Of a DNA stretch of 64,000 nucleotides, positions 1 through 64,000 are shown one piece after another. The stretch is from the NCBI RefSeq assembly GCF_000015665.1, contig NC_008817.1, positions 1-64,000 on the forward strand, in the 5' to 3' direction. Within the stretch, counting starts at the first letter, position 1. Each line of letters begins with the position of its first letter. Position numbers and translations under genes: made by a program. This DNA comes from Prochlorococcus marinus str. MIT 9515. GTDB lineage: Bacteria > Cyanobacteriota > Cyanobacteriia > PCC-6307 > Cyanobiaceae. The notes beneath the pieces are model-generated. The model searched no databases, was not told the origin of the DNA, and saw nothing but the letters and a program-made list of their open reading frames with translations.

Positions 1-23
1 ATTACGGCAAAAGAATTCATATT

Positions 24-41
24 TTATCCACAGTTTCCACA
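24..41 (+). other. Putative DnaA boxes upstream of dnaN
   Basis: Positions 24-32 read TTATCCACA, a perfect match to the bacterial DnaA box, and 33-41 read GTTTCCACA, one base from the cyanobacterial variant TTTTCCACA. They sit in an AT-rich stretch just upstream of dnaN. Prochlorococcus chromosomes are conventionally numbered from this point, near the predicted origin. Only two boxes are visible inside the window, so any origin would mostly extend to the left of position 1. The origin role is inference. Confidence 0.45.
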
Positions 42-170
42 TACACTACTAATACTATATAAATTAATAATTAGAAAATATATATTTAGATTAATTAGAG
101 AAATTTAAAAAAAATTAATTGCAACAATTAAGAAAATAGCCCTAATATGTAATTAAAGATATGAACACAG

Positions 171-1328
171 ATGGAGATTGTTTGCAATCAAAATGAATTT
201 AATTATGCAATTCAATTAGTTAGTAAGGCAGTTTCCTCAAGACCCACTCATCCAATTCTTGCAAACTTACTTCTGACAGCTGATCAAGGAACTAACAAAA
301 TTAGTTTAACTGGATTTGATTTAAATTTAGGAATACAAACTTCATTTGATGCGACTGTCAAAAAAAGCGGCGCAATTACTATTCCCTCAAAACTTTTAGC
401 TGAAATTGTTAATAAGTTACCAAGTGAAACTCCTGTTTCTCTTGATGTCGATGATAGCTCTGATAATATTTTAATCAAAAGTGATAGGGGTTCTTTTAAC
501 ATAAAAGGTATTCCATCAGACGATTATCCAAATTTACCTTTTGTAGAAAGTGGGACATCTTTGAATATCGATCCAAGTTCTTTTTTAAAAGCTTTAAAGT
601 TAACTATATTTGCTAGTAGTAGTGATGATTCCAAACAATTACTCACTGGTGTTAATTTTACATTTAATTTGAAATTTCTTGAGTCAGCTGCAACAGATGG
701 CCATAGATTAGCAGTTGTTTTAGTTGACAAAAAAGAAAATTTTGATGAAGTAGCAGATCTTTCTTCTAATGAAGATAACTTATCAGTAACTATACCAACA
801 AGATCTTTAAGAGAAATTGAAAAGCTTGTTAGTCTCAGAACTTCAGAAAATTCAATTAAGCTTTTTTATGATAAAGGTCAAGTTGTATTTATTTCTTCTA
901 ATCAAATAATTACTACAAGAACTCTTGAAGGTTCTTATCCAAATTATTCTCAATTAATACCGGATGATTTCTCTAAACTTTTTACATTTAATACAAAAAT
1001 ATTAATTGATTCTCTCGAAAGAATAGCTGTATTAGCCGATCAACAAAGTAGTGTTGTTAAAATTAAATTAGAAGAAAAGGGTTTGGCATTAATAAGTGCT
1101 GATGCTCAAGATATAGGCAATGCAAGTGAAATAGTTCCAGTATCCTATGATTTCGATCAGTTTGATATCGCTTTTAATGTAAGGTATCTCTTAGAAGGTC
1201 TAAAAGTTATTTCAAGTGAAAATGTTCTTTTTAAATGTAATCTTTCTACTACTCCTGCTGTTTTAGTACCAGAAGATAATATTAGTTCTTTTACTTATTT
1301 AGTTATGCCTGTTCAAGTTCGTTCCTAA
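171..1328 (+). CDS. dnaN: DNA polymerase III beta subunit (sliding clamp)
   Basis: The protein has 385 residues, the usual length for a bacterial beta clamp, which encircles DNA and tethers the replicative polymerase in the cytoplasm. It opens with MEIVCNQNEF and shows the three-domain beta-clamp pattern, including TDGHRLAV near residue 177 and the conserved C-terminal core YLVMPVQVRS (family usual: Y.VMPMR.). The ATG start at 171 follows an AT-rich leader containing DnaA-box-like sequences. The next gene starts 2 nt after its stop, suggesting cotranscription with the downstream PRC-barrel gene and purL. Identification is firm. Confidence 0.98.
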   Translation: MEIVCNQNEFNYAIQLVSKAVSSRPTHPILANLLLTADQGTNKISLTGFDLNLGIQTSFDATVKKSGAITIPSKLLAEIVNKLPSETPVSLDVDDSSDNILIKSDRGSFNIKGIPSDDYPNLPFVESGTSLNIDPSSFLKALKLTIFASSSDDSKQLLTGVNFTFNLKFLESAATDGHRLAVVLVDKKENFDEVADLSSNEDNLSVTIPTRSLREIEKLVSLRTSENSIKLFYDKGQVVFISSNQIITTRTLEGSYPNYSQLIPDDFSKLFTFNTKILIDSLERIAVLADQQSSVVKIKLEEKGLALISADAQDIGNASEIVPVSYDFDQFDIAFNVRYLLEGLKVISSENVLFKCNLSTTPAVLVPEDNISSFTYLVMPVQVRS

Positions 1329-1329
1329 T

Positions 1330-2037
1330 TTGAAATTACCAAAAGAATTTTTATTAAGCGAATTATTAAGCCATAATGTAAAAGGTAATGCAACTCTTAA
1401 TTATGGCATAGGAGAAAACGTTTGGATGCATCCACCCGTTCATCGAATATTAGGTTGGTACTCTCGTCCGTCAAATTTAGATTTAAAACGCAATGTTTGG
1501 AAATTAAATCAAATAAGTCAAATAATTGATAATGATATTTATGTAAAAGGAGTTCCAGCAATTTCAGATTTGGCTACCTTGAATAGATTTCCTAATTTGA
1601 TAGAAGCTAATTTAGTAAATTCAGAAGGTTCAAAGATAGGTGTGATAGCAGATTTTTTATTTGAAATTAAAACTGGTAACATCAAGTTTTATTTAATTTC
1701 GCGTTCTAATCCCAGAATTCCTGGATCAAGCCGATGGAAATTAAATATACAAAATATTGTTGATCAGCAGCCTGGTTTGGTTTTTTGTTCATGTGTTTCT
1801 TTAGATGATTTGCCTTTGATTAAATCAAGTTTGAAATATCAGTTTTTAAAAAAAGGAAAAAAAATATTTGATCGCTTTGATGAATTTAAAAATACCGCAA
1901 CTAATAGATTAGAAAATTGGCTGGAAGAAGATGAAGATATAATCCAAAAAGAAGAATTTAATCGAAATAGTTTTTATAATAAAGATGATGAAATAAGATC
2001 TTTCAGAAATAAAAGAGAAGATGACCCTTGGATTTAA
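1330..2037 (+). CDS. PRC-barrel domain protein, conserved cyanobacterial hypothetical
   Basis: A 235-residue protein starting at TTG (1330), directly after the dnaN stop. The middle (about residues 85-140) has the beta-rich pattern of a PRC-barrel, for example EANLVNSEGSKIGVIADFLF followed by a second strand set ending in FYLISRSNPRIPG. The C-terminal quarter is charged and probably disordered (LEEDEDIIQKEEF). No signal peptide or membrane segment is visible. PRC-barrels occur in RNA-processing and photosystem assembly proteins; the specific function here is unknown. Conserved placement between dnaN and purL is what I recall for Prochlorococcus. The start could also lie a few codons further in, but no ATG is nearby. 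Confidence 0.8.
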   Translation: MKLPKEFLLSELLSHNVKGNATLNYGIGENVWMHPPVHRILGWYSRPSNLDLKRNVWKLNQISQIIDNDIYVKGVPAISDLATLNRFPNLIEANLVNSEGSKIGVIADFLFEIKTGNIKFYLISRSNPRIPGSSRWKLNIQNIVDQQPGLVFCSCVSLDDLPLIKSSLKYQFLKKGKKIFDRFDEFKNTATNRLENWLEEDEDIIQKEEFNRNSFYNKDDEIRSFRNKREDDPWI

Positions 2038-2040
2038 CTA

Positions 2041-4380
2041 ATGATAGATTCTTTAAATAATTATAATTATGATGTTAATGATTCACTTAAAGTTGAAAAT
2101 TTAACAACCGAAGATTATGAAGAGATATGTAAAAGATTAGGAAGAAAACCTAATAGAACAGAATTAGGAATGTTTGGAGTTATGTGGTCTGAACATTGTT
2201 GTTATAGAAATTCAAAACCATTATTAGCTAATTTCCCTACTACAGGGAAAAATGTTTTGGTAGGTCCAGGTGAAAATGCTGGCGTTATTGATGTTGGGAA
2301 CGACCAGAAACTTGTTTTTAAAATAGAAAGTCACAATCATCCTTCAGCAATTGAACCTTTTCAAGGAGCTGCAACAGGCGTTGGTGGGATTTTAAGAGAT
2401 ATTTTTACTATGGGTGCCAGACCTATAGCAGTATTAAATTCTTTAAGATTTGGTAATCTTGATAAATCATCTAATATTTCTTTATTACGCGGAGTCGTTT
2501 CTGGGATATCTCATTATGGCAATTGTGTAGGTGTTCCTACTGTTGGAGGAGAAATATATTTTGATGATAGTTATTCAGGTAATCCTTTAGTTAATGTCAT
2601 GGCTTTAGGTCTATTGGAAACCGATGAAATTGTTTGTTCAGGGGCAAAAGAAGTTGGTTATCCTGTTTTATACGTAGGAAACACAACAGGAAAGGATGGA
2701 GTAGGAGGTGCTAGTTTTGCTAGTTCGGAACTGAATACTAATTCTTTAGATAATAGGCCCGCAGTACAAGTCGGTGATCCATTTATTGAAAAGAGTCTTA
2801 TTGAAGCTTGTCTCGATGCTTTTAAAACAGGAGATGTAATTGCGGCTCAAGATATGGGTGCTGCGGGATTAACATGTAGTAGTGCTGAAATGGCTGCGAA
2901 TGGAGGGTTAGGGATATCTATAAACTTAGATTTAGTTCCTGCTAGAGAGAATGATATGACTGCTTACCAGTATTTATTATCCGAATCCCAAGAAAGGATG
3001 TTATTGGTTGTTAAAGAAGAAAAATTAAATATTCTCATTGAGCAATTCAAAAAGTGGGGACTCTTTGCAAATGTTATAGGCGAAGTAATTTCAAAAAAAG
3101 AAGTTATTATTTCTCAAAAAAATCAAATAGTCGCTCAAATTCCCACTTCTGCTTTATCTGATGAAACTCCAATTAATATTCATAAAGTTATTAAAGAACC
3201 TCCTGATTATTTACAAAAGAAATGGAAATGGTCTGAAGATGAATTGCCTATTATTACTAATAATAAAATTTTATCTTTTAAAGATAAAAAACAATATTCT
3301 TTATCTGAAATTATTTTAAATCTTTTATCAAACCCTTCAATTGCTTCTAAAAGTTGGATTTATAAACAATATGATTCGCAAGTGCAATCAAATACTGTTT
3401 TCAAACCTGGGGAAGCTGATGCAGCTTTACTAAGACTTAGAGCGCAAGATGAAAGAAATAAAAACAATAATTTTTCTGGTGTAGCTGCTTCTGTAGATTG
3501 CAATAGCAGATGGGTTTTGTTAGACCCTTATAGAGGAAGTATTGCAGCCGTCGCAGAATCCGCAAGAAATGTAAGTTGTGTCGGTGCTGAGCCTTTAGCT
3601 ATAACTAATAATTTAAATTTTTCATCACCCAATACTGAGATAGGATATTGGCAACTTTCATCAGCATGTGACGGAATTTCTAAGGCTTGTATCGCTTTAG
3701 AAACCCCTGTTACAGGAGGAAATGTTTCTTTATATAATGAATCCAAAAATAAAAATAATCAAGTAACCCCGATATATCCTACGCCTGTTATTGGAATGGT
3801 AGGAAAAATTCAAAATGTAGATAAAGCTGTAAGTTCAGGATGGAAGAATATAAATGATCAAATTTGGCTGATAGGTTCATATAGATCAGAATCGTCAATT
3901 GGAGGAAGTTCTTATTTAGATTATTTTCATGGTTTAATTACAGGAAGACCTCCTAAAATTAATTTGCAAGATGAAAAATATTGTCAAACTTTTTTAAGAG
4001 ATGCAATTTCAAAAAATTATATTTCATCCTCTCACGATATTAGTGATGGCGGTTTAGCAATCGCTTTATCAGAATGTTGTATTTTGTCTTCTAAGGGTGC
4101 AAATATTCAGTTAGAAGAAAAAAATGCTCGTAAGGATAATATCTTGTTTAGTGAGGGAGGTTCAAGAATAATTTTTTCACTCAATAAAATGGAAGAGACA
4201 AATTTTTTGAATTTTGTCAGCATTAACAATAAAAATTTTGGTTCTAATATATACGTAAAAAAGATTGGATTTGTTTCTGAAGCAAACCTTACTATTAACG
4301 TTCAAGATGAAGAACTTTGTAATCTAAGGGTTGATGAATTAGCCGAAAAATTTAATAATAGTATTTCCAACAGCTTTTAA
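2041..4380 (+). CDS. purL: Phosphoribosylformylglycinamidine synthase subunit PurL
   Basis: A 779-residue small-type PurL, the synthase subunit that converts FGAR to FGAM using ATP and ammonia supplied by PurQ, with PurS as third partner. Signature elements are GVMWSEHCCYR with the catalytic His at about residue 52, and SHNHPSAIEPFQGAATG around residues 97-112 (metal and nucleotide binding). A second half-domain carries TGGNVSLYNES near residue 560. Its length shows it is not the fused 1,300-residue form, so purQ and purS must be elsewhere. It starts 3 nt after the upstream gene and is followed 47 nt later by purF, giving a short purine operon. Confidence 0.97.
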   Translation: MIDSLNNYNYDVNDSLKVENLTTEDYEEICKRLGRKPNRTELGMFGVMWSEHCCYRNSKPLLANFPTTGKNVLVGPGENAGVIDVGNDQKLVFKIESHNHPSAIEPFQGAATGVGGILRDIFTMGARPIAVLNSLRFGNLDKSSNISLLRGVVSGISHYGNCVGVPTVGGEIYFDDSYSGNPLVNVMALGLLETDEIVCSGAKEVGYPVLYVGNTTGKDGVGGASFASSELNTNSLDNRPAVQVGDPFIEKSLIEACLDAFKTGDVIAAQDMGAAGLTCSSAEMAANGGLGISINLDLVPARENDMTAYQYLLSESQERMLLVVKEEKLNILIEQFKKWGLFANVIGEVISKKEVIISQKNQIVAQIPTSALSDETPINIHKVIKEPPDYLQKKWKWSEDELPIITNNKILSFKDKKQYSLSEIILNLLSNPSIASKSWIYKQYDSQVQSNTVFKPGEADAALLRLRAQDERNKNNNFSGVAASVDCNSRWVLLDPYRGSIAAVAESARNVSCVGAEPLAITNNLNFSSPNTEIGYWQLSSACDGISKACIALETPVTGGNVSLYNESKNKNNQVTPIYPTPVIGMVGKIQNVDKAVSSGWKNINDQIWLIGSYRSESSIGGSSYLDYFHGLITGRPPKINLQDEKYCQTFLRDAISKNYISSSHDISDGGLAIALSECCILSSKGANIQLEEKNARKDNILFSEGGSRIIFSLNKMEETNFLNFVSINNKNFGSNIYVKKIGFVSEANLTINVQDEELCNLRVDELAEKFNNSISNSF

Positions 4381-4427
4381 TAATGAATAAATATTTGCAA
4401 TTGTTTAAAATTCTCAGAAATTAAATT

Positions 4428-5888
4428 ATGTGTGGAATTGTAGGGATTGTTTCTTCTGATGATGTAAATCAACAAATTTACGATAGTCTTTTGCTTCTTC
4501 AGCATCGAGGACAAGATTCTACCGGCATCGCTACAATGGAGAATACTATTTTTCATATACACAAAGCTAAAGGATATGTGAATACAGCTTATAGAACTAG
4601 AGATATGAGAAATTTAGTAGGAAAAATTGGGTTAGGACACGTTAGATACGCAACTAAAGGTACAGCAGAAAGTGTTGAAGAAGCACAACCATTTTATGTA
4701 AATGCACCATATGGAATAGTTTTAATTCATAATGGTAACCTTACCAATACAAGAGATATAGAGAAACAATTATTTAATGTTGATAAACGTCATACAAATT
4801 CTTCGAGTGATACAGAAATGTTGTTAAATATATTTGCAACTGAATTGCAAGAACAAATACGTACTAAAGAATTACAGCCAGAAATTATTTTTAATGCAGT
4901 TAAAAATTTACATAAACGAATTCAAGGATCTTATGCTTCAATAGCACTTATATCTGGTCATGGTTTATTAGCTTTTAGAGATCCTTTTGGCATAAGACCT
5001 TTAGTAATTGGAAAAAGAATTTCTCAAAGTAATCAAAAAAATGAGTGGATGGTAGCAAGTGAGTCATTAGTCTTAGAAAATAATGATTATGAAGTTGTTA
5101 GAGATGTGGAACCAGGTGAGGCAATTTTTATAACTCAAAACGGTGAATTTTATTCTAAGCAATGTTCAGAAAATCCTAGCCTTTTTCCTTGTGCATTCGA
5201 ATATGTTTATTTAGCAAGACCTGATTCAGTGATGAATGGAATATCAGTTTATAAAGCTCGTTTAAAAATGGGTGATTATTTAGCAGAAACAATTAAGAAG
5301 ACGATAAACTCTGGAGAAGTTGATGTTGTAATGCCTATTCCTGACTCTTCTCGTCCCGCTGCAATGCAAGTAGCTAGACAGTTGGGTATAGAATATAGAG
5401 AAGGATTTTTTAAAAATAGATATGTTGGTAGAACTTTTATAATGCCTGGACATCAAAAACGTAAACAATCAGTAAGGCAGAAGTTGAATGCTATGAGTAC
5501 AGAATTTAAAAATAAAAATGTATTAATAGTCGATGATTCTATAGTTAGAGGGACAACATCAAAACAAATAGTTCAAATGGCAAAGGATGCTGGAGCGAAT
5601 AAAGTTTTTTTTACTTCAGCTGCTCCTCCAGTTAGATTTCCTCATGTTTATGGAATCAATATGCCTAATAGGGATGAATTAATAGCTCACGATAGGACAA
5701 TAGCTGAAATCGCAAAAAAGCTTGAAATTGATAATCTTGTTTATCAAAGTGTTGATAATTTGAGGAAATCTATTATTAATGATTCCTCAGTCAAAGATTT
5801 AGAGATGAGTTGTTTTACAGGTTCTTACGTGACGGGAACTGTAAATCATGAATATTTAAAATGGGTTGAAAATGAATATAAATCATAA
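4428..5888 (+). CDS. purF: Amidophosphoribosyltransferase
   Basis: A 486-residue enzyme for the first committed step of purine synthesis, PRPP plus glutamine to 5-phosphoribosylamine. It begins MCGIVGIV, placing the Ntn-type nucleophile Cys directly after Met, with no propeptide. The glutaminase domain contains QHRGQDSTGIAT and GHVRYATKG. The PRPP site VLIVDDSIVRGTTS lies at about 365-378. The tail has SCFTGSYVTG, resembling the Cys-rich tail of the Fe-S form, but with only one of the two closely spaced cysteines, so the cluster is uncertain. It follows purL by 47 nt on the same strand and is convergent with the topoisomerase gene. Confidence 0.97.
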   Translation: MCGIVGIVSSDDVNQQIYDSLLLLQHRGQDSTGIATMENTIFHIHKAKGYVNTAYRTRDMRNLVGKIGLGHVRYATKGTAESVEEAQPFYVNAPYGIVLIHNGNLTNTRDIEKQLFNVDKRHTNSSSDTEMLLNIFATELQEQIRTKELQPEIIFNAVKNLHKRIQGSYASIALISGHGLLAFRDPFGIRPLVIGKRISQSNQKNEWMVASESLVLENNDYEVVRDVEPGEAIFITQNGEFYSKQCSENPSLFPCAFEYVYLARPDSVMNGISVYKARLKMGDYLAETIKKTINSGEVDVVMPIPDSSRPAAMQVARQLGIEYREGFFKNRYVGRTFIMPGHQKRKQSVRQKLNAMSTEFKNKNVLIVDDSIVRGTTSKQIVQMAKDAGANKVFFTSAAPPVRFPHVYGINMPNRDELIAHDRTIAEIAKKLEIDNLVYQSVDNLRKSIINDSSVKDLEMSCFTGSYVTGTVNHEYLKWVENEYKS

Positions 5889-5891
5889 ATT

Positions 5892-8333
5892 TTAATTTAA
5901 AAGATTATCTAGACTGGAACAATTTTCAAGAAATTCATCTTTTTCTAAATTGAGAAAATCAACATTAAGTATATTTTTATTAGGTTTAGAAGAAAATTTG
6001 GTTAAATTTATTCTTGCAGATTTATTTTTATTTGTCTCAAAATCGATATATTGATTATTTGTTAGAACTTTTATAAAATGATCATTATTAAGTTGAATTT
6101 TTTCGTTAATATATCCTAATTTTGAATTATAAGAATTATAAACTTCGTTAATTTTCAATTCAAAAAATTTGCCTTTATTTGATATCAAATAAAGTAAATC
6201 TTTCTCTTTACTTTTACAGCAAGAAACTATTTGTTCTTTAGGTAATAGATTTACTAATAATATTCCCTGTGATTGTTTGCTACTTGGCTTTAAATATTCA
6301 TTAGATAAATTAAATTTAAAAATTCTACCAATAGAAGTAAGTATTATTATATTTTCTTCTTGGCTATAAATAAATGAATCAATAATTTTTGTAGAATTTT
6401 TCAACTTTGTAATGGAAAATATTCTAGTACTTCTAATCATATCTTTATCTAATAAAACTTTTTTAAATTTTCCATCTGAACATATAATGCAAATATAATT
6501 TTCTAAGTTACTGTCTAAATCATGAAAATTTATAATTTCTTTTGGATTTATATTTCCTAAAATTTTGTTATCTAATTTATAGACATTATTAATTATAGAT
6601 TTCCAATTTATTTGAAGAACTTTACCCGAAGAGGTTACTCCTATGATTCTTAAACTCTTTTTAATATTACATATGAATTTTTGAACATTTTTATTTTCAA
6701 TAAATTTATTTTCTTGATCTAATAATTTTTTGTAATTATAGTAAATTAATTTTTTAAAATAAAATCTATTATCTATTGATATTTTTGCGTCTTTAATTAT
6801 AAGATCTTCTAATATTTGATTATTAATAGTATCTAATTCTTCAGATTGATTAATATCTTTTAAAATTTTTGTTTTTCTTTTTACATTAAATTTTTTCTTT
6901 AATTCAATTAGCTCTTTAATTAAAGTTTCAAGTAATAAACTTCTATTATTTAGAAGAGTACTAAGATATTTCTTTTTCTCAAAAAGTTGATTAATTTCAT
7001 TCTCTACCTGTTTTTTTTCTAAATTTGTCAATTTTTTAAGCGGCATGCTTAAGACTGCATCTGCTTGTTTATTACTGAGGTCAAGCTTTGGTATTAAAAT
7101 TGATTTCGCCTCAGAAACATTTTCTGAGTTTTGAATAATCTCAATTATATTTTTTATATTTTTAGTTGCTATTGAAAATCCTTCTAATATTTCAAGTTTT
7201 TCTGATGCAATTTTTAGAAAATATTTTGTTCTTTTTCTAATTGTTTCTTCTCTAAATTCTAGAAAATAATTTAAATATTTTCTTAGGGTAAGTTGTACGG
7301 GTTTGCCGTTTACTAAAGCTAATAATATTGCTCCGAAATTTGATTGTAATGTTGTTTTTTTGTATAAGTTTGATATTACAATTTCAGGATTAGAATCTTT
7401 TTTTAATTCAATAACTATTCTCATTCCATCTCTATCACTTTCATCCCTAATATCAGATATTCCATCAATCTTTCCAATATTTACTAATTCAGCAAGTTTT
7501 TCAATCCAACCGGCTTTACTAATTTGGTAAGGAAGTTCTGATATTATTAGCGCATTTCTTTTATGCTTTCCTTTCCCTAAATTAATTTCTTCACTTTTAA
7601 TAACACCTCGTATTGTTATGGATCCTCTTCCCTCTAGGTAAACATTTTTAATTCCATTATTGTAAAGTAATTCTCCTCCTGTAGGAAAATCAGGTCCTAA
7701 TATGATTTTAGATAATTTTGAGTCGCTAATATCTTTATCTCTTATTAGTGCAATTAAACCATCAATAATTTCACCCAAATTGTGTGGAGGAATATTTGTA
7801 GCCATCCCAACGGCAATGCCCGATGATCCATTTAATAATAAGAATGGTAATTGGGCAGGTAATATATCTGGTTCTTTTTGTGAGCCATCAAAGTTATTTG
7901 AGTAACTAACTGTATCAGTTTCAATTTCTTGAAGAAAACACTCATGAGCTATTGGTGCCAGACGTGTTTCGGTATATCTCATTGCAGCTGGTGGATCATT
8001 GTCAACTGATCCAAAATTCCCATGACCATCAAGAGTGGGATATTTTGTTGAAAAATCTTGAACCAACCTAACTAAGGCTTCATAAACTGCTTGATCTCCA
8101 TGAGGATGATATTTTCCTAGTACATCTCCAACAACTCTGGCACATTTCCTAAATGGTCTATCTGGAGTAAGTCCTAATTCATGCATTGCGAAAAGGATCC
8201 TTCTTTGGACTGGTTTCAAGCCATCTCTAGCATCAGGTAATGCACGTCCTACTATCACGCTCATCGCATACTCTAGATAGGAACGTTGCATTTCTTCTTG
8301 CAGCGAAATGGAAGTGAATTTTTCCTTAGTCAT
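5892..8333 (-). CDS. Type IIA DNA topoisomerase subunit A (GyrA/ParC family, ParC-like)
   Basis: An 813-residue subunit that cuts and rejoins DNA in gyrase or topoisomerase IV. The catalytic tyrosine is in [10 protein letters not shown], Tyr120 by my count. The N-terminal winged-helix region has [13 protein letters not shown] and GKYHPHGD. The C-terminal beta-pinwheel is Lys/Asn-rich and degenerate. I see no intact GyrA box (QRRGGKG), only a weak SSKQSQGI at the corresponding place, which favours a topoisomerase IV-like (parC) role over wrapping gyrase. A true gyrA should exist elsewhere. It is convergent with purF, with a 3-nt gap. Confidence 0.9.
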
Positions 8334-8420
8334 TAAATAGGCAAGTTACAGTGTTCGTTGGTAAACTAAATTAAGATTAATAGGTAAATAAATATTTTCC
8401 AGTATAAATATTGAGGAATT

Positions 8421-9275
8421 TTAATTTATTTTTGTTCTTGCAATAAATATTTCTTCTTTAAGTTTGTTATTTTCAAACAGTTTTTCAGTAGAGTTTTGTA
8501 GTTTTTCACCCCAAAGCTGTTCTTTTCTATAGTTATATTTAACGTAATTAGGTTCTTTTATTAAAGCTTTTTTTGCGAGAAAAATTGCTTCATTAATATC
8601 TTTAATACTTAAGCATGATGCAAGTGCTAATAGTGGTTCTGCGTTTTCTTCTATAGATATAGCTTTTTTGAAAGAGATAATAGAAAGATTTATATTATTC
8701 AATTCATAATATGCTAGTCCTTTATTATTAATCGCTTGCCAAAAATCTTTTTTAATTTCAATTGCTTTGTCAAATTCTTTTAAAGCTTTTTCATAATCTT
8801 TTTCCATCAAATATATGTTTCCTAATTGAAAAATGGCGTTAAAGTTTTCGGGTGCGATTTGAATACCTAATTCTAAAGAAATTTTTGCTTTTTTAATTTT
8901 TGCTTGTTTTAAATATATAGCGCTTTTTGCGAAATATATTTCACTCATTTTAGGATTAATTTTTTGAGCATTATTTAGTGAATTAAAAGCGTCTTCATAC
9001 AATTCGTTTGCTGTTTGTGCTTCAGCAAGAATCAACCATAAATTTTCATTTTTATCATTTATCTTGACAGCTAATTTTGCAAAATTAAGACTATCTTTGA
9101 TTTGACCAAAATATAAAAGTTGATATGCCTGTTTGCCAATTGATAAAGCTTCTTGTTCTAGATGTTTTGCATCAGGGAAATGATAATACGGGACTAAAGC
9201 TCTTAAATTTTGGGTATTAAAAATGTGGCAACTTATTATTGAAAAAAATAATAATTTTATGAAAGATTTTTGCAT
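8421..9275 (-). CDS. Exported TPR-repeat protein
   Basis: A 284-residue protein with a hydrophobic N-terminus (KLLFFSIISCHIF, about residues 8-20) that looks like a signal peptide. From about residue 48 it is a run of tetratricopeptide repeats, with typical positions such as AIFQLGNIYLMEKDYEKALKE and AINNKGLAYYELNNINLSI. TPR arrays mediate protein-protein contacts; no partner can be named. The gene lies 4 nt downstream of queG on the - strand and probably shares its transcript. It is in the cell envelope or thylakoid lumen if the signal peptide is real. Confidence 0.8.
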   Translation of the reverse strand: MQKSFIKLLFFSIISCHIFNTQNLRALVPYYHFPDAKHLEQEALSIGKQAYQLLYFGQIKDSLNFAKLAVKINDKNENLWLILAEAQTANELYEDAFNSLNNAQKINPKMSEIYFAKSAIYLKQAKIKKAKISLELGIQIAPENFNAIFQLGNIYLMEKDYEKALKEFDKAIEIKKDFWQAINNKGLAYYELNNINLSIISFKKAISIEENAEPLLALASCLSIKDINEAIFLAKKALIKEPNYVKYNYRKEQLWGEKLQNSTEKLFENNKLKEEIFIARTKIN

Positions 9276-9279
9276 GTTT

Positions 9280-10224
9280 TTATTCTTGTTTGAGAATTGC
9301 TTTTATATTTCTTTTCCACATCCAAGGTTTGATTCTCTTTAGAGTACTTCCTTGAAGATTTTTTTTCCATTTTTCTTCATCCCAACTTAATGAGTCAATA
9401 TTCAGATTTCTTATCCATTTTCTTGGAGCAGCTTCAATACTTTTGTTGAAAGGAACTCTTTTATTCCAAGGACATACATCTTGACAAATATCACAACCAG
9501 CAACCCATCCATTTAAATTTTTTTCAATGTAATCTGGCAACTTTTGAGCTCTATTTTCTATAGTATGATACGCGATACATAAATCAGAATTTATAACAAA
9601 AGGTTCTGTTATTGCATTTGTTGGACATTTTTCAATACATTTTTCACATTTCCCACAAAGAGATTGGGATGAATTATCTGGAGTAAAATCTTTAGTAAGA
9701 ATTATAAAACCTAATGTTAACCATGATCCATATTTCTTATTTATAAGATTACTATTTTTTCCTACCCAGCCAAGACCTGCTTCTTCTGCCCATGCTTTTT
9801 CTAAAAGAGGAGAGGTATCAACACAAATTCTCCACTTGCAATCTGGAATCTCATTATTAATCCACTTACCTATATTTTTTAACTTTTTATAAATGACTTT
9901 ATGGTAGTCTTCTCCCTGGCCGAATTTCCCAACTTTAAATTTTGTTTTTTCTTTTTGCTCTTCATTTAAATAATTAAAACCAACTGTTAAAACACTTTTT
10001 GCTCCATTTAATAATGATTCAATATTTTTCCTTTTTTCAGCTTCCATCCATTTCATTTCTCCATGGTAATTTTTTTCCAACCATCTTTCTAATGCTATAG
10101 TTCTCAACTTTAAACGAGAACTCCCGGGGATCGATGCTATCGCTGAAACCGCAAATCCTTCAGAAATTGCTCTTTTTTTTAGCTCATAACTTAATTCATC
10201 TTTGTTTTGAATAATTTCTTTCAT
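9280..10224 (-). CDS. queG: Epoxyqueuosine reductase
   Basis: A 314-residue enzyme for the last step of queuosine formation in tRNA, reducing epoxyqueuosine with cobalamin and Fe-S clusters. Two 4Fe-4S motifs are visible: CGKCEKCIEKCP (Cys190, 193, 196, 200) and Cys244, 247, 251 in CDICQDVCPW, with Cys216 between. The probable catalytic Asp is in CVDTSPLLEK (Asp136). The C-terminus is short, lacking the HEAT-like extension of longer homologues. It is the first gene of a two-gene - strand unit with the TPR protein and is divergent from the DUF502 gene. Confidence 0.93.
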   Translation of the reverse strand: MKEIIQNKDELSYELKKRAISEGFAVSAIASIPGSSRLKLRTIALERWLEKNYHGEMKWMEAEKRKNIESLLNGAKSVLTVGFNYLNEEQKEKTKFKVGKFGQGEDYHKVIYKKLKNIGKWINNEIPDCKWRICVDTSPLLEKAWAEEAGLGWVGKNSNLINKKYGSWLTLGFIILTKDFTPDNSSQSLCGKCEKCIEKCPTNAITEPFVINSDLCIAYHTIENRAQKLPDYIEKNLNGWVAGCDICQDVCPWNKRVPFNKSIEAAPRKWIRNLNIDSLSWDEEKWKKNLQGSTLKRIKPWMWKRNIKAILKQE

Positions 10225-10372
10225 AGCTTTATTATGATTTAGATTGGAAAAAAATGTTATCCTTAAAAGCAGAAAACTAATAAATTTTTTTAATTTATAA
10301 AAAGAAACATATCCCTTTCAAGTAAAACTAGTTAAATTATTAGTAAAATGAATAAAAATAGGTACTTTAATT

Positions 10373-11110
10373 TTGGTTGAATCTACTCAAAGTCAAGATT
10401 CCAACCTAGGAACTAGGCTCCAACAAGATTTAAAAAATGATCTTATAGCGGGACTATTAGTTGTCATTCCATTGGCAACAACTATTTGGCTATCTTCTAT
10501 TGTTAGCAAATTTGTTCTTACATTAGTAACCTCAGTTCCGAAACAATTAAATCCATTCATTACCTTAAACCCTTTATTACAAGATTTAATTAATTTAGCT
10601 TTAGGTTTAACTGTTCCCTTATTAGCAATTTTGCTGATAGGTTTGATGGCTAGAAATTTTGTAGGTAGATGGTTATTAGAATTTGGAGAAGGTACTTTAT
10701 CAAAAATCCCAGTTGCAGGTGCAGTTTATAAAACTCTTAAACAATTACTTGAAACATTTTTAAGTAATAAGTCTAACAAATTTAGAAGAGTTGTTTTAGT
10801 GGAGTATCCGCGAGAAGGACTATTTAGTGTTGGTTTTGTAACTGGTGACGTTGGTCCATCACTTCAATCAGAACTAGATAAGAAATTATTGAGTGTTTTT
10901 ATACCTACTGCTCCTAACCCAACGACTGGATGGTACACATTAGTTCCCGAAGCTTCTGTTAAAGACCTTGATATTTCTGTAGAAGATGCCTTTAGGACAA
11001 TTATTTCTGTTGGTATTGTTAATCCTGATCAAAAAGATAATTCTTCAAATCCAACCTTTTCAAAATTATTTTCTCAACTAAGGGCTTCTTCAAATACTTC
11101 ATCTACTTAA
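10373..11110 (+). CDS. DUF502 family membrane protein
   Basis: A 245-residue integral membrane protein with a TTG start. Two transmembrane segments are apparent: LIAGLLVVIPLATTIWLSS (about 25-43) and LALGLTVPLLAILLIGLMA (about 77-95). They are followed by the DUF502 signature GEGTLSKIPVAGAVYKTLKQ and a soluble C-terminal domain with FIPTAPNPTTGWYTLVPE. The family is widespread in bacteria and plants, where related proteins are linked to membrane trafficking. Its cyanobacterial role is unknown to me. It adjoins nusB (no gap) and likely forms an operon with nusB and ftsY. Confidence 0.9.
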   Translation: MVESTQSQDSNLGTRLQQDLKNDLIAGLLVVIPLATTIWLSSIVSKFVLTLVTSVPKQLNPFITLNPLLQDLINLALGLTVPLLAILLIGLMARNFVGRWLLEFGEGTLSKIPVAGAVYKTLKQLLETFLSNKSNKFRRVVLVEYPREGLFSVGFVTGDVGPSLQSELDKKLLSVFIPTAPNPTTGWYTLVPEASVKDLDISVEDAFRTIISVGIVNPDQKDNSSNPTFSKLFSQLRASSNTSST

Positions 11111-11113
11111 TTG

Positions 11114-11740
11114 ATGCATAATAGATCGCTATCACGAGAATTAGCCTTACTTTCGTTAGGTATTATTAAAGACAAAGGAGATTTAGTATTAAGTAATTGT
11201 CAAATTGAAGAAATTTTTGAATCAGCTTTAGATTCTTTAATTAATCACTGTAGAGACGAGTTAGATGATTGTGAAGCAGATTTAGAAAACGTCTCGCAAA
11301 ATCTTTTAGATAGTGAATTAAAAGAAGGTAGTGATTCTTCTTTTGCAAATGTACGGGATGAACTTAAAAAAGCTTTTCATAAAATTGAATCTGTAATGAA
11401 TTCACTTTCAGTTACTTTAGATTTTCCGAAATTGGTTGTTTCAAGTAATCAAAACGATATTAGAGAAGATGTAAATCATAGGATTAAAAGTATAATTGAT
11501 AATTTACAAACAATCGATTCTGAAATTGATGAAGTGATGGATGGATGGAGATTAAAAAGATTGCCTAGAATTGATCGTGACATTTTACGCTTAGCTTATA
11601 TCGATATTCATTTGCTTGATACTCCTATTGCAGTAGCGTGCGATGAGGCTGTAAATTTAGCAAATAAATATAGTGATACTCAAGGTAGAAAAATGATTAA
11701 TGGGGTTTTAAGGAGATTGCAAAAAGTGAAGGTGAAATAA
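11114..11740 (+). CDS. nusB: Transcription antitermination factor NusB
   Basis: About 208 residues. The C-terminal half carries the NusB fold: LKRLPRIDRDILRLAYIDI and PIAVACDEAVNLANKYSDTQ, ending in NGVLRRL. NusB acts with NusE and NusA in rRNA antitermination. The N-terminal half is longer than in E. coli NusB (139 aa), with an acidic insert around residues 50-80, as is typical of cyanobacterial NusB. A TTG three bases before the ATG (11111) would add one residue; I prefer the ATG at 11114. It lies immediately after the DUF502 gene and 59 nt before ftsY. Confidence 0.93.
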   Translation: MHNRSLSRELALLSLGIIKDKGDLVLSNCQIEEIFESALDSLINHCRDELDDCEADLENVSQNLLDSELKEGSDSSFANVRDELKKAFHKIESVMNSLSVTLDFPKLVVSSNQNDIREDVNHRIKSIIDNLQTIDSEIDEVMDGWRLKRLPRIDRDILRLAYIDIHLLDTPIAVACDEAVNLANKYSDTQGRKMINGVLRRLQKVKVK

Positions 11741-11799
11741 TTATTTGATATAAATCAATAATTTTTTATAATTAAATTAAATGAGATTTAAAAAATATT

Positions 11800-13047
11800 A
11801 TGACTAATAATGAATCTGATAATGCTCGTGAATGGGCTTCACAAGCCTATGCTTTATTAAAACAGAAACAAGAAGAACAGAAACAAGAAGAACAGAAACA
11901 AGAAGAACAGAAACAACAAGAACAGAAACAACAAGAACAGAAACAACAAGAACAGAAACAACAAGAACAGAAACAAGAAGAAGTTTATAAGCAGGATTTT
12001 TCCAACGTTAAATATGAAACTGCAGCTAAATTAGGTGAATTCGACGATGAATTCACTTGGTCAGCAATGGTGCTGGCTGCCCAAGGCAAAAAAGCAAATG
12101 AAATTTCAATAGATGAGATCGATTGGTTAAGTAAATTACGAAAAGGATTAGAAGAAACAAGAAAAGGTTTCGTAACAGAATTGTTAGATAAATTAGGAGA
12201 TGATCCTCTTACTCCAGAATCTTTAGATGATCTAGAAACTTTATTAATAAGAGCAGATGTTGGGATTGATTCTACCGATAAGGTGATTGATTCACTAAGA
12301 AAAAAATTAAACGAGGAAGTTGTTGGAGGAGAAGAAGGAATAAAGTTTTTAAAAGGCGAGTTGCGTGCAATCATAGATAAACCAATAAAAGATTCTGGAA
12401 TAAATATTCTTGTTCCACAAAAAGGAAAGTTGAACGTTTGGTTGATAGTTGGAGTAAATGGAGTTGGTAAAACTACAACTTTGGGCAAACTCGCTTATTT
12501 ATCATCCAAAAGTAATTACAAAACTTTAATAGCCGCAGCAGATACTTTCAGGGCAGCAGCAGTAGAACAATTACAGGTATGGGGTCATAGAAGTAAGGTT
12601 GAAGTCATCTCTAATCAATCAAAGAATGCAGATCCTGCCGCAGTTGTTTTTGATGCTCTAAATGCAGCAAATAAACGTAATAGTGATTTATTACTCGTAG
12701 ATACTGCGGGAAGATTACAAACTAAAAATAATCTTATGGATGAATTATCAAAAATTAAAAGAATTATTGATAAAAAAGTACCAGATGCAATTGTTGAATC
12801 ATTATTAGTTTTAGATGCTAGTCAAGGACAAAATGGATTAAAACAAGCAAAGAGTTTTGCAAAATCCGCAAATTTAAGTGGTGCTGTTATTACTAAATTA
12901 GATGGTACTTCTAGAGGAGGGGTTTCCTTAGCTGTTTCTGCAGAAGTCAATTTACCAATAAGATTTATTGGAGCAGGTGAAGGTATTAAAGATTTAAGAC
13001 CTTTTAATAGCTTTGAGTTTGTGGAGGCACTGCTAGCAGATAGATAA
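11800..13047 (+). CDS. ftsY: Signal recognition particle receptor FtsY
   Basis: A 415-residue GTPase that docks SRP-ribosome complexes at the membrane. The NG domain is clear: P-loop GVNGVGKTTTLGKLA near 218, DTAGRLQTK near 301, TKLDGTSRGG near 366, and the C-terminal GEGIKDLRPFNSFEFVEALL. The N-terminal A-domain (about residues 20-65) is an unusual Gln/Glu/Lys repeat built from eight 5-residue units, probably a charged coiled coil or disordered spacer for membrane contact. A spacer of 59 nt separates it from nusB. Identification is certain; only the repeat number is likely to vary among strains. Confidence 0.97.
   Translation: MTNNESDNAREWASQAYALLKQKQEEQKQEEQKQEEQKQQEQKQQEQKQQEQKQQEQKQEEVYKQDFSNVKYETAAKLGEFDDEFTWSAMVLAAQGKKANEISIDEIDWLSKLRKGLEETRKGFVTELLDKLGDDPLTPESLDDLETLLIRADVGIDSTDKVIDSLRKKLNEEVVGGEEGIKFLKGELRAIIDKPIKDSGINILVPQKGKLNVWLIVGVNGVGKTTTLGKLAYLSSKSNYKTLIAAADTFRAAAVEQLQVWGHRSKVEVISNQSKNADPAAVVFDALNAANKRNSDLLLVDTAGRLQTKNNLMDELSKIKRIIDKKVPDAIVESLLVLDASQGQNGLKQAKSFAKSANLSGAVITKLDGTSRGGVSLAVSAEVNLPIRFIGAGEGIKDLRPFNSFEFVEALLADR
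11863..11983 (+). repeat. Eight tandem 15-bp repeats in ftsY
   Basis: Eight in-frame copies of a 15-bp unit (consensus CAGAAACAAGAAGAA or CAGAAACAACAAGAA) encode alternating QKQEE and QKQQE. The order is three QKQEE, four QKQQE, one QKQEE. Near-identity at DNA level, including synonymous sites, points to recent slippage or unequal recombination. Because the unit is a multiple of three, copy number change leaves the frame intact. Confidence 0.95.
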
Positions 13048-13117
13048 AAATTTTAATTAATTCTTTTTTTAAAACTAGATTATTAATGTTAAAACATATC
13101 TATACACTTAATTTGTT

Positions 13118-14461
13118 TTGTCAAAAATCCAAAAAGAAAAATTATTGTCTAATGATGTAATCCAAAAATTTTTAGCAGAGGATTATAAATTGCCAATTGA
13201 TAAGAATGATAAATTTGTAGAAATAGCATCTTCTTTAGCTTATTATTTAAAATCTTTTTCCAACATTAAAAGATTTCTAGATTATATCTCTTTAATTTTA
13301 AAGCACATTTTTAATGAGCAATTAAGTTTAATTATTCCTTTAAATGAAAAAGGAGAAATATGGAAAGAAAATATCAAGTTTTCTGGAGATACAAAAAATT
13401 TTAAAATCGATAGTGAAATTAAAAGTTATTTAAAAAATTTTGATTTTTCAAAAAATTTCAGATTCAAAGAAATTGATTCCCTTGAAAAAATTTTTAATAA
13501 TAAATTTAAAGAATATGTAATTAAATCACATAAAATATTGTCTCGAGGAAAATGCAGGGGATTTCTTTATACCTTTAATTATGGAATTTATGATGAATCT
13601 CTAATAAATGAACGTAATTTAAAGTTTATTATTAGTTGTTTAGCGGTTGGTTTAGAAAACTATTGGTTATTAAAAACAAAAAAAAAGCATGAAAATGTGG
13701 ATAGAGAAATTTCAATAGGAGCAGAAATTCAATCACAACTCTTACCGGATTATTGCCCAATTATTTTTGGGGTGGATTTAGCGGCTCACTGCAGACCAGC
13801 TCTTCAACTGGGAGGAGATTATTATGATTTTATGTCTTTAAAAACAAATATCTCTGAAAAGAGAAGGGAGAAGGCAAGATGGGCACTGGTTATTGGTGAC
13901 GTAATGGGGAAGGGAATTCCTGCAGGTCTTTTGATGACTATGTTAAGAGGAATGCTAAGAGCAGAGGTTTTAACTGGTCTGCCTCCAGATAGAATTTTGC
14001 ATGATTTAAATCAGTTAGCTATTTATGATTTAGACCAATCCCATAGATTTGTTACTTTATTTTATTCAGATTATGATCCAAGAACAAGAAAATTAAGGTA
14101 TGCAAATGCTGCACATAATCCTCCTTTGCTTTGGAAAAGTTCTGAGCAAAAAATTATAAAGTTGGACTCTGAAGGTTTCGTTTTAGGATTACAAAATGAT
14201 GCGGAATATCAATGTGGTCAAATACAACTTAGTAAAAATGACGCAATTCTTTACTATACAGATGGAGTAACTGAGACTTCTAATGCTTTAGGGGAAAGAT
14301 TTGATGAAGAACGATTAATGAAATCTTTTTCAAAATTATGTAAGCAATCACTTAAATCTAAAGAGATTTTACATAAGATTTTTAAAATATTAGATGAATT
14401 TACTGGTAAAAATAGACAATTAGAAGATGATGCTTCAATCGTAGTCTTTCAGTTAGATTAG
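13118..14461 (+). CDS. SpoIIE/RsbU-type PP2C serine phosphatase
   Basis: A 447-residue protein with a TTG start. The C-terminal half is a PP2C-like SpoIIE domain: LGGDYYDF near 234, VIGDVMGKGIPAG near 262, AHNPPLLW near 330 and the terminal EDDASIVVFQ. The metal-binding aspartates in these motifs are all present, so it should be active. The N-terminal 190 residues are Lys/Phe-rich and GAF-like in size but without a clear signature. Such phosphatases usually act on anti-sigma antagonists in partner switching. No kinase or antagonist gene is next to it. It is followed by argH after 60 nt. Confidence 0.9.
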   Translation: MSKIQKEKLLSNDVIQKFLAEDYKLPIDKNDKFVEIASSLAYYLKSFSNIKRFLDYISLILKHIFNEQLSLIIPLNEKGEIWKENIKFSGDTKNFKIDSEIKSYLKNFDFSKNFRFKEIDSLEKIFNNKFKEYVIKSHKILSRGKCRGFLYTFNYGIYDESLINERNLKFIISCLAVGLENYWLLKTKKKHENVDREISIGAEIQSQLLPDYCPIIFGVDLAAHCRPALQLGGDYYDFMSLKTNISEKRREKARWALVIGDVMGKGIPAGLLMTMLRGMLRAEVLTGLPPDRILHDLNQLAIYDLDQSHRFVTLFYSDYDPRTRKLRYANAAHNPPLLWKSSEQKIIKLDSEGFVLGLQNDAEYQCGQIQLSKNDAILYYTDGVTETSNALGERFDEERLMKSFSKLCKQSLKSKEILHKIFKILDEFTGKNRQLEDDASIVVFQLD

Positions 14462-14521
14462 ATTTTTTGTCACACATATAAAACAATGCTTTATTAGAAG
14501 TAACTTAAGTTTTGATTAAAA

Positions 14522-15901
14522 ATGTCCAAAGTTTGGAGTAATAGGTTTGAGAGTAGTTTAAATCCTTTTATAGAGGAGTTTAATGCTTCAATTGGTTTTG
14601 ATAAGACACTAATTTTTGAAGATATAGATTGTTCTATTGCTCATGCCAAAATGCTTGGCAAAACAAAAGTTTTATCTGCTGATGAGTCTCAAAAGATTAT
14701 TGAGGGTTTAGAGAATATAAAACAAGACTTTATTAAAGGCGAATTTTCTCCTGGAGCTCCATCTGAAGACATTCACTATAGTATTGAAGAAAAACTAATT
14801 GATTTAATAGGGGATACTGGTAAAAAATTACATACTGGCAGAAGTAGAAATGATCAAGTCGGAACAGATATCCGACTTTGGCTTAGAAAAAAAATTGATA
14901 CTATTGATAATTTATTAGCTGAATTGCAAAACTCTTTATTTGCGGTCGCAGAATCTAATATTTATACTTTGATTCCTGGCTATACTCACATGCAAAGGGC
15001 ACAACCGTTATCTTTGGCCCATCATTTTTTAGCATATCTTGAAATGTTTCAAAGAGATCGTGAAAGGCTTAGAGAAGTTAGAGCTAGGGTAAATATTTCG
15101 CCATTAGGTGCTGCAGCTTTAGCAGGAACAAAAATAAAAATAGATCGATACTTTACTGCTTCAGAATTAGGATTTGACAATATTTATAAAAATAGTATTG
15201 ATGCTGTAAGTGATAGAGATTTTTGCATCGAATTTGCTTCTGCTTCTGCTTTAATAATGTCACATTTAAGTAGAATCTCAGAAGAGATAATTTTGTGGGT
15301 TACTGACGAATTTTCTTTTGCAAAATTAACGGATAAGTGTGCTACTGGTAGTAGTTTGATGCCTCAGAAAAAAAATCCAGACGTTCCAGAATTAATAAGA
15401 GGTAAAACTGGTAGGGTTTATGGAAATTTGCACACATTATTAACACTTATTAAAGGTGTACCTCTTGCTTATAATAAAGATTTTCAAGAAGATAAAGAAC
15501 CGATTTTTGATACGGTAGATACTATTTCTTCATGCCTAAAAGCTATGAGAATTTTACTTGATGAAGGAATAGAATTTAATGTTGATAAATTAATAGATTC
15601 TGTTAATAATGATTTTTCTAATGCAACTGATTTGGCAGATTATCTAGTTTCTAAGCAGGTTCCTTTTAGGAAGGCTTATCAAATAGTGGGTGATATTGTG
15701 AAGTATTGTTTAACAAAAAATATTCTATTTAAAGATTTAAATTTATCAGAATTTCAAACATTTCATGATGAATTCAAAGAAGATATTTATGAAAATCTTA
15801 ATCCCATGAACGTAGTGAAGTCTAGAAATAGTGTAGGAGGCACAGGATTTGAACAAGTAGAAATAGAGTTAAACAATTGGAAGAAAAAATTATTTACCTA
15901 A
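14522..15901 (+). CDS. argH: Argininosuccinate lyase
   Basis: A 459-residue fumarase/aspartase-superfamily enzyme making arginine and fumarate, the final step of arginine synthesis. The family signature [12 protein letters not shown] lies near residues 280-291, with catalytic Ser at the first positions, and [13 protein letters not shown] near 102. YTHMQRAQP contains the catalytic His. Full length with ATG start. Arginine made here feeds speA, which lies further along in this window. It is on the same strand as the phosphatase gene but the 60-nt spacer leaves operon membership open. Confidence 0.97.
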
Positions 15902-16017
15902 ATCTCCTTTGATTTTCTACAAGAAGGGATGTATTGAAGTAGAATAGTATTGCAATGTATATGAATTACTAATTAAGTAGTTTTTATCTTGGTTTTTATC
16001 TTTAAGTTGAGTTTCAA

Positions 16018-16686
16018 GTGAGTATTTTTGTTGGCAATTTGCCTTTCCGCGCAGAGCGAGAAGACATCCTAGAGTTATTTACACCATATGGTGAAGTTAT
16101 GAATTGTTCTCTCCCATTAGAGAGAGATACTGGTAGAAAAAGAGGTTTTGCTTTTGTCGAAATGGCAGATGAAGCACTTGAGACAACCGCTATTGAAGGA
16201 CTTCAAGGGACTGAGCTCATGGGAAGACCCTTAAGAATAAACAAAGCAGAGCCAAGAGGCGGCGGCGGCCAAAGAAGAGGCGGCGGCGGCGGTAGAGGCG
16301 GCGGTTACGGCGGCGGTGGTAATGGCGGCGGTTACGGCGGCGGTGGTAATGGCGGCGGTTACGGCGGTGGCGGTAATGGCGGTGGTTACGGCGGCGGTGG
16401 TAATGGCGGCGGTTACGGCGGCGGTGGTAATGGCGGCGGTTACGGCGGTGGCGGTAATGGCGGTGGTTACGGCGGCGGCGGTAATGGCGGTGGTTACGGC
16501 GGCGGTGGTTACGGCGGTGGTTACTCTGAACCTGCTTCAAATTACGCTAATAAATCTTCAGGGGCTGAAGGCTGGGAAGATAGAAGTTATGGAAACTCAT
16601 CTGAAAATTCTGAATTTGAAAATGGTAGAAGTAGAAGAAAAAGAAGTGTTATAAATAATTCTGAAATTTCTCAGGAAGGTAATTAG
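16018..16686 (+). CDS. Glycine-rich RNA-binding protein (RRM domain)
   Basis: A 222-residue cyanobacterial Rbp-type protein with GTG start. One RRM occupies residues 1-80, with RNP-2 IFVGNL (3-8) and RNP-1 RGFAFVEM (about 42-49). Residues about 85-170 are a low-complexity Gly/Tyr/Asn tract. The tail is acidic then basic (RSRRKRSV). Such proteins bind RNA and in cyanobacteria often respond to cold or position mRNAs at membranes; the role here is inferred. The Gly tract is far richer in GC than its surroundings. The last 4 nt overlap the end of the convergent dus gene. Confidence 0.95.
   Translation: MSIFVGNLPFRAEREDILELFTPYGEVMNCSLPLERDTGRKRGFAFVEMADEALETTAIEGLQGTELMGRPLRINKAEPRGGGGQRRGGGGGRGGGYGGGGNGGGYGGGGNGGGYGGGGNGGGYGGGGNGGGYGGGGNGGGYGGGGNGGGYGGGGNGGGYGGGGYGGGYSEPASNYANKSSGAEGWEDRSYGNSSENSEFENGRSRRKRSVINNSEISQEGN
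16300..16530 (+). repeat. 27-bp tandem repeats encoding Gly-Tyr-Asn tract
   Basis: A 27-bp unit encoding NGGGYGGGG is repeated about seven times; AAT codons recur at exactly 27-bp spacing (16321, 16348, 16375, 16402, 16429, 16456, 16483). Units differ only by GGC/GGT synonymous swaps. Glycine is encoded by GGC and GGT, making a GC-rich island in AT-rich DNA. Recent expansion by slippage is the simplest reading. Confidence 0.93.
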
Positions 16687-17687
16687 TATCCTAATTTTTT
16701 AAGCTCTAAAGTAAGTTTGATTAATGCGTCAATACTTAATTCTTGTTTAATTGATCTACTAGAAATTTGATTTCTCCAAATTTTTGCGTTTGGGATTCCT
16801 TCAACTAGATTTATAAGATGTTTGCAAATATCCCAAGTTTTTCCCCCATTTTGTAAATGATTTTCAATATAGGGAATAAGTGAAAATATAATCTCTGAGG
16901 CACTTTTGCTGGTAATATTTTTGCCGTAAATTTTATTGTCGATTTGAGACCACCTTAGGGGATATTTATAAACTGATCTTCCTATCATCACTCCATCTAA
17001 TCTTTCTAATGCCTTTATGCATTGATCAATATTTGTAAAACCCCCATTAATTTCTATGAGCAGCTGAGGATTGTTTTCTTTTAATTTCTGTACCACATCA
17101 TATCTGAGTGGTGGAATAGTTCTATTCTGTTTAGGATTAAGGCCTTTCAAAATTGCTTTTCTTGCATGGACTGTAAATCTTTCTGCTCCAGCATTAGCAA
17201 CTTCTTTTACAAAAGTATTCAATTGATCAAAACTATCCTCTTCATCTACCCCAATTCTATGTTTAATGGTTATGGGTAAATTGCAGTTATTCTTTAAGGA
17301 CTCTATGCATTTTGCTACTTTAGCAGGTTCTTTCATAAGCGAAGCACCAAAGTTTCCCGAACAAACTCTTGGACTTGGACATCCAACATTAAAATTAATT
17401 TCATCATATCCCCAATCTTGAGCCATTTTTGCTGCCTCTTTAAGCATTTGAGGGTTATCTCCTCCAAATTGAATTGATAATGGGTGTTCTTCTTTATTGA
17501 AGTTTAAAAATTTCTCTTTTTTATCGGTATAAACTAAACTTTGAGCGACTATCATTTCCGTGTACAAAAGAGCTTTAGAGCTTATTTGTCTAATTATCAT
17601 CCTAAAGTGTTTATCTGTGCAATCCATCATTGGAGCAACACTTATTTTGTGTAAATTATTTATAGAATTAGGAAGATAGCTTTTCAT
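16683..17687 (-). CDS. dusA: tRNA-dihydrouridine synthase (DusA-like)
   Basis: A 334-residue FMN enzyme that reduces uridine to dihydrouridine in the tRNA D-loop. The N-terminal SVAPMMDCTDKHFR and QFGGDNP bind FMN and tRNA. The catalytic cysteine is Cys109 in NVGCPSPRVCSGNFG. HARKAILKGL and EINGGF also fit the family. The long C-terminal helical domain and the CTDKHFR start match the DusA subfamily rather than DusB. It converges on the RNA-binding gene with a 4-nt overlap and diverges from msrB, sharing a 27-nt spacer. Confidence 0.92.
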   Translation of the reverse strand: MKSYLPNSINNLHKISVAPMMDCTDKHFRMIIRQISSKALLYTEMIVAQSLVYTDKKEKFLNFNKEEHPLSIQFGGDNPQMLKEAAKMAQDWGYDEINFNVGCPSPRVCSGNFGASLMKEPAKVAKCIESLKNNCNLPITIKHRIGVDEEDSFDQLNTFVKEVANAGAERFTVHARKAILKGLNPKQNRTIPPLRYDVVQKLKENNPQLLIEINGGFTNIDQCIKALERLDGVMIGRSVYKYPLRWSQIDNKIYGKNITSKSASEIIFSLIPYIENHLQNGGKTWDICKHLINLVEGIPNAKIWRNQISSRSIKQELSIDALIKLTLELKKLGY

Positions 17688-17714
17688 TAAATTCTATTCA
17701 AGAAATTTGAAAAT

Positions 17715-18209
17715 ATGAATCAATTTTTATCCAGAAGATCATTTATTTTAATTCCTGCCATGTCAATTTTGAAATTTTTTCTTAAACCGAAGAAAGTATT
17801 AGCCTCATCTACTGCTTCGGAGGAGGACTGGAACTTATCAAAAGAAGAGTGGAAAAATAAACTAAGTCCTGAATCCTATTATATTTTACGCGAGGAGGGG
17901 ACTGAACGAGCTTTTAGTAGTCAATTAAATAACGAGAAAAGGAAAGGTATTTTTGCATGTGCAGGGTGTAATCAGCATCTTTTTACCTCTGATACTAAAT
18001 TTGATAGTGGTACTGGGTGGCCTAGTTTTTGGGATCCCATTAATGGTTCTGTAGAAACGAAAGTTGATTTTAAATTAATTGTCCCTAGAACCGAATATCA
18101 TTGTTCCAGATGTGAGGGACATCAAGGGCATGTCTTTAACGATGGTCCTTTACCTACAGGTAAACGATATTGTAATAATGGTCTTGCTTTGAAATTTATA
18201 GCGGAATAA
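17715..18209 (+). CDS. msrB: Peptide-methionine (R)-S-oxide reductase, probably exported
   Basis: A 164-residue MsrB repairing oxidised methionine (R form). Zinc-binding cysteines are at 82/85 (CAGCNQHLF) and 130/133 (CSRCEGHQGHVF), and the catalytic Cys153 is in RYCNNGLALKF. GTGWPSFWDPI is the substrate loop. Residues 6-22 (SRRSFILIPAMSILKFF) look like a twin-arginine-type or lipophilic signal, placing the enzyme in the thylakoid lumen or periplasm. That targeting is inference. It is transcribed away from the dus gene. Confidence 0.93.
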   Translation: MNQFLSRRSFILIPAMSILKFFLKPKKVLASSTASEEDWNLSKEEWKNKLSPESYYILREEGTERAFSSQLNNEKRKGIFACAGCNQHLFTSDTKFDSGTGWPSFWDPINGSVETKVDFKLIVPRTEYHCSRCEGHQGHVFNDGPLPTGKRYCNNGLALKFIAE

Positions 18210-18217
18210 TTAATTAG

Positions 18218-18240
18218 TGCGGCCTTCCGCAACTTGTTTT
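18218..18240 (+). terminator. Possible weak terminator after msrB
   Basis: TGCGG-CCTT-CCGCA forms a 5-bp GC-rich hairpin with a four-base loop, followed by a broken T-rich run (TTGTTTTGTT). It lies 9 nt after the msrB stop and before grpE. The T tract is interrupted, so efficiency is doubtful. Confidence 0.35.
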
Positions 18241-18285
18241 GTTCCCCAATTTCATTCACAATAGTTATTAAGAATTTTAAGTCTA

Positions 18286-19005
18286 ATGATTGAAGAACAA
18301 TCAGATAATGTTGAAAATAAAGATGAGAATGTTTCTATGGATAACAATATATCTGAAAATTTACCAATAGCTGAAGAGCAAACTAATGAAGATAAAAAAT
18401 TACCTGACGATAATAACGAAAAAATAGATGCAGAAGATTTGAAAAATACCATTACTAATAATGATGCAAGATTAGAACAATTAGAAAAAGAGCATGAAAC
18501 TTTAAAAAGTCAGTATGTAAGAATCGCTGCTGATTTCGACAACTTTAGAAAAAGGCAGTCTAGGGATCAAGATGATTTGAAAATTCAACTTGTTTCGAAA
18601 GCTTTAACAGCAATATTGCCTATTGTTGATAATTTCGAAAGAGCAAGACAACAATTAAAACCTGAAGGAGATGAGGCCCAAACATTACATAGAAGTTATC
18701 AAGGGTTATATAAACAATTAGTAGAAGTATTGAAACAACAAGGAGTTGCTCCAATGAGGGTGGTTGGACAACAATTTGACCCTAATTTACATGAAGCTGT
18801 TTTAAGAGAACCAAGTGAGGAGCAAAATGAGGATATAATTATTGAAGAATTACAGCGTGGATATCATTTAGAAGGTAAGGTTTTAAGACATGCATTAGTT
18901 AAAGTTTCCATGGGTCCTGGCCAACAAATATCACAAGAATCAGAAGAAAAGGATAAAGTTGATAAAGATATTGATTCAGAGGGCTCTATCTCTGAAGAAA
19001 ATTGA
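18286..19005 (+). CDS. grpE: Nucleotide exchange factor GrpE
   Basis: A 239-residue GrpE that releases ADP from DnaK. The N-terminal 65 residues are acidic and disordered. A long coiled coil follows (about 65-115: [20 protein letters not shown], then DFDNFRKRQ), and then the beta domain with [20 protein letters not shown] and [10 protein letters not shown]. The acidic tail after residue 215 is longer than usual. It precedes dnaJ by 31 nt, the common grpE-dnaJ chaperone pair. Confidence 0.96.
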
Positions 19006-19036
19006 ACCCCTTTTATGAATAGTTGAGTATTATCTA

Positions 19037-20161
19037 ATGGCTGATTTTTATCAAATACTTGGTGTTTCAAGAGATGCTGATGCTAATACTTTAAAAAGCG
19101 CTTATAGAAAGTTAGCAAGACAGTATCATCCTGATGTGAATAAGGATCCGGGTGCTGAAGATAAATTTAAGGAGATAGGAAAGGCTTATGAGGCATTAGC
19201 CGATCCAGAAACTAGAGCGAGATACGATCAGTTTGGAGAGGCTGGAATAGGAGGTGCGGCTGGAATGCCAGATATGGGAGACATGGGGGGTTTCGGAGAT
19301 TTATTCGAAACTTTCTTTAATGGTTTCGGAGGACAATCTTCACAAGGAGGCAGATCACAAAGAAGAGGTCCTCAACAAGGTGATGATTTAAGGTATGACT
19401 TAAATATTGATTTTAAAGATGCTATTTTTGGACAACAAAGAGAAATAAAGATACCTCACTTAGAAACTTGTGACATTTGTAGAGGAAGTGGGGCAAAAAA
19501 AGGTACAGGTCCAATAAACTGTACAACATGTGGTGGAAGTGGTCAGGTTAGAAGAGCGACAAGAACTCCCTTTGGTAATTTTACTCAAGTTGCAGAATGT
19601 CCCACTTGTAATGGAGTTGGACAAGTAATTTCAGATCCATGCGCAAGTTGCGGTGGAAATGGTGTAAAACAAGTGAGAAAAAAATTACGTATTAATATTC
19701 CTGCAGGAGTTGATTCTGGAACTAAATTGAGAGTTTCTGGAGAGGGTAATGTCGGTTTAAAAGGTGGACCGCCTGGAGATCTTTATGTTTTTATAAAAGT
19801 TAAAAGTGACCCGAATTTAAAAAGAGATGGTATTAATATTTATTCCGAAATATCAGTTAGTTATCTTCAAGCTATTCTTGGAGATACCCTTGATATCATG
19901 ACAGTTGACGGAAAGGTTAACTTAAAAATTCCAAGCGGTACCCAGCCAAATAGTACTTTATCCTTAGAAAACAAAGGTGTTCCCCGATTAGGTAATCCTG
20001 TTGCTCGCGGTAATCATCAAGTTTTAGTGAAGGTTAAACTTCCCACGCGAATAACAGATGAAGAGAGAAATCTTCTGGAGAATTTAGCTTCCAAATATTC
20101 TGAACATAACTCTAATTCTAATAGTGGATTGTTTAGTAAGTTGTTTGGTAAGGAATCTTGA
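19037..20161 (+). CDS. dnaJ: Chaperone DnaJ
   Basis: A 374-residue type I DnaJ. The J domain has the HPD motif at residues 31-33. A Gly/Phe-rich linker follows (about 72-110). Four zinc-finger repeats are present: [24 protein letters not shown] and CASCGGNG (about 145-215). The C-terminal substrate-binding domain is complete. It stimulates DnaK ATPase in protein folding. It overlaps the TusA-like gene by 4 nt (TTGA), indicating translational coupling. Confidence 0.97.
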
Positions 20162-20391
20162 AAGAAGTTTCTAAGATATTGAATTTAGAGTCGATTCCAT
20201 GTCCTTTGAATGTAGTCAAATGCAAATTAGCATTAGAGAAGTTATCGAAAAATGAAGCTTTGATAGTCCATTTAGATAAAGGAGAACCAGAAGTAATGGT
20301 CAAAAGAGCTTTAAAAGAAATGAAGTTTTTTATTAAAACAATTGAAGAAGATCAAAAAAGCATAAAGTTTAAAATTTTGCATGAAAGTTGA
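20158..20391 (+). CDS. TusA/YeeD-family sulfurtransferase-like protein
   Basis: A 77-residue SirA/TusA-like protein. The diagnostic Cys-Pro is at residues 15-16 in [20 protein letters not shown]; the family usually has CPxP, here CPLN. The rest matches the two-layer alpha/beta fold, ending with a typical strand ([10 protein letters not shown]). Members relay sulfur for tRNA thiolation or other sulfur transfer; the substrate here is unknown. The TTG start overlaps the dnaJ stop by 4 nt, and its end overlaps rsgA by 11 nt. Confidence 0.85.
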
Positions 20392-21298
20392 AAAAAAATA
20401 TAAAGGTCTTGTTATAAAAAAATTTAATGAATTTTTTCTTGTTGAATCATATCAAAAATATAATTCTGATAGTAATAAAAATTTTTTATGCAAAATTAGA
20501 AAGTCCGTAAATTTTAGAAATCAACTTGTTTTTGTTGGAGATGAAGTGATTTTGTCTCAAATTGATACGACAAGAAAACGAGCAATAATAGAAAGTTTAG
20601 TTAAAAGAAAAAATCTTTTAGAAAGACCATCTGTAGCTAATATTTCAAATATATATGTAATTTGTTCTGTACAAGAGCCGAAATTAAATTTATCTCAAGT
20701 TAATAGGTTTTTAATATCTGCTGAGCAAATGGGGGTAGAGGTTTCATTGGTGTTGACGAAGTGTGATTTGATAACAGAACAAAAAAGAATTCTTTTAGTT
20801 GAAAAATTTAAAAAGTGGGGATATCAAGCTATCACTTTAAATTTAAATAGCCCAAAAAATTTCACAAATTTAATGATTGAGTTAAAGAAAAAAAAATGTT
20901 CAATATTTATTGGCCCTTCTGGTGTTGGTAAGACTACTTTATTAAATATGATAATTCCAGGGTTAAATAACACTACCGCATCAGTTTCCAGCAAAATAAA
21001 ACGTGGGAAAAATACTACAAGAAATGTTGAACTGTTTTCTTTATCAAGCAAAAGTTATATTGTTGACACTCCCGGATTTAATATGCAAACACTTGAAATA
21101 GATATTCGCGAATTGCCTAATTTATATCCAGAAATTTACAGACAAGTAGTTATTAAAGGCATACATTGTAAATTTCGTAATTGTCTTCACATCAATGATC
21201 AGGGTTGTAATTTAAATAAAAATTTTGAAAGGTATACTTTTTATAAAGAAATGATTGAATCATTTAAGAGTCATTATTGTCCAATCCAGGCAGATTAA
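20381..21298 (+). CDS. rsgA: Ribosome small subunit-dependent GTPase RsgA
   Basis: A 305-residue circularly permuted GTPase that helps 30S subunit maturation. The order of motifs shows the permutation: G4 TKCD (about 127) comes before G1 GPSGVGKTT (about 178) and G3 DTPGF (about 229). The N-terminal OB-fold is present. The C-terminal zinc knuckle is in [15 protein letters not shown], around 262-276. The start overlaps the TusA-like gene by 11 nt; the end overlaps the convergent ebfC gene by 35 nt. Confidence 0.95.
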
Positions 21299-21614
21299 GA
21301 TTTAGTCCACCAGTTAAGTCATTCATTCTTTCTTTCATTGTAGTAGTTGAGGTTTCATGAGCTTTTTTGATAGCTTCTAAGATATTTTTTTCTATTTCTT
21401 CCTTATTAGATTCCGCAATTGTGTCCTTAACCTCAACTCTCAGAGGGAGTTGGTTTCCGCTAATCCATACCTTTATCATCTCATCATCGCTTTTACCTTC
21501 AATTTCCATGCTTTCAAGTTCATCTTGTAATTTCTGAGCATTTTGTTGAATTTCTTTAGCTTTTTTAAAAGCTTCTGTTAGTTGTCCAAAATTTGGAAGT
21601 CCAAAACCTGCCAT
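21264..21614 (-). CDS. ebfC: YbaB/EbfC family nucleoid-associated protein
   Basis: A 116-residue protein of the YbaB/EbfC family, small dimeric DNA-binding proteins of the nucleoid. Features are a long N-terminal helix ([19 protein letters not shown]), a central sheet ([14 protein letters not shown]) and a C-terminal helix with [15 protein letters not shown]. The N-terminal Gly/Phe stretch [12 protein letters not shown] is usual in cyanobacteria. It follows murB by 21 nt on the - strand and overlaps the end of rsgA by 35 nt. Confidence 0.92.
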
Positions 21615-21635
21615 TTGATAAAAATGTTTCTTTAA

Positions 21636-22526
21636 TTAAGGATAGTCAAATCCGATCATTCTTACTTCCGGTTGAAGAAAAATCCCTTTCTTTTGTAGTA
21701 CTTTTTGTTGAATTACTGTTATTAAATCTAAAATATCTTTTGAATTAGCAGAAGATTTATTAACAATAAAATTTCCATGCATAGTTGATATTTCCGCGCC
21801 ACCTATTTTAAAACCTTTTAATCCTAATTCCTCAATTAATTGACCCGCATAAGTATTAGTTGGATTTTTAAAAACGCTTCCAAAGCTCGGTAAATCATAA
21901 GGCTGTTTATCGGTTTTTTGTTTAAGATTTTTCTTTGTAGTTTCTAATAACTTTTCAATATTTCCGTTAGGCTCAAAAAGTAGTTTAGCACTTATGACTA
22001 AAAGATTATTTTGCTGAAAAGGACTAAATCTATATTGAAAATTGATATCATTTTTTTCAATTTCAAATATTTTAAGAGTTTTAGTATCGATAACTTGAAC
22101 GGATATCAGATTATTTGCTAATGACATTTTTTCTGAACCTGCATTCATATAAATTGCACCTCCTACTGTGCCTGGGATTCCTACCGTCCACTCACCGCCT
22201 TGCAATCCATGTTTTGCAAGCATATTCGACATTTTTGGTAGCATTACACCAGCTTCTGCTACTACAATTCCAGTCTCGGATTGTAGTTTGATAGAGCGCA
22301 TTTTTTTTGTGCATATAGTTAAGCCTTTTAAGAAAATATTATTTATTAATAAATTTGAGCCAGCTCCTATTATTCGACATTTTTGATTATTTACATGCGC
22401 CCACTTTATTAAATTGATGAATTCATCAACATCATTTGGTTGTGAAAAATATTCTGCAAATCCACCAACTTTTATAGTTGTATAATTTGAAAGGTTTATT
22501 TTCTCTTCTAAATTAATATTTTCCAT
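21636..22526 (-). CDS. murB: UDP-N-acetylenolpyruvoylglucosamine reductase
   Basis: A 296-residue FAD enzyme forming UDP-MurNAc for peptidoglycan. It has NYTTIKVGGFAEYF at the N-terminus, the FAD-binding RIIGAGSNLLI, and GIPGTVGGAIYMNAG. The catalytic serine lies in PSFGSVFKNP. QLIEELGLKGFKIGGAEIS and a C-terminal QPEVRMIG complete the fold. It is 15 nt downstream of murC, giving a murC-murB-ebfC transcription order. Confidence 0.96.
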   Translation of the reverse strand: MENINLEEKINLSNYTTIKVGGFAEYFSQPNDVDEFINLIKWAHVNNQKCRIIGAGSNLLINNIFLKGLTICTKKMRSIKLQSETGIVVAEAGVMLPKMSNMLAKHGLQGGEWTVGIPGTVGGAIYMNAGSEKMSLANNLISVQVIDTKTLKIFEIEKNDINFQYRFSPFQQNNLLVISAKLLFEPNGNIEKLLETTKKNLKQKTDKQPYDLPSFGSVFKNPTNTYAGQLIEELGLKGFKIGGAEISTMHGNFIVNKSSANSKDILDLITVIQQKVLQKKGIFLQPEVRMIGFDYP

Positions 22527-22541
22527 TATTTTTTTAATCTT

Positions 22542-23951
22542 TTAAGTATTTTTATTATTTAATATTGACCATAGTTTATGACAATCTCCAGCACCCATAT
22601 TTAATATAAAATCATTTTCTTTCGTTAATTTAAAAAATTTATCTTTTATTTCATAATTGTTTTTTAAACATGTAACATTTTTATTTTTTTTATAAATAAG
22701 GTTTGCAATTACTTGCGAATTAATGTTATCTATATTTTCTTCTCCAGCACCAAAAATATTTGTTAAGTAGATAACATCGGCTTTTGATAATTCTTGGACA
22801 AACTCATGAATAAATTGTTTTACTCTAGTAAATCTATGTGGTTGAAAAATAGCAATTAATCTTCCTTTTTGATTTTTATTTATATTATTATCTATAATAA
22901 ATAACCTTGCCAAATCAATCGTGGCTTTAATTTCGTTTGGATGATGTGCATAATCATCATAAAAAACTCTTTGATTCAGTTCACCTCTAAATTCAAACCT
23001 TTTTTTTGGTAATTCTAGAGATTTGATATTTTTTTTTATCTCTTTAAAACTTACTCCAATCATTCTACAGGCTGCTATTGCAGCAGTAATATTTGAAAGA
23101 TTATGTAACCCTGGAATTGGGATATTTATACTGTCAACGAAATCGCCATGTTCATAATATTTTCCAATGGTTATATCTTTATTTATGGTATTTGGAATTA
23201 TTGAATAAGTAATATTATTTTTTTCTTTAATAGACCATTGATTATGTGAAGTAAAATTTTCTCTAGTAATTTTACAATCGTAATTAATTAATAATTTTTT
23301 GGAATTAGAGGCAAATTGTTTAAATGAGGATAGTATTTCATCGATATTAGAATAATGGTCACAATGATCGAAATCAATATTATTAATTATTCCAATGTTG
23401 GAAGTGTAATTATTAATTGTTCCGTCAGATTCATCTATTTCTGTTACTAGGTATTTTGTATTTTCGATATGAGCATTGGATTTATAAATTGGGATTATCC
23501 CACCAGTTATTGAAGAAGAATCATGAGTACATAACTCTAATAAAGTAGAAAGGAAAGTACTAGTTGAAGTTTTTCCATGACTTCCTGCTATGGATAATGT
23601 AATGTATGATTTCATTATCATCGCAAGAATTTCAGAACGATGTTTGATTAATAAATTATTTTTTTTGCAAAAGCATAATTCTTCATTATCATCTTTGATT
23701 GCTGAGCTAATAACAAAATTAATTGTTTGATTTTGAAATTGTGAAAGCACAAATTGAATATTAGTACTTATTTGAGAATCAAAAATTATTGCTCCAAATT
23801 CTTTTAATTTATTCGTTTCTTCATTTTTGACTAAATCAGAACCAGAAACTGAGTATCCCTTTTTTATTAATGCCAAAGCGATCGCAGACATTCCAATACC
23901 ACCAATGCCAATAAAATGAAAATGACCTCTGACAATTAAATTTGTATTCAA
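22542..23951 (-). CDS. murC: UDP-N-acetylmuramate--L-alanine ligase
   Basis: A 469-residue ATP-dependent ligase that adds the first amino acid of the peptidoglycan stem. The UDP-binding GIGGIGMSAIALAL is at 14-27, the ATP P-loop GSHGKTSTSTF near 119-129, and YDDYAHHPNEIKA in the C-terminal domain carries the conserved His pair. It is Asn/Lys-rich, as expected for the base composition. The first gene of the - strand mur unit, divergent from gap. Confidence 0.97.
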   Translation of the reverse strand: MNTNLIVRGHFHFIGIGGIGMSAIALALIKKGYSVSGSDLVKNEETNKLKEFGAIIFDSQISTNIQFVLSQFQNQTINFVISSAIKDDNEELCFCKKNNLLIKHRSEILAMIMKSYITLSIAGSHGKTSTSTFLSTLLELCTHDSSSITGGIIPIYKSNAHIENTKYLVTEIDESDGTINNYTSNIGIINNIDFDHCDHYSNIDEILSSFKQFASNSKKLLINYDCKITRENFTSHNQWSIKEKNNITYSIIPNTINKDITIGKYYEHGDFVDSINIPIPGLHNLSNITAAIAACRMIGVSFKEIKKNIKSLELPKKRFEFRGELNQRVFYDDYAHHPNEIKATIDLARLFIIDNNINKNQKGRLIAIFQPHRFTRVKQFIHEFVQELSKADVIYLTNIFGAGEENIDNINSQVIANLIYKKNKNVTCLKNNYEIKDKFFKLTKENDFILNMGAGDCHKLWSILNNKNT

Positions 23952-24148
23952 TTATGAACTTTATACTTAAAATCAAGATAACTTCTAAGTAATTATTTTG
24001 ACATTTAATTTTTACAAAAAATGTTTGTTTTTTTATGAATTAATACAAAAATAGAATTATTTGCTTAATAAATCAAAAAATACTTACGTTATTGCACAAA
24101 GTTCTGTATGATCAGCAACTTAGGTTAATCATCAGAAAATTTTTAGTT

Positions 24149-25171
24149 ATGACTTTGCGTGTTGCGATTAATGGGTTTGGCAGAATTGGGCGAAACTTCA
24201 TGCGTTGTTGGTTAAGTAGAGGTTCTTATACCAATATCGAAGTAGTTGGTATTAATGTAACTTCAGACCCAAAAACTAACGCTCATCTTCTCAAATATGA
24301 TTCAGTATTGGGAAAATTAGATGGTGTAGATATTCAATACACTGACGATACTTTTGTAATCAATAACAAAACAATCAAGTGTTTTTCTGATAGAAACCCA
24401 ATGAATTTACCTTGGAAAGATTGGGGGGTTGATTTAGTTATTGAATCAACTGGTGTTTTTAATACTGATGTTGGTGCAAGTAAGCACCTTGAGGTTGGTG
24501 CTAAGAAAGTAATTCTTACCGCACCTGGCAAAGGATCAGGTGTTGGGACTTATGTGGTTGGTGTGAATGCTGATCAATATAACCATAGTGATTATGATAT
24601 TTTGAGCAATGCTAGTTGCACTACAAATTGTTTAGCTCCAGTGGTAAAAGTTCTTGATCAAACGTTTGGAATTAATAAGGGATTAATGACAACAATCCAT
24701 AGCTATACTGGGGATCAACGCATTTTGGACAATAGTCATAGGGATTTAAGAAGGGCTAGAGCAGCAGCTACAAACATTGTTCCGACTTCAACAGGAGCCG
24801 CGAAAGCAGTTGCATTGGTTTATCCTGAAATGACTGGAAAATTGACTGGTATCGCAATGAGAGTTCCTACTCCTAACGTTTCAGCGGTGGACTTCGTATT
24901 CGAATCTTCAAAATCTGTGACCAGTGAAGAGGTTAATAATGCTCTTAAAGAATCTTCTTTGAGCTCAATGAAAGGAATTATTAAATATGGTGATGAGCCA
25001 CTCGTTTCAAGTGATTATGCAGGAACTAATGAGTCTTCAATTGTAGACGCTGATCTCACAATGTCTATTGGAGATAATTTGGTAAAAGTTCTTGCTTGGT
25101 ACGATAATGAATGGGGTTACAGTCAAAGAGTTGTAGATTTAGCTGAAATAGTTGCTAAAAAATGGGAATAA
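24149..25171 (+). CDS. gap2: Glyceraldehyde-3-phosphate dehydrogenase (Gap2 type)
   Basis: I take the ATG at 24149, giving 340 residues beginning [16 protein letters not shown]; an upstream in-frame TTG at 24092 would add 19 residues of poor quality. The catalytic Cys is in [12 protein letters not shown] (about residue 155), with a His in TIHSYTGDQ. The sequence matches cyanobacterial/plastid Gap2, which serves the Calvin cycle with NAD(P)H and is the target of CP12. A CP12-tail-like small protein is encoded elsewhere in this window. It abuts thiL end to end with no gap. Confidence 0.97.
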
Positions 25172-26158
25172 TCAAAAGTGAGAAAAAGATTTATTTGTAA
25201 ATAGATTTTTGTTATTGCAATTTTTAAAATCGATTGCAGCATCTCCATTTATAAAATATCCGATTTCCGTAATAGTTTTATCTGTACATAAAAGATTATC
25301 TGCCCATTTTCTTGGGAGAGAAAAAACTAGCTCATAATCTTCGCCTCCAAAAAAGTAATATTCGTCCCATTTATCTCCTTTAGGCCAATTTTTATGTTTA
25401 GGTATTTTTTTATAATCAATAATCGCTTTGCAATTACTTTCAGTTGCTAAATCTAATAATGCTTGAAATAATCCATCACTGCTATCAGTACAACCAATAG
25501 TATCAATGCTTTTGTTAGGGCGAGCTTTAAGTACTTTTTTAAGAAATTCAGTTTTAAGTTTTGGTTTGCGAAATTGTTGTAAAGAACTATTGACTAATGA
25601 CTTTGTTAGAGAAATATTTTTATCAAAATTTGTTTTATTTTTTATCATTAATCCTAATTTGCTGAGGCCATGAATTCCTGTAGTCAAGATGATTTCTTTA
25701 GGTTTGCATGAGTTTCTCCTTAATTTTAGTTCTCCTTGTGTTCCTAGAGCAGTCACAGAAATTACTTTTTCTTTTCCCACAGAACAATCCCCACCAAGGA
25801 TTAAGCCTCCGAAATGGTCTAAAGCTAGATTTATTCCTGTATATAAATCTTTAATCCAAATCCAATCTGTATTTGAAGGAACCACTAATCCAATAGTAAT
25901 TCCTATGATTTTGTTGCATCCACTTGAGATTAAGTCAGATACATTGCATGCTACGGCTTTCCATCCTATATCAATTGCAGAAATTGTATCATTATTAAAA
26001 TGGATATTTTCAACTAGTGAATCAGTATTAATAAGTAAGTTTGTATTTTTAGTTTTAACAAATGCGCAATCATCGGAGACTTGATTTTCTGGCATAAATT
26101 CAGCAAGCCTTTTTATTAATTCTTTTTCGCCAATATCTTCAAGTAGTTCTTTATGCAT
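25172..26158 (-). CDS. thiL: Thiamine-monophosphate kinase
   Basis: A 328-residue enzyme phosphorylating thiamine monophosphate to the diphosphate. Characteristic stretches are DDCAFV near the N-terminus, TDSLVENIHF, DIGWKAVACNVSDL with metal-binding Asp, GGDCSVGKE and IGCTDSSDGLFQALLDLA, with GGEDYELVF near the end. The Asp-rich ATP/Mg sites are intact. Its start overlaps the end of the cyclophilin gene by 8 nt, so the two are probably cotranscribed. It converges on gap. Confidence 0.94.
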   Translation of the reverse strand: MHKELLEDIGEKELIKRLAEFMPENQVSDDCAFVKTKNTNLLINTDSLVENIHFNNDTISAIDIGWKAVACNVSDLISSGCNKIIGITIGLVVPSNTDWIWIKDLYTGINLALDHFGGLILGGDCSVGKEKVISVTALGTQGELKLRRNSCKPKEIILTTGIHGLSKLGLMIKNKTNFDKNISLTKSLVNSSLQQFRKPKLKTEFLKKVLKARPNKSIDTIGCTDSSDGLFQALLDLATESNCKAIIDYKKIPKHKNWPKGDKWDEYYFFGGEDYELVFSLPRKWADNLLCTDKTITEIGYFINGDAAIDFKNCNNKNLFTNKSFSHF

Positions 26159-27242
26159 TTAATTTCAGTTTATCCATTCCACTTAAAACATCAATTGAGA
26201 TGATTGTGTCGTCTTTTGTTAGTTCTTCTAAAACTTCAGAGCCCTCAATTACATAACCAAATGCAGCATTCCTTCCATCAATTAGATTACGACCAGCTGG
26301 ATTAAGTTCTGCTTCATATAAAAAGAAGAAAAACTGAGATGATCCATCATTAACAGATGTACTAGAGTGGGACCACCCTAAGGTTCCCAGTGTTGCAAAT
26401 GGCAAAGTTGGCGTTTCTGTATAAAGGCCCAACTCTTCGAATGTTTCATTATAAAAAGTTTCGCTTTCGTCGGGTATTCTTATCTCTAGTGGGACATGTC
26501 TCTCCAAATTGGTTTCAGGATCTACGTATCCAATCTCATTACCAACTGGATCACCAGTTTGAAGAACAAAAAATTCTTCTGCCCTATTAATTGGTAGATT
26601 ACTGTAAAAGTTTTTTGAAGATAAATCTATAAATGCACCAGCAGTAAGAGGTGCATTAAATCCATCTATTATTGCTTGCATATCACCCTTAGAAGTTTTT
26701 ATTTTGACTTTTGCTCTACCAAGTAATCTCGGAAGATCGTCAAATTCACTTGGAATAGAGTATGGAAACTCATTTGGTAAAAAATATTCCTCAATTCCCC
26801 CTATTTTTTCTAATGCTTCTTTTCTGGTTGTGATAAATGAATATTTATCTTTGGATTTGGCTTGATCTTGAAGATTATCAAAATCATTTTTAAGATCTAA
26901 AAAAGTCTTTTCTACACTTTTTTGTTTTTCAATTGGCAATTCCTCAATAATTCGATTCTTATATTTTTTTAGTAAAGATTGACATTTTGTAACAGTTTTT
27001 GAGAGGGCTGGCCATCTTCCTCCTCTTACAAGGTCGCTTGTATCTTCTAACTTATGTTGAATTTCTTGTAGCTCAACTTGCTTTATAGGAAGGGCATTTC
27101 TTAGTATTGCATTGGGATCTTTTACTGCGTTTCCAGTAGGTAAATCAGCTAATACTTGCGTTGGTTTTAAGAAGCAAACTTGAATTAAAATTAAAAATAA
27201 AAGTAAATAACGTTTGTTCTGATTTGATAAGAAGTTTTGCAT
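26151..27242 (-). CDS. Cyclophilin-type peptidyl-prolyl isomerase, TLP40-like
   Basis: A 363-residue protein with an N-terminal hydrophobic segment ([15 protein letters not shown]) that fits a signal peptide or anchor. Residues about 40-170 form a helical region like that of plastid TLP40/CYP38. The C-terminal half is the cyclophilin barrel, with ADLPTG upstream, [19 protein letters not shown] and [13 protein letters not shown]. The catalytic Arg/Phe pattern is only partly conserved, as in CYP38, so isomerase activity may be weak. CYP38 helps photosystem II assembly in the thylakoid lumen; that role here is inferred. Overlaps thiL by 8 nt. Confidence 0.88.
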
Positions 27243-27285
27243 AGCACTCTTACAGGTTTATGATCCTTGGGTATGTAATACAGGA

Positions 27286-27846
27286 ATGATTTCCAGTAAC
27301 GATTTTCGCACAGGTACCACCATTGAGATAGATGGACAAGTTTGGCGCGTAGTAGAATTCCTACATGTTAAGCCTGGTAAAGGTTCTGCGTTTGTGCGAA
27401 CAAAATTAAAATCAGTTCGAAACGGTAATGTAGTCGAAAAAACTTTTCGAGCTGGAGAATCAGTACAACAAGCTGTCCTTGAAAAGTCTAACCTGCAACA
27501 TACTTATGTGGAGTCAGGTGATTATGTTTTTATGGATATGACAAGTTTTGAAGAAACAAGACTCTCTTCTGATCAAATTGGTAGAGGTTCAAAATACTTA
27601 AAAGAAGGTATGGAGGTTAATGTGATTTTTTATAAAGATAAAGTTTTAGAAGTTGAACTTCCAATTTCAATAACTTTAAAAGTTACAGAAACAGATCCAG
27701 GAGTGAAAGGAGATACTGCAAGTGGGGGCACTAAACCAGCTATCCTAGAGACAGGTGCTCAAGTTATGGTTCCTTTGTTTATTTCCGTAGGAGAAATGAT
27801 TAAAGTTGATACCCGTAACGATAGCTATCTTGGACGTGAAAACTAA
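27286..27846 (+). CDS. efp: Translation elongation factor P
   Basis: A 186-residue EF-P, the usual length, relieving ribosome stalling on proline stretches. The domain I loop has [14 protein letters not shown], with the normally modified Lys at residue 32. Domains II and III follow, with the family ending [12 protein letters not shown] and [10 protein letters not shown]. It is divergent from the cyclophilin gene (43-nt spacer) and overlaps accB by one base (TAATG), indicating translational coupling. Confidence 0.98.
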
Positions 27847-28352
27847 TGGCTATGAAATTAGATCATGATGATTTAGATCGCTTGATAGAAAAAATTTCTA
27901 CCAGTGATATTCAAGAATTTTCTCTAGAAGGAGAAGATTTCAAACTCGAAATAAAAAGAAATCTGTTTGACAAGAATTATTTAAATACTAATTCAACAAC
28001 AAACAATTCTTCGGAGAAGCAAATAATTGCTCCTCCAATAGCTCCAATAGACAGCATCTCCTTATCAGATAACGCTACAGCCACTCCGACGGCTCCTCCA
28101 GGACGCTCAGATCTTACTGATATTGTTTCCCCTATGGTTGGAACGTTTTACAGGGCAGCAGCTCCTGGAGAGGATCCTTTCGTGGAATTGGGTAGTAAAA
28201 TAAATGTTGGACAAACGATTTGTATACTTGAGGCTATGAAGTTAATGAACGAAATTGAATCAGAGTTTAATGCTGAAATCGTAGAAATACTTGTTGAGAA
28301 TGGAACACCAGTAGAATTTGGACAGGTATTAATGCGCGTTAAACAGTCTTGA
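27846..28352 (+). CDS. accB: Biotin carboxyl carrier protein of acetyl-CoA carboxylase
   Basis: A 168-residue BCCP carrying biotin for fatty acid synthesis. The biotinylation motif ILEAMKLMNEIES has its Lys near residue 132. The N-terminal helix DLDRLIEKISTSDIQEFSLE is typical, followed by a Pro/Ala/Thr-rich linker (about 60-90). It uses the ATG overlapping the efp stop. The efp-accB pair is also seen in other cyanobacteria. Its last 24 nt overlap the convergent pdxA. Confidence 0.97.
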   Translation: MAMKLDHDDLDRLIEKISTSDIQEFSLEGEDFKLEIKRNLFDKNYLNTNSTTNNSSEKQIIAPPIAPIDSISLSDNATATPTAPPGRSDLTDIVSPMVGTFYRAAAPGEDPFVELGSKINVGQTICILEAMKLMNEIESEFNAEIVEILVENGTPVEFGQVLMRVKQS

Positions 28353-29369
28353 ACCTTTTGTTAAATCAATAGCTGTTTTTATTGCTTCAACCATACTTTG
28401 AGATTGTGCTATTCCTTTGCCAGCAATATCAAAGCCAGTTCCATGATCGGGAGATGTTCTAATAAAAGGTAAACCTAGGGTTGTGTTAACTGAGTAATTA
28501 AGAGCTATAACTTTAATTGGAATTAATCCTTGATCATGATACATAGCAAGAATTCCATTATGTGTTGGAGCTTTATCCTCTCTCCAAGCTTTTGCTGATG
28601 AATTCCAGCAAGTATCTGGAGAAATTGGACCTAATAAGTGAACATCCTTGTTTTGTTCGCTCCAGCTATTCACGGCATCATTGATCCAATCATGCTCTTC
28701 GCTTCCTAATATTCCTTCTTCACCGGCATGTGGATTTAACCCAGCAATTTTTAGAATCGGTTTTTCAACATAATTCTTACAAAATGTCGCAAGCAAATTT
28801 AATTTTGAATGAATTAATTTAGTTGACAATTGTTTTGGGACTTCACAAAGGGGGATATGGGTTGTCGCTAATAAAGTGTTAAACCTCCAATTAGTTATTG
28901 GAGATTTAGCGGTAAACAACATACCAAAATTATTTACCTGACAAGATTCAGCCAATAACTCAGTTTGACCAGAATAATTATGACCTGCCAAAGCCCATGA
29001 CTTTTTACAAATAGGTCCAGTAACTAAAGCTGCATTTCGATATTTTTGGACAATTTCAATGGCTTTTTTTAAATAAAAAAAACTTGAATTTCCATTGCTT
29101 TGTTTTGGTTTATTAATTTCAAAAGGAATTTCTATATCATGTATTTGATAATTGCTTGGATCGACAATATTTTGTACTCCTAAAGATTTAAGTTTTTTAT
29201 ACGTATTTTTTAAGTTTATTTTTGATCCCACAATTAATGTATCAATATTATTGGGAATTTCCTTTGAACTAAGAGCCTTTAATATGATTTCAGGTCCAAT
29301 ACCTGAATCATCTCCAACACTGATAATAACTTTCAAGCGATCATCAATAGTATTACGTTTATTACTCAT
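28329..29369 (-). CDS. pdxA: 4-hydroxythreonine-4-phosphate dehydrogenase
   Basis: A 346-residue PdxA of the DXP-dependent vitamin B6 pathway. The N-terminus SVGDDSGIGPEIILKAL is diagnostic. Metal-binding histidines are in TTHIPLCEVP, GLNPHAGEEG and AMYHDQGLIPIKV. TSPDHGTGFDIAGKG closes the active site. ATG start at 29369. It converges on accB with 24 nt overlap and lies 92 nt from the SDR gene upstream on the same strand. Confidence 0.96.
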   Translation of the reverse strand: MSNKRNTIDDRLKVIISVGDDSGIGPEIILKALSSKEIPNNIDTLIVGSKINLKNTYKKLKSLGVQNIVDPSNYQIHDIEIPFEINKPKQSNGNSSFFYLKKAIEIVQKYRNAALVTGPICKKSWALAGHNYSGQTELLAESCQVNNFGMLFTAKSPITNWRFNTLLATTHIPLCEVPKQLSTKLIHSKLNLLATFCKNYVEKPILKIAGLNPHAGEEGILGSEEHDWINDAVNSWSEQNKDVHLLGPISPDTCWNSSAKAWREDKAPTHNGILAMYHDQGLIPIKVIALNYSVNTTLGLPFIRTSPDHGTGFDIAGKGIAQSQSMVEAIKTAIDLTKGSRLFNAH

Positions 29370-29461
29370 AATAAAATTTTGATGTGGAAAATTAAAGGAT
29401 TCATGTTCTCCTAAAACGTTTGATTTGATTATTAATTAATGTCATAAAATCAAATTATTAT

Positions 29462-30343
29462 TTATTTAATGTTAATAAGACAATTATCTAAACCTACTTG
29501 ATAGTTTTTGTAAATAAGTTTGTATCCTAATTCTTCACATAATAATTTATTAGATACTCTTCTGTTTTCTAACCAAAATGATTGAGCTATTGGAGATAAA
29601 TCTTTTTTAGCCTCTTCAAATAATATTTTTTTAGGCATCCTTAATCCAAGTAATTGATAGCCATATCTTATGACTTCAATCTGTGAGCAAGGTTCGTCAT
29701 CAGCGATATTAATTATTTGATGAAAATCTAATTTATTTTTATTCTGAATTAAGTAGATAATTGCATTTGCGATATCAGCAACATGTATTCTCGAAAAAAC
29801 TTGATTATCTTTATGGATCACTTTAATTTTTTTAGTTGTAATGGCTTCCAAAGTTGATCTTCCCGGTCCATAAATTCCAGGTAATCTGAAGATTTGAATT
29901 GGCAAATTTGAATGAATCCATTCTTTTTCACAATTTAATCTTCTTTGACTTCTTTGTTGTAAGGGGTTGGGTTCATCTTTTTCAGATACCCAATCACCAT
30001 GAGTATTACCATAGACCCCAGTGGTAGAAAGATATCCAACCCACTTGACAGAAAGATTATTTATTTTATTTTTTAGACTTTTTAGTACTGGGTCATTACC
30101 ATTTTTGTCGGGTGGTATGCAACTAAGTATATGTGTAACTCCATCAAGTATTGAATCTTCAGGTAATAAGTTATTTTCACTATTAAAAATAAAACTATTG
30201 GGGTCATTATTGGCTGATCTAGAACTTGTTAAAGCTGTGCATCCTAGCTTTCTGATTGATTTAGCAAAATAGTCTCCACTAAAACCTCCTCCAAAGATTA
30301 CAAATTTATTTTTTATTGTTAGTGGACTTGCTAAATCGATCAT
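29462..30343 (-). CDS. NAD(P)-dependent epimerase/dehydratase-like SDR
   Basis: A 293-residue extended SDR. The N-terminal Rossmann motif is FVIFGGGFSGDYFAKSI (about 14-30). A YLSTTGVYG stretch corresponds to the strand before the catalytic site; RLPGIYGPGRSTLEAI follows. The canonical YxxxK is not obvious, as in YeeZ-like atypical SDRs, so catalysis is uncertain. Substrate unknown, possibly a nucleotide sugar. It is divergent from a small gene with a LexA-box-like operator lying between them. Confidence 0.85.
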   Translation of the reverse strand: MIDLASPLTIKNKFVIFGGGFSGDYFAKSIRKLGCTALTSSRSANNDPNSFIFNSENNLLPEDSILDGVTHILSCIPPDKNGNDPVLKSLKNKINNLSVKWVGYLSTTGVYGNTHGDWVSEKDEPNPLQQRSQRRLNCEKEWIHSNLPIQIFRLPGIYGPGRSTLEAITTKKIKVIHKDNQVFSRIHVADIANAIIYLIQNKNKLDFHQIINIADDEPCSQIEVIRYGYQLLGLRMPKKILFEEAKKDLSPIAQSFWLENRRVSNKLLCEELGYKLIYKNYQVGLDNCLINIK

Positions 30344-30357
30344 GTAGTATTATAACT

Positions 30358-30371
30358 AGTACATATGTATT
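30358..30371. promoter_or_regulatory. Candidate LexA (SOS) operator
   Basis: AGTACATATGTATT lies immediately before the ATG at 30372. It contains the perfect palindrome TACATATGTA and matches the reported cyanobacterial LexA consensus RGTACNNNDGTWCB at all but one defined position (T for C near the end). It overlaps the likely start region of the downstream small gene and is 15 nt from the start of the divergent SDR gene. Binding is an inference. Confidence 0.5.
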
Positions 30372-30617
30372 ATGAAGAAAATGCAAACCTTGAACCAGCC
30401 TGAGGTAAAAGTAAAGATAGCTAGTTTTGATAATTCAACTTATAAAGTAAAAAGAAAATTGAATAAAACAAAATTTGGTTTATTTTTTAAATTCTATCAA
30501 AAATTATTTCCAATACTTCTATCATCCTGTGCATTTTTAATATTTCCTGAAGCGCCAAAACATTCTGAAGTTTTATGTCAAAAATACCATTCTATTGAGG
30601 CATGCAATGTTTGGTGA
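30372..30617 (+). CDS. Small basic protein, possibly SOS-controlled
   Basis: An 81-residue protein I do not recognise by family. It starts MKKMQTLNQP, has a Lys-rich stretch (KVKRKLNKTK, about 25-34) and a hydrophobic segment (FPILLSSCAFLIFPEA, about 46-61) that may touch the membrane, then a short tail with two Cys. The LexA-like palindrome directly before its start suggests DNA-damage induction. Small LexA-regulated proteins in other bacteria often inhibit cell division; nothing in this sequence shows that. A second ATG lies three codons in. The HNH gene ends one base after its stop on the other strand. Confidence 0.65.
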   Translation: MKKMQTLNQPEVKVKIASFDNSTYKVKRKLNKTKFGLFFKFYQKLFPILLSSCAFLIFPEAPKHSEVLCQKYHSIEACNVW

Positions 30618-31019
30618 TTAAGCCGTATTATATTTATTTTCTGCGATTTTATAATTTTCAGTTTTATCTTTAAAACTAGGGTTAGCCCATTGTAATAATC
30701 TTATTGCTAATCTTAGATCGCCATCTAACCATGCTCTAATAGCCATGGCTCGTCTTGGATCATAAAACTTTTGTTTTCGGTACCAATACAAAGCATTTTC
30801 GTTTGATTTGTCACCATTACATGGTAGACATGCTGGAACACAATTTTCAGTTGTACTTTGTCCTCCTTGGCTTCGAGGAATTACATGGTCGATCGATTCT
30901 GAAGGTTTTCCACAATATATACAACTATCCCCTGTAAACTGATGTATTGATTTACGCCATTGTCTTAATCTGAATTTGGGACATAAATCTTCTAAGAAAA
31001 TAGCATCGTTAATATGCAT
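30618..31019 (-). CDS. HNH endonuclease family protein
   Basis: A 133-residue protein. The HNH core is CIYCGKPSESIDHVIPRSQG, then NCVPACLPCNGDKS: two CxxC pairs bind zinc and DHVIP holds the catalytic His. The C-terminal part (WYRKQKFYDPRRAMAIRAWLDG) is the helical extension seen in the conserved cyanobacterial member of this family. It is found widely in Prochlorococcus and Synechococcus, so probably a housekeeping gene rather than a selfish element. The target is unknown. It ends head-on against the 81-residue gene. Confidence 0.88.
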   Translation of the reverse strand: MHINDAIFLEDLCPKFRLRQWRKSIHQFTGDSCIYCGKPSESIDHVIPRSQGGQSTTENCVPACLPCNGDKSNENALYWYRKQKFYDPRRAMAIRAWLDGDLRLAIRLLQWANPSFKDKTENYKIAENKYNTA

Positions 31020-31189
31020 TCAGATTTTTTACTTACATATAATATTGACGGACGCTTTGTAAAAGTCAACAGAATATTTATTATTTTTATCTATATATTT
31101 TTCATATAAAAAATATTTTGTGTATACGATTATACTCAAAAAATTATATTTAACTTGTGAGCTAAAAGTAATTATTTATTTTCTAAAAA

Positions 31190-31609
31190 TTAATAACTGT
31201 ATCTATCAAAGGATTCTTCAGAGTAGTTTATATTTTCTTTTTCTCGAAGACGCTCTTCTTGTTTTTTCCTTTTTTCTTTTCTATTATTTTCCATTTGAAG
31301 TTTTCTGTCAGGATGAAGTTGATCTAAATATTCAACGCAATAAGAAAATTTATCTCTTTCTCTAACAACAGTCTCAATAATTTGTCCAGCGGCTTGTTTT
31401 GGAGACGTCTTAAAAAGCCCACCTTTTTGTTTTTTAATGTAGCTGTAGGCCGATTGCCAGCTGCTTTCATGATCATTGCCACCGTCTCTCATAGTACAAA
31501 ATATTTCCGCTCCAAACGAACCTGCACTAGCTTTTGGGATAAATAGTAAGGTCGGGACAAATATAGCAACTATAGGTAAAAGTAATTTAACCTTTATGCA
31601 TCTTTTCAT
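31190..31609 (-). CDS. Exported hypothetical protein, conserved in picocyanobacteria
   Basis: A 139-residue protein with a clear signal peptide (KVKLLLPIVAIFVPTLLFIPKASAG, cleavage after ASA likely near residue 29). The mature part has CTMRDGGNDHESSWQSAYSY and a C-terminal Lys/Arg/Glu-rich helix (MENNRKEKRKKQEE). It resembles a small cyanobacterial family of unknown function. Periplasmic or lumenal location is inferred. Confidence 0.75.
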   Translation of the reverse strand: MKRCIKVKLLLPIVAIFVPTLLFIPKASAGSFGAEIFCTMRDGGNDHESSWQSAYSYIKKQKGGLFKTSPKQAAGQIIETVVRERDKFSYCVEYLDQLHPDRKLQMENNRKEKRKKQEERLREKENINYSEESFDRYSY

Positions 31610-31666
31610 TTTTTTTTTAATTGTCTATTTAAAAATATCTTTTATTTTGATTATGTCTAGAGATCT

Positions 31667-32179
31667 TTAAGATTTGATGACTCCTGCCAGGGTTAGCATT
31701 TTTACAATTAAAGGCAAAATTAGAAGTACTGTAACTAACCTTACTGCATGTAAAGCTGCAACTGCTGTCCCTACTCCATATTCTGAACCAACTAAACTCA
31801 TACCACTTATCCCTCCTGGAGCAGCGCCAAGAATTGTGGTTATTATGTCAACCTTAAGTAATCTGCTTGTCCATAAACCAATCGCCAAACCAGTTAAAAC
31901 CAATGTAAAAGTAATTAGAATTGCAGGTTTCCATAAATTTTGCAATTCAAATAAAGAGTTTTTTGTAAGGCTAGTCCCAATAACGGTTCCAATTGCAATT
32001 TCTAATAATGTTCTTGTGCCATTTGGCCACGTTGCCGCTTCAATTTTTCCACTGATACTTAAAATACTTGTACCTATTAATGCTCCTGCAAGAGGAGCCG
32101 CAGGTATACCTGTTTTAAGAGCAAATGCTCCAAATGTCGCACCAGCAATTAAGTAGTAAATTAGATTTATATTGGACAT
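31667..32179 (-). CDS. AbrB-family (ammonia monooxygenase-like) membrane protein, single repeat
   Basis: A 170-residue integral membrane protein. It matches one AbrB duplication unit: GATFGAFALKTGIPAAPLAG, then LGAAPGGISGMSLVGSEYGVG and a C-terminal hydrophobic helix (VTVLLILPLIVKMLTLAGV). Five or so transmembrane segments are expected. Many family members are about 350 residues with two units; this one is half that. I know small single-unit versions in marine cyanobacteria, so it may be complete. Function unknown, possibly transport. Confidence 0.8.
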   Translation of the reverse strand: MSNINLIYYLIAGATFGAFALKTGIPAAPLAGALIGTSILSISGKIEAATWPNGTRTLLEIAIGTVIGTSLTKNSLFELQNLWKPAILITFTLVLTGLAIGLWTSRLLKVDIITTILGAAPGGISGMSLVGSEYGVGTAVAALHAVRLVTVLLILPLIVKMLTLAGVIKS

Positions 32180-32373
32180 TAAATTAAATATCTGTTTGAA
32201 CCTAATATTAGAACTAACTTTAAAGGGTCGAGAATATGTTCTTAATTTATTCCTTAATAATAACTTTCATGAAATTTTAAAATTATATCCAAGATGAAGA
32301 AATCAATCCTATATTAATACTTTTAAGCTATTCTCAAGTATCAAAATCTTTCTTGGATTTGATAAAAAGTTAA

Positions 32374-32649
32374 TTGTTTAAAATTAGTTTAATTTTTTAC
32401 TGCCTAATTGCCACTTTAGTTGGCATAATATTCATTAAAGCACTATTTACTATGGCTTCACAAATTTCTTATAAAGGTAATAAAAATCCAATCAAAAAGA
32501 AATTATCTTTTTTTGAGGGTGGGCATCAACTAGAAAAATTAGAATTCGCTCTTGCAGTTGCTCAAACTCAAGGTGATTTAGAAAAGGCACGATCCTTGAG
32601 AAAAAAGATAGTTGAATTAGGTGGAAATGTTGAGGAACCAGGTACTTGA
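32374..32649 (+). CDS. Small membrane-anchored hypothetical protein
   Basis: A 91-residue reading frame from TTG at 32374. The first 27 residues include a good transmembrane stretch (LIFYCLIATLVGIIFIKALF), followed by a charged region (LEKLEFALAVAQTQGDLEK) with ARSLRKKIVELGG at the end. An alternative ATG at 32452 would give 65 residues without the membrane segment. The hydrophobic segment in frame argues for the longer form. Convergent with the aminotransferase gene, one base apart. Function unknown. Confidence 0.65.
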   Translation: MFKISLIFYCLIATLVGIIFIKALFTMASQISYKGNKNPIKKKLSFFEGGHQLEKLEFALAVAQTQGDLEKARSLRKKIVELGGNVEEPGT

Positions 32650-32650
32650 A

Positions 32651-33814
32651 TTACGTTACTTTTAGATGAAATGAAGCTATTTTTAATGCTTCACCGACTT
32701 GTTCGGTAGAAATTTTATTTAGTTCTACCAATGTATTTCCTATTGCTGCTATCACTGAAATTACGTCTCGATCGTTGATATAACCTAGATGACCCACCCT
32801 AAAGATTTTACCTTTTAAATGATCTTGCCCTCCAGCTAGCAAAATATCATATTTAGTTTTTATTGTTTTTCTAAATTGTTCTGCATCTATATCTTTTATT
32901 TGTATTGCAGTTACTGAAGGACTCAAATGGTTCTCATCAGCAAATAATTGGAGATTTAGAGTTTTAGCTGCCTCACTAACAGCTAATCTATGTTTTTTAT
33001 GCCTCGCGAAAATTGAATCTAATCCTTCATCTTTCATCATGTTTAAAGCTTCATTTAAGGCAAAAACTAAGTTAACTGCTGGAGTATAGGGATTGCTATT
33101 ACTTGAAAGACTTTTTTTATATGATTTTAAATTTAAATAAAACTTTGGTAAATTAGATGCTTCTGAAGCTTTCCATGCTTTTTGACTCATAGACACAAAG
33201 CTTAAGCCTGGAGGTATCATGTATCCTTTTTGAGATCCTGAGGCAACAATATCTAGCTCCCACTCATCTACAGGAACGTCACAAGCTCCAATACTTGTTA
33301 CGCAGTCAATAATTGATAAAGCTTTTTTATGATTACGAATATGCGAACTTATCGTTTTTAAATCATTAATTACTCCTGTTGAGGTTTCTGAATGTGTGAG
33401 GATAACTGCTTTTATTTCTTTTTTATAATCTTTCTCTAAAATCTTTTTGAAATTTTCTGGATCAAGAGGGCTCCCCCATTTTGCATCAATTTTAATTACT
33501 TCTAGTCCAAATTCTTGCGCAACTTTTACCCATCTTTGTCCGAATTTCCCGTTCTCGCCACAGATAACTTTGTCTCCTTTGCTCAATGTACTGATTATTC
33601 CTGCTTCCATAGCAGCAGTTCCACTACCAGTTATTGTTAAAACATCATTTTTTGTTTGGTGTAACCATTGTAGATTCTTGGTTGTAATTTCAACAAGATC
33701 TTGAAAATCTTTGCTTCTGTGCCCTATGGGATGTCTTCCAAGTGCTTCTAAAACTTTTTCTGGAACTGGTGTGGGACCAGGTATCATCAATGATAATTTT
33801 TGTTGTATGGCCAC
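32651..33814 (-). CDS. Serine/alanine--glyoxylate aminotransferase (class V)
   Basis: A 387-residue PLP enzyme of the SGAT/AGAT family. The start MIPGPTPVPEKVLEALGRHP and TITGSGTAAMEAG are characteristic. The PLP-binding Lys is Lys196 in ASGSQKGYMIPPGL, with ILTHSETSTGV near 139. It probably recycles photorespiratory glyoxylate to glycine. It is divergent from cbiD with a 60-nt spacer. The amino donor (serine or alanine) cannot be fixed from sequence alone. Confidence 0.92.
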   Translation of the reverse strand: MAIQQKLSLMIPGPTPVPEKVLEALGRHPIGHRSKDFQDLVEITTKNLQWLHQTKNDVLTITGSGTAAMEAGIISTLSKGDKVICGENGKFGQRWVKVAQEFGLEVIKIDAKWGSPLDPENFKKILEKDYKKEIKAVILTHSETSTGVINDLKTISSHIRNHKKALSIIDCVTSIGACDVPVDEWELDIVASGSQKGYMIPPGLSFVSMSQKAWKASEASNLPKFYLNLKSYKKSLSSNSNPYTPAVNLVFALNEALNMMKDEGLDSIFARHKKHRLAVSEAAKTLNLQLFADENHLSPSVTAIQIKDIDAEQFRKTIKTKYDILLAGGQDHLKGKIFRVGHLGYINDRDVISVIAAIGNTLVELNKISTEQVGEALKIASFHLKVT

Positions 33815-33874
33815 TTTTTAATTGATAGGTCATTCTAAGATTAGTAGTCATAAAATATTTTTCAATTACTTGAT

Positions 33875-34993
33875 TTGAAAAAAGGATTTTCTTTACCTTT
33901 ATGGGTAACCGGAGCTGCTAAGTCAGCAGTTAAAAAATTAACTGGATTACCATTTGAAGATTATGAATTAATTAAAATTCCTAACGATAAAAATCTAATA
34001 AAAATTAAGGTTCATTCAGCGGGACTAATTAAGGATGAGTCTCATGCCCTTGGAATATCTTTCGCAGATTCTGGTTTAGATCTTGACGTAACACAGAATT
34101 TAGAAATATGGACGATAGCGTTTTTAGAAAAAACCTATGAGAAAGATAATAATTCGTTGGATCTAATAAATATTATTCCAGGTTATGGAGTTGGTATTGA
34201 TCAGAAAACATCAGAGATTTGTATTTCAAAGTTTGCGAAAGAAGTCTTGTTTGAAAACCTATTGGAGATTCTTCCTGCAGGATACAAGCTTAATTTAGAG
34301 ATTATTTTTCCAAATGGAAAATTTCTGGCTGAGAGAACTAGTAATCAATCATTTGGAATTGTCCAAGGATTATCAATTATAGGTACTAGTGCAGAAACCT
34401 TTTCGAGTGCCTCTCCCGATCAATTAAAGAACGCAAAAGCTCAACTAGAAAAAATTGTTTCTCATGATTTTTATGAAACAATAATTTTTGTTATTGGTGA
34501 AAATGGCTTACATCTGGCAAAAAGTTCCAATATAAAATTTCCTATTATTAAAGTGGGTAATTGGATTGGACCATTATTAGTTGATGCAGCATTAAAAAAA
34601 ATTAAAAGGGTAATTCTTTTTGGTTATCATGGCAAGTTAATTAAATTAGCTGGAGGGATTTTTCATACCCATAATCATTTAGCCGACGCCAGGATAGAGA
34701 TTCTTGTTTATTTAGCAGTAAAAGAAGAGGTTCCAATAGAGATGATTAAAAAATTGTCTTTAGCAAGTAATGTTGAAGATGCATTGTTGCTCCTTGAAAG
34801 TTCAAGTCCTTCTTTGGCTGATAAATTATGGAATAAATTGTCAGATACTGTTGAAAAGCGTTCTTCAGAATATCTTAAAAGATATATAACAACAGATATG
34901 AAGGTTGCCGCTATTATTTTTGACAGACAAAGAAAGATACGTTGGTCAGGTGATAATGGTAAAGACTATATTTCTTCTTTTAAAGGTTTCTAA
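33875..34993 (+). CDS. cbiD: Cobalt-precorrin-5B C1-methyltransferase
   Basis: A 372-residue CbiD of the anaerobic (early cobalt) cobalamin pathway. It starts at TTG with LPLWVTGAAKSAVKKLTG. Family elements include IIPGYGVGIDQKTSEI, GTSAETFSSASPDQLK, IKVGNWIGPLLVDAALKKI and GIFHTHNHLADARIEIL. Cyanobacteria of this group make pseudocobalamin; this links with cobalamin use by QueG in the same window. It precedes guaA by 48 nt. Confidence 0.93.
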   Translation: MKKGFSLPLWVTGAAKSAVKKLTGLPFEDYELIKIPNDKNLIKIKVHSAGLIKDESHALGISFADSGLDLDVTQNLEIWTIAFLEKTYEKDNNSLDLINIIPGYGVGIDQKTSEICISKFAKEVLFENLLEILPAGYKLNLEIIFPNGKFLAERTSNQSFGIVQGLSIIGTSAETFSSASPDQLKNAKAQLEKIVSHDFYETIIFVIGENGLHLAKSSNIKFPIIKVGNWIGPLLVDAALKKIKRVILFGYHGKLIKLAGGIFHTHNHLADARIEILVYLAVKEEVPIEMIKKLSLASNVEDALLLLESSSPSLADKLWNKLSDTVEKRSSEYLKRYITTDMKVAAIIFDRQRKIRWSGDNGKDYISSFKGF

Positions 34994-35041
34994 TTTTGAG
35001 TGCTTTGTGTTTTTGCAAATAAATTGAGGTAACTTTTATAC

Positions 35042-36628
35042 ATGGGAAAAAATTTATTAAAAAAAGAGAGAGATCCTTCAATATTAATATTAGATTTTGG
35101 ATCTCAATATTCCGAACTGATTGCAAGAAGAATACGAGAGGCAAACGTATTTTCTCTCGTTGTAAGCAACTTTATTTCTACTAAAGAGATTCAGGATATA
35201 AATCCTCAAGGGATTATTTTAAGTGGGGGCCCAAATTCTGTATATGAAGATAATGCGCCTAAATGTGACCAAAACATTTTCAATTTAGGTATTCCAGTTT
35301 TGGGTATATGTTATGGAATGCAATTAATGGTTAAAGAGTTAGGGGGTACCGTTACTCCAGCAAATAATAGATCTGAATATGGAAGGGCTCCAATCAAAAT
35401 TGATTTCGAAAGCGATTTGCTTTCTAGTGTTAAAGATAAATCAATTATGTGGATGAGCCATGGAGATTCTATAAATCACTTACCTAATGGTTTTATTAAA
35501 ATTGCTCATACAGAAAATACGCTTCATGCTGCAATATCAAATAAAGAAAAAAAGTTATTTGGTGTTCAATTTCATCCTGAAGTAATTCATTCAGAGTATG
35601 GAATGACTGTAATTAAAAACTTTGTTTACTCTATTTCGAAATGTAAGGCAGATTGGAATACTGAAACTTTTTTAGAGGAAACAATCCCAAGAATTAAGGA
35701 ACAAGTGGGTGATAAGAAAGTTTTACTTGCTCTTTCAGGGGGAGTGGATTCATCAACTCTTGCTTTTCTTCTCAATAAAGCTATTGGTAAGCAGCTTACA
35801 TGTATGTTTATAGATCAAGGTTTTATGAGAAAAGGTGAACCTGAATTTTTAATGGAATTTTTTGCTAAAAAATTTCATATTAAAGTTGAATACATCAATG
35901 CTAGGGAAAGATTTCTACATAAATTAAATGGAGTAACTGATCCAGAAGAAAAACGTAAAATTATTGGTGGGGAATTTATTAGAGTTTTTGAAGAGGAAAG
36001 TCACAGATTAGGTCCTTTTGAATATTTGGCTCAAGGTACTCTCTACCCAGATGTTATTGAAAGTGCTGGAACGAATTTAGATCCCAAGACTGGTGAGCGT
36101 ATCGCAGTAAAAATAAAAAGTCATCATAATGTAGGTGGTTTGCCAAAAGATTTGCAATTTAAATTAGTTGAACCATTAAGAAAACTTTTTAAAGATGAGG
36201 TAAGGAAACTTGGTAATGCTCTTGGATTACCTGATGAAATTATTAAAAGACATCCATTTCCAGGCCCGGGCTTAGCAATAAGAATTTTAGGTGAAGTTTC
36301 TATTGAAAAACTCAACTGTTTGAGAGATGCAGATTGGATAGTAAGAGATGAAATAAAAAAAGCAGGACTTTATAATGATATTTGGCAAGCGTTTGCTGTC
36401 CTTCTACCTGTGAAAACTGTCGGGGTGATGGGAGACAAAAGAACTTATGCTTGGCCAGTGGTTTTACGATGTGTATCAAGTGAAGATGGAATGACGGCAG
36501 ATTGGTCAAGAATTCCTTACGAAACCTTGGAGAGGATTTCTAACAGAATTGTTAATGAAGTAGCTCAGGTGAATAGAGTTGTTTTCGATATTACTAGCAA
36601 GCCTCCAGGGACAATTGAGTGGGAGTGA
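35042..36628 (+). CDS. guaA: GMP synthase (glutamine-hydrolysing)
   Basis: A 528-residue enzyme converting XMP to GMP. The class I amidotransferase has Cys90 in LGICYGMQL and the His/Glu pair in [11 protein letters not shown] (about 176). The ATP-pyrophosphatase loop is [14 protein letters not shown] near 230. The C-terminal dimer domain ends [11 protein letters not shown]. It is complete. The 3' end of guaA is a known integration hotspot in bacteria, and its last seven codons (GTIEWE plus stop) are repeated about 4 kb downstream at 40611-40632. Confidence 0.98.
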
Positions 36629-36666
36629 AGAGTAGGGTATAAACCCAGTTATAGACTCAAAAACTT

Positions 36667-36688
36667 GGTTTCCCGTAGGTTTCCCGTG
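36667..36688 (+). repeat. 11-bp tandem doublet (iteron-like)
   Basis: Two adjacent 11-bp units, GGTTTCCCGTA and GGTTTCCCGTG, one helical turn each. A second doublet starts exactly 61 bp further on at 36728. Spacing of one DNA turn suggests side-by-side protein binding on one face of the helix, as for integrase arm sites or replication iterons. The binding protein is unknown. Confidence 0.85.
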
Positions 36689-36727
36689 GAAATTTTATAA
36701 CCTATTTGCAATGGATCTCAGCAGTGA

Positions 36728-36749
36728 GGTTTCCCGTGGGTTTCCCGTG
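36728..36749 (+). repeat. 11-bp tandem doublet (iteron-like)
   Basis: Two adjacent copies of GGTTTCCCGTG. Position relative to the first doublet (61 bp) is the same as in the right-hand repeat, although the base sequence of the units there has drifted to GGTTTCACATG. The spacing appears conserved more strictly than the bases. Confidence 0.85.
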
Positions 36750-36829
36750 GAGTGAAAATCCTGTCTCTATAGAGAAATCGTAGAGTTTTAAATTTCTCTA
36801 CACTGTCCAAAACTTAAAGAATGTGCAAC

Positions 36830-39763
36830 TTATTTTCTTTTAGGGAATTCGTGAGATTTTTTTTCTTCCCAAACCCATCCTCTAATACTCTCTAATAGAT
36901 TTTTTATCTCTTTAGATAATTTCCCATTTTTATAATCTAATCTTCGTCTTGTAACCCACTTCCCTAGAGGACTATATTTTGGCGGAAATGTATTACCATT
37001 ACTTGACTGAAATTCTCTTAAATCTTTAATTTTGCGATTTAAAAATTCTTTTTGGGTATCAAAAACAAATCCTAATTCCTCTAAAAGATTAATTTCAGAT
37101 TGCAATAATTTATTTTTTTTATAATCGTTCCTCAAACGATTTACCCACTTTCCAAGTGCCTCGTCACTCTGAGGAGGGTTTGCATGACCATATTTAAGTT
37201 TAAATTCTTTTAAATCCTTAATCTTTTGATTGAAATAGTCTTTCCTAAGGTCAAAAACAAAACCAATATCTCTAAGTAATTCCAAACGTTTTTTTGGATA
37301 ATTTTTACCTTTACTTCTGCTTCTTTCTGACATTGTCCAAAGATATAGTGAATGTTCTTTTGGTGGATTAGAGTGACCATGCTCTAACTTGAATAGTTTT
37401 AATTTTTCGAAATTTGAATCCCATCCTTCAGAAATTTTGATATCCCAATTAATATTCAAATTATTTAAGAGATTTATATATTTTTTTGGCAATTTTCCGT
37501 TCTTATATAATTTTTTTTGACCATGTAACCATCTACCAACTTCACTCCTATGGGGTGGAATAACATGCCCATGTTTTAATTTAAACTCTTTTAATTGCTT
37601 TAACTTATTCTCCCAGTTCTCTTCATCTGGTTTCCAATTAAAATTTATACTGTCTAAAAGATTGATTCGATCTTTGGATAAAAAACCCTTATTTTTAAAT
37701 TTTCTTTGATCTTTGACCCAATTCAAAAAAGCAGGATCTCTATTAGCAATCATGAGATTATTAGTATCTACAAAAGACTTATATTCTCCAAATTTTTCTA
37801 ACCAATCATCGGAAGTATTTCTTATTAATAAAGTTTGAATAGAATTAGCAAAATTTTTACTAATTTTGTTAGGTAGATCAAAAATAATTTTTTCTAAACC
37901 ACTTTTACCTCCTGTTTGTCTTTGATCGATTCCTAAATTTACTCGTAATAGATCAATTGTTTGGAGAAGAGAATCATCTTGACATTTAAGAGCAAGAATT
38001 ATTTGCCAAACATCCTTAAATTTTGATTCAAGTATTTTTTCTTCTGGTTTATCCATATCTGCAAGATAAACTGGTATGACGATAGTTCCAATTGATTTGT
38101 CTTCACTTTTCCGAATTGCCCTGCCAACTGCTTGAATAATATCAATTTGACTTTTTCTGGGATCAATAAAAGCAATTCCATCAAGATTAGGAACATCAAC
38201 ACCCTCTGATAAGCACCTTGCATTACATAAAATTCCTAATTCATTTCCATCTATATTTTTTAATTTGTTAATACGTTTATTTCTCTCTTTTGCGGGCATA
38301 TCTCCCGAAATATTCGTAATAAAATTATTACTTTGAAAATTTTCAAATTGTGATAACCAATTGATGATTTTATTATGCTGATGTGCAAATTCTCTAGCAC
38401 TATTGATTCGACTATGAAAAGTAATTAATCTATTTAACTTATGATCTTTTGTTGCTTTTGCAAGTGCAATATGACTTGCAAGAGTCTCTGCGTCAGTATT
38501 TAATTCATCAGGTATTGTAACCAAGTCTCGATTGTTTATTTTTTCATGAACCATAGGATCATCAACTCCAACCACTACAACTTGATAATCAGATAAAAGT
38601 TTCTTTTCAATTGCTTTTGAGAAATTAAGTTGATAAAAAATATCTCCAAATAAAGATTTATCATCCATTGAAATAACTGAAATCTCATTAATTTTTGCTT
38701 GTGTTTTAATTTGTTTTGAGAGAATTCTTGGAGTAGCAGTAAAGAATAATCTTTTTGATGCTTTTATTTTTCTTTCATCTAATACTGAACCAAAAGAATC
38801 AGATACTTTTCCTGCACAACGATGTGCTTCATCTGCAATTACGAGATCAAAATCATCGGTGTCATGATGCTCTTGTGCTTCTACTATCAATTGTGCAGAT
38901 TGATAAGTTGAGAAAACAACTTTAGGACTACTTTCATCTAAAAAAAGTTTAATTTCTAATGGATCATTTGTAACTGGAACCCCAATTTCTGACGTATTTG
39001 AAATCCATTCGTCTTCCTTTTTATCTTTTGCAACTGATTTATCAGAGCAAACACAAATCCACTTAAAGTCATGATTTGCTTCAGAATTCCATTCTTTCAG
39101 AGTTTGAGAAAGAAGACTTAAAGATGGAACTAAAACTAAAACTTGTTTCGCTTTCATTTTTTCTTTAATCCATAAAGATGTAAGAGTTTTACCAGTTCCA
39201 CATGCCATTAGAACTTGACCACGATCAGCAGTTTTTAATCTTTCAGAAACTTTTTCAATTGCTTCGATTTGATGTGGTCTAGGAGTCTTTTTCTTTTTTC
39301 TTTTACCTTGATTAAGGTCTTCCATTGATGAAGGAAATTCAATTTCAGATTGTCTGAACTGTTCTAATAAAAAACAGACAACTTGCTTTTCTTGACGATT
39401 AATTACCTGTTGAGCATTCTTTCCAATTCCATCAGTACTTGCGATTAATAATCTTCCATCAATTTTCGAGTCACTCGATTCACTTAAAAAACTATCTATT
39501 TCAGATTTCTTAATATCATTATTTGGTGAAACACATTTTGATTGAACTGCCCAGGTCTTCCCATTCTTTTGAGTAAAGATTAAATCTATTCCGCAATCAG
39601 CACCCCATCTCTTTGGATAATCATTCCATAACCACACTTCATCTATTTGACTTGCCCATGTCGGATCAGTCTTAAGAAACCATTTAACGAATTTTTCAAA
39701 TTGCTTTCCTCTAATCCCAATATCAGGATCTAAGGAAGCATAAAATTCATCAAAGGTTGCCAA
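36830..39763 (-). CDS. Nuclease-helicase with helicase-associated repeats
   Basis: A 977-residue protein in four parts. Residues 20-100 look like a restriction-endonuclease (Mrr/PD-(D/E)XK) domain, with Asp60, then Gln74-x-Lys76 in GIDLIF and AVQSK. A superfamily 2 helicase follows: Walker A ACGTGKT (about 187-193), DEAH in IADEAHRC (about 305), FTATPR, and QAVGRAIRKSE (about 560). Residues about 690-970 hold five helicase-associated (HA) repeats of about 65 residues, with recurrent LKEFKLKHGH and LGKWV patterns. It likely translocates on DNA and cuts. Defence is inferred, by analogy to type I/III-like single-chain enzymes. It lies between two guaA-type repeats with the GIY-YIG gene divergent beside it. 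Confidence 0.88.
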   Translation of the reverse strand: MATFDEFYASLDPDIGIRGKQFEKFVKWFLKTDPTWASQIDEVWLWNDYPKRWGADCGIDLIFTQKNGKTWAVQSKCVSPNNDIKKSEIDSFLSESSDSKIDGRLLIASTDGIGKNAQQVINRQEKQVVCFLLEQFRQSEIEFPSSMEDLNQGKRKKKKTPRPHQIEAIEKVSERLKTADRGQVLMACGTGKTLTSLWIKEKMKAKQVLVLVPSLSLLSQTLKEWNSEANHDFKWICVCSDKSVAKDKKEDEWISNTSEIGVPVTNDPLEIKLFLDESSPKVVFSTYQSAQLIVEAQEHHDTDDFDLVIADEAHRCAGKVSDSFGSVLDERKIKASKRLFFTATPRILSKQIKTQAKINEISVISMDDKSLFGDIFYQLNFSKAIEKKLLSDYQVVVVGVDDPMVHEKINNRDLVTIPDELNTDAETLASHIALAKATKDHKLNRLITFHSRINSAREFAHQHNKIINWLSQFENFQSNNFITNISGDMPAKERNKRINKLKNIDGNELGILCNARCLSEGVDVPNLDGIAFIDPRKSQIDIIQAVGRAIRKSEDKSIGTIVIPVYLADMDKPEEKILESKFKDVWQIILALKCQDDSLLQTIDLLRVNLGIDQRQTGGKSGLEKIIFDLPNKISKNFANSIQTLLIRNTSDDWLEKFGEYKSFVDTNNLMIANRDPAFLNWVKDQRKFKNKGFLSKDRINLLDSINFNWKPDEENWENKLKQLKEFKLKHGHVIPPHRSEVGRWLHGQKKLYKNGKLPKKYINLLNNLNINWDIKISEGWDSNFEKLKLFKLEHGHSNPPKEHSLYLWTMSERSRSKGKNYPKKRLELLRDIGFVFDLRKDYFNQKIKDLKEFKLKYGHANPPQSDEALGKWVNRLRNDYKKNKLLQSEINLLEELGFVFDTQKEFLNRKIKDLREFQSSNGNTFPPKYSPLGKWVTRRRLDYKNGKLSKEIKNLLESIRGWVWEEKKSHEFPKRK

Positions 39764-39855
39764 GATTTTATTTGACTAAAACTTTTCTTTTTTATCATTT
39801 TAAATAATCTGTCAATTATTATTAGGAAGACTTTCTAATTAGTGATAATTCTCAA

Positions 39856-40464
39856 ATGGAAGGAAGTGTTTATGTTCTAACCAATCCAGCAATGCCGAAC
39901 ATGGTGAAGATTGGCAAGACGACAAGAGATGTAGAACTTAGACTTGCAGACTTATATTCAACTGGGGTCCCTTTGCCTTTTGAATGTGAATATGCAGCAA
40001 AAGTGAAAGATGTAGATAAGACAGAAAAAGCATTTCATACAGCATTTGAACCAAGCAGAGTTAATCCAAAAAGAGAATTTTTTAATATCAATCCAGAACA
40101 GGCAATTGCTGTTTTATCTTTAATGGCGATTGAAGATGTTACTCCAAGTGTTCAGGATGAAGCAAAAAAAATTGACGTAGAAGCATCTGCTTCTGCTGAG
40201 AAATTCAAGAAGAAGAGAAGACCTACTATTAATTATTTTGAGATGGGTTTAAAAGAAGGAGATATTTTAAAATTTGGTAGAAATGAAGAGTTTTGCAAAG
40301 TATTGAATGGAAGACAAGTTTCTTATCAGGGAGAACCTTGGTTTTTATCAAATTTAACTAATAAGTTATTAGATAGAACTGGTCCTATGGATGGATCGCC
40401 TTATTGGTATTTCAATGGTAAAAATCTTAAAGATATTTACAATGAAACTTATTCAATTGATTAA
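39856..40464 (+). CDS. T5orf172/GIY-YIG-type protein with DUF4357-like C-terminus
   Basis: A 202-residue protein. Residues 3-100 are a T5orf172 (GIY-YIG superfamily) domain: GSVYVLTNPAMPNMVKIGKTT, DVELRLADLYSTG, then EKAFHTAFEPSRVNPKREFF. The C-terminal part (about 128-200) resembles DUF4357: MGLKEGDILKF, VSYQGEPWFLSNLTNKLL, GSPYWYFNGKNL. Such proteins are common in phages and islands and are thought to be DNA nucleases or binding proteins. It is divergent from the nuclease-helicase (92-nt spacer), so the two may share regulation and work together; that is inference. Confidence 0.87.
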   Translation: MEGSVYVLTNPAMPNMVKIGKTTRDVELRLADLYSTGVPLPFECEYAAKVKDVDKTEKAFHTAFEPSRVNPKREFFNINPEQAIAVLSLMAIEDVTPSVQDEAKKIDVEASASAEKFKKKRRPTINYFEMGLKEGDILKFGRNEEFCKVLNGRQVSYQGEPWFLSNLTNKLLDRTGPMDGSPYWYFNGKNLKDIYNETYSID

Positions 40465-40522
40465 TTTTCAATATTTGATGAATTTTTAGTCTTTTTTTAA
40501 ATAAAAAATCATCCTAAAAAGA

Positions 40523-40544
40523 GGTTTCCCGTAGGTTTCCCGTG
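40523..40544 (+). repeat. Isolated third 11-bp doublet inside the cassette
   Basis: GGTTTCCCGTA followed by GGTTTCCCGTG, identical to the first doublet of the left repeat, sits 58 nt after the GIY-YIG stop and about 148 bp before the first doublet of the right repeat. It has the undiverged sequence of the left copy, unlike the doublets in the right copy. It may mark an arm site belonging to the integrated element. Confidence 0.8.
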
Positions 40545-40610
40545 GGAAAATGTGTGTTATTATGGCGTTAAACATGTTGGTATCACTACGTTTATGACTG
40601 CCTTATTTCT

Positions 40611-40807
40611 CGGTACTATAGAGTGGGAATAAAATGCAGGGTATAAACCCAGTCATAGTCTAGAAAAATTGGTTTCACACAGGTTTCATACGAGAATCTT
40701 GTAACCTATTGGCAAGGGATCTCTATATGGAGGTTTCACATGGGTTTCACATGGAGGTAAAAATCTATCTCTATAGAGAAATCGTAGAGAATTAAATTTC
40801 TCTACAC
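40611..40807 (+). repeat. Right copy of ~195-bp direct repeat (possible attR) with guaA tail remnant
   Basis: Begins GGTACTATAGAGTGGGAATA and encodes GTIEWE then stop, as in guaA, but with different third bases (GGT for GGG, ACT for ACA, ATA for ATT, GAA for GAG, TAA for TGA). All coding differences are synonymous. It then repeats the left copy's block order, including doublets at 40671-40692 and 40732-40753, 61 bp apart. The palindrome TCTCTATAGAGA and following ten bases are identical to the left copy. It reads as a displaced guaA 3' end. Confidence 0.78.
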
Positions 40808-40816
40808 CTTAATAAA

Positions 40817-41134
40817 TTAGTTTTTAATTTTTTTAATTTTTTCTAAATTCCATTTATCAAATATTAATTTCATTTCTCTTTCGTAGTATCTTACTTTCTT
40901 TGCGAAAGGTAGTTGTTGAATAATTATTCCAAAGGGAAATTTTAAAAAAGAAGAAACATAAACAATATAAAACTCGATAAATGAAGGTTTTGGTGGGAGA
41001 GGTAAATTTTTTAAATATGCCCAATCAATGCATGGTTTTAGTTGCTTATCACTAGCGATAATATTTTTTTTACATCTCCACCAAGAGAATAGATAAATGC
41101 AAATAAAAATTGGTAGTGGAAGAAGTCGCAACAT
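40817..41134 (-). CDS. Hypothetical protein with N-terminal hydrophobic segment
   Basis: A 105-residue protein unknown to me. The N-terminus (LRLLPLPIFICIYLFSWW, about 2-19) is probably a membrane anchor. A Pro-rich NLPLPPKPSFIEFYIVYVSSFLKFPFG region follows, then a basic C-terminus (KWNLEKIKKIKN). It lies just outside the right guaA repeat. Base composition is like the neighbours. Confidence that it is translated is moderate. Confidence 0.55.
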   Translation of the reverse strand: MLRLLPLPIFICIYLFSWWRCKKNIIASDKQLKPCIDWAYLKNLPLPPKPSFIEFYIVYVSSFLKFPFGIIIQQLPFAKKVRYYEREMKLIFDKWNLEKIKKIKN

Positions 41135-41350
41135 TAGAAATCTTTTACTTTATTTTATTCATCCTCTTCAGGATGATGAGGATCTGGATTTGGAGGAATT
41201 GCAGCATTATATTCTTCCGACGTTGCTTCTCCTGTCAAAGTAAAAACTAATTTATTTTATTGATTATCTTTTGCATCATTTTCTATTTGACATCAGAACT
41301 AAACTTAGAGGAATGCAACATTCTTTTTTTATAGTTTTATTTTTTGACTA

Positions 41351-41818
41351 ATGGGAAAGGAAACTTATCAAATAACAGAATATGTTCATGATCAGGTTAT
41401 TGCTCATTGCATTGCTTTCGGACTTATAGGTACTGATGAACCTAAAGAAGATAAAAATAATTTAATTGATTTTTATGAATTAGAGAGTTTTAATCCACCG
41501 GATACTATTCAAGTCGCAACATTTTTTTTGGAAAAAACCTCCACAAAAAAAATATATTATTATGTCTGCTCTTTTCCGGAAGAACCTTTTAAGGCGAGTC
41601 ATCAAGAAGGATATGTACTTTTCTCTATTATGTGGTTGGATTACGACAAATACTGGTCTAGAGTCCCATGGTACAGTTGTTCTGCATCATCTGAACAACC
41701 TCTACCACCTTTACATAAAGAAGCAGCAAATTGGATGTTAGAGCAAATAACTAAAAAAGGTTGTTGGAATGCTGAAGCGGATTTCTTCAAAATGGGCAAA
41801 CTAGAAATATTAATTTAA
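41351..41818 (+). CDS. Hypothetical protein
   Basis: A 155-residue protein with ATG start and no recognised domain. It is rich in aromatics (YYYVCSFPEEPF, MWLDYDKYWSRVPWYSC), lacks membrane segments, and contains six cysteines. The N-terminus KETYQITEYVHDQVIAHC looks helical. A soluble cytoplasmic protein is likely. Nothing in the context gives a role; it is in the variable region after the guaA cassette. Confidence 0.65.
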   Translation: MGKETYQITEYVHDQVIAHCIAFGLIGTDEPKEDKNNLIDFYELESFNPPDTIQVATFFLEKTSTKKIYYYVCSFPEEPFKASHQEGYVLFSIMWLDYDKYWSRVPWYSCSASSEQPLPPLHKEAANWMLEQITKKGCWNAEADFFKMGKLEILI

Positions 41819-41827
41819 ATTAAAGAC

Positions 41828-41974
41828 TTAATTCATTCTTACATCAACCCATCCAGGAAGATATACATCAATACCTCCAAATAATTTTATATTTAGAGGT
41901 AGTGTGAGAATAGAAAGTGCGACTAATGTTGTTGCTATAGGTTGACTATATTTTAATAGTGTTTCTTTGTCCAT
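41828..41974 (-). CDS. Very small membrane protein (48 aa)
   Basis: An ATG-started frame of 48 residues, MDKETLLKYSQPIATTLVAL and then SILTLPLNIK, ending GWVDVRMN. A central hydrophobic segment (about 12-33) is flanked by charged residues, with a second half carrying LFGGIDVYLPGW. The organisation, codon use and complete start/stop favour a real gene, and it resembles the short single-pass proteins frequent in picocyanobacteria. It is convergent with the 155-residue gene (9-nt gap). Confidence 0.6.
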   Translation of the reverse strand: MDKETLLKYSQPIATTLVALSILTLPLNIKLFGGIDVYLPGWVDVRMN

Positions 41975-42379
41975 GGGAATAAAATGATTTACCAATAGAT
42001 AGCATTTAGAATTGTCTTTGAGAAGAAATTAAACATGAATAAAAACACGTATAAAAATCCTAAAAATGATTTGGTTTTTGTCCCAGTTAGTGCCACAAAG
42101 AGTCAAATGGAATTACAATCTCTCTGTTGAAATTTTCATAAATTAAATTTATTAGTGTATTTAATTTAAAGTAATTCATTTTTAGCATATTCATATAATT
42201 TTGTATCGAACGAAATTTCAAAGGAAAAATAATTTTATACAGTAATAAAAATGTTCAATTCGTATGATGATATTCTCAATTATTTTTTGTTTAAACTAAG
42301 AATAAACTAATAATTTTGAGATGTCATGACCATTTGGAGCTGAAAACAAATACTCAAGGCGTCGTATCGTTAATATTAA
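41975..42379. other. Gene-poor spacer, about 400 bp
   Basis: AT-rich sequence between the 48-residue gene and the acyltransferase. One 31-codon + strand frame (42035-42130, starting MNKNTYKNPK) is present but too short to support. No tRNA, strong hairpin or repeat is evident. It probably holds the start of the leftward 48-aa gene's promoter and the end of the acyltransferase transcript. Confidence 0.5.
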
Positions 42380-44251
42380 TTATTTTGACCGAATAAAAGT
42401 TTCGATAGTATCGCTAAGTTTCATTGCTTCTTCTGAAGTTAGATGATTTTCATCTCTGTACCTTATCGTATTGTTGTTATGATTTTTGCAGTATTGTTCT
42501 GGGCAAAGAATAGAAAATATATCAACATAGGAGATTTTTTTGTTTTTTAATAGAAATTGTTTGATCTTCCCAATAGAAATTTTATTAGAAGCAAACCATT
42601 CGCTCTTTTTTAGTTCTCCAAAACAAAGAGGAGATATCGCCCACGATGGCCTGAACCATTCTTCTTGACAGGTATATCCTCCTTTCAATTTTGTAAAAGT
42701 TGGGGTGGGCGATATGAGAAAAAATTTCATTCCTATATTTTGAGTTTGATTTACGAAAGTTTGATATTGTTTTGTCCAGTCTCTCCCGTTTCTGTACTTA
42801 TCTATATGTGCTGAAAAAATAATAATGTCTTCTTTTTTGAAGTTATTTTTATATTCTCTCAGAGGTGCAAGTACATGTTCTTCCATCCCTGTATTTAATA
42901 GTTTTAGTCCATCCCCTTGTGGATGCATTATGAAATTGAATTCTTTTTTGTTAGCTAAATGAGTCATTACTGCTCCATAGTGACCAGTATGACTATCTCC
43001 AATTAGATATATTGTTGGGAGAGTGGAATTATGAGTGATTTTGGTCTCTCTATAATTTTTCATATTCCATTTATTGTATTGATTACCTATAAATAATTTT
43101 CCTTTTAGTGGTTTTCCAAGCGTAATCAGAACACTAGCAACGGTAACTATCATGCCTCCTCCAAAGATGATTGTCTTCCATCGTTTTCCATACCAGTTCC
43201 CTTTACGAAGTGGCGTTTCGACATATCTATACGAAGCAATCGCAGTTCCAAATATTAATGCGATCTGGAAGGGTACCGACCACCAATGAATTCCTATTGT
43301 CCAACGACTTATTGAAAGAATACCCCAGTGCCACAGGTAAAGCGAATAAGAGATCAAACCTACATAGACGACTTTAGGATTCGTAAAAAATGTATATGCT
43401 ACTGTTCCTTTCGTCATAGAAGCAATAAGCACTGCCGAAAGACCAACTACTGCAACTGTCGATTCTGTTGCCCAAGACATCGGCAAAAACATTATCCCGA
43501 CTATTAATGCCAGGACGAGAAGGGGTGGGACCTTCTCAAGGAATTCTCCTGTAGATTTTCTCTTTTGTAATTCAATAAATAATAAACAACCTAATGCCAT
43601 TTCCCAGAACCTTGTTGGCATTGAAAAATATGCTGTTGATTGGTTGATTTGATAGAGGTAAAGAAACCCAATTAATGAGGTAATTGTTAATGCCCCAACG
43701 GTAAGAAACAAATTGCGAGCACCATTTTTAGTTTGACGTCCAAACCCAGAAAACCAAATCAGAAAAGGAAAAAGGATATAAAACTGTTCTTCAACCCCCA
43801 GAGACCAAGTGTGTGTGAAAATATTCAGTTCTATTGATTGTGCGAAGTAATCTGTTGATTGTTTTAGTAGGTATAAATTTGATAATCCAAATAACGATGT
43901 AAGACCTGTTAGTAGAGAAGATCTTGGCACTGGATTAAATAAGCAGATAAAAATACTTGTGATGAATACAAAAACCGATAGTGCTGGTACTAATCGCTTT
44001 ATCCTTCTTTCGTAAAAGCCGCTAATAAAATCACGGAAGTTTTTACTTGGTCTTTGATAAAGCGATGAAGTAATAACAAATCCTGATATGACAAAAAAGA
44101 TATCAACGCCTAGGTATCCGCCCGGAAGAATTTCTTTGTTGAAGTGGTTGATGATTACAGTTATAACTGCAAATGCTCTTAGACCATCAATCTCTGAACG
44201 GTAGCGATTTTTTATATATGATTTATTGTCCTTGATTTTGACTGACATCAA
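42380..44251 (-). CDS. OafA/YrhL-type acyltransferase with SGNH domain
   Basis: A 623-residue membrane protein. Residues about 15-370 form the acyltransferase-3 domain with some ten transmembrane helices: RSEIDGLRAFAVITVIINHF contains the catalytic His, then GGYLGVDIFFVISGFV and HTWSLGVEEQFYI. The C-terminal SGNH hydrolase domain has GDSHTGHY (about 418) and the closing DENHLT. It transfers acetyl or other acyl groups to cell-surface polysaccharide, here plausibly the lipopolysaccharide O-chain. Such genes vary between strains and alter phage receptors. It is alone on the - strand. Confidence 0.92.
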   Translation of the reverse strand: MMSVKIKDNKSYIKNRYRSEIDGLRAFAVITVIINHFNKEILPGGYLGVDIFFVISGFVITSSLYQRPSKNFRDFISGFYERRIKRLVPALSVFVFITSIFICLFNPVPRSSLLTGLTSLFGLSNLYLLKQSTDYFAQSIELNIFTHTWSLGVEEQFYILFPFLIWFSGFGRQTKNGARNLFLTVGALTITSLIGFLYLYQINQSTAYFSMPTRFWEMALGCLLFIELQKRKSTGEFLEKVPPLLVLALIVGIMFLPMSWATESTVAVVGLSAVLIASMTKGTVAYTFFTNPKVVYVGLISYSLYLWHWGILSISRWTIGIHWWSVPFQIALIFGTAIASYRYVETPLRKGNWYGKRWKTIIFGGGMIVTVASVLITLGKPLKGKLFIGNQYNKWNMKNYRETKITHNSTLPTIYLIGDSHTGHYGAVMTHLANKKEFNFIMHPQGDGLKLLNTGMEEHVLAPLREYKNNFKKEDIIIFSAHIDKYRNGRDWTKQYQTFVNQTQNIGMKFFLISPTPTFTKLKGGYTCQEEWFRPSWAISPLCFGELKKSEWFASNKISIGKIKQFLLKNKKISYVDIFSILCPEQYCKNHNNNTIRYRDENHLTSEEAMKLSDTIETFIRSK

Positions 44252-44381
44252 AACTTACTAACCAATAGTTATAAGTTTATTGGATTTTATATCCTTTTTC
44301 AAAAGGGTGCTGTAATACTTTTCAAGTTTAAGTATCTCCCCTTTTATCTATTCCCATTCTACTTTTTTAGGTTTTTATGGA

Positions 44382-44732
44382 ATGATTTCTTCAAATGTTA
44401 TTAATACTCTTGAATCGACTATTCAGAAAGATACTTATGTAGTGAGACGAATATATTGGCTTTGTATCCCTATCAGATTTTGATGAGCCGAGTGAAGTTG
44501 AAATAAAAACTTACAAAAGGGACGGAAATTTATTTTTAAAAACGTATCAGTATGGAAAAGATTATTTTCTATATAAAAAGACAATAATGCATTTATTGTT
44601 TTAACAAAGATATCTGTTTATCCAAATGTTTTAATAACGATAATATGTAAAAATAAAAAAACTTTTTATGAGAACTATTTATCTACTTTGCCAACTTTCG
44701 CAAAAGAATCTGCAAAATTCTTAGTTGGTTAG
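44382..44732 (+). pseudogene. Small gene broken by two compensating frameshifts
   Basis: Read in one frame, the start (MISSNVINTLESTIQKDTYV) runs out near 44445. It continues in the +1 frame from about 44446 (DEYIGFVSLSDFDEPSEVEI, then KTYKRDGNLFLKTYQYG) and returns to the original frame near 44580 (KDNNAFIVLTKISVYPN, ending KESAKFLVG, stop at 44730). The composite would be about 116 residues. Each piece reads like protein, which random frames rarely do. Family unknown. Sequencing errors at A-runs could also cause this. Confidence 0.6.
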
Positions 44733-44998
44733 TGCATTATTTCTCGATAATTTATTCATTAACTTTAAAAAAGGGCAAAGACACAGCAGTTTAAGTTTTA
44801 CGCGAGTTTTATGCGTAAAAACTTTTACCCAAATCGTATTTATAGATGCAATTATTTCTAAAGGTCTTATATAGATGTAATTAAGGTAAGCTAACAACTT
44901 TTTATAATTTACCGTCAAAATGTGCAAATTAATAAAATTGCAAGTAATAATACTCTATTAATTTCAAGTTAACAGGAGGATAATATAGACATAGATCT

Positions 44999-45004
44999 AG
45001 GAGG
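44999..45004 (+). promoter_or_regulatory. Strong ribosome binding site of the CP12-tail-like gene
   Basis: AGGAGG lies four bases before the ATG at 45009, a near-ideal Shine-Dalgarno. Another AGGAGGA is at 44974-44980. Strong sites like this are uncommon among the genes in this window, so it supports the chosen start and suggests high expression. Confidence 0.75.
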
Positions 45005-45008
45005 TCTT

Positions 45009-45191
45009 ATGAAATTATTCAATCAATTTAACATCCTTCCAAGATACTTAACTGCGTTTAACTATGCAGGATTAAATCTTAACGAAACCCCAAAAGAACT
45101 TGATAAATGTACTCCTGAGTTTCAAAATTTTTGGGATAAAGAATGTAGAGAACATCCAACTAATCAAAATTGTTTAATTTACTGTGACTGA
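45009..45191 (+). CDS. Small protein with CP12-like C-terminal motif
   Basis: A 60-residue protein beginning MKLFNQFNIL. The last 15 residues, CREHPTNQNCLIYCD, share the spacing of the CP12 GAPDH-binding tail: Cys, Pro four residues later, a second Cys nine residues after the first, then Tyr and Asp at +3 and +5 (CP12: C..NP....CR.Y.D). The N-terminal CP12 Cys pair is missing; one other Cys is upstream (DKCTPEF). CP12 clamps GAPDH and phosphoribulokinase in the dark. Relation to CP12 is inferred from this motif only. Confidence 0.6.
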   Translation: MKLFNQFNILPRYLTAFNYAGLNLNETPKELDKCTPEFQNFWDKECREHPTNQNCLIYCD

Positions 45192-45327
45192 GTTATTAAT
45201 TTTTAGTCTTAGTTAAATAAACTCTTCCTAAAAAGAGACTTCAATAATTTTAATCAACAAAAAACTTTTCTTTGAAGAAGGAATTGCTCACTCTTGATTC
45301 AATCAAGATACTTCCAACTATGTTTTT

Positions 45328-45432
45328 CTACTCTTTACCTTGGAATAAATTGATTTTGATATTGAAGGTCACAACTGTTCCAATACTTATAAGTAATAAT
45401 CCAATCGCAATTTGAGGTGAAGGTAAAATCAT
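45328..45432 (-). CDS. Tiny single-pass membrane protein (34 aa)
   Basis: A complete 34-residue frame, MILPSPQIAIGLLLISIGTV followed by VTFNIKINLFQGKE. Residues 8-24 form one membrane helix, with a positively charged end. It resembles the tiny thylakoid or membrane subunits common in cyanobacteria, but I cannot assign it to a known photosystem or cytochrome subunit. It lies in a region otherwise lacking genes on this strand. Confidence 0.55.
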   Translation of the reverse strand: MILPSPQIAIGLLLISIGTVVTFNIKINLFQGKE

Positions 45433-45506
45433 ATAAAGATTTAATTTCCAATATTTTATCGAACTTAGTTAATTATCGATAAAAGATTGTTTAATTTGAA
45501 CCAAAA

Positions 45507-45704
45507 ATGACCTATTTAAAATATGATTTTGATATTTATTACGCAGTAGGAAATACGAATTCTTAAAGACAAGAAAGTAAAACTGCTGTAATTATCCATA
45601 AAAGGAACTATCAAGTTGGACTTTGATTCAGGCAAGTACGGCAATCATTGATATTAAAAACCAATTTTCAAATATTTATTTATTTTGGAAAAAGAGATAG
45701 TTAA
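45507..45704 (+). pseudogene. Remnant reading frame interrupted by two stops
   Basis: A single frame from ATG (MTYLKYDFDIYYAVGNTNS) continues through an in-frame TAA to RQESKTAVIIHKRNYQVGL, then TGA, then FRQVRQSLILKTNF, ending at TAA 45702-45704, 66 codons in all. Each of the three pieces has protein-like composition in the same frame. This fits a recently inactivated gene of unknown family. Chance cannot be excluded at this length. Confidence 0.42.
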
Positions 45705-45909
45705 TAACTATGAGATTTAAGTTAAATATTTTTTATTTTATTAGTAACAACAAAAACCCTTTAAAAAATGATTTCTGACTAATAAACCACATGATTTGCA
45801 AGAATTGTTTTTTTTAATAGTATTCACAATGGGCAATTAAGATATGTGACAAGTAAGTAACATTACTCATCCTCTTCCACGAAAAAGAAATATATGTAAT
45901 AAATTATGC

Positions 45910-46008
45910 GAGTGTGTAGGAGAGATTTATCTAAAAAAAGTGGAAACAAGGAAACACTCAATTTAGATAAATCAATAAAGACCTCTATTTTTAGAGGTCT
46001 TTTTTTTT
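45910..46008 (+). ncRNA. Yfr2-family small RNA
   Basis: The sequence GGAAACAAGGAAACA (45942-45956) is the duplicated GGAAACA loop motif characteristic of the Yfr2-Yfr5 RNAs of marine cyanobacteria. It is closed by AGTG/CACT (45939-45942 with 45955-45958) and by a perfect 12-bp outer stem, GATTTATCTAAA (45924-45935) with TTTAGATAAATC (45962-45973). A rho-independent terminator follows immediately. The 5' end is estimated from a -10-like TAAATT near 45899-45904. Yfr2 RNAs are abundant; their function is only partly known. Confidence 0.88.
45980..46008 (+). terminator. Rho-independent terminator of the Yfr2-like RNA
   Basis: An 8-bp perfect stem GACCTCTA/TAGAGGTC (45980-45987 with 45992-45999) with a TTTT loop is followed by nine T residues. 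It is the strongest intrinsic terminator I see in the window. Confidence 0.92.
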
Positions 46009-46151
46009 CTCATCTAGCGTGAATCAATACACAGGTTCAAGTAAATACACATTTGTTTTCCTGGTGAACATTTTGCAAATCATAATATATAAATTCTTTC
46101 GAGTGATTTTACAAATATTTTTATAATCTTATTATTGCCTACGAACTAACT

Positions 46152-46868
46152 ATGGATGAAGTTATTAAATTAAGTAGGTCTACTGTTGAAAAATATCTTA
46201 ATTGCCCTAGATGTTGCGTTCTTGATAAAAAGCATAAAATAAAACCTCCATCTTTACCCTTTACTCTAAATATTGCGGTAGATAATTTATGTAAAAATGA
46301 GTTTGATTATTACCGCGATTTGCAGGAACCTCATCCTTTATTTCTTAAGCATAATATTGAAGCTGTTCCTTTTAAACATGAAGATATAGATATTTGGAGA
46401 AGTAACTTTAAAGGGATAAGATACAAATCCTTTGAGCATCAGTATGATTTCGGTGGTGCTGTTGATGATGTTTGGCAAAAAAAGAATGGAGAGCTTATTA
46501 TCGTTGATGTAAAAGCAACGTCACGAAATAATTTTGATTGGTTAGAAACTTTTAATAAATATGATTATGCAAAAGCATATAAAAGACAATTAGAAATGTA
46601 TCAGTGGTTATTTAGAAAAAATGGTTTCAAAGTTGCAGATGAAGCCTATCTTCTTTATTTCAATGGAAAAAAGAATGAAAAGTTTTTTAATAATCAGTTA
46701 AAATTTGATGTCCATTTTATAAAGTTAGATTGTTCCTCATTATGGGTAGAAAGCAAAGTTATTCAAACAGTAAAGCTACTTAGGTCTAATGATTTTCCTC
46801 TGCCTTCTCTAAATTGTGAATATTGTAATTATTTAAAAAAGCGTTGGCAATTGTCAAAAATTAATTAA
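46152..46868 (+). CDS. PD-(D/E)XK nuclease superfamily protein, Cas4/RecB-like
   Basis: A 238-residue protein. The nuclease core is visible: Asp105/Asp106 in GGAVDDVW, Asp119-x-Lys121 in IIVDVKATS, and Gln146 with Tyr150 in KRQLEMYQWL. Cysteines at 18, 21 and 22 (LNCPRCCVLDK) and a CEYC pair near the end (NCEYCNYLKKRW) could hold an Fe-S cluster, as in Cas4 and AddB. No cas genes or repeat arrays are nearby, so CRISPR is not implied; this matches a stand-alone family seen in many bacteria. Starts 143 nt after the Yfr2 terminator. Confidence 0.83.
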   Translation: MDEVIKLSRSTVEKYLNCPRCCVLDKKHKIKPPSLPFTLNIAVDNLCKNEFDYYRDLQEPHPLFLKHNIEAVPFKHEDIDIWRSNFKGIRYKSFEHQYDFGGAVDDVWQKKNGELIIVDVKATSRNNFDWLETFNKYDYAKAYKRQLEMYQWLFRKNGFKVADEAYLLYFNGKKNEKFFNNQLKFDVHFIKLDCSSLWVESKVIQTVKLLRSNDFPLPSLNCEYCNYLKKRWQLSKIN

Positions 46869-46954
46869 TGATATTGTACAAATAATATTATTTGATATTT
46901 CTGGAAAATTTTTCAAATAAAGATAATCTTTAAGTAGAGAATAAATTAAAAATT

Positions 46955-47563
46955 TTGGTTAAACCGAATAGTTCTAATAATAAAATTAGCAACCATTTAC
47001 AACAAGATATTGTAAAAATTGGAGGCAAAACGATATTTATCAATCCATTTTTATATTGGAGAAGGTTTGATGAAAATACTAATAGATGGTTGCGAGAACC
47101 AGGGCAAATGTCAGAAGAGCAAATTCAGCCAAATAGAAATCGGTTTTATCCCGAAATTGACTGGGCTGATTTAAGTCAAGATCAAAAGCTTATCAAAGAT
47201 GCAAGTATAGAAATGTTTCTTAAGACTCTTGAACTTATAAGTACTTTTCATCCTCAGCTTAATTCCGGACAATTATTAGAAGTTGAGAGGAAAATGGCAA
47301 TTACAAAAAAGCTACCTTTTGAAAGGTGGGTAAAAAAGTCTTTTGCGAAAAAAGCTAGAGCTGAAGAAAGCGAAAAAAGAAAATTTCAAAGAGATAGATT
47401 TATCAGAAGTTGGAAGGAATGGTTAATCCTTGAAAATACTCAACAAGCTCTTCTTCCTATAATTGTAATTATATTTATTTCAGCATTTATTGGCTGGGCG
47501 TCTGGTGTTTCAAAGAATAGTTGCAATCCTTATTTTGAACCAAATCTTGATCAGTCAATTTGA
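46955..47563 (+). CDS. Conserved hypothetical protein with one C-terminal membrane helix
   Basis: A 202-residue protein with TTG start. The N-terminal region (FINPFLYWRRFDENTNRWLR) and the Arg/Lys-rich middle (KKSFAKKARAEESEKRKFQR) are soluble. A single transmembrane helix lies at about 165-187 (LLPIIVIIFISAFIGWASGV). The short tail would be on the far side. The pattern is of a tail-anchored protein. It seems conserved in marine cyanobacteria, but I know no function. Confidence 0.72.
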   Translation: MVKPNSSNNKISNHLQQDIVKIGGKTIFINPFLYWRRFDENTNRWLREPGQMSEEQIQPNRNRFYPEIDWADLSQDQKLIKDASIEMFLKTLELISTFHPQLNSGQLLEVERKMAITKKLPFERWVKKSFAKKARAEESEKRKFQRDRFIRSWKEWLILENTQQALLPIIVIIFISAFIGWASGVSKNSCNPYFEPNLDQSI

Positions 47564-47675
47564 AATAATTGATTAAATAGTATTGTCATTCAGACATTAA
47601 TATTATTTTGATGATTTGTAATTTATTATTTAGGATGATATAAAATGAATTTAGTTTTCATATTAATTTATAAAA

Positions 47676-47834
47676 ATGTTTATGGATAATAAAGATAAAG
47701 AACAAGATATATCAAATTCGGAATTGAATAAAGAAAACCGACAAAACGATTATAAGTTTTTAGTTCATAAACTTAAAAGTATTAAGGCAATTATCAATAT
47801 GTTAGAAAAACATTTTTTAGAGAAAGAGATTTAA
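47676..47834 (+). CDS. Small charged protein (52 aa)
   Basis: ATG at 47676 gives 52 residues, MFMDNKDKEQDISNSELNKE at the start, then a helical basic stretch (KFLVHKLKSIKAIINMLEKHF). An in-frame ATG at 47682 is equally possible. The stop lies 4 nt before the PBP2 start, an operon-like spacing. Amphipathic and possibly a coiled coil. Function unknown. Confidence 0.55.
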   Translation: MFMDNKDKEQDISNSELNKENRQNDYKFLVHKLKSIKAIINMLEKHFLEKEI

Positions 47835-47838
47835 ATTT

Positions 47839-49629
47839 TTGGAAAAAAGAAAGTTGAATAATAAGTTTCCTTCATTCAATAGACAGCCTTTAGTTTTCTA
47901 TTTAATTACTAGTTTATCGTTTATTTTAATATTAATTAGATTAATTTTTTTACAATTATTAAATCATGAGACTTATAAAAAAATGTCTGATGAAAATAGA
48001 ATTAGGCTAATTGCAACCCAACCAATTAGAGGACGGATAATTGATAAAAATGGATTCATTTTGGCAGATAGCAGGTTAATCTATTCTTTAATAATTAAGC
48101 CTCAATACGTTAATGAGAGATTATGGCAGAAATATAAATCAAATATTTCTAAATTATTAAATATTTCATCTGATGCTCTTCAAAAAAAATATTCTGATGG
48201 TTTAGAAAATAATCAATTTTCAATAACTCTATTAGATGATTTGAAAGTTGAGCAAGTTATCAAATTTCAAGAAAATGAGAAGATGCTTAATGGTTTAGAA
48301 ATTTCATCAAAAATAATTAGAAATTATCCATATAAAAATGTTGCTTCTCATGTGATTGGCTATACGCAACCCATAACAGATTCAGAATTTAATATTTTGT
48401 CTAAAAAGGGTTACAAATTAAATGATTTAATAGGAAGAACTGGAATTGAGTTTGTATTTGAAGATCATATAAGAGGGGAATGGGGTGGAGAAATGATTGA
48501 AGTAAATTCCTCGGGTACATTTACAAAATCTTTAGGGACTAAACCATCAAAACAAGGAAAAGATATTGAATTAACAATTGATTTGAATTTGCAATTAATT
48601 GCTGAGGACATGCTTAAAGATAAAAAGGGAGGAGCCATAATAGTTATGGATCCGAGAGATGGTGCAATAATAGTAATGGCTAGCAAACCGAGTTTTGACC
48701 TGAATTTCTTTTCAAAAGATTTTAAGCCTCAAAAAGAATATGATGCATTATTTAATTCTCCTGCTAAACCATTATTTAATAGAGCTTTAAACGCATACGA
48801 CCCAGGTAGTGTTTGGAAAATTGTTACGGCAATCGCTGGTTTAGAAAGTGGAAAGTTCCCTCCTGAAACTTTTTTAGAAACTAAACCTTGTATTACTTAT
48901 GGAAGTCAGTGTTTTAGAGAACATAATGACTTAGGGTTCGGAACTATAGGATATGAAGATGCTTTACGCGTTTCTAGTAATACTTTTTTTTATCAGATTG
49001 GCTATGGCGTAGGGGTAGATGAAATTTATAATGCTTCAAAGAAGCTTGGCTTTGCTTCATTATCTGGAATTGAAATTTCTGAACAAGAAAATATAGGTTT
49101 AGTAGCTAGTAGTCAATGGGCTAAAGAAGGAAGAGGATGGGGAGAACCCGGGAGAACCCCTTGGGTTCCAGAGGATATAGCGAGTATGTCTATTGGTCAA
49201 TTTGTTGTGCAAGTGACACCTATTCAAATAGCTCGTGCATATGCTGCAATTGCAAATGGAGGTTATTTAGTAACCCCTTATTTAGTAAAAAAAGAGGGGC
49301 AACCTCTTTCATATCAAAGGCCTATAAAGATTGATATTGATCCAAACAATATTCAAATAGTAAAAAATGGTTTAAGAAAAGTAGTTGAGTCCGGAACAGG
49401 AGTTGCTATAAATTATGGAGTCTCTAATTTGCCACCAGTTTCTGGCAAAACCGGTACTGCGGAAGATGGAGAAGGAGGTCCCGATCATGCATGGTTTGTT
49501 TGCTTTACTCCTTCAGAAAACAGTGAGTTATTAATAGTTGCTTTTGCACAAAATACTCCTGGAGGAGGTTCTGTTCATGCACTACCTATGGCTAGAGAAA
49601 TTTTAAAAGTTTGGAATAACAAGAAATAG
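47839..49629 (+). CDS. mrdA: Penicillin-binding protein 2 (peptidoglycan transpeptidase)
   Basis: A 596-residue class B PBP with TTG start. One N-terminal membrane helix (YLITSLSFILILIRLIFLQL, about 19-38), a PBP dimer domain with RGRIIDKNG near 56, and a transpeptidase domain. The catalytic Ser is in PGSVWKI (about 325), SSN in VSSNTFF (about 382), and KTGTAEDG near 535. It cross-links peptidoglycan during elongation with RodA. Complete, so a functional core gene marking the end of the variable region. Confidence 0.95.
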   Translation: MEKRKLNNKFPSFNRQPLVFYLITSLSFILILIRLIFLQLLNHETYKKMSDENRIRLIATQPIRGRIIDKNGFILADSRLIYSLIIKPQYVNERLWQKYKSNISKLLNISSDALQKKYSDGLENNQFSITLLDDLKVEQVIKFQENEKMLNGLEISSKIIRNYPYKNVASHVIGYTQPITDSEFNILSKKGYKLNDLIGRTGIEFVFEDHIRGEWGGEMIEVNSSGTFTKSLGTKPSKQGKDIELTIDLNLQLIAEDMLKDKKGGAIIVMDPRDGAIIVMASKPSFDLNFFSKDFKPQKEYDALFNSPAKPLFNRALNAYDPGSVWKIVTAIAGLESGKFPPETFLETKPCITYGSQCFREHNDLGFGTIGYEDALRVSSNTFFYQIGYGVGVDEIYNASKKLGFASLSGIEISEQENIGLVASSQWAKEGRGWGEPGRTPWVPEDIASMSIGQFVVQVTPIQIARAYAAIANGGYLVTPYLVKKEGQPLSYQRPIKIDIDPNNIQIVKNGLRKVVESGTGVAINYGVSNLPPVSGKTGTAEDGEGGPDHAWFVCFTPSENSELLIVAFAQNTPGGGSVHALPMAREILKVWNNKK

Positions 49630-49662
49630 ATATGCAACATCAGAGTTTTTATATAAATTAAT

Positions 49663-50187
49663 TTATAGTTTTAATTTTTTCATTTGTGTTAATCGTTTAA
49701 TTATATCCTCAACGGTATTTATATCCACTGGTTTACTAAATGATGATAAAAGCTGTCTTCCTAGTACTTGACTTCCTAAGTGGACTAGTTGAATTCGTAA
49801 TGTTGTTAGCAATTCTAATCCAACTCCACCCGAAAAGGTTGCTATGGCAATTGGTTGACCATTAAATAAATTTCTAAAATCATCTCCTGAGACTGATAGC
49901 CATGCAATCAAATTAGATAATATTGGAGGTATTGAACCGTTGTATTCAGGTGCACATATAATCCATTTTTCAATGGTAAAAAGCTTCTCTTTTATTTCTA
50001 TTATTTCAACTGGGATGTCTTCTTTAGAATGAAATCTTGGATTGAATAATGGAATATCAAAAGTTGTGAGATCTAAAATCTCAGAATTTATTTTAAGTTC
50101 ATTACTCTTTTCTTGAAATTTTTGGGCAAGTTCTAGATTTTTTCCACAACTAGCTGAAATTATTATTAGATCTTTGGAAGTAGTCAT
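49663..50187 (-). CDS. NADPH-dependent FMN reductase family protein
   Basis: A 174-residue flavodoxin-like reductase. The FMN phosphate loop is at the N-terminus (IISASCGKNLELAQKF), with APEYNGSIPPILSNLIAW and TFSGGVGLELL as further flavin contacts. It probably transfers electrons from NAD(P)H to flavin. It is the last of three - strand flavoprotein genes (flv3, flv1, this) with gaps of 17-18 nt. This arrangement suggests a role in oxygen photoreduction or flavin supply to the flavodiirons; that link is inferred. Confidence 0.85.
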   Translation of the reverse strand: MTTSKDLIIISASCGKNLELAQKFQEKSNELKINSEILDLTTFDIPLFNPRFHSKEDIPVEIIEIKEKLFTIEKWIICAPEYNGSIPPILSNLIAWLSVSGDDFRNLFNGQPIAIATFSGGVGLELLTTLRIQLVHLGSQVLGRQLLSSFSKPVDINTVEDIIKRLTQMKKLKL

Positions 50188-50205
50188 TAGTAAAAATAAT
50201 TTAGT

Positions 50206-52008
50206 TTAATAGTTAGCTCCACTCTTCCGGTGATGAACAGCGGTTAGGCAATCTGATTTTAAAATATTCCCATGTAACACCTCAGCATATATTACCCAAT
50301 GATCACCGCATTCCATTCTTTCTTTGATAGAAGCCTCTAACCATGCTAAAGAATCTGGAATAATTATTTGATTATTTGGTGTTAATTCGATATCTAAGCC
50401 TTCAAATCGATCTTCTCCTGGGGAAAAAGGTTTTGTAAATCTTTTTAAAGGTTCCCTGAAATCTTTATCGCTAAGAATATTTAGAGCGAAGGAGTCTCCT
50501 ATTTGGAGAAGAGACTCTACTGATCTATCTTTTGCTACAGAAATACTTAATCCAGGAGGAGAAAAACTGGCTTGACTAACCCAAGAGGCAAGCATAGCTC
50601 CTTTTATATTATTTTCTTTTGTTCCTTTGGAGGCAGTGAGAACGCAAAGTGAACCAAGTACCCTTCCTAAAGCTTGAAATGTTGGATCAGTTTTACTCGA
50701 TATCATTCCAGTATCAGATTTCCTTATTTTTTGTTTTGCTTTTTTTAAAATTTTTCTTCCAAAATGAGTACCAATTTCCTCAAGCTCTTTAATTTTTGGT
50801 TTGTTTGGGCTAAATTTTATTCTTATTGGATCAAAGCTGAATTTAAAGCCACCATCTTTTAATTTTGTTTCAAGTAAATCTATCGCTTCTCCACTCCATC
50901 CAAAACTACCGAAAATGCCAACTGGTTTATCTCTATTACCCTCTGATAATAAAGTTCCAAGAGCACTTACTATAGGAGTAGGTGCGTGCCCACCCAATGT
51001 AGGGGATCCTATCAGATACCCATCAGCATTTTGTATAGATTGTATAAGTTCATCATTCGATGTGAATTCACAATTAATACTATCAACTTCAACTGCTGTT
51101 CTATTTATACCTTTGGCTAAAGCATCACCTATTGAAGCTGTATTACCATATGCACTAGCGTATATTAAGCTAATTTTAGGATTGTTTGTTGAAAGATTTT
51201 CTCCCCATCTGATGTAGTCATTCAAAAAGCTTTTTAGGCTATACTCTATTGTTGGACCGTGGAGAGGAGCGATAGTTTTAATTTCTAATTCAGAAATTTT
51301 TTCTGCTATCGTAACGATTTGGTTAGACATTGGTGCCATAAGACAATCGTAGAAATGTTTCCTCTCAATTTCTGTACTGATTCGATTTGTCTCTGACCAA
51401 TCTGTAGTTGCTATGTGAGCAGAAAATATTTTCTCGCTTATAAGTATTTCTTGGTCCGTTTCATAAATTATTAATCCGCCAGGCCATCGTGCAGTTGGAA
51501 CAGGAATAAGTTCTAGTCCAGTACTTTCTAACTCTAAGTGAAGTTCTTTTTTGATGACATTAAATATGGGTAACTGAACTTCAATGAACTTTGTTGAATT
51601 AGGATTTTTTTGATTCCATAGTTCACTTATAAGTTTAAAACCAGGATTTGAACATGTGATGCTTAATTTATTAAATTTGGTACTTATAGCTTTTATGGTT
51701 TCAATAATTTTGGGGTTTATATGACCTGTAATGATATGAACTTTGTCTAAATTAAAATTATCAAAAATAGTAGAAATTATTTTAATAATTGTTTTTGAAT
51801 AGTTTTTTTCAGGTGGATGGATAATGAAAAGTTCGTCATTACTTCTAATTAAAAAAGTATTGAAAGATGTTCCTTTTTCAAGATTAAATTCAAGTTCAAA
51901 TCTTTCTTTATTGTGATCAAGAAATCTGATACAAGTAATATTATCAGTTATTTCAAATGTTGATAAATTTTTATTTTGTAAAAGTAAACCTTTATTAATT
52001 CCTGACAT
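50206..52008 (-). CDS. flv1: Flavodiiron protein Flv1-like (non-canonical diiron ligands)
   Basis: A 600-residue A-type flavoprotein with three domains: beta-lactamase-like, flavodoxin (SLIYASAYGNTASIGDALAKG) and C-terminal flavin reductase (ASWVSQASFSPPG). The expected diiron ligand motif H-x-E-x-D-H is replaced by ITGHINPKII, and LHWPD by TARWPGG; only PLHGPTIE is retained. This is the Flv1/Flv4-type site, so it likely pairs with Flv3. The pair donates electrons from photosystem I to O2, protecting from fluctuating light. It lies 17 nt downstream of the flv3 gene. Confidence 0.92.
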   Translation of the reverse strand: MSGINKGLLLQNKNLSTFEITDNITCIRFLDHNKERFELEFNLEKGTSFNTFLIRSNDELFIIHPPEKNYSKTIIKIISTIFDNFNLDKVHIITGHINPKIIETIKAISTKFNKLSITCSNPGFKLISELWNQKNPNSTKFIEVQLPIFNVIKKELHLELESTGLELIPVPTARWPGGLIIYETDQEILISEKIFSAHIATTDWSETNRISTEIERKHFYDCLMAPMSNQIVTIAEKISELEIKTIAPLHGPTIEYSLKSFLNDYIRWGENLSTNNPKISLIYASAYGNTASIGDALAKGINRTAVEVDSINCEFTSNDELIQSIQNADGYLIGSPTLGGHAPTPIVSALGTLLSEGNRDKPVGIFGSFGWSGEAIDLLETKLKDGGFKFSFDPIRIKFSPNKPKIKELEEIGTHFGRKILKKAKQKIRKSDTGMISSKTDPTFQALGRVLGSLCVLTASKGTKENNIKGAMLASWVSQASFSPPGLSISVAKDRSVESLLQIGDSFALNILSDKDFREPLKRFTKPFSPGEDRFEGLDIELTPNNQIIIPDSLAWLEASIKERMECGDHWVIYAEVLHGNILKSDCLTAVHHRKSGANY

Positions 52009-52025
52009 CTTTAACGAATGATTTA

Positions 52026-53801
52026 TTAGTAGTGGTTCGCAACCTTCCTATGATGAACAGCTGTCTTACAGGATAAATCGGATACACTTCCATTCTCAAC
52101 TATACCGTAAATAATCCAATGATCTGGAGTTTCTAACCGAGAACTTACTTTACAATCTAGAAACGCGAGAGAATCAGAAAGAACAGGACCTCCATTTGCA
52201 ATGTTGCTAATTACATCAACATCCGCAAATCTATCAGCTCCAGGTGCAAATCTTTTTAAAAAATGTCTAAACATTTTTTGATAGTTATCCTCTCGTAAAA
52301 TATTCACTACAAAACCCTTCCCAACTTGCATGAAAGATTCAATAGCTCTATCTTTTGCTACCGCAACAGTAATACCAGGCGGGCTGAAACTTGCTTGACT
52401 TACCCAGCTTGCCACCATAGCACTTTGTCTAAAAGTTGAGTTCTCTCCTTGACTTGCTGTCACGACATATAAACCACCGCTTAATCTTCCTAAAGCTTTA
52501 TCCAAATTAGAATCAAGGCTTTTCATTGAGGCAATATTTTTTTTCTTATTGATTAATTGCCCCAAATCAGTTCCAGCTTCTTCAAATTGTTGATAGATAA
52601 TAGGATCCGGAATATTTCTAACTCTTAGAGGTGAAAAAGCTTCTTTTTGTCCTAGTTCTCTTAATTTATTAGATAATGAATCTATAGGTTCATCATCGCC
52701 TCCAAAAGCATCGTAAACAGCTGTAAATTGTTTAGGCTTTAGTGCTGCAAAGAGAGTACCAAGAGATTCCTTTAAATCATTATCAGAATTAACTGGCCAA
52801 GTTGGAATTACTACTGCTTTAGATTCAGTAATTAAACCTGTTAATTCTTGAGAATCTGAAGATCTTAAATCGATTAATTGAACCTGAGCATCTGCTTTAC
52901 TAATGCCGTGAGATATGGCTTGGCTTAGTCGATCACAATAACCATAATCACTTATATAGCAAACAGACACAAATTCATTGCCTTTACTCTTATTAGCGCT
53001 CCATTCTAGGTACTTATCTTTCCAAAAATTCACTTGATTATGAAGCAAAGGCCCATGACCAACTGCAATAGTTTTGAGTTCAGGCAACTTATTTATTCTC
53101 TTAATAGCTTGCAGAACACTTCTTGCATTTGGTCCCATTAGGCAATCGTAATAAAAACGAAAATCATCATATATTTCTTTTTGATTACTATCAAAAAATT
53201 CATCAGAGCAATAATGCAATCCAAAAGCGTCGCATGTATATAAAACATTTGTACCGTGATCGTAGGAGAAAATGGTATCAGGCCAATGTAAATTTGGCGC
53301 ACTTATAAATTCAATATTATGATTTACTCCACTGGTGGGGTTATCTCCAAGATCTAAATATTGTCCGCTTTTTACTTCTAAACTTTTAAATGGAACATGT
53401 ATTTGGTCCTCAATAAATTTAAGGGCTAATTTTGAACCGACCACTGTTATGTGAGGATTAAGGCTTAAGAGATTGCCTATTAAACCTGAGTGGTCCGGCT
53501 CTGTATGGCTAGTAATTAAATAATCAATTTTTTCAGGATTAACTTCTTTTAGTAATTGCTCAAACCATAGTTTTTTAAATTTAGAGTGGCTTGTATCAAT
53601 GATTGCTAGTTTTTGACCCTGAATGATAAAACTATTGTATGTAGTTCCATTTCTTAACCCAAATTCAATATCGAACCTACTACGTTCCCAGTCTAAAGAT
53701 CTGATTGCACTTGAGTCAGCCGCAAAAGTTTTATATTGTACAGATAATTTTTGCTCGACTTTGATCATATCTGAAGTACTTGTTTTCGCAGAAGTTATCA
53801 T
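52026..53801 (-). CDS. flv3: Flavodiiron protein Flv3-like (canonical diiron ligands)
   Basis: About 591 residues from ATG at 53801 (MITSAKTSTSD); an upstream TTG at 53840 would add 13. The diiron ligands are intact: TSHTEPDHSGL, LHWPDTIFSYD, TCDAFG and VGHGPLLH. A flavodoxin domain (CYISDYGYCDRLSQAISHG) and a flavin reductase domain (MVASWVSQASFSPPG) follow. It reduces O2 to water at the acceptor side of photosystem I. It is the first gene of the flavoprotein operon and diverges from alaS. Confidence 0.93.
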   Translation of the reverse strand: MITSAKTSTSDMIKVEQKLSVQYKTFAADSSAIRSLDWERSRFDIEFGLRNGTTYNSFIIQGQKLAIIDTSHSKFKKLWFEQLLKEVNPEKIDYLITSHTEPDHSGLIGNLLSLNPHITVVGSKLALKFIEDQIHVPFKSLEVKSGQYLDLGDNPTSGVNHNIEFISAPNLHWPDTIFSYDHGTNVLYTCDAFGLHYCSDEFFDSNQKEIYDDFRFYYDCLMGPNARSVLQAIKRINKLPELKTIAVGHGPLLHNQVNFWKDKYLEWSANKSKGNEFVSVCYISDYGYCDRLSQAISHGISKADAQVQLIDLRSSDSQELTGLITESKAVVIPTWPVNSDNDLKESLGTLFAALKPKQFTAVYDAFGGDDEPIDSLSNKLRELGQKEAFSPLRVRNIPDPIIYQQFEEAGTDLGQLINKKKNIASMKSLDSNLDKALGRLSGGLYVVTASQGENSTFRQSAMVASWVSQASFSPPGITVAVAKDRAIESFMQVGKGFVVNILREDNYQKMFRHFLKRFAPGADRFADVDVISNIANGGPVLSDSLAFLDCKVSSRLETPDHWIIYGIVENGSVSDLSCKTAVHHRKVANHY

Positions 53802-53915
53802 ACTATTATTCTTTAGTATTATGACTTTAGTTAAATACAATATAAATCCGTGTGAATCTAAGTGTGGAATTACCGAATTTGTTTTTTGATCACCTTATTA
53901 TTGATTCTGTTATAA

Positions 53916-56576
53916 ATGAAATCTCAATCTCAAGCCACTCCAATTACAGGTGATGAAATAAGGAAAGCCTTTTTAGATTTTTATGAAAGCAAATCACATC
54001 TCATTATCCCCAGTTCTTCTTTGATACCTGATGATCCCACAGTGATGCTAACAATTGCTGGGATGCTCCCTTTTAAACCTGTATTTTTGGGGTTAAGGAA
54101 TAGACCATCCCCTAGAGCTTCATCAAGTCAAAAGTGTTTAAGGACTAACGACATTGAGAACGTAGGAGTTACAGCAAGACACCACACGTTTTTTGAAATG
54201 TTAGGTAATTTTTCTTTTGGAGATTATTTTAAAAAAGAAGCGATTCAGTGGGCTTGGGAATTAATTACCGATATATATCACCTAAAGCCTGAAAATATAA
54301 TAATAAGTGTTTTTCATGAGGATCATGAATCAGAAAAAATTTGGAGAGATAATATTGGTATTATTCCAGAAAGGATAATTCGTTTAGATGAAAAAGATAA
54401 TTTTTGGTCTTCTGGCGCGACAGGTCCATGTGGACCTTGTTCGGAACTTTATTATGATTTCAATCCCGAAAAAGGACTCAAAAATATTGATCTAGAAGAT
54501 GGGGATCGTTTTATTGAATTTTATAATCTTGTATTTATGCAATATAATCGTGATTCAAATGGGATGTTATCAGATCTCAAATTTAAAAATATTGATACAG
54601 GGATGGGGCTTGAGCGTATGGCTCAAATTCTTCAAAAAAAGACAAATAATTATGAAACTGATTTAATTTTGCCAATTGTAAAAGAGGCTGCTCTTATTGC
54701 TAATATCGATTATTTTTCTTCTGATGATCGTACTAAGATCTCACTTAAAATACTTGGCGATCATACTAGGGCGATTATTCATTTAATTTCTGATGGAGTA
54801 GTTGCGAGTAATCTAGGTAGGGGCTATATCTTGCGAAGATTATTGAGAAGGATGATTAGGCATGGCAGATTATTAGCCATAAAAGATGATTTTCTTTCTA
54901 GACTTGCATCCATTGGGATTAGTTTGATGCAAAATACTTATCCCGATTTAAAAAACAATAAAGAACGAATTTTAAGAGAGATTAATATTGAAGAAAAAAG
55001 ATTTCTTGAAACTTTAGATCGAGGTGAAAAATTATTAAATGATTTAATACGTTCAGGTGAAAAATTAATCTCTGGAACTAAAGCTTTTGAACTATATGAT
55101 ACATACGGATTTCCTTTAGAATTAACTAAGGAGATACTTGAAGAGAAAAATATAAATGTTGATTTAGAGGGTTTTACAAGAGAAATGGAGGCTCAAAAAG
55201 AAAGAGCAAAAGCAGCCTCTCAAAAAATCGACTTAACATTAAAAGGATCAATTGAAAGAGAAATAGATTTATTTGATCAAACTATTTTCGAAGGATATGA
55301 TTCTTTGAATTCTCAAGGAATAGTAAAAGGTATATTTTTTGAGTCAAATTCCGTAGAGAAAGCTATTCAAGGTCAAACTGTACAAATTATCCTCGATCAA
55401 ACTTCTTTTTATGGAGAATCAGGCGGTCAAGTTGGTGATACAGGAACTATTTCTAGGAATGATGCAGAAATAGACATAGATAAAGTTATAAGGAAAAAAA
55501 ATATATTTTTGCATTGTGGAACAGTAAGAAAAGGGGAAATTTGTAGAAATCAGTTGGTTGAAACAAGAGTTGATAAATTTAATAGAGCAAAAGCTGAATC
55601 AAATCATACTGCTACTCATTTACTACAATCAGCGCTTAAATTGATTATTGATAAGAGTGTTAGCCAACGAGGCTCATTAGTAGGTTTTAATAAATTACGG
55701 TTTGATTTTAATTCTCCTCAACCTCTGTCTAAAGAACAAATTTCACAAGTTGAATCTTTGGTTAATTCATGGATCTCAGAAAATCATCCTATTGAAGTAA
55801 AAAATATGGACAAAGACGATGCGCTTAAAGCAGGAGCTTTAGCTATGTTTGGAGAGAAATATGGAGATATTGTTAGGGTCGTTGATGTCCCAGGAGTTTC
55901 TATGGAGCTTTGTGGAGGGACTCATGTTCAAACAACATCTGAAGTGGGCAGCTTTAAAATTATAAGTGAAATAGGAATATCTTCAGGAATTCGAAGGATA
56001 GAAGCACTTTCGGGACAGTTGGTTTTAGATTATTTCAAAGAAAGAGATGAGACAGTAAATAAACTAAGTGATTTGTTAAAAGCAAGACCATCACAGCTTT
56101 TTGAAAGGATCGATTCTTTACAAACAGAGTTAGTTAATAAAAATAAAGAAATACAAAGAATGAAGGACGAAATAGCTTATTTTAAATACTCTTCGCTAAG
56201 TTCTTCAGCAAAGAAAATTGGATCATTTTCTCTAATTATTAATCAAATTGATGGTTTAGATGGAAGTTCTCTTCAATCTGCAGCATTAGATTTAACTTCT
56301 AAATTGGGAGATAAATCGGTTGTAATTCTTGGAGGAATACCAGATACAGAGAAAAAGAAATTATTATTTGTTGTCTCGTTTGGGGATGACTTAGTTAGAA
56401 GAGGTATGCATGCAGGGAAATTAATTAATGAGATATCACGTATTTGCTCCGGAGGAGGGGGAGGGAAACCTAACTTTGCGCAGGCAGGTGCCAAAGATAT
56501 TGATAAATTAAATGATGCGTTGGAATATGCAAGAAAAGACTTGTGGGAAAAGTTACTAAGTTATTCTGATAAATAA
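53916..56576 (+). CDS. alaS: Alanyl-tRNA synthetase
   Basis: An 886-residue class II synthetase. The catalytic core has [20 protein letters not shown], the [17 protein letters not shown] motif and [13 protein letters not shown]-like pattern (residues 1-360). The editing domain contains [12 protein letters not shown] (zinc His, about 565) and the C-terminal CGGTHV. The C-Ala domain ends [13 protein letters not shown]. Full length and standard. It converges on speA, overlapping 16 nt. Confidence 0.97.
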
Positions 56577-58507
56577 CTACTTTTTCTTAAACTCGTCTCT
56601 ATTTGATCAATTAATTTTCGTGCTTCTTCAATACTCAAGGTTTTATTATTGATGGCAAATTCGGTATTAATTCTTATTGATTCGACTAAATTATCTGAAC
56701 TGTAATCTAATAATTCTAAAATTTCTGATTTGCTGTTTTCTTTAATAATATTTTTAATTTTATATGTATTATCTTCATTTATATCAATATGAATAACATT
56801 AGTATTTCCAAATAGATTATGAAAATTCCCTAATGCCTCTTGATATGCACCTGCCATAAAGATTCCTATTAAATAATCATTGTTCTCTTCTGGGCGATGT
56901 AAATTTAGAAGTGATTTAATTTTCCCATTGTCAATAAAATTATTTAGTTTGCCATCAGAATCACAAGTTAAATCGGCAAAATTACCTTTACATATGGGTT
57001 CTTCTAAATGTCTGTGTATTGGAATAATTGGAAAAATTTGATTAATTGCCCAAGTATCCGGAATAGATTTGAAAACTGACAAATTAGCGTAATAAGTTGA
57101 TGAAAGCGTTTCGGTTATCTCAGATAAGTCTGGATGGATAATTTTTTCATTATCTAAGTGACTTGAAATCTCTTTTGCACATGCCCATGTAAGTTCTTCG
57201 GCATAAGCACGTTCCCCCAAACTTATAAATCCCAATCTAAAAGCGACTAAGCAATCCTTTTTGAATTTTTTAGCGTCGTTCCATAATTCTATAATTTCAG
57301 ATAAATCTTCTTTTTTGTTTCTAAGATTTTTAAGTTGATTATGGGTATCAATAAGATTTTTGATGATTAATGATGTCTTTTTTTGGTGTGATACTTTTAT
57401 TTGAGAGCTGACATGACTTGTTCCTAAAACATCAAAAATTAAAACTGAACAGTGACTTACTATAGCTCTCCCGCTTTCTGAGATTATGATTGGATGTTGA
57501 ATATTATTTACTTCACATGAATCTTTGATTGTTGCTACGACATCATTCGCATAGTTTTGAAGAGAATAATTTGTCGAAGTATTGGAAGACGTTTTAGTTC
57601 CATCGAAGTCTATTCCTAAGCCGCCTCCCACATCTATATATTTCATTGGTGCGCCTAACTTAGATAATTCAACAAATATTTGACTCGCTTCTTGCAATGC
57701 GTCTTTTATTACTGAAATATCACTTATTTGGCTTCCAATATGGAAATGCAGCAACTTCATTTCATTAATTAAGCTTGCTTCTTTAAGTTCTTTTATGGTT
57801 AACATTATTTCCGGAATTGATAATCCAAATTTGGAGTTATCTCCAACTGATTTACCCCATCTCCCACTACTTTTGCTTGATAACTTTGATCTGATGCCAA
57901 GTATAGGTGTTGATCTGAGATTTTTGACAGCTTCAATAATTCTTTGAACTTCATCTATTTGCTCAATAACTATAATTGGCTGTTTACCAAGTTTTCTGGC
58001 TAGTATTGCGATCTCAATATACTTTTTATCTTTATATCCATTACAAATTAAAAGTGATTTTTTATTTTCTAGCAATGATAATCCAATTAATAATTCTGAC
58101 TTGCTTCCTACCTCTAAACCAAAGTCCCAATAATCTCCATATTCAATGATTTTTTCTAATACATTTTTTTGCTGATTACATTTGATAGGAAAAACTCCTT
58201 GAAAAATATTTTTATAGTTATAAGTTTCTATTGCTTGGGAGAAGGCATTATTTAATTCTGTGATTCGGTCTTTTAAAATGTCGTTAAATCTTAATATTAA
58301 AGGAGTATTTATTTCTCTACTTTTAATTTCATTAACAAGTTTAAAAAGATCAATTGTTTTTTTAGAGTTTCTATTTGGGGTTATCGATATATTGCCTAAT
58401 GAATTTATTGAAAAATACTGATCTCCCCATTTATCAATACCATATGTAGAAATACTATCTTCTATGGTCCAATGTTTATTTAATTTTTTTGAGTCAAAAT
58501 TTGTCAA
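56561..58507 (-). CDS. speA: Biosynthetic arginine decarboxylase
   Basis: A 648-residue PLP enzyme converting arginine to agmatine for polyamine synthesis. The PLP Lys is Lys109 in [10 protein letters not shown]. Further elements include [23 protein letters not shown] with the substrate region, and [15 protein letters not shown]. Fold type III, homodimeric. ATG start at 58507. It is divergent from ndk with a 120-nt spacer and uses arginine made in part by argH, encoded earlier in the window. Confidence 0.95.
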
Positions 58508-58627
58508 ATCTGTCTCTGTGAGTTATAAAAGTTTTGAAAATTAATCAAGACAATATCTATTATTTTAATGATTACTTGCCAAGTTAGCACCTAAAAGAAG
58601 AATATACATAGAGAGATTACTAATTAA

Positions 58628-59086
58628 ATGATCAAAGAGAGAACGTTTCTTGCAATTAAACCAGATGGTGTTCAAAGAGGATATATTGCTGAGATTATTG
58701 GAAGGTTTGAAAAAAAAGGCTTTAAATTGGTAGGCTTAAAACAATTAATTCCATCAAAGCAACTTGCTCAAGATCACTATGGGGTTCATAGAGAGAGACC
58801 TTTTTTTAAGGATTTAGTTAACTTTATTTCGAGTGGCCCTGTTGTTGCGATGATTTGGGAAGGAGAGGGAGTAATTCTAAGTGCAAGAAAAATAATTGGT
58901 GCGACAAAACCTCTTGAGGCGGAACCTGGAACTATTAGAGGGGATTTAGCTATAGATATAGGGAGAAACATAATTCATGGTTCAGATGGAGAAGAAACTG
59001 CTAAATTTGAAATTAATTTATGGTTTGATCAACATGAAATATGTGATTGGGAGACTTCAGATTCTGAATGGCGAGTAGAAAGTTAA
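58628..59086 (+). CDS. ndk: Nucleoside diphosphate kinase
   Basis: A 152-residue NDK with all marks: [20 protein letters not shown] at the start, [13 protein letters not shown], and the phospho-His in [12 protein letters not shown] (about 118). It balances NTP pools using ATP. A typical hexameric size. Convergent with the thiO-like gene (12-nt gap). Confidence 0.98.
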
Positions 59087-59098
59087 AGCAATTTATAA

Positions 59099-60202
59099 TT
59101 AAAATCTGTTGAAACTAAATTTTTCTAGAAAATTAGTTTCAATTTTGTCTAGTGTTTTGTCTTGAATTAATTTGAACATAATATCGCTTGTAATTGCTGA
59201 AAAGAGTACTCCATTTCGATAGTGTCCGGTAGCTAAATAAAGATTACAGATGTCAGATTTTCCAATAATTGGCTTAAAATCTGGTGTACAAGGCCTAAAT
59301 CCCCACCAATGTTCCATTTGTGGCCAGTTTAATGCTTCTGGTAATAAAGACTTTATACCTTCTTGAAGTTGTTTTATTCCCGTGGGAGTATTCCCTTGAT
59401 TAAATTCAGCTTTATCCTCAACAGTTGCACCAACCACTATAAGACCATCATCTCTTGGAACTAAGTAGGTATTAGGACCAAATAGAACCCTTTTAATAGA
59501 ATTTTCTGGACCTTGTATTGACAACATTTGTCCCTTAACAGGAAAGATTGGTAAATTATTTAAAAGTTTTTTACTCCAAGCACCGCAGCATAGAATTACT
59601 TTTTCCCCAAAAATATTTTTAATTTTTCCTGTAGCATTTAAAACTTTTGCACCAAGAATTGTATTTCTTTCTAATATCAATTCTTTTACATCTGCTCCCT
59701 CTTGAAATTTGACTCCATGCAAAGAACATGCACGTTCAAGAGCGCGCATAAGCCTCCTTCTATTATCTATTTGGCCATCTTGTTCAAAAAGTAATCCATG
59801 CTCCCAATTTCCATTGATTCCTCTAATTTCTTTCCTTAGGGTTTGCTGATTCAAATATTTTCCATACTTATAAGTTTTGAATTTCTTCAAATTTTTAATA
59901 TTTTTAAACGGCACTATTATCCCACATTTTTTTAAACCACAATCAATACCACTATCTTGTTCGATATTTCTAATCCATTCTGGAATTAAATTTTGACTTT
60001 GTTGTCCAAATACAAATAATTCATCTTCAAGTCCCTCAGCATGGGTGGCTAGCATTCCTGCTGCAACGAAACCAGCAGATTCTCCTCTGTTTTTGCTTAA
60101 AACTTCAACTTTGAATTTGTTACGTGCAAATTCATAAGCAATAGATAAACCTATTAGTCCTCCACCAATAATTAAAATTGAATTTTCAGGTTCTGATTTC
60201 AT
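59099..60202 (-). CDS. thiO: FAD-dependent amine/glycine oxidase (ThiO-like)
   Basis: A 367-residue DAAO-family flavoenzyme. The FAD dinucleotide motif is IIGGGLIGLSIAYEFA (about 11-26), followed by SAGFVAAGMLATHAE. C-terminal VPRDDGLIVVGATVED and ATGHYRNGVLFSA match glycine oxidase ThiO, which makes the iminoglycine for the thiamine thiazole ring. Substrate assignment rests on these motifs and on thiL being in the same genome. It diverges from gatB. Confidence 0.82.
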   Translation of the reverse strand: MKSEPENSILIIGGGLIGLSIAYEFARNKFKVEVLSKNRGESAGFVAAGMLATHAEGLEDELFVFGQQSQNLIPEWIRNIEQDSGIDCGLKKCGIIVPFKNIKNLKKFKTYKYGKYLNQQTLRKEIRGINGNWEHGLLFEQDGQIDNRRRLMRALERACSLHGVKFQEGADVKELILERNTILGAKVLNATGKIKNIFGEKVILCCGAWSKKLLNNLPIFPVKGQMLSIQGPENSIKRVLFGPNTYLVPRDDGLIVVGATVEDKAEFNQGNTPTGIKQLQEGIKSLLPEALNWPQMEHWWGFRPCTPDFKPIIGKSDICNLYLATGHYRNGVLFSAITSDIMFKLIQDKTLDKIETNFLEKFSFNRF

Positions 60203-60284
60203 TTAATTATTTTTATGATTTAAAGACGTAGTCTTATCATCTTTTACCTTATATCTAATAATATTAAGTGAAGAACATTTCATA

Positions 60285-61757
60285 ATGAAAAATTTAGACC
60301 CTTGGGAAGCTGTGATTGGTTTGGAAACCCATGTCCAGCTTAATACTAAAAGTAAAATATTTACATCAGCATCAACTGCTTTTGGTGATGAACCTAATAC
60401 TCATGTAGATCCTGTCGTTTGTGGATTACCAGGTACTTTACCAGTTTTAAATGAAACTGTTCTTGAGTATGCAGTTAAAACTTCTTTAGCTTTAAATTTG
60501 AATGTCGCAGAGCATTGTAAATTTGATAGAAAACAATATTTTTACCCTGACCTGCCTAAAAATTATCAAATTTCACAATTTGATGAACCTTTAGCAGAAA
60601 ATGGTTGGCTTGAAGTTGAAATAGCAGAAAAAGATAAAGAAACGTATTTAAAAAAAATTGGGATAGAGAGACTTCATATGGAAGAAGATGCTGGTAAATT
60701 AGTACATGCAGGAAGCGATAGATTGGCTGGCTCTAAATATTCATTGGTTGATTACAACCGCGCAGGTATAGCACTAGTTGAGATTGTAAGTAAACCAGAT
60801 ATTAGAACAGGTAGAGAGGCATCAGAATATGCTTCAGAAATAAGAAGAACCGTTAGATATCTTGGTGTTTCAGATGGAAATATGCAAGAGGGTTCACTGA
60901 GGTGTGATGTGAATATTTCAGTAAGGAGAGGACCTGATAGCCCTTTCGGTACTAAAGTTGAAATTAAGAATATGAACTCTTTCTCTGCTATCCAAAAGGC
61001 TTGTGAGTATGAGATTAAAAGACAAATTGATGTATATGAGAATGGAGGAGAAATTTTTCAAGAAACTAGGTTATGGGACGAAGCTAAGCAATTAACAAAA
61101 AGTATGAGATTAAAGGAGGGTAGTAGTGATTACAGATATTTCCCGGATCCCGATCTTGGTCCCATTGAAATATCAAAAGAACAAAAAGATCAATGGCTTA
61201 ATGAATTACCTGAACTACCTTCTAAGAAAAGACACAAATATGTCAAAGAATTTGGCTTGTCACCATATGATTCAAGAGTGATTTCTGATGAAGTTTTTAT
61301 GGCTAATTTCTTTGAGGAAACTGTAGCAAACGGAGCCGACCCTAAACTTGCCTCAAATTGGATAACAAGTGATATTGTTGGTTATTTGAAATCAAATAAA
61401 CAAATATTTGCTGACTTAAAGCTTAGCCCTATTTACCTTGCAGAGATGATTAATTTGATTTCTGAAAAAGTTATTAGTGGAAAAATTGCAAAAGATATAT
61501 TACCAGAATTAATCAAGAAAAATATTTCTCCTCAAAAACTAGTTAAAGAAAAAGGCTTGGCGATGATATCTGATTCTGATAGTATTCTGCCAATTATTGA
61601 AGATCTTATTAATGAATTTCCTAAAGAAGTTGCCTCTTTTAAGGAGGGAAAAACTAAACTTCTTGGTTTTTTTGTAGGACAGCTTATGAAAAAAACTAAA
61701 GGTAAAGTAGATCCCAAACTTGCTAATAAACTTCTTGCGGAAAAATTAAATAGTTAA
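60285..61757 (+). CDS. gatB: Aspartyl/glutamyl-tRNA(Asn/Gln) amidotransferase subunit B
   Basis: A 490-residue GatB, the tRNA-binding kinase subunit of GatCAB. The start WEAVIGLETHVQLNTKSKIF and GLPGTLPVLNE are diagnostic. The kinase site includes YFYPDLPKNYQISQFDEP and the conserved EGSLRCDVNISVR. YRYFPDPDLGP lies mid-chain, and the C-terminal YqeY-like tail ends VDPKLANKLL. Needed because picocyanobacteria lack GlnRS. Its stop is 3 nt from the convergent coaE. Confidence 0.97.
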   Translation: MKNLDPWEAVIGLETHVQLNTKSKIFTSASTAFGDEPNTHVDPVVCGLPGTLPVLNETVLEYAVKTSLALNLNVAEHCKFDRKQYFYPDLPKNYQISQFDEPLAENGWLEVEIAEKDKETYLKKIGIERLHMEEDAGKLVHAGSDRLAGSKYSLVDYNRAGIALVEIVSKPDIRTGREASEYASEIRRTVRYLGVSDGNMQEGSLRCDVNISVRRGPDSPFGTKVEIKNMNSFSAIQKACEYEIKRQIDVYENGGEIFQETRLWDEAKQLTKSMRLKEGSSDYRYFPDPDLGPIEISKEQKDQWLNELPELPSKKRHKYVKEFGLSPYDSRVISDEVFMANFFEETVANGADPKLASNWITSDIVGYLKSNKQIFADLKLSPIYLAEMINLISEKVISGKIAKDILPELIKKNISPQKLVKEKGLAMISDSDSILPIIEDLINEFPKEVASFKEGKTKLLGFFVGQLMKKTKGKVDPKLANKLLAEKLNS

Positions 61758-61760
61758 TTT

Positions 61761-62375
61761 CTAGAGAAGCTTTTGTATTGTCTTTATCCACAACTTTTGA
61801 TCTTTTGAATTGTCTAAAATTACATTTGATAGTTTGGATTTATCTTCAAAATTAAATTGAAGATTTATAATTTTTTCAGCCTCATTATTTTCTATATTAT
61901 CCCTCTTCATAAGTCTTTTCTTTTGGATTTCTCTTGGACAACTTACTAACCATATTTCACTACATAAATCCGTAAATTTCGCCTCAAATAGTAAAGGGAT
62001 AACTAAAAGTAAAATTTTATTCTTTCCAAATTGATTACATTTTTCTATCATTTTTTCTTTAATCAGTGGATGAAGAAGATTCTGAATCCATTTCCTATGT
62101 ATAGAATCGTTGAAAATGATTTTTTTTAATAATTGCCTGTTTATTTCTTTCTCAGAAGAATAATTATCAACTATTTGATGTCCAAAATATTCTAAAATTT
62201 TTTTATAGCTGTTACTTGTAGGCTTGATTAGTTCTTTTGAATATTCATCAGCATCCAATATTGGAATACCTTTATAGTTTTTTATGTAGTTAGCTATTGT
62301 AGATTTTCCACTTGCAATTCCTCCAGTAAGACCTATCCTTCTCTGATTCTTTATTAATTTTTGTTGGATGCTCAT
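61761..62375 (-). CDS. coaE: Dephospho-CoA kinase
   Basis: A 204-residue kinase for the last step of CoA synthesis. The P-loop is GLTGGIASGKSTIA (about 15-28), with ILDADEYSKELI and LLHPLIKEKM following, and VIPLLFEAKFTDLCSEIWLV. Size is normal. Divergent from argJ with a 66-nt spacer. A DnaA-box-like TTATCCACA lies inside the gene, probably by chance. Confidence 0.95.
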   Translation of the reverse strand: MSIQQKLIKNQRRIGLTGGIASGKSTIANYIKNYKGIPILDADEYSKELIKPTSNSYKKILEYFGHQIVDNYSSEKEINRQLLKKIIFNDSIHRKWIQNLLHPLIKEKMIEKCNQFGKNKILLLVIPLLFEAKFTDLCSEIWLVSCPREIQKKRLMKRDNIENNEAEKIINLQFNFEDKSKLSNVILDNSKDQKLWIKTIQKLL

Positions 62376-62441
62376 AAATTTAATAAGAATCTGTATTGCT
62401 GTGTTTTATATCTACAGAATAGTTAGTATAGGTTTAATTTA

Positions 62442-63689
62442 TTGAGAAAATTGAGTCAGTTTGACACTAATTGGTCATTGGTAAGTGATGGGAAAGAAAC
62501 TCCTAATGGTTTTTCTTTTGCAGGAATCTCTGCAGGGTTAAAGGATTCTAAGAAGAAAGACTTGGCATTAATAGTAGCCCCAAAAAATAGCATTTGTAGT
62601 GGTTTGTTTACACAATCACGTGTCCGAGCATCCTGTGTAGATATTTGTGAACAAAGGATTAAAAACTCATCGGGTCAGATAAGAGCAATATTAATAAATT
62701 CAGGACAAGCAAATGCATGTACAGGAGATTTTGGTATAAAACATACTTTAATTGCTACTAAGGAGGTTTCTCAATTACTAGGAATAAAAGATGAAGAGGT
62801 TTTAATGTGCTCAACTGGTGTAATTGGGATACCTATACAAATAAAAAAATTAGTTGATAATTTATCTGGTTTGGTCAAGGATCTAAAAATAAATAATTTG
62901 CAGAATGCTGCAGAAGCTATTTTGACTACTGATTTAGTTGAAAAAAAAATAACTCTAGAAACATTGATTGAAGGTAGAAAGATTAAGATATCAGGTTTTG
63001 CGAAAGGATCAGGAATGATTTATCCAAATATGGCTACGATGCTTGCTTTTCTCACATGTGATGTTGGTGTTGAGAAAAAAGAATGGGACAAGATGATTTC
63101 TCTTGCTGTTAAAAAATCTTTTAATGCTATTTCGGTGGATGGAGAGACAAGTACTAATGATTCATTTATTGGAATAAATGCAGGAAAAAAAATTGATAAG
63201 AAATATTTGTCAAAGATTCAATTAGGAGTTGATATAGCTTGCCAACATTTGGCAAAAAACATCGCTAGAGATGGAGAAGGAGCAAATTGTTTGTTAGAGG
63301 TATTGGTTGAGGGGGCAAAAAATAATTCAGATGCAATTAAAATGGCCAAATCGATATGTAATTCTTCACTAGTGAAAACTGCAATACATGGTTGCGATCC
63401 AAATTGGGGCAGAATTATTTCAGCCGCAGGCAACTCTGGAATTGATTTTAAATTAGATGTCGTTGATTTATATATTGGAAATTTTCAGATTTTAAAAAAG
63501 GGTAAGTTAAATCAATTTGATTCTGATAAAGTTGAAAATTACATGCGAACAAAAATGAATGGGAAATATTTAGTTGAGGATATAATATCAATAGTTCTTA
63601 AACTTAATTTAGGCAAAGCAAAAGGAACCGCTTGGGGTTGTGATTTATCTAAAAAGTACGTTGAAATAAATAGCGAATATACTACCTGA
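62442..63689 (+). CDS. argJ: Glutamate N-acetyltransferase/amino-acid acetyltransferase (ArgJ)
   Basis: A 415-residue ArgJ with TTG start. It recycles acetyl from acetylornithine to glutamate in arginine synthesis. The self-cleavage site is in PNMATMLAFLTCDVG, between Ala and Thr near residue 199. GFSFAGISAGLK at the start and GCDPNWGRIISAAGNSG in the C-terminal half are conserved. It belongs with argH and speA in the same arginine network. It overlaps the downstream - strand gene by 8 nt. Confidence 0.95.
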   Translation: MRKLSQFDTNWSLVSDGKETPNGFSFAGISAGLKDSKKKDLALIVAPKNSICSGLFTQSRVRASCVDICEQRIKNSSGQIRAILINSGQANACTGDFGIKHTLIATKEVSQLLGIKDEEVLMCSTGVIGIPIQIKKLVDNLSGLVKDLKINNLQNAAEAILTTDLVEKKITLETLIEGRKIKISGFAKGSGMIYPNMATMLAFLTCDVGVEKKEWDKMISLAVKKSFNAISVDGETSTNDSFIGINAGKKIDKKYLSKIQLGVDIACQHLAKNIARDGEGANCLLEVLVEGAKNNSDAIKMAKSICNSSLVKTAIHGCDPNWGRIISAAGNSGIDFKLDVVDLYIGNFQILKKGKLNQFDSDKVENYMRTKMNGKYLVEDIISIVLKLNLGKAKGTAWGCDLSKKYVEINSEYTT

Positions 63690-63924
63690 TTTTAAGCAGC
63701 TCAATTGGTAAATATTCGTTTACATAAAGAAAGAGTATTGAAATAGTTCCTATTACTGAACCAATAAAACTTCCAATAAAATAATTAAATATTTTGGGTT
63801 GAATAATTTGTGAATTTTCTCCATTTTCTATATCGAAATCAGGGGAATCAACTACTTTTAGGCGCTGATTAGTTTTTGGTTGTTTAAGTTGTTGGTGTCG
63901 GATGAGTGCTTCGAAATCAGGCAT
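63682..63924 (-). CDS. Small hypothetical protein with C-terminal membrane helix
   Basis: An 80-residue protein beginning MPDFEALIRHQQLKQPKTNQ. The N-terminal half is polar and the C-terminal half has one transmembrane helix (IGSFIGSVIGTISILFLYV, about 52-70). Probably tail-anchored. I do not recognise the family. It converges on argJ with 8-nt overlap, and its upstream region is an unusually GC-rich block reaching the window end. Confidence 0.65.
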   Translation of the reverse strand: MPDFEALIRHQQLKQPKTNQRLKVVDSPDFDIENGENSQIIQPKIFNYFIGSFIGSVIGTISILFLYVNEYLPIELLKIR

Positions 63925-64000
63925 GGAATTTGAGATGCAATGGAACAGTAGGCAGACCAGCCCGCCATTCGACGAGGATCTGATCTTCCTAAATCGTCTA
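63925..64000. other. GC-rich block cut by the window end
   Basis: The last 70 bases contain 35 G or C, far above the surroundings. A + strand frame is open from ATG 63923 to the window end (starting MEFEMQWNSRQTSPPFDEDL), using codons uncommon here (AGG, CAG, CCG). A short AATGG/CCATT pairing is possible. It could be the start of a + strand gene or part of a structured RNA; I cannot tell which. Confidence 0.4.

What the first reader, a model, noticed from the sequence alone, without database searches (positions are those of the whole stretch)
36830..40464. Possible two-gene defence cassette: nuclease-helicase plus T5orf172 protein
The divergent pair joins an Mrr-like nuclease/SF2 helicase with five helicase-associated repeats to a T5orf172-DUF4357 protein. 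Both families are enriched in phage and mobile DNA contexts. They form the whole cargo between two att-like repeats. No methylase is present, so any self/non-self rule is not methylation by a linked enzyme. The HA repeats may sense DNA structure.
Basis: inference. Interest (0 to 1): 0.72.

Follow-up and report, generated by a model that had tools for sequence, protein, structure and literature searches.

The report
Mobile restriction-gene cassette beside guaA
In a Prochlorococcus genome two DNA-cutting, probably virus-fighting genes sit together inside a small mobile DNA cassette that has lost its own integration enzyme and lies in a known landing site for such cassettes at the end of the guaA gene; the two genes are independent cargo rather than one system, and one of them carries a repeated domain that may be a modular DNA reader.

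Summary
The "att-like repeats" are attachment sites: a GAGTGGGARTRR core at the guaA stop codon with 11-bp tandem arms at +50 and +111, and at the far end one arm 98 bp before a second core. The right-end pattern occurs 49 times in 46 of 266 genus genomes, never in the reversed control. Arm type agrees at both ends in 36 of 38 distinct cassettes; permutation maximum 18. Thirteen tyrosine integrase genes (two with a stop) lie directly after guaA; this genome has none. It is a non-autonomous, CIME-like cassette. Helicase (15/265) and T5orf172 gene (24/265) are adjacent only here. The helicase is a Type ISP (LlaBIII-like) nuclease-motor with HA repeats in place of methylase and recognition domains. 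The small protein is a GIY-YIG nuclease with a CcrM/MPND-like C-terminal domain. Defence by each gene alone is likely but untested. Boldest reading: a translocating restriction nuclease addressed by a tandem-repeat reader.

The parts
35042..36628 (+). guaA (GMP synthase); its 3' end is the target site
   Evidence: used as guaA reference (gene name from recognition of the sequence, not from a family search)
36617..36628 (+). left attachment core GAGTGGGAGTGA (guaA stop codon included)
   Evidence: contains the GIsul2 site 5'-GAGTGGGA-3' (PMC9376610, passages)
36667..36689 (+). left arm 1, GGTTTCCCGTA GGTTTCCCGTG (core start +50)
36728..36750 (+). left arm 2, GGTTTCCCGTG GGTTTCCCGTG (core start +111)
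36830..39763 (-). Mrr nuclease - SF2 (Type ISP-like) ATPase - five HA repeats, 977 aa
36854..37813 (-). HA repeat array (residues about 651-970)
39856..40464 (+). GIY-YIG (T5orf172) nuclease with CcrM/MPND-like (RAMA, recalled name) C-terminal domain, 202 aa; PADLOC PDC-S57
40523..40545 (+). right arm, GGTTTCCCGTA GGTTTCCCGTG, exactly 98 bp before the right core
40621..40632 (+). right attachment core GAGTGGGAATAA; also the left core of the next cassette
40671..40754 (+). left arms (40671, 40732) of a second cassette, TCACAYR type
40817..45191 (.). second cassette, partly decayed: ORFs 40817-41134 (-), 41351-41818 (+), acyltransferase-SGNH 42380-44251 (-), 60-aa ORF 45009-45191 (+)
46152..46868 (+). 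first native gene after the array (PD-(D/E)XK-like); its relative lies 48 bp behind guaA in the empty site of genome G015

Best explanation
The finding is the cargo of a 4,004-bp integrated cassette (core 36617 to core 40621) at the 3' end of guaA. A tyrosine integrase joined a circular form at the core GAGTGGGA, which rebuilt the end of guaA and left a second core at the far end; a second cassette follows. The 11-bp tandem repeats are the arm sites that the integrase binds. The cassette has no integrase, so it can move only when an integrase of matching arm type is supplied by another guaA element, in trans or by cis-mobilisation (inferred), or be exchanged by homologous recombination. The two cargo genes are independent restriction-type genes. 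The large protein is a Type ISP-like nuclease-ATPase without methylase; its HA array probably supplies the DNA recognition that the methylase and target-recognition domains supply in Type ISP enzymes, and starts translocation and cleavage (inferred). The small protein is a GIY-YIG nuclease aimed by a RAMA-like domain, perhaps at modified or specific DNA (inferred). Shown by computation: architecture, site geometry, arm matching, integrases at guaA, lack of such an integrase in this genome, independence of the genes. Inferred: mobility now, arm binding, anti-phage function, recognition.
For: Right-end geometry: 49 sites in 46 of 266 genomes, 0 with the reversed pattern; 48 of 49 have exactly 98 bp from arm to core although 92-102 were allowed (the genomes are related, so sites are not independent). 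guaA lies upstream on the same strand in 44 of 49; the other five are on contigs or stretches where no guaA was found. Arm type agrees at both ends in 36 of 38 distinct cassettes; permutation mean 8.2, maximum 18 of 20,000. Arrays keep two or three different types paired in order in G049, G064, G024, G095. 13 of 14 integrases with at least 36% identity lie directly after guaA; none of 17 weaker ones has guaA in the flanks held. By eye, integrase elements have arms of the window's type in G095, TCACGTR in G517 and G514, TCACAYR in G276, TGTTGCG in G183. No such integrase in G000. Empty site in G015. T5orf172 DNA is 92-93% identical where guaA is 76-83% in the three other cassette genomes. LlaBIII match E 1.4e-92 over residues 17-608, with the D...QxK, GTGKT and DEAH motifs aligned. 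CcrM Z 11.1, MPND-DNA Z 8.7.
Against: Mobility is not shown: no circular form was seen, and 0 viral contigs carry the right-end pattern. For two common arm types (TCCCTCA, ACACGTG) no integrase was found in the genomes searched. The exact 98-bp spacing holds for GGTTNC arms, which is what could find; in integrase elements with other arms the right arm begins about 90 (G183) to about 110 bp (G026) before the core. Two of the 13 integrase frames hold a stop codon (G341, G475). Two of 38 cassettes have unlike ends. 33 of 74 core-to-core intervals were not counted (28 lacked a clear tandem arm at one or both ends, 5 were 147-148-bp units with one arm). Cargo-less units of 138-148 bp fit arm-to-arm deletion better than core-to-core recombination. 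Defence is inferred from families; some cargo in other cassettes is not defence (MreB, a MurA-like enzyme, TPR proteins).
Confidence: 0.72

Rival explanations
1. A true two-gene defence system: nuclease-helicase and GIY-YIG protein act together.
For: Divergent, 92 bp apart, sole cargo of one cassette; both match PADLOC models.
Against: Adjacent in 1 of the 15 helicase genomes and 1 of the 24 T5orf172 genomes; 0 of 25 T5orf172 loci in the genome collection has the helicase nearby; no T5orf172 or GIY-YIG product is listed beside the three plasmid helicases read with 4-kb flanks, where the gene table is incomplete.
Confidence: 0.06
2. The T5orf172 protein is a selfish homing-type nuclease and not a host defence gene; it spreads itself between loci.
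For: T5orf172 proteins are treated as homing endonucleases in phages (PMC10448857, passages). The gene occurs at guaA in four genomes and about 0.2 kb from a tRNA-Asn gene in two others, at 91-93% DNA identity in six of seven relatives and 86% in the seventh.
Against: In the window it is not inserted in another gene; its full length matches the defence candidate PDC-S57 (E 1.5e-76); the C-terminal part is CcrM/MPND-like, not the CapR, DUF723 or DUF4397 domains that the passages name.
Confidence: 0.2
3. The cassettes are moved only by homologous recombination between guaA and the repeat blocks; the att sites are fossils.
For: No integrase in the cassette or for this site in the genome; repeat blocks of about 196 bp; cargo-less 138-148-bp units look like arm-to-arm deletions; an integrase remnant with a stop lies behind guaA in G077.
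Against: Arm type pairs within each cassette, also inside arrays of mixed types; exact spacing is kept in 48 of 49; integrases with matching arm types occur in the genus and family.
Confidence: 0.25
4. The repeats are a structured RNA or terminator downstream of guaA, not attachment sites.
For: The left repeat includes a possible stem-loop and is intergenic (by eye).
Against: No Rfam match there at E up to 1; the far copy is 4 kb away behind unrelated genes; cores, arms and integrases as above.
Confidence: 0.03

Closest known systems
CIMEs (cis-mobilizable elements) and tandem accretion at gene 3' ends (PMC5704250, passages; Dehalococcoides ssrA islands, PMC3146451, passages)
   Same: attL and attR kept, integration genes absent, tandem arrays beside elements that have an integrase
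   Different: Not shown to come from a conjugative element; cassettes are small (median 2,669 bp of 41); each carries paired arm repeats of one of several types
guaA-targeting islands such as GIsul2 (PMC9376610, passages)
   Same: Site 5'-GAGTGGGA-3' at the 3' end of guaA; that paper reports that the guaA integrase also excises and integrates the CR2-sul2 unit, a part of the island between att sites
   Different: Different hosts and cargo; relation of the integrases not tested here
Prochlorococcus tycheposons (Hackl 2023, not held; seen only through PMC10872708 passages, and PMC10187409 passages)
   Same: Same host; tyrosine recombinase; cargo-carrying
   Different: Described in those passages at seven tRNA genes; here the target is guaA and the window cassette has no recombinase
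Type ISP restriction-modification enzymes LlaBIII and LlaGI (PDB 4xqk, 5ffj)
   Same: Mrr nuclease and SF2 ATPase over residues 17-608
   Different: No methylase found; HA repeats in place of coupler, methylase and recognition domain
PDC-S57 (PADLOC candidate)
   Same: Full-length match of the T5orf172 protein, E 1.5e-76
   Different: None seen; function of PDC-S57 not known to me
TAL-effector repeats (recalled analogy only)
   Same: Conserved scaffold with hypervariable positions; repeat number varies
   Different: Unrelated three-helix repeat of about 60 residues; recognition not shown

Membership tests
CIME / integrase-less att-flanked element | attL and attR of site-specific recombination present | tested here: met
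   (by sequence; recombination not assayed)
CIME / integrase-less att-flanked element | no integration or transfer genes inside | tested here: met
   two genes only; Pfam
CIME / integrase-less att-flanked element | derived from an integrase-bearing element | tested here: inconclusive
   arm-matched integrase elements exist; integrase remnant seen in G077 only
CIME / integrase-less att-flanked element | mobilised by a related element | not testable with these tools
   needs an excision and integration assay
Tycheposon | integration at a tRNA gene | tested here: not met
   target is guaA; no tRNA in the window
Tycheposon | own tyrosine recombinase | tested here: not met
   none in the cassette; genome hits at 0.40 and 0.53 Mb only
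Type ISP restriction-modification enzyme | Mrr nuclease plus SF2 ATPase in one chain | tested here: met
Type ISP restriction-modification enzyme | methyltransferase and target-recognition domain in the same chain | tested here: not met
   Pfam shows only HA stretches after the helicase part
PDC-S57 | full-length profile match | tested here: met
   residues 2-200 of 202 on 5-208 of 212, E 1.5e-76
GIY-YIG (T5orf172) nuclease | profile match and conserved catalytic pattern (Tyr, KIG, Arg, Glu) | tested here: met
   Y6, K18-I19-G20, R29, E57 invariant in 14 of 14 aligned; pattern recalled
RAMA domain (name recalled) | fold of CcrM C-terminal / MPND domain | tested here: met
   CcrM 270-357: Z 11.1, rmsd 2.2, 82 aligned; MPND-DNA: Z 8.7, rmsd 2.8, 78 aligned
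RAMA domain (name recalled) | Pfam profile match | tested here: not met
   no second domain at E up to 0.1

The most novel reading that the evidence does not exclude
The HA array is a modular, evolvable DNA-address reader, like TAL or zinc-finger repeats. It is fused to a Type ISP-like translocating nuclease, which makes a restriction enzyme that needs no methylase because its long address is absent from, or avoided in, its own genome. Arrays change address by gaining, losing and mutating repeats, and travel in guaA cassettes and elsewhere. Evidence: 2 to 11 repeats on a constant nuclease-motor; a conserved scaffold whose three most variable columns (29, 32, 37), with 33 and 36, fall in helix 2 of a predicted three-helix repeat (pLDDT 90); pN/pS at these five columns is above that of the other columns in 15 of 15 arrays (one a near tie, 0.72 against 0.70), including seven from distant plasmids that were not used to choose the columns. 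Against: I chose the columns from the Prochlorococcus arrays and partly by position; columns 6 (helix 1) and 22 (loop), as variable as 36, lie outside helix 2 and are raised in 13 of 15 arrays too; pN/pS at the five columns is below 1 in 5 of 15; the periodicity signal is weak (p 0.03 and 0.02); structure search of the repeat found nothing.
Probability: 0.27. Interest if true: 0.88.

Novelty: new variant of a known kind. Interest (0 to 1): 0.62.

Why it matters
Prochlorococcus has small streamlined genomes, and its integrative elements described in the passages I saw sit at tRNA genes. A second, guaA-based cassette system, with right ends in at least 46 of 266 species genomes and restriction and other genes as cargo, would be a compact route by which an abundant phototroph gains and swaps phage-resistance genes. 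Paired arm types predict which integrase can move which cassette. The HA-array nuclease raises a testable question: can a tandem-repeat reader replace the recognition half of a Type ISP enzyme?

Tried and rejected
Two-gene system: rejected on distribution. Structured RNA: no Rfam match at the repeats; the only hit in 9 kb (SNORD51, 26.9 bits against a cut-off of 50) is noise. Cassettes packaged as phage: 0 viral contigs with the right-end pattern; integrase relatives in viral contigs only at 23% identity and none in phage records; no relative of the helicase and one distant relative of the T5orf172 protein in viral contigs. Solved relatives of the T5orf172 protein by sequence: none. Fold of the HA repeat: Foldseek gave one match at E 6.6 and the second aligner none; this does not show that the fold is new. 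A comparison of integrase and arm distances crashed in extraction and was dropped. A first codon analysis used columns off by one and was redone for 10 arrays and for 15 of 15. Only the seven distant plasmid arrays are an independent test of the chosen columns.

Rows left out: one search kept 41 of 74 core-to-core intervals (28 lacked a tandem arm at one or both ends, 5 were 147-148-bp units whose left and right arm are the same sequence). The cargo census used 48 of 60 cargo families; genes of the two integrase-bearing elements were left out, and the tool shows only the best 25 families. Alignment A4 used 13 of the 25 loci plus the window. A draft of this report gave the helicase family three arm types; one member is a 22% relative only, so two remain.
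Full report
What is there. The window is the first 64 kb of a 1.70-Mb genome in one contig; the closest relatives of its T5orf172 protein in the genome collection are Prochlorococcus genomes, most of them single-cell or metagenome assemblies by their titles. The two ORFs of the finding are correct. The large protein has an Mrr_cat_2 nuclease, a ResIII/DEAD ATPase with Helicase_C, and five HA stretches; the small one has a T5orf172 domain. PADLOC gives a Type IIG-like match for the first (residues 18-610, E 1.7e-148) and PDC-S57 for the second (E 1.5e-76).

The ends. The 196-bp repeat starts in the last codons of guaA. Read in detail it is an attachment-site block: a core GAGTGGGAGTGA at 36617, then two copies of a tandem 11-bp arm at +50 (36667) and +111 (36728). 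The far end has one arm at 40523, exactly 98 bp before a second core at 40621. That core starts a further block with arms of another type at +50 (40671) and +111 (40732). So the cassette runs from 36617 to 40621, and a second, partly decayed cassette follows, up to about 45.2 kb (by eye). The native neighbour of guaA starts at 46152. In genome G015 a relative of that gene lies 48 bp behind guaA with no cassette, which is the empty site.

Relatives. DNA similar to the left block, in part only over the end of guaA, occurs in 60 of 121 genus genomes. The right-end pattern (GGTTNC arm pair, 75-85 bp, core) occurs 49 times in 46 of 266 genomes and never in the reversed control; 48 of 49 have one and the same spacing. 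In the stretches that I fetched, 44 of 49 lie downstream of guaA on its strand; five are on contigs or stretches where no guaA was found. Among 74 core-to-core intervals, 46 have tandem arms at both ends; five of these are 147-148-bp units that hold a single arm and were set aside. Of the remaining 41 (36 genomes, 38 distinct), 36 of 38 have the same arm type at both ends, against a permutation mean of 8.2 and a maximum of 18 in 20,000. Four genomes carry two or three such cassettes of different types, each paired with itself. Cassette length: median 2,669 bp, range 707-8,620.

Integrases. In G095 the element directly after guaA encodes a 454-aa tyrosine recombinase (Pfam Phage_integrase, E 1.3e-10) and has arms of the window's type, GTTTCCCGT. 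A search with it finds five genomes of 265 with a long match at 38% identity or more, a 46-residue piece in G077, and eight weak matches in seven more genomes. A family-wide search (18 of 300 genomes match; G183 is in both searches) adds nine strong ones. Of these 14 strong loci, 13 have the integrase directly after guaA; two of the 13 frames hold a stop codon (G341, G475). None of 17 weaker relatives has guaA in the flanks held (nine, eight); the G077 piece does. By eye the 13 have tandem arms of several types: TCACGTR in G517 and G514, TCACAYR in G276, TGTTGCG in G183, TCACC-type in G449 and G475. Cassettes without integrase that carry TCACGTR, TCACAYR and TCCCGTR arms are common. In integrase elements the right arm lies 98 bp (G095) to about 90 (G183), 100 (G009) and 110 bp (G026) before the core, so the exact spacing is a feature of the GGTTNC arms. 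The window genome has no such integrase and only two Phage_integrase matches, at 0.40 and 0.53 Mb. The G077 piece, with a stop codon behind guaA, is a sign of decay in one case.

Cargo. 48 representative cargo families from cassettes without an integrase were scanned. They include Type I restriction, methylase and specificity proteins, Eco57I and N6 methylases, MADS-like matches, PLD and T5orf172 proteins, but also MreB, an EPSP/MurA-like enzyme, a DnaB-like protein and TPR proteins. Defence genes are frequent but not the only cargo. The helicase family occurs in complete cassettes of two arm types (G000, G049) and the T5orf172 gene in two (G000; G139 and G168), so cargo and ends are exchanged.

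The two genes are independent. Helicase: 15 of 265 genomes. T5orf172: 24 of 265. Both: three genomes, 1.36 expected, P = 0.14; adjacent only in the window genome. None of 25 T5orf172 loci found in the genome collection has the helicase within the DNA held. T5orf172 DNA is 92-93% identical between the window and G060, G139 and G168, where guaA is 76-83% identical, which supports recent transfer. It also occurs 0.2 kb from a tRNA-Asn gene in two genomes. The helicase has relatives on plasmids (765 records, 126 with at least 80% of the query covered; best 39% identity over 91%); no T5orf172 product is listed next to the three that I read with 4-kb flanks.

How the large protein may work. Residues 17-608 match LlaBIII, a Type ISP enzyme, at E 1.4e-92, and 156-611 match LlaGI; the nuclease D...QxK, the GTGKT and the DEAH motifs align. 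In Type ISP enzymes a coupler, a methylase and a recognition domain follow, target binding starts ATP-driven translocation, and cleavage needs two converging enzymes (PMC7049714, listing and passages; PMC4666363, listing). Here HA repeats follow instead. The number of repeats is 2, 5, 5, 7, 7, 7 and 11 in the seven proteins counted. Across 52 Prochlorococcus repeats the most variable columns are 32, 29 and 37, then 6, 22 and 36, while Trp30 and Arg35 are nearly fixed; 43 repeats of plasmid relatives show a similar profile (Spearman 0.67), with 22, 26, 33 and 29 highest. pN/pS at columns 29, 32, 33, 36, 37 is above that of the other columns in 15 of 15 arrays, for example 1.54 against 0.69 in the window protein and 1.45 against 0.33 in the 11-repeat protein, with one near tie (G078, 0.72 against 0.70); it is below 1 in five. 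Columns 6 and 22 are raised in 13 of 15 arrays too, but not in the window protein (0.39). A repeat of the window protein is predicted as three helices (pLDDT 90); the five positions fall on residues 32, 35, 36, 39, 40, all in helix 2, while 6 and 22 fall in helix 1 and the loop before helix 2. I infer a DNA-reading surface centred on helix 2; binding is not shown.

How the small protein may work. Tyr6, Lys18-Ile19-Gly20, Arg29 and Glu57 are invariant in 14 aligned sequences. The model (mean pLDDT 81.5, pTM 0.48) has a GIY-YIG part (At-HIGLE Z 6.3 and Slx1 Z 6.2, both under the level that the tool calls safe) and a C-terminal part that matches CcrM residues 270-357 (Z 11.1, rmsd 2.2, 82 aligned) and the DNA-bound MPND domain (Z 8.7, rmsd 2.8, 78 aligned). 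From recall, this is the RAMA domain, linked to adenine methylation. I infer a nuclease aimed by DNA sequence or modification.

Novelty. guaA islands with this core, CIMEs and tandem islands at gene ends are known. In the held library, Prochlorococcus with guaA (6 papers), with guaA and integration (1), and with GMP synthase and genomic island (1) gave no paper whose listing concerns such cassettes in Prochlorococcus; I did not read those papers. The tycheposon paper itself is not held, and it may mention guaA. Of 22 papers holding 'helicase associated domain' or PF03457, none of the 12 listed concerns bacterial restriction by its title. I therefore file the cassette as a new variant of a known kind.

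Noticed in passing
G031 (L096), G047 (L100), G042 (L107), G125 (L164), G255 (L190), G003 (L108), all directly behind guaA: Cargo-less units of 138-148 bp between two cores; in five of the six a single arm pair sits about 50 bp after the first and 98 bp before the second core. They look like products of recombination between the left and right arms, which leave a scar.
   Followed up: partly
window 45009-45191 and eight other loci: A conserved 60-aa ORF (MKLFNQFN...NCLIYCD) on the strand of guaA, 46 bp before the right arm in L073, L076, L077 and L082; no Pfam match. Possibly a small regulator of excision.
   Followed up: no
L159 (G009), L160 (G183), L161 (G026), L081 (G095): Integrase-bearing guaA elements of 6.5-8.6 kb share a 216-266-aa protein with an HLHILME-like motif (HUH-like, recalled), a protein of 314-327 aa and a serine resolvase-like gene near the right end (Pfam Resolvase tested in G009 and G183); G009 and G183 also have a DUF5906-like ATPase, over the Pfam cut-off in G183 only.
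   Followed up: partly
L086, L087, L090, L091, L093 behind guaA: Extra copies of mreB, and in L086, L087 and L091 of a MurA/EPSP-like gene, as cassette or island cargo.
   Followed up: no
window 44796-44818 and 45197-45241: Decayed arm-like repeat (GTTTTACGCGAGTTTTATGCG) and a decayed right end resembling that of cassette 1, so the array probably once held more units (by eye).
   Followed up: partly
L061 (G081), L062 (G114): T5orf172 gene lies about 0.2 kb from a tRNA-Asn gene, another kind of integration context.
   Followed up: no
L092_1, L081_15, L087_5 and others: Several guaA-region loci carry TPR proteins that share a leader like MKKRTAFIGAILSL; one also has a matrixin-like peptidase stretch below the Pfam cut-off.
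   Followed up: no
G031 C8 and G111 C22 (L049, L050): Relatives of the nuclease-ATPase module in open frames of about 1,600 aa, probably full restriction-modification fusions.
   Followed up: no
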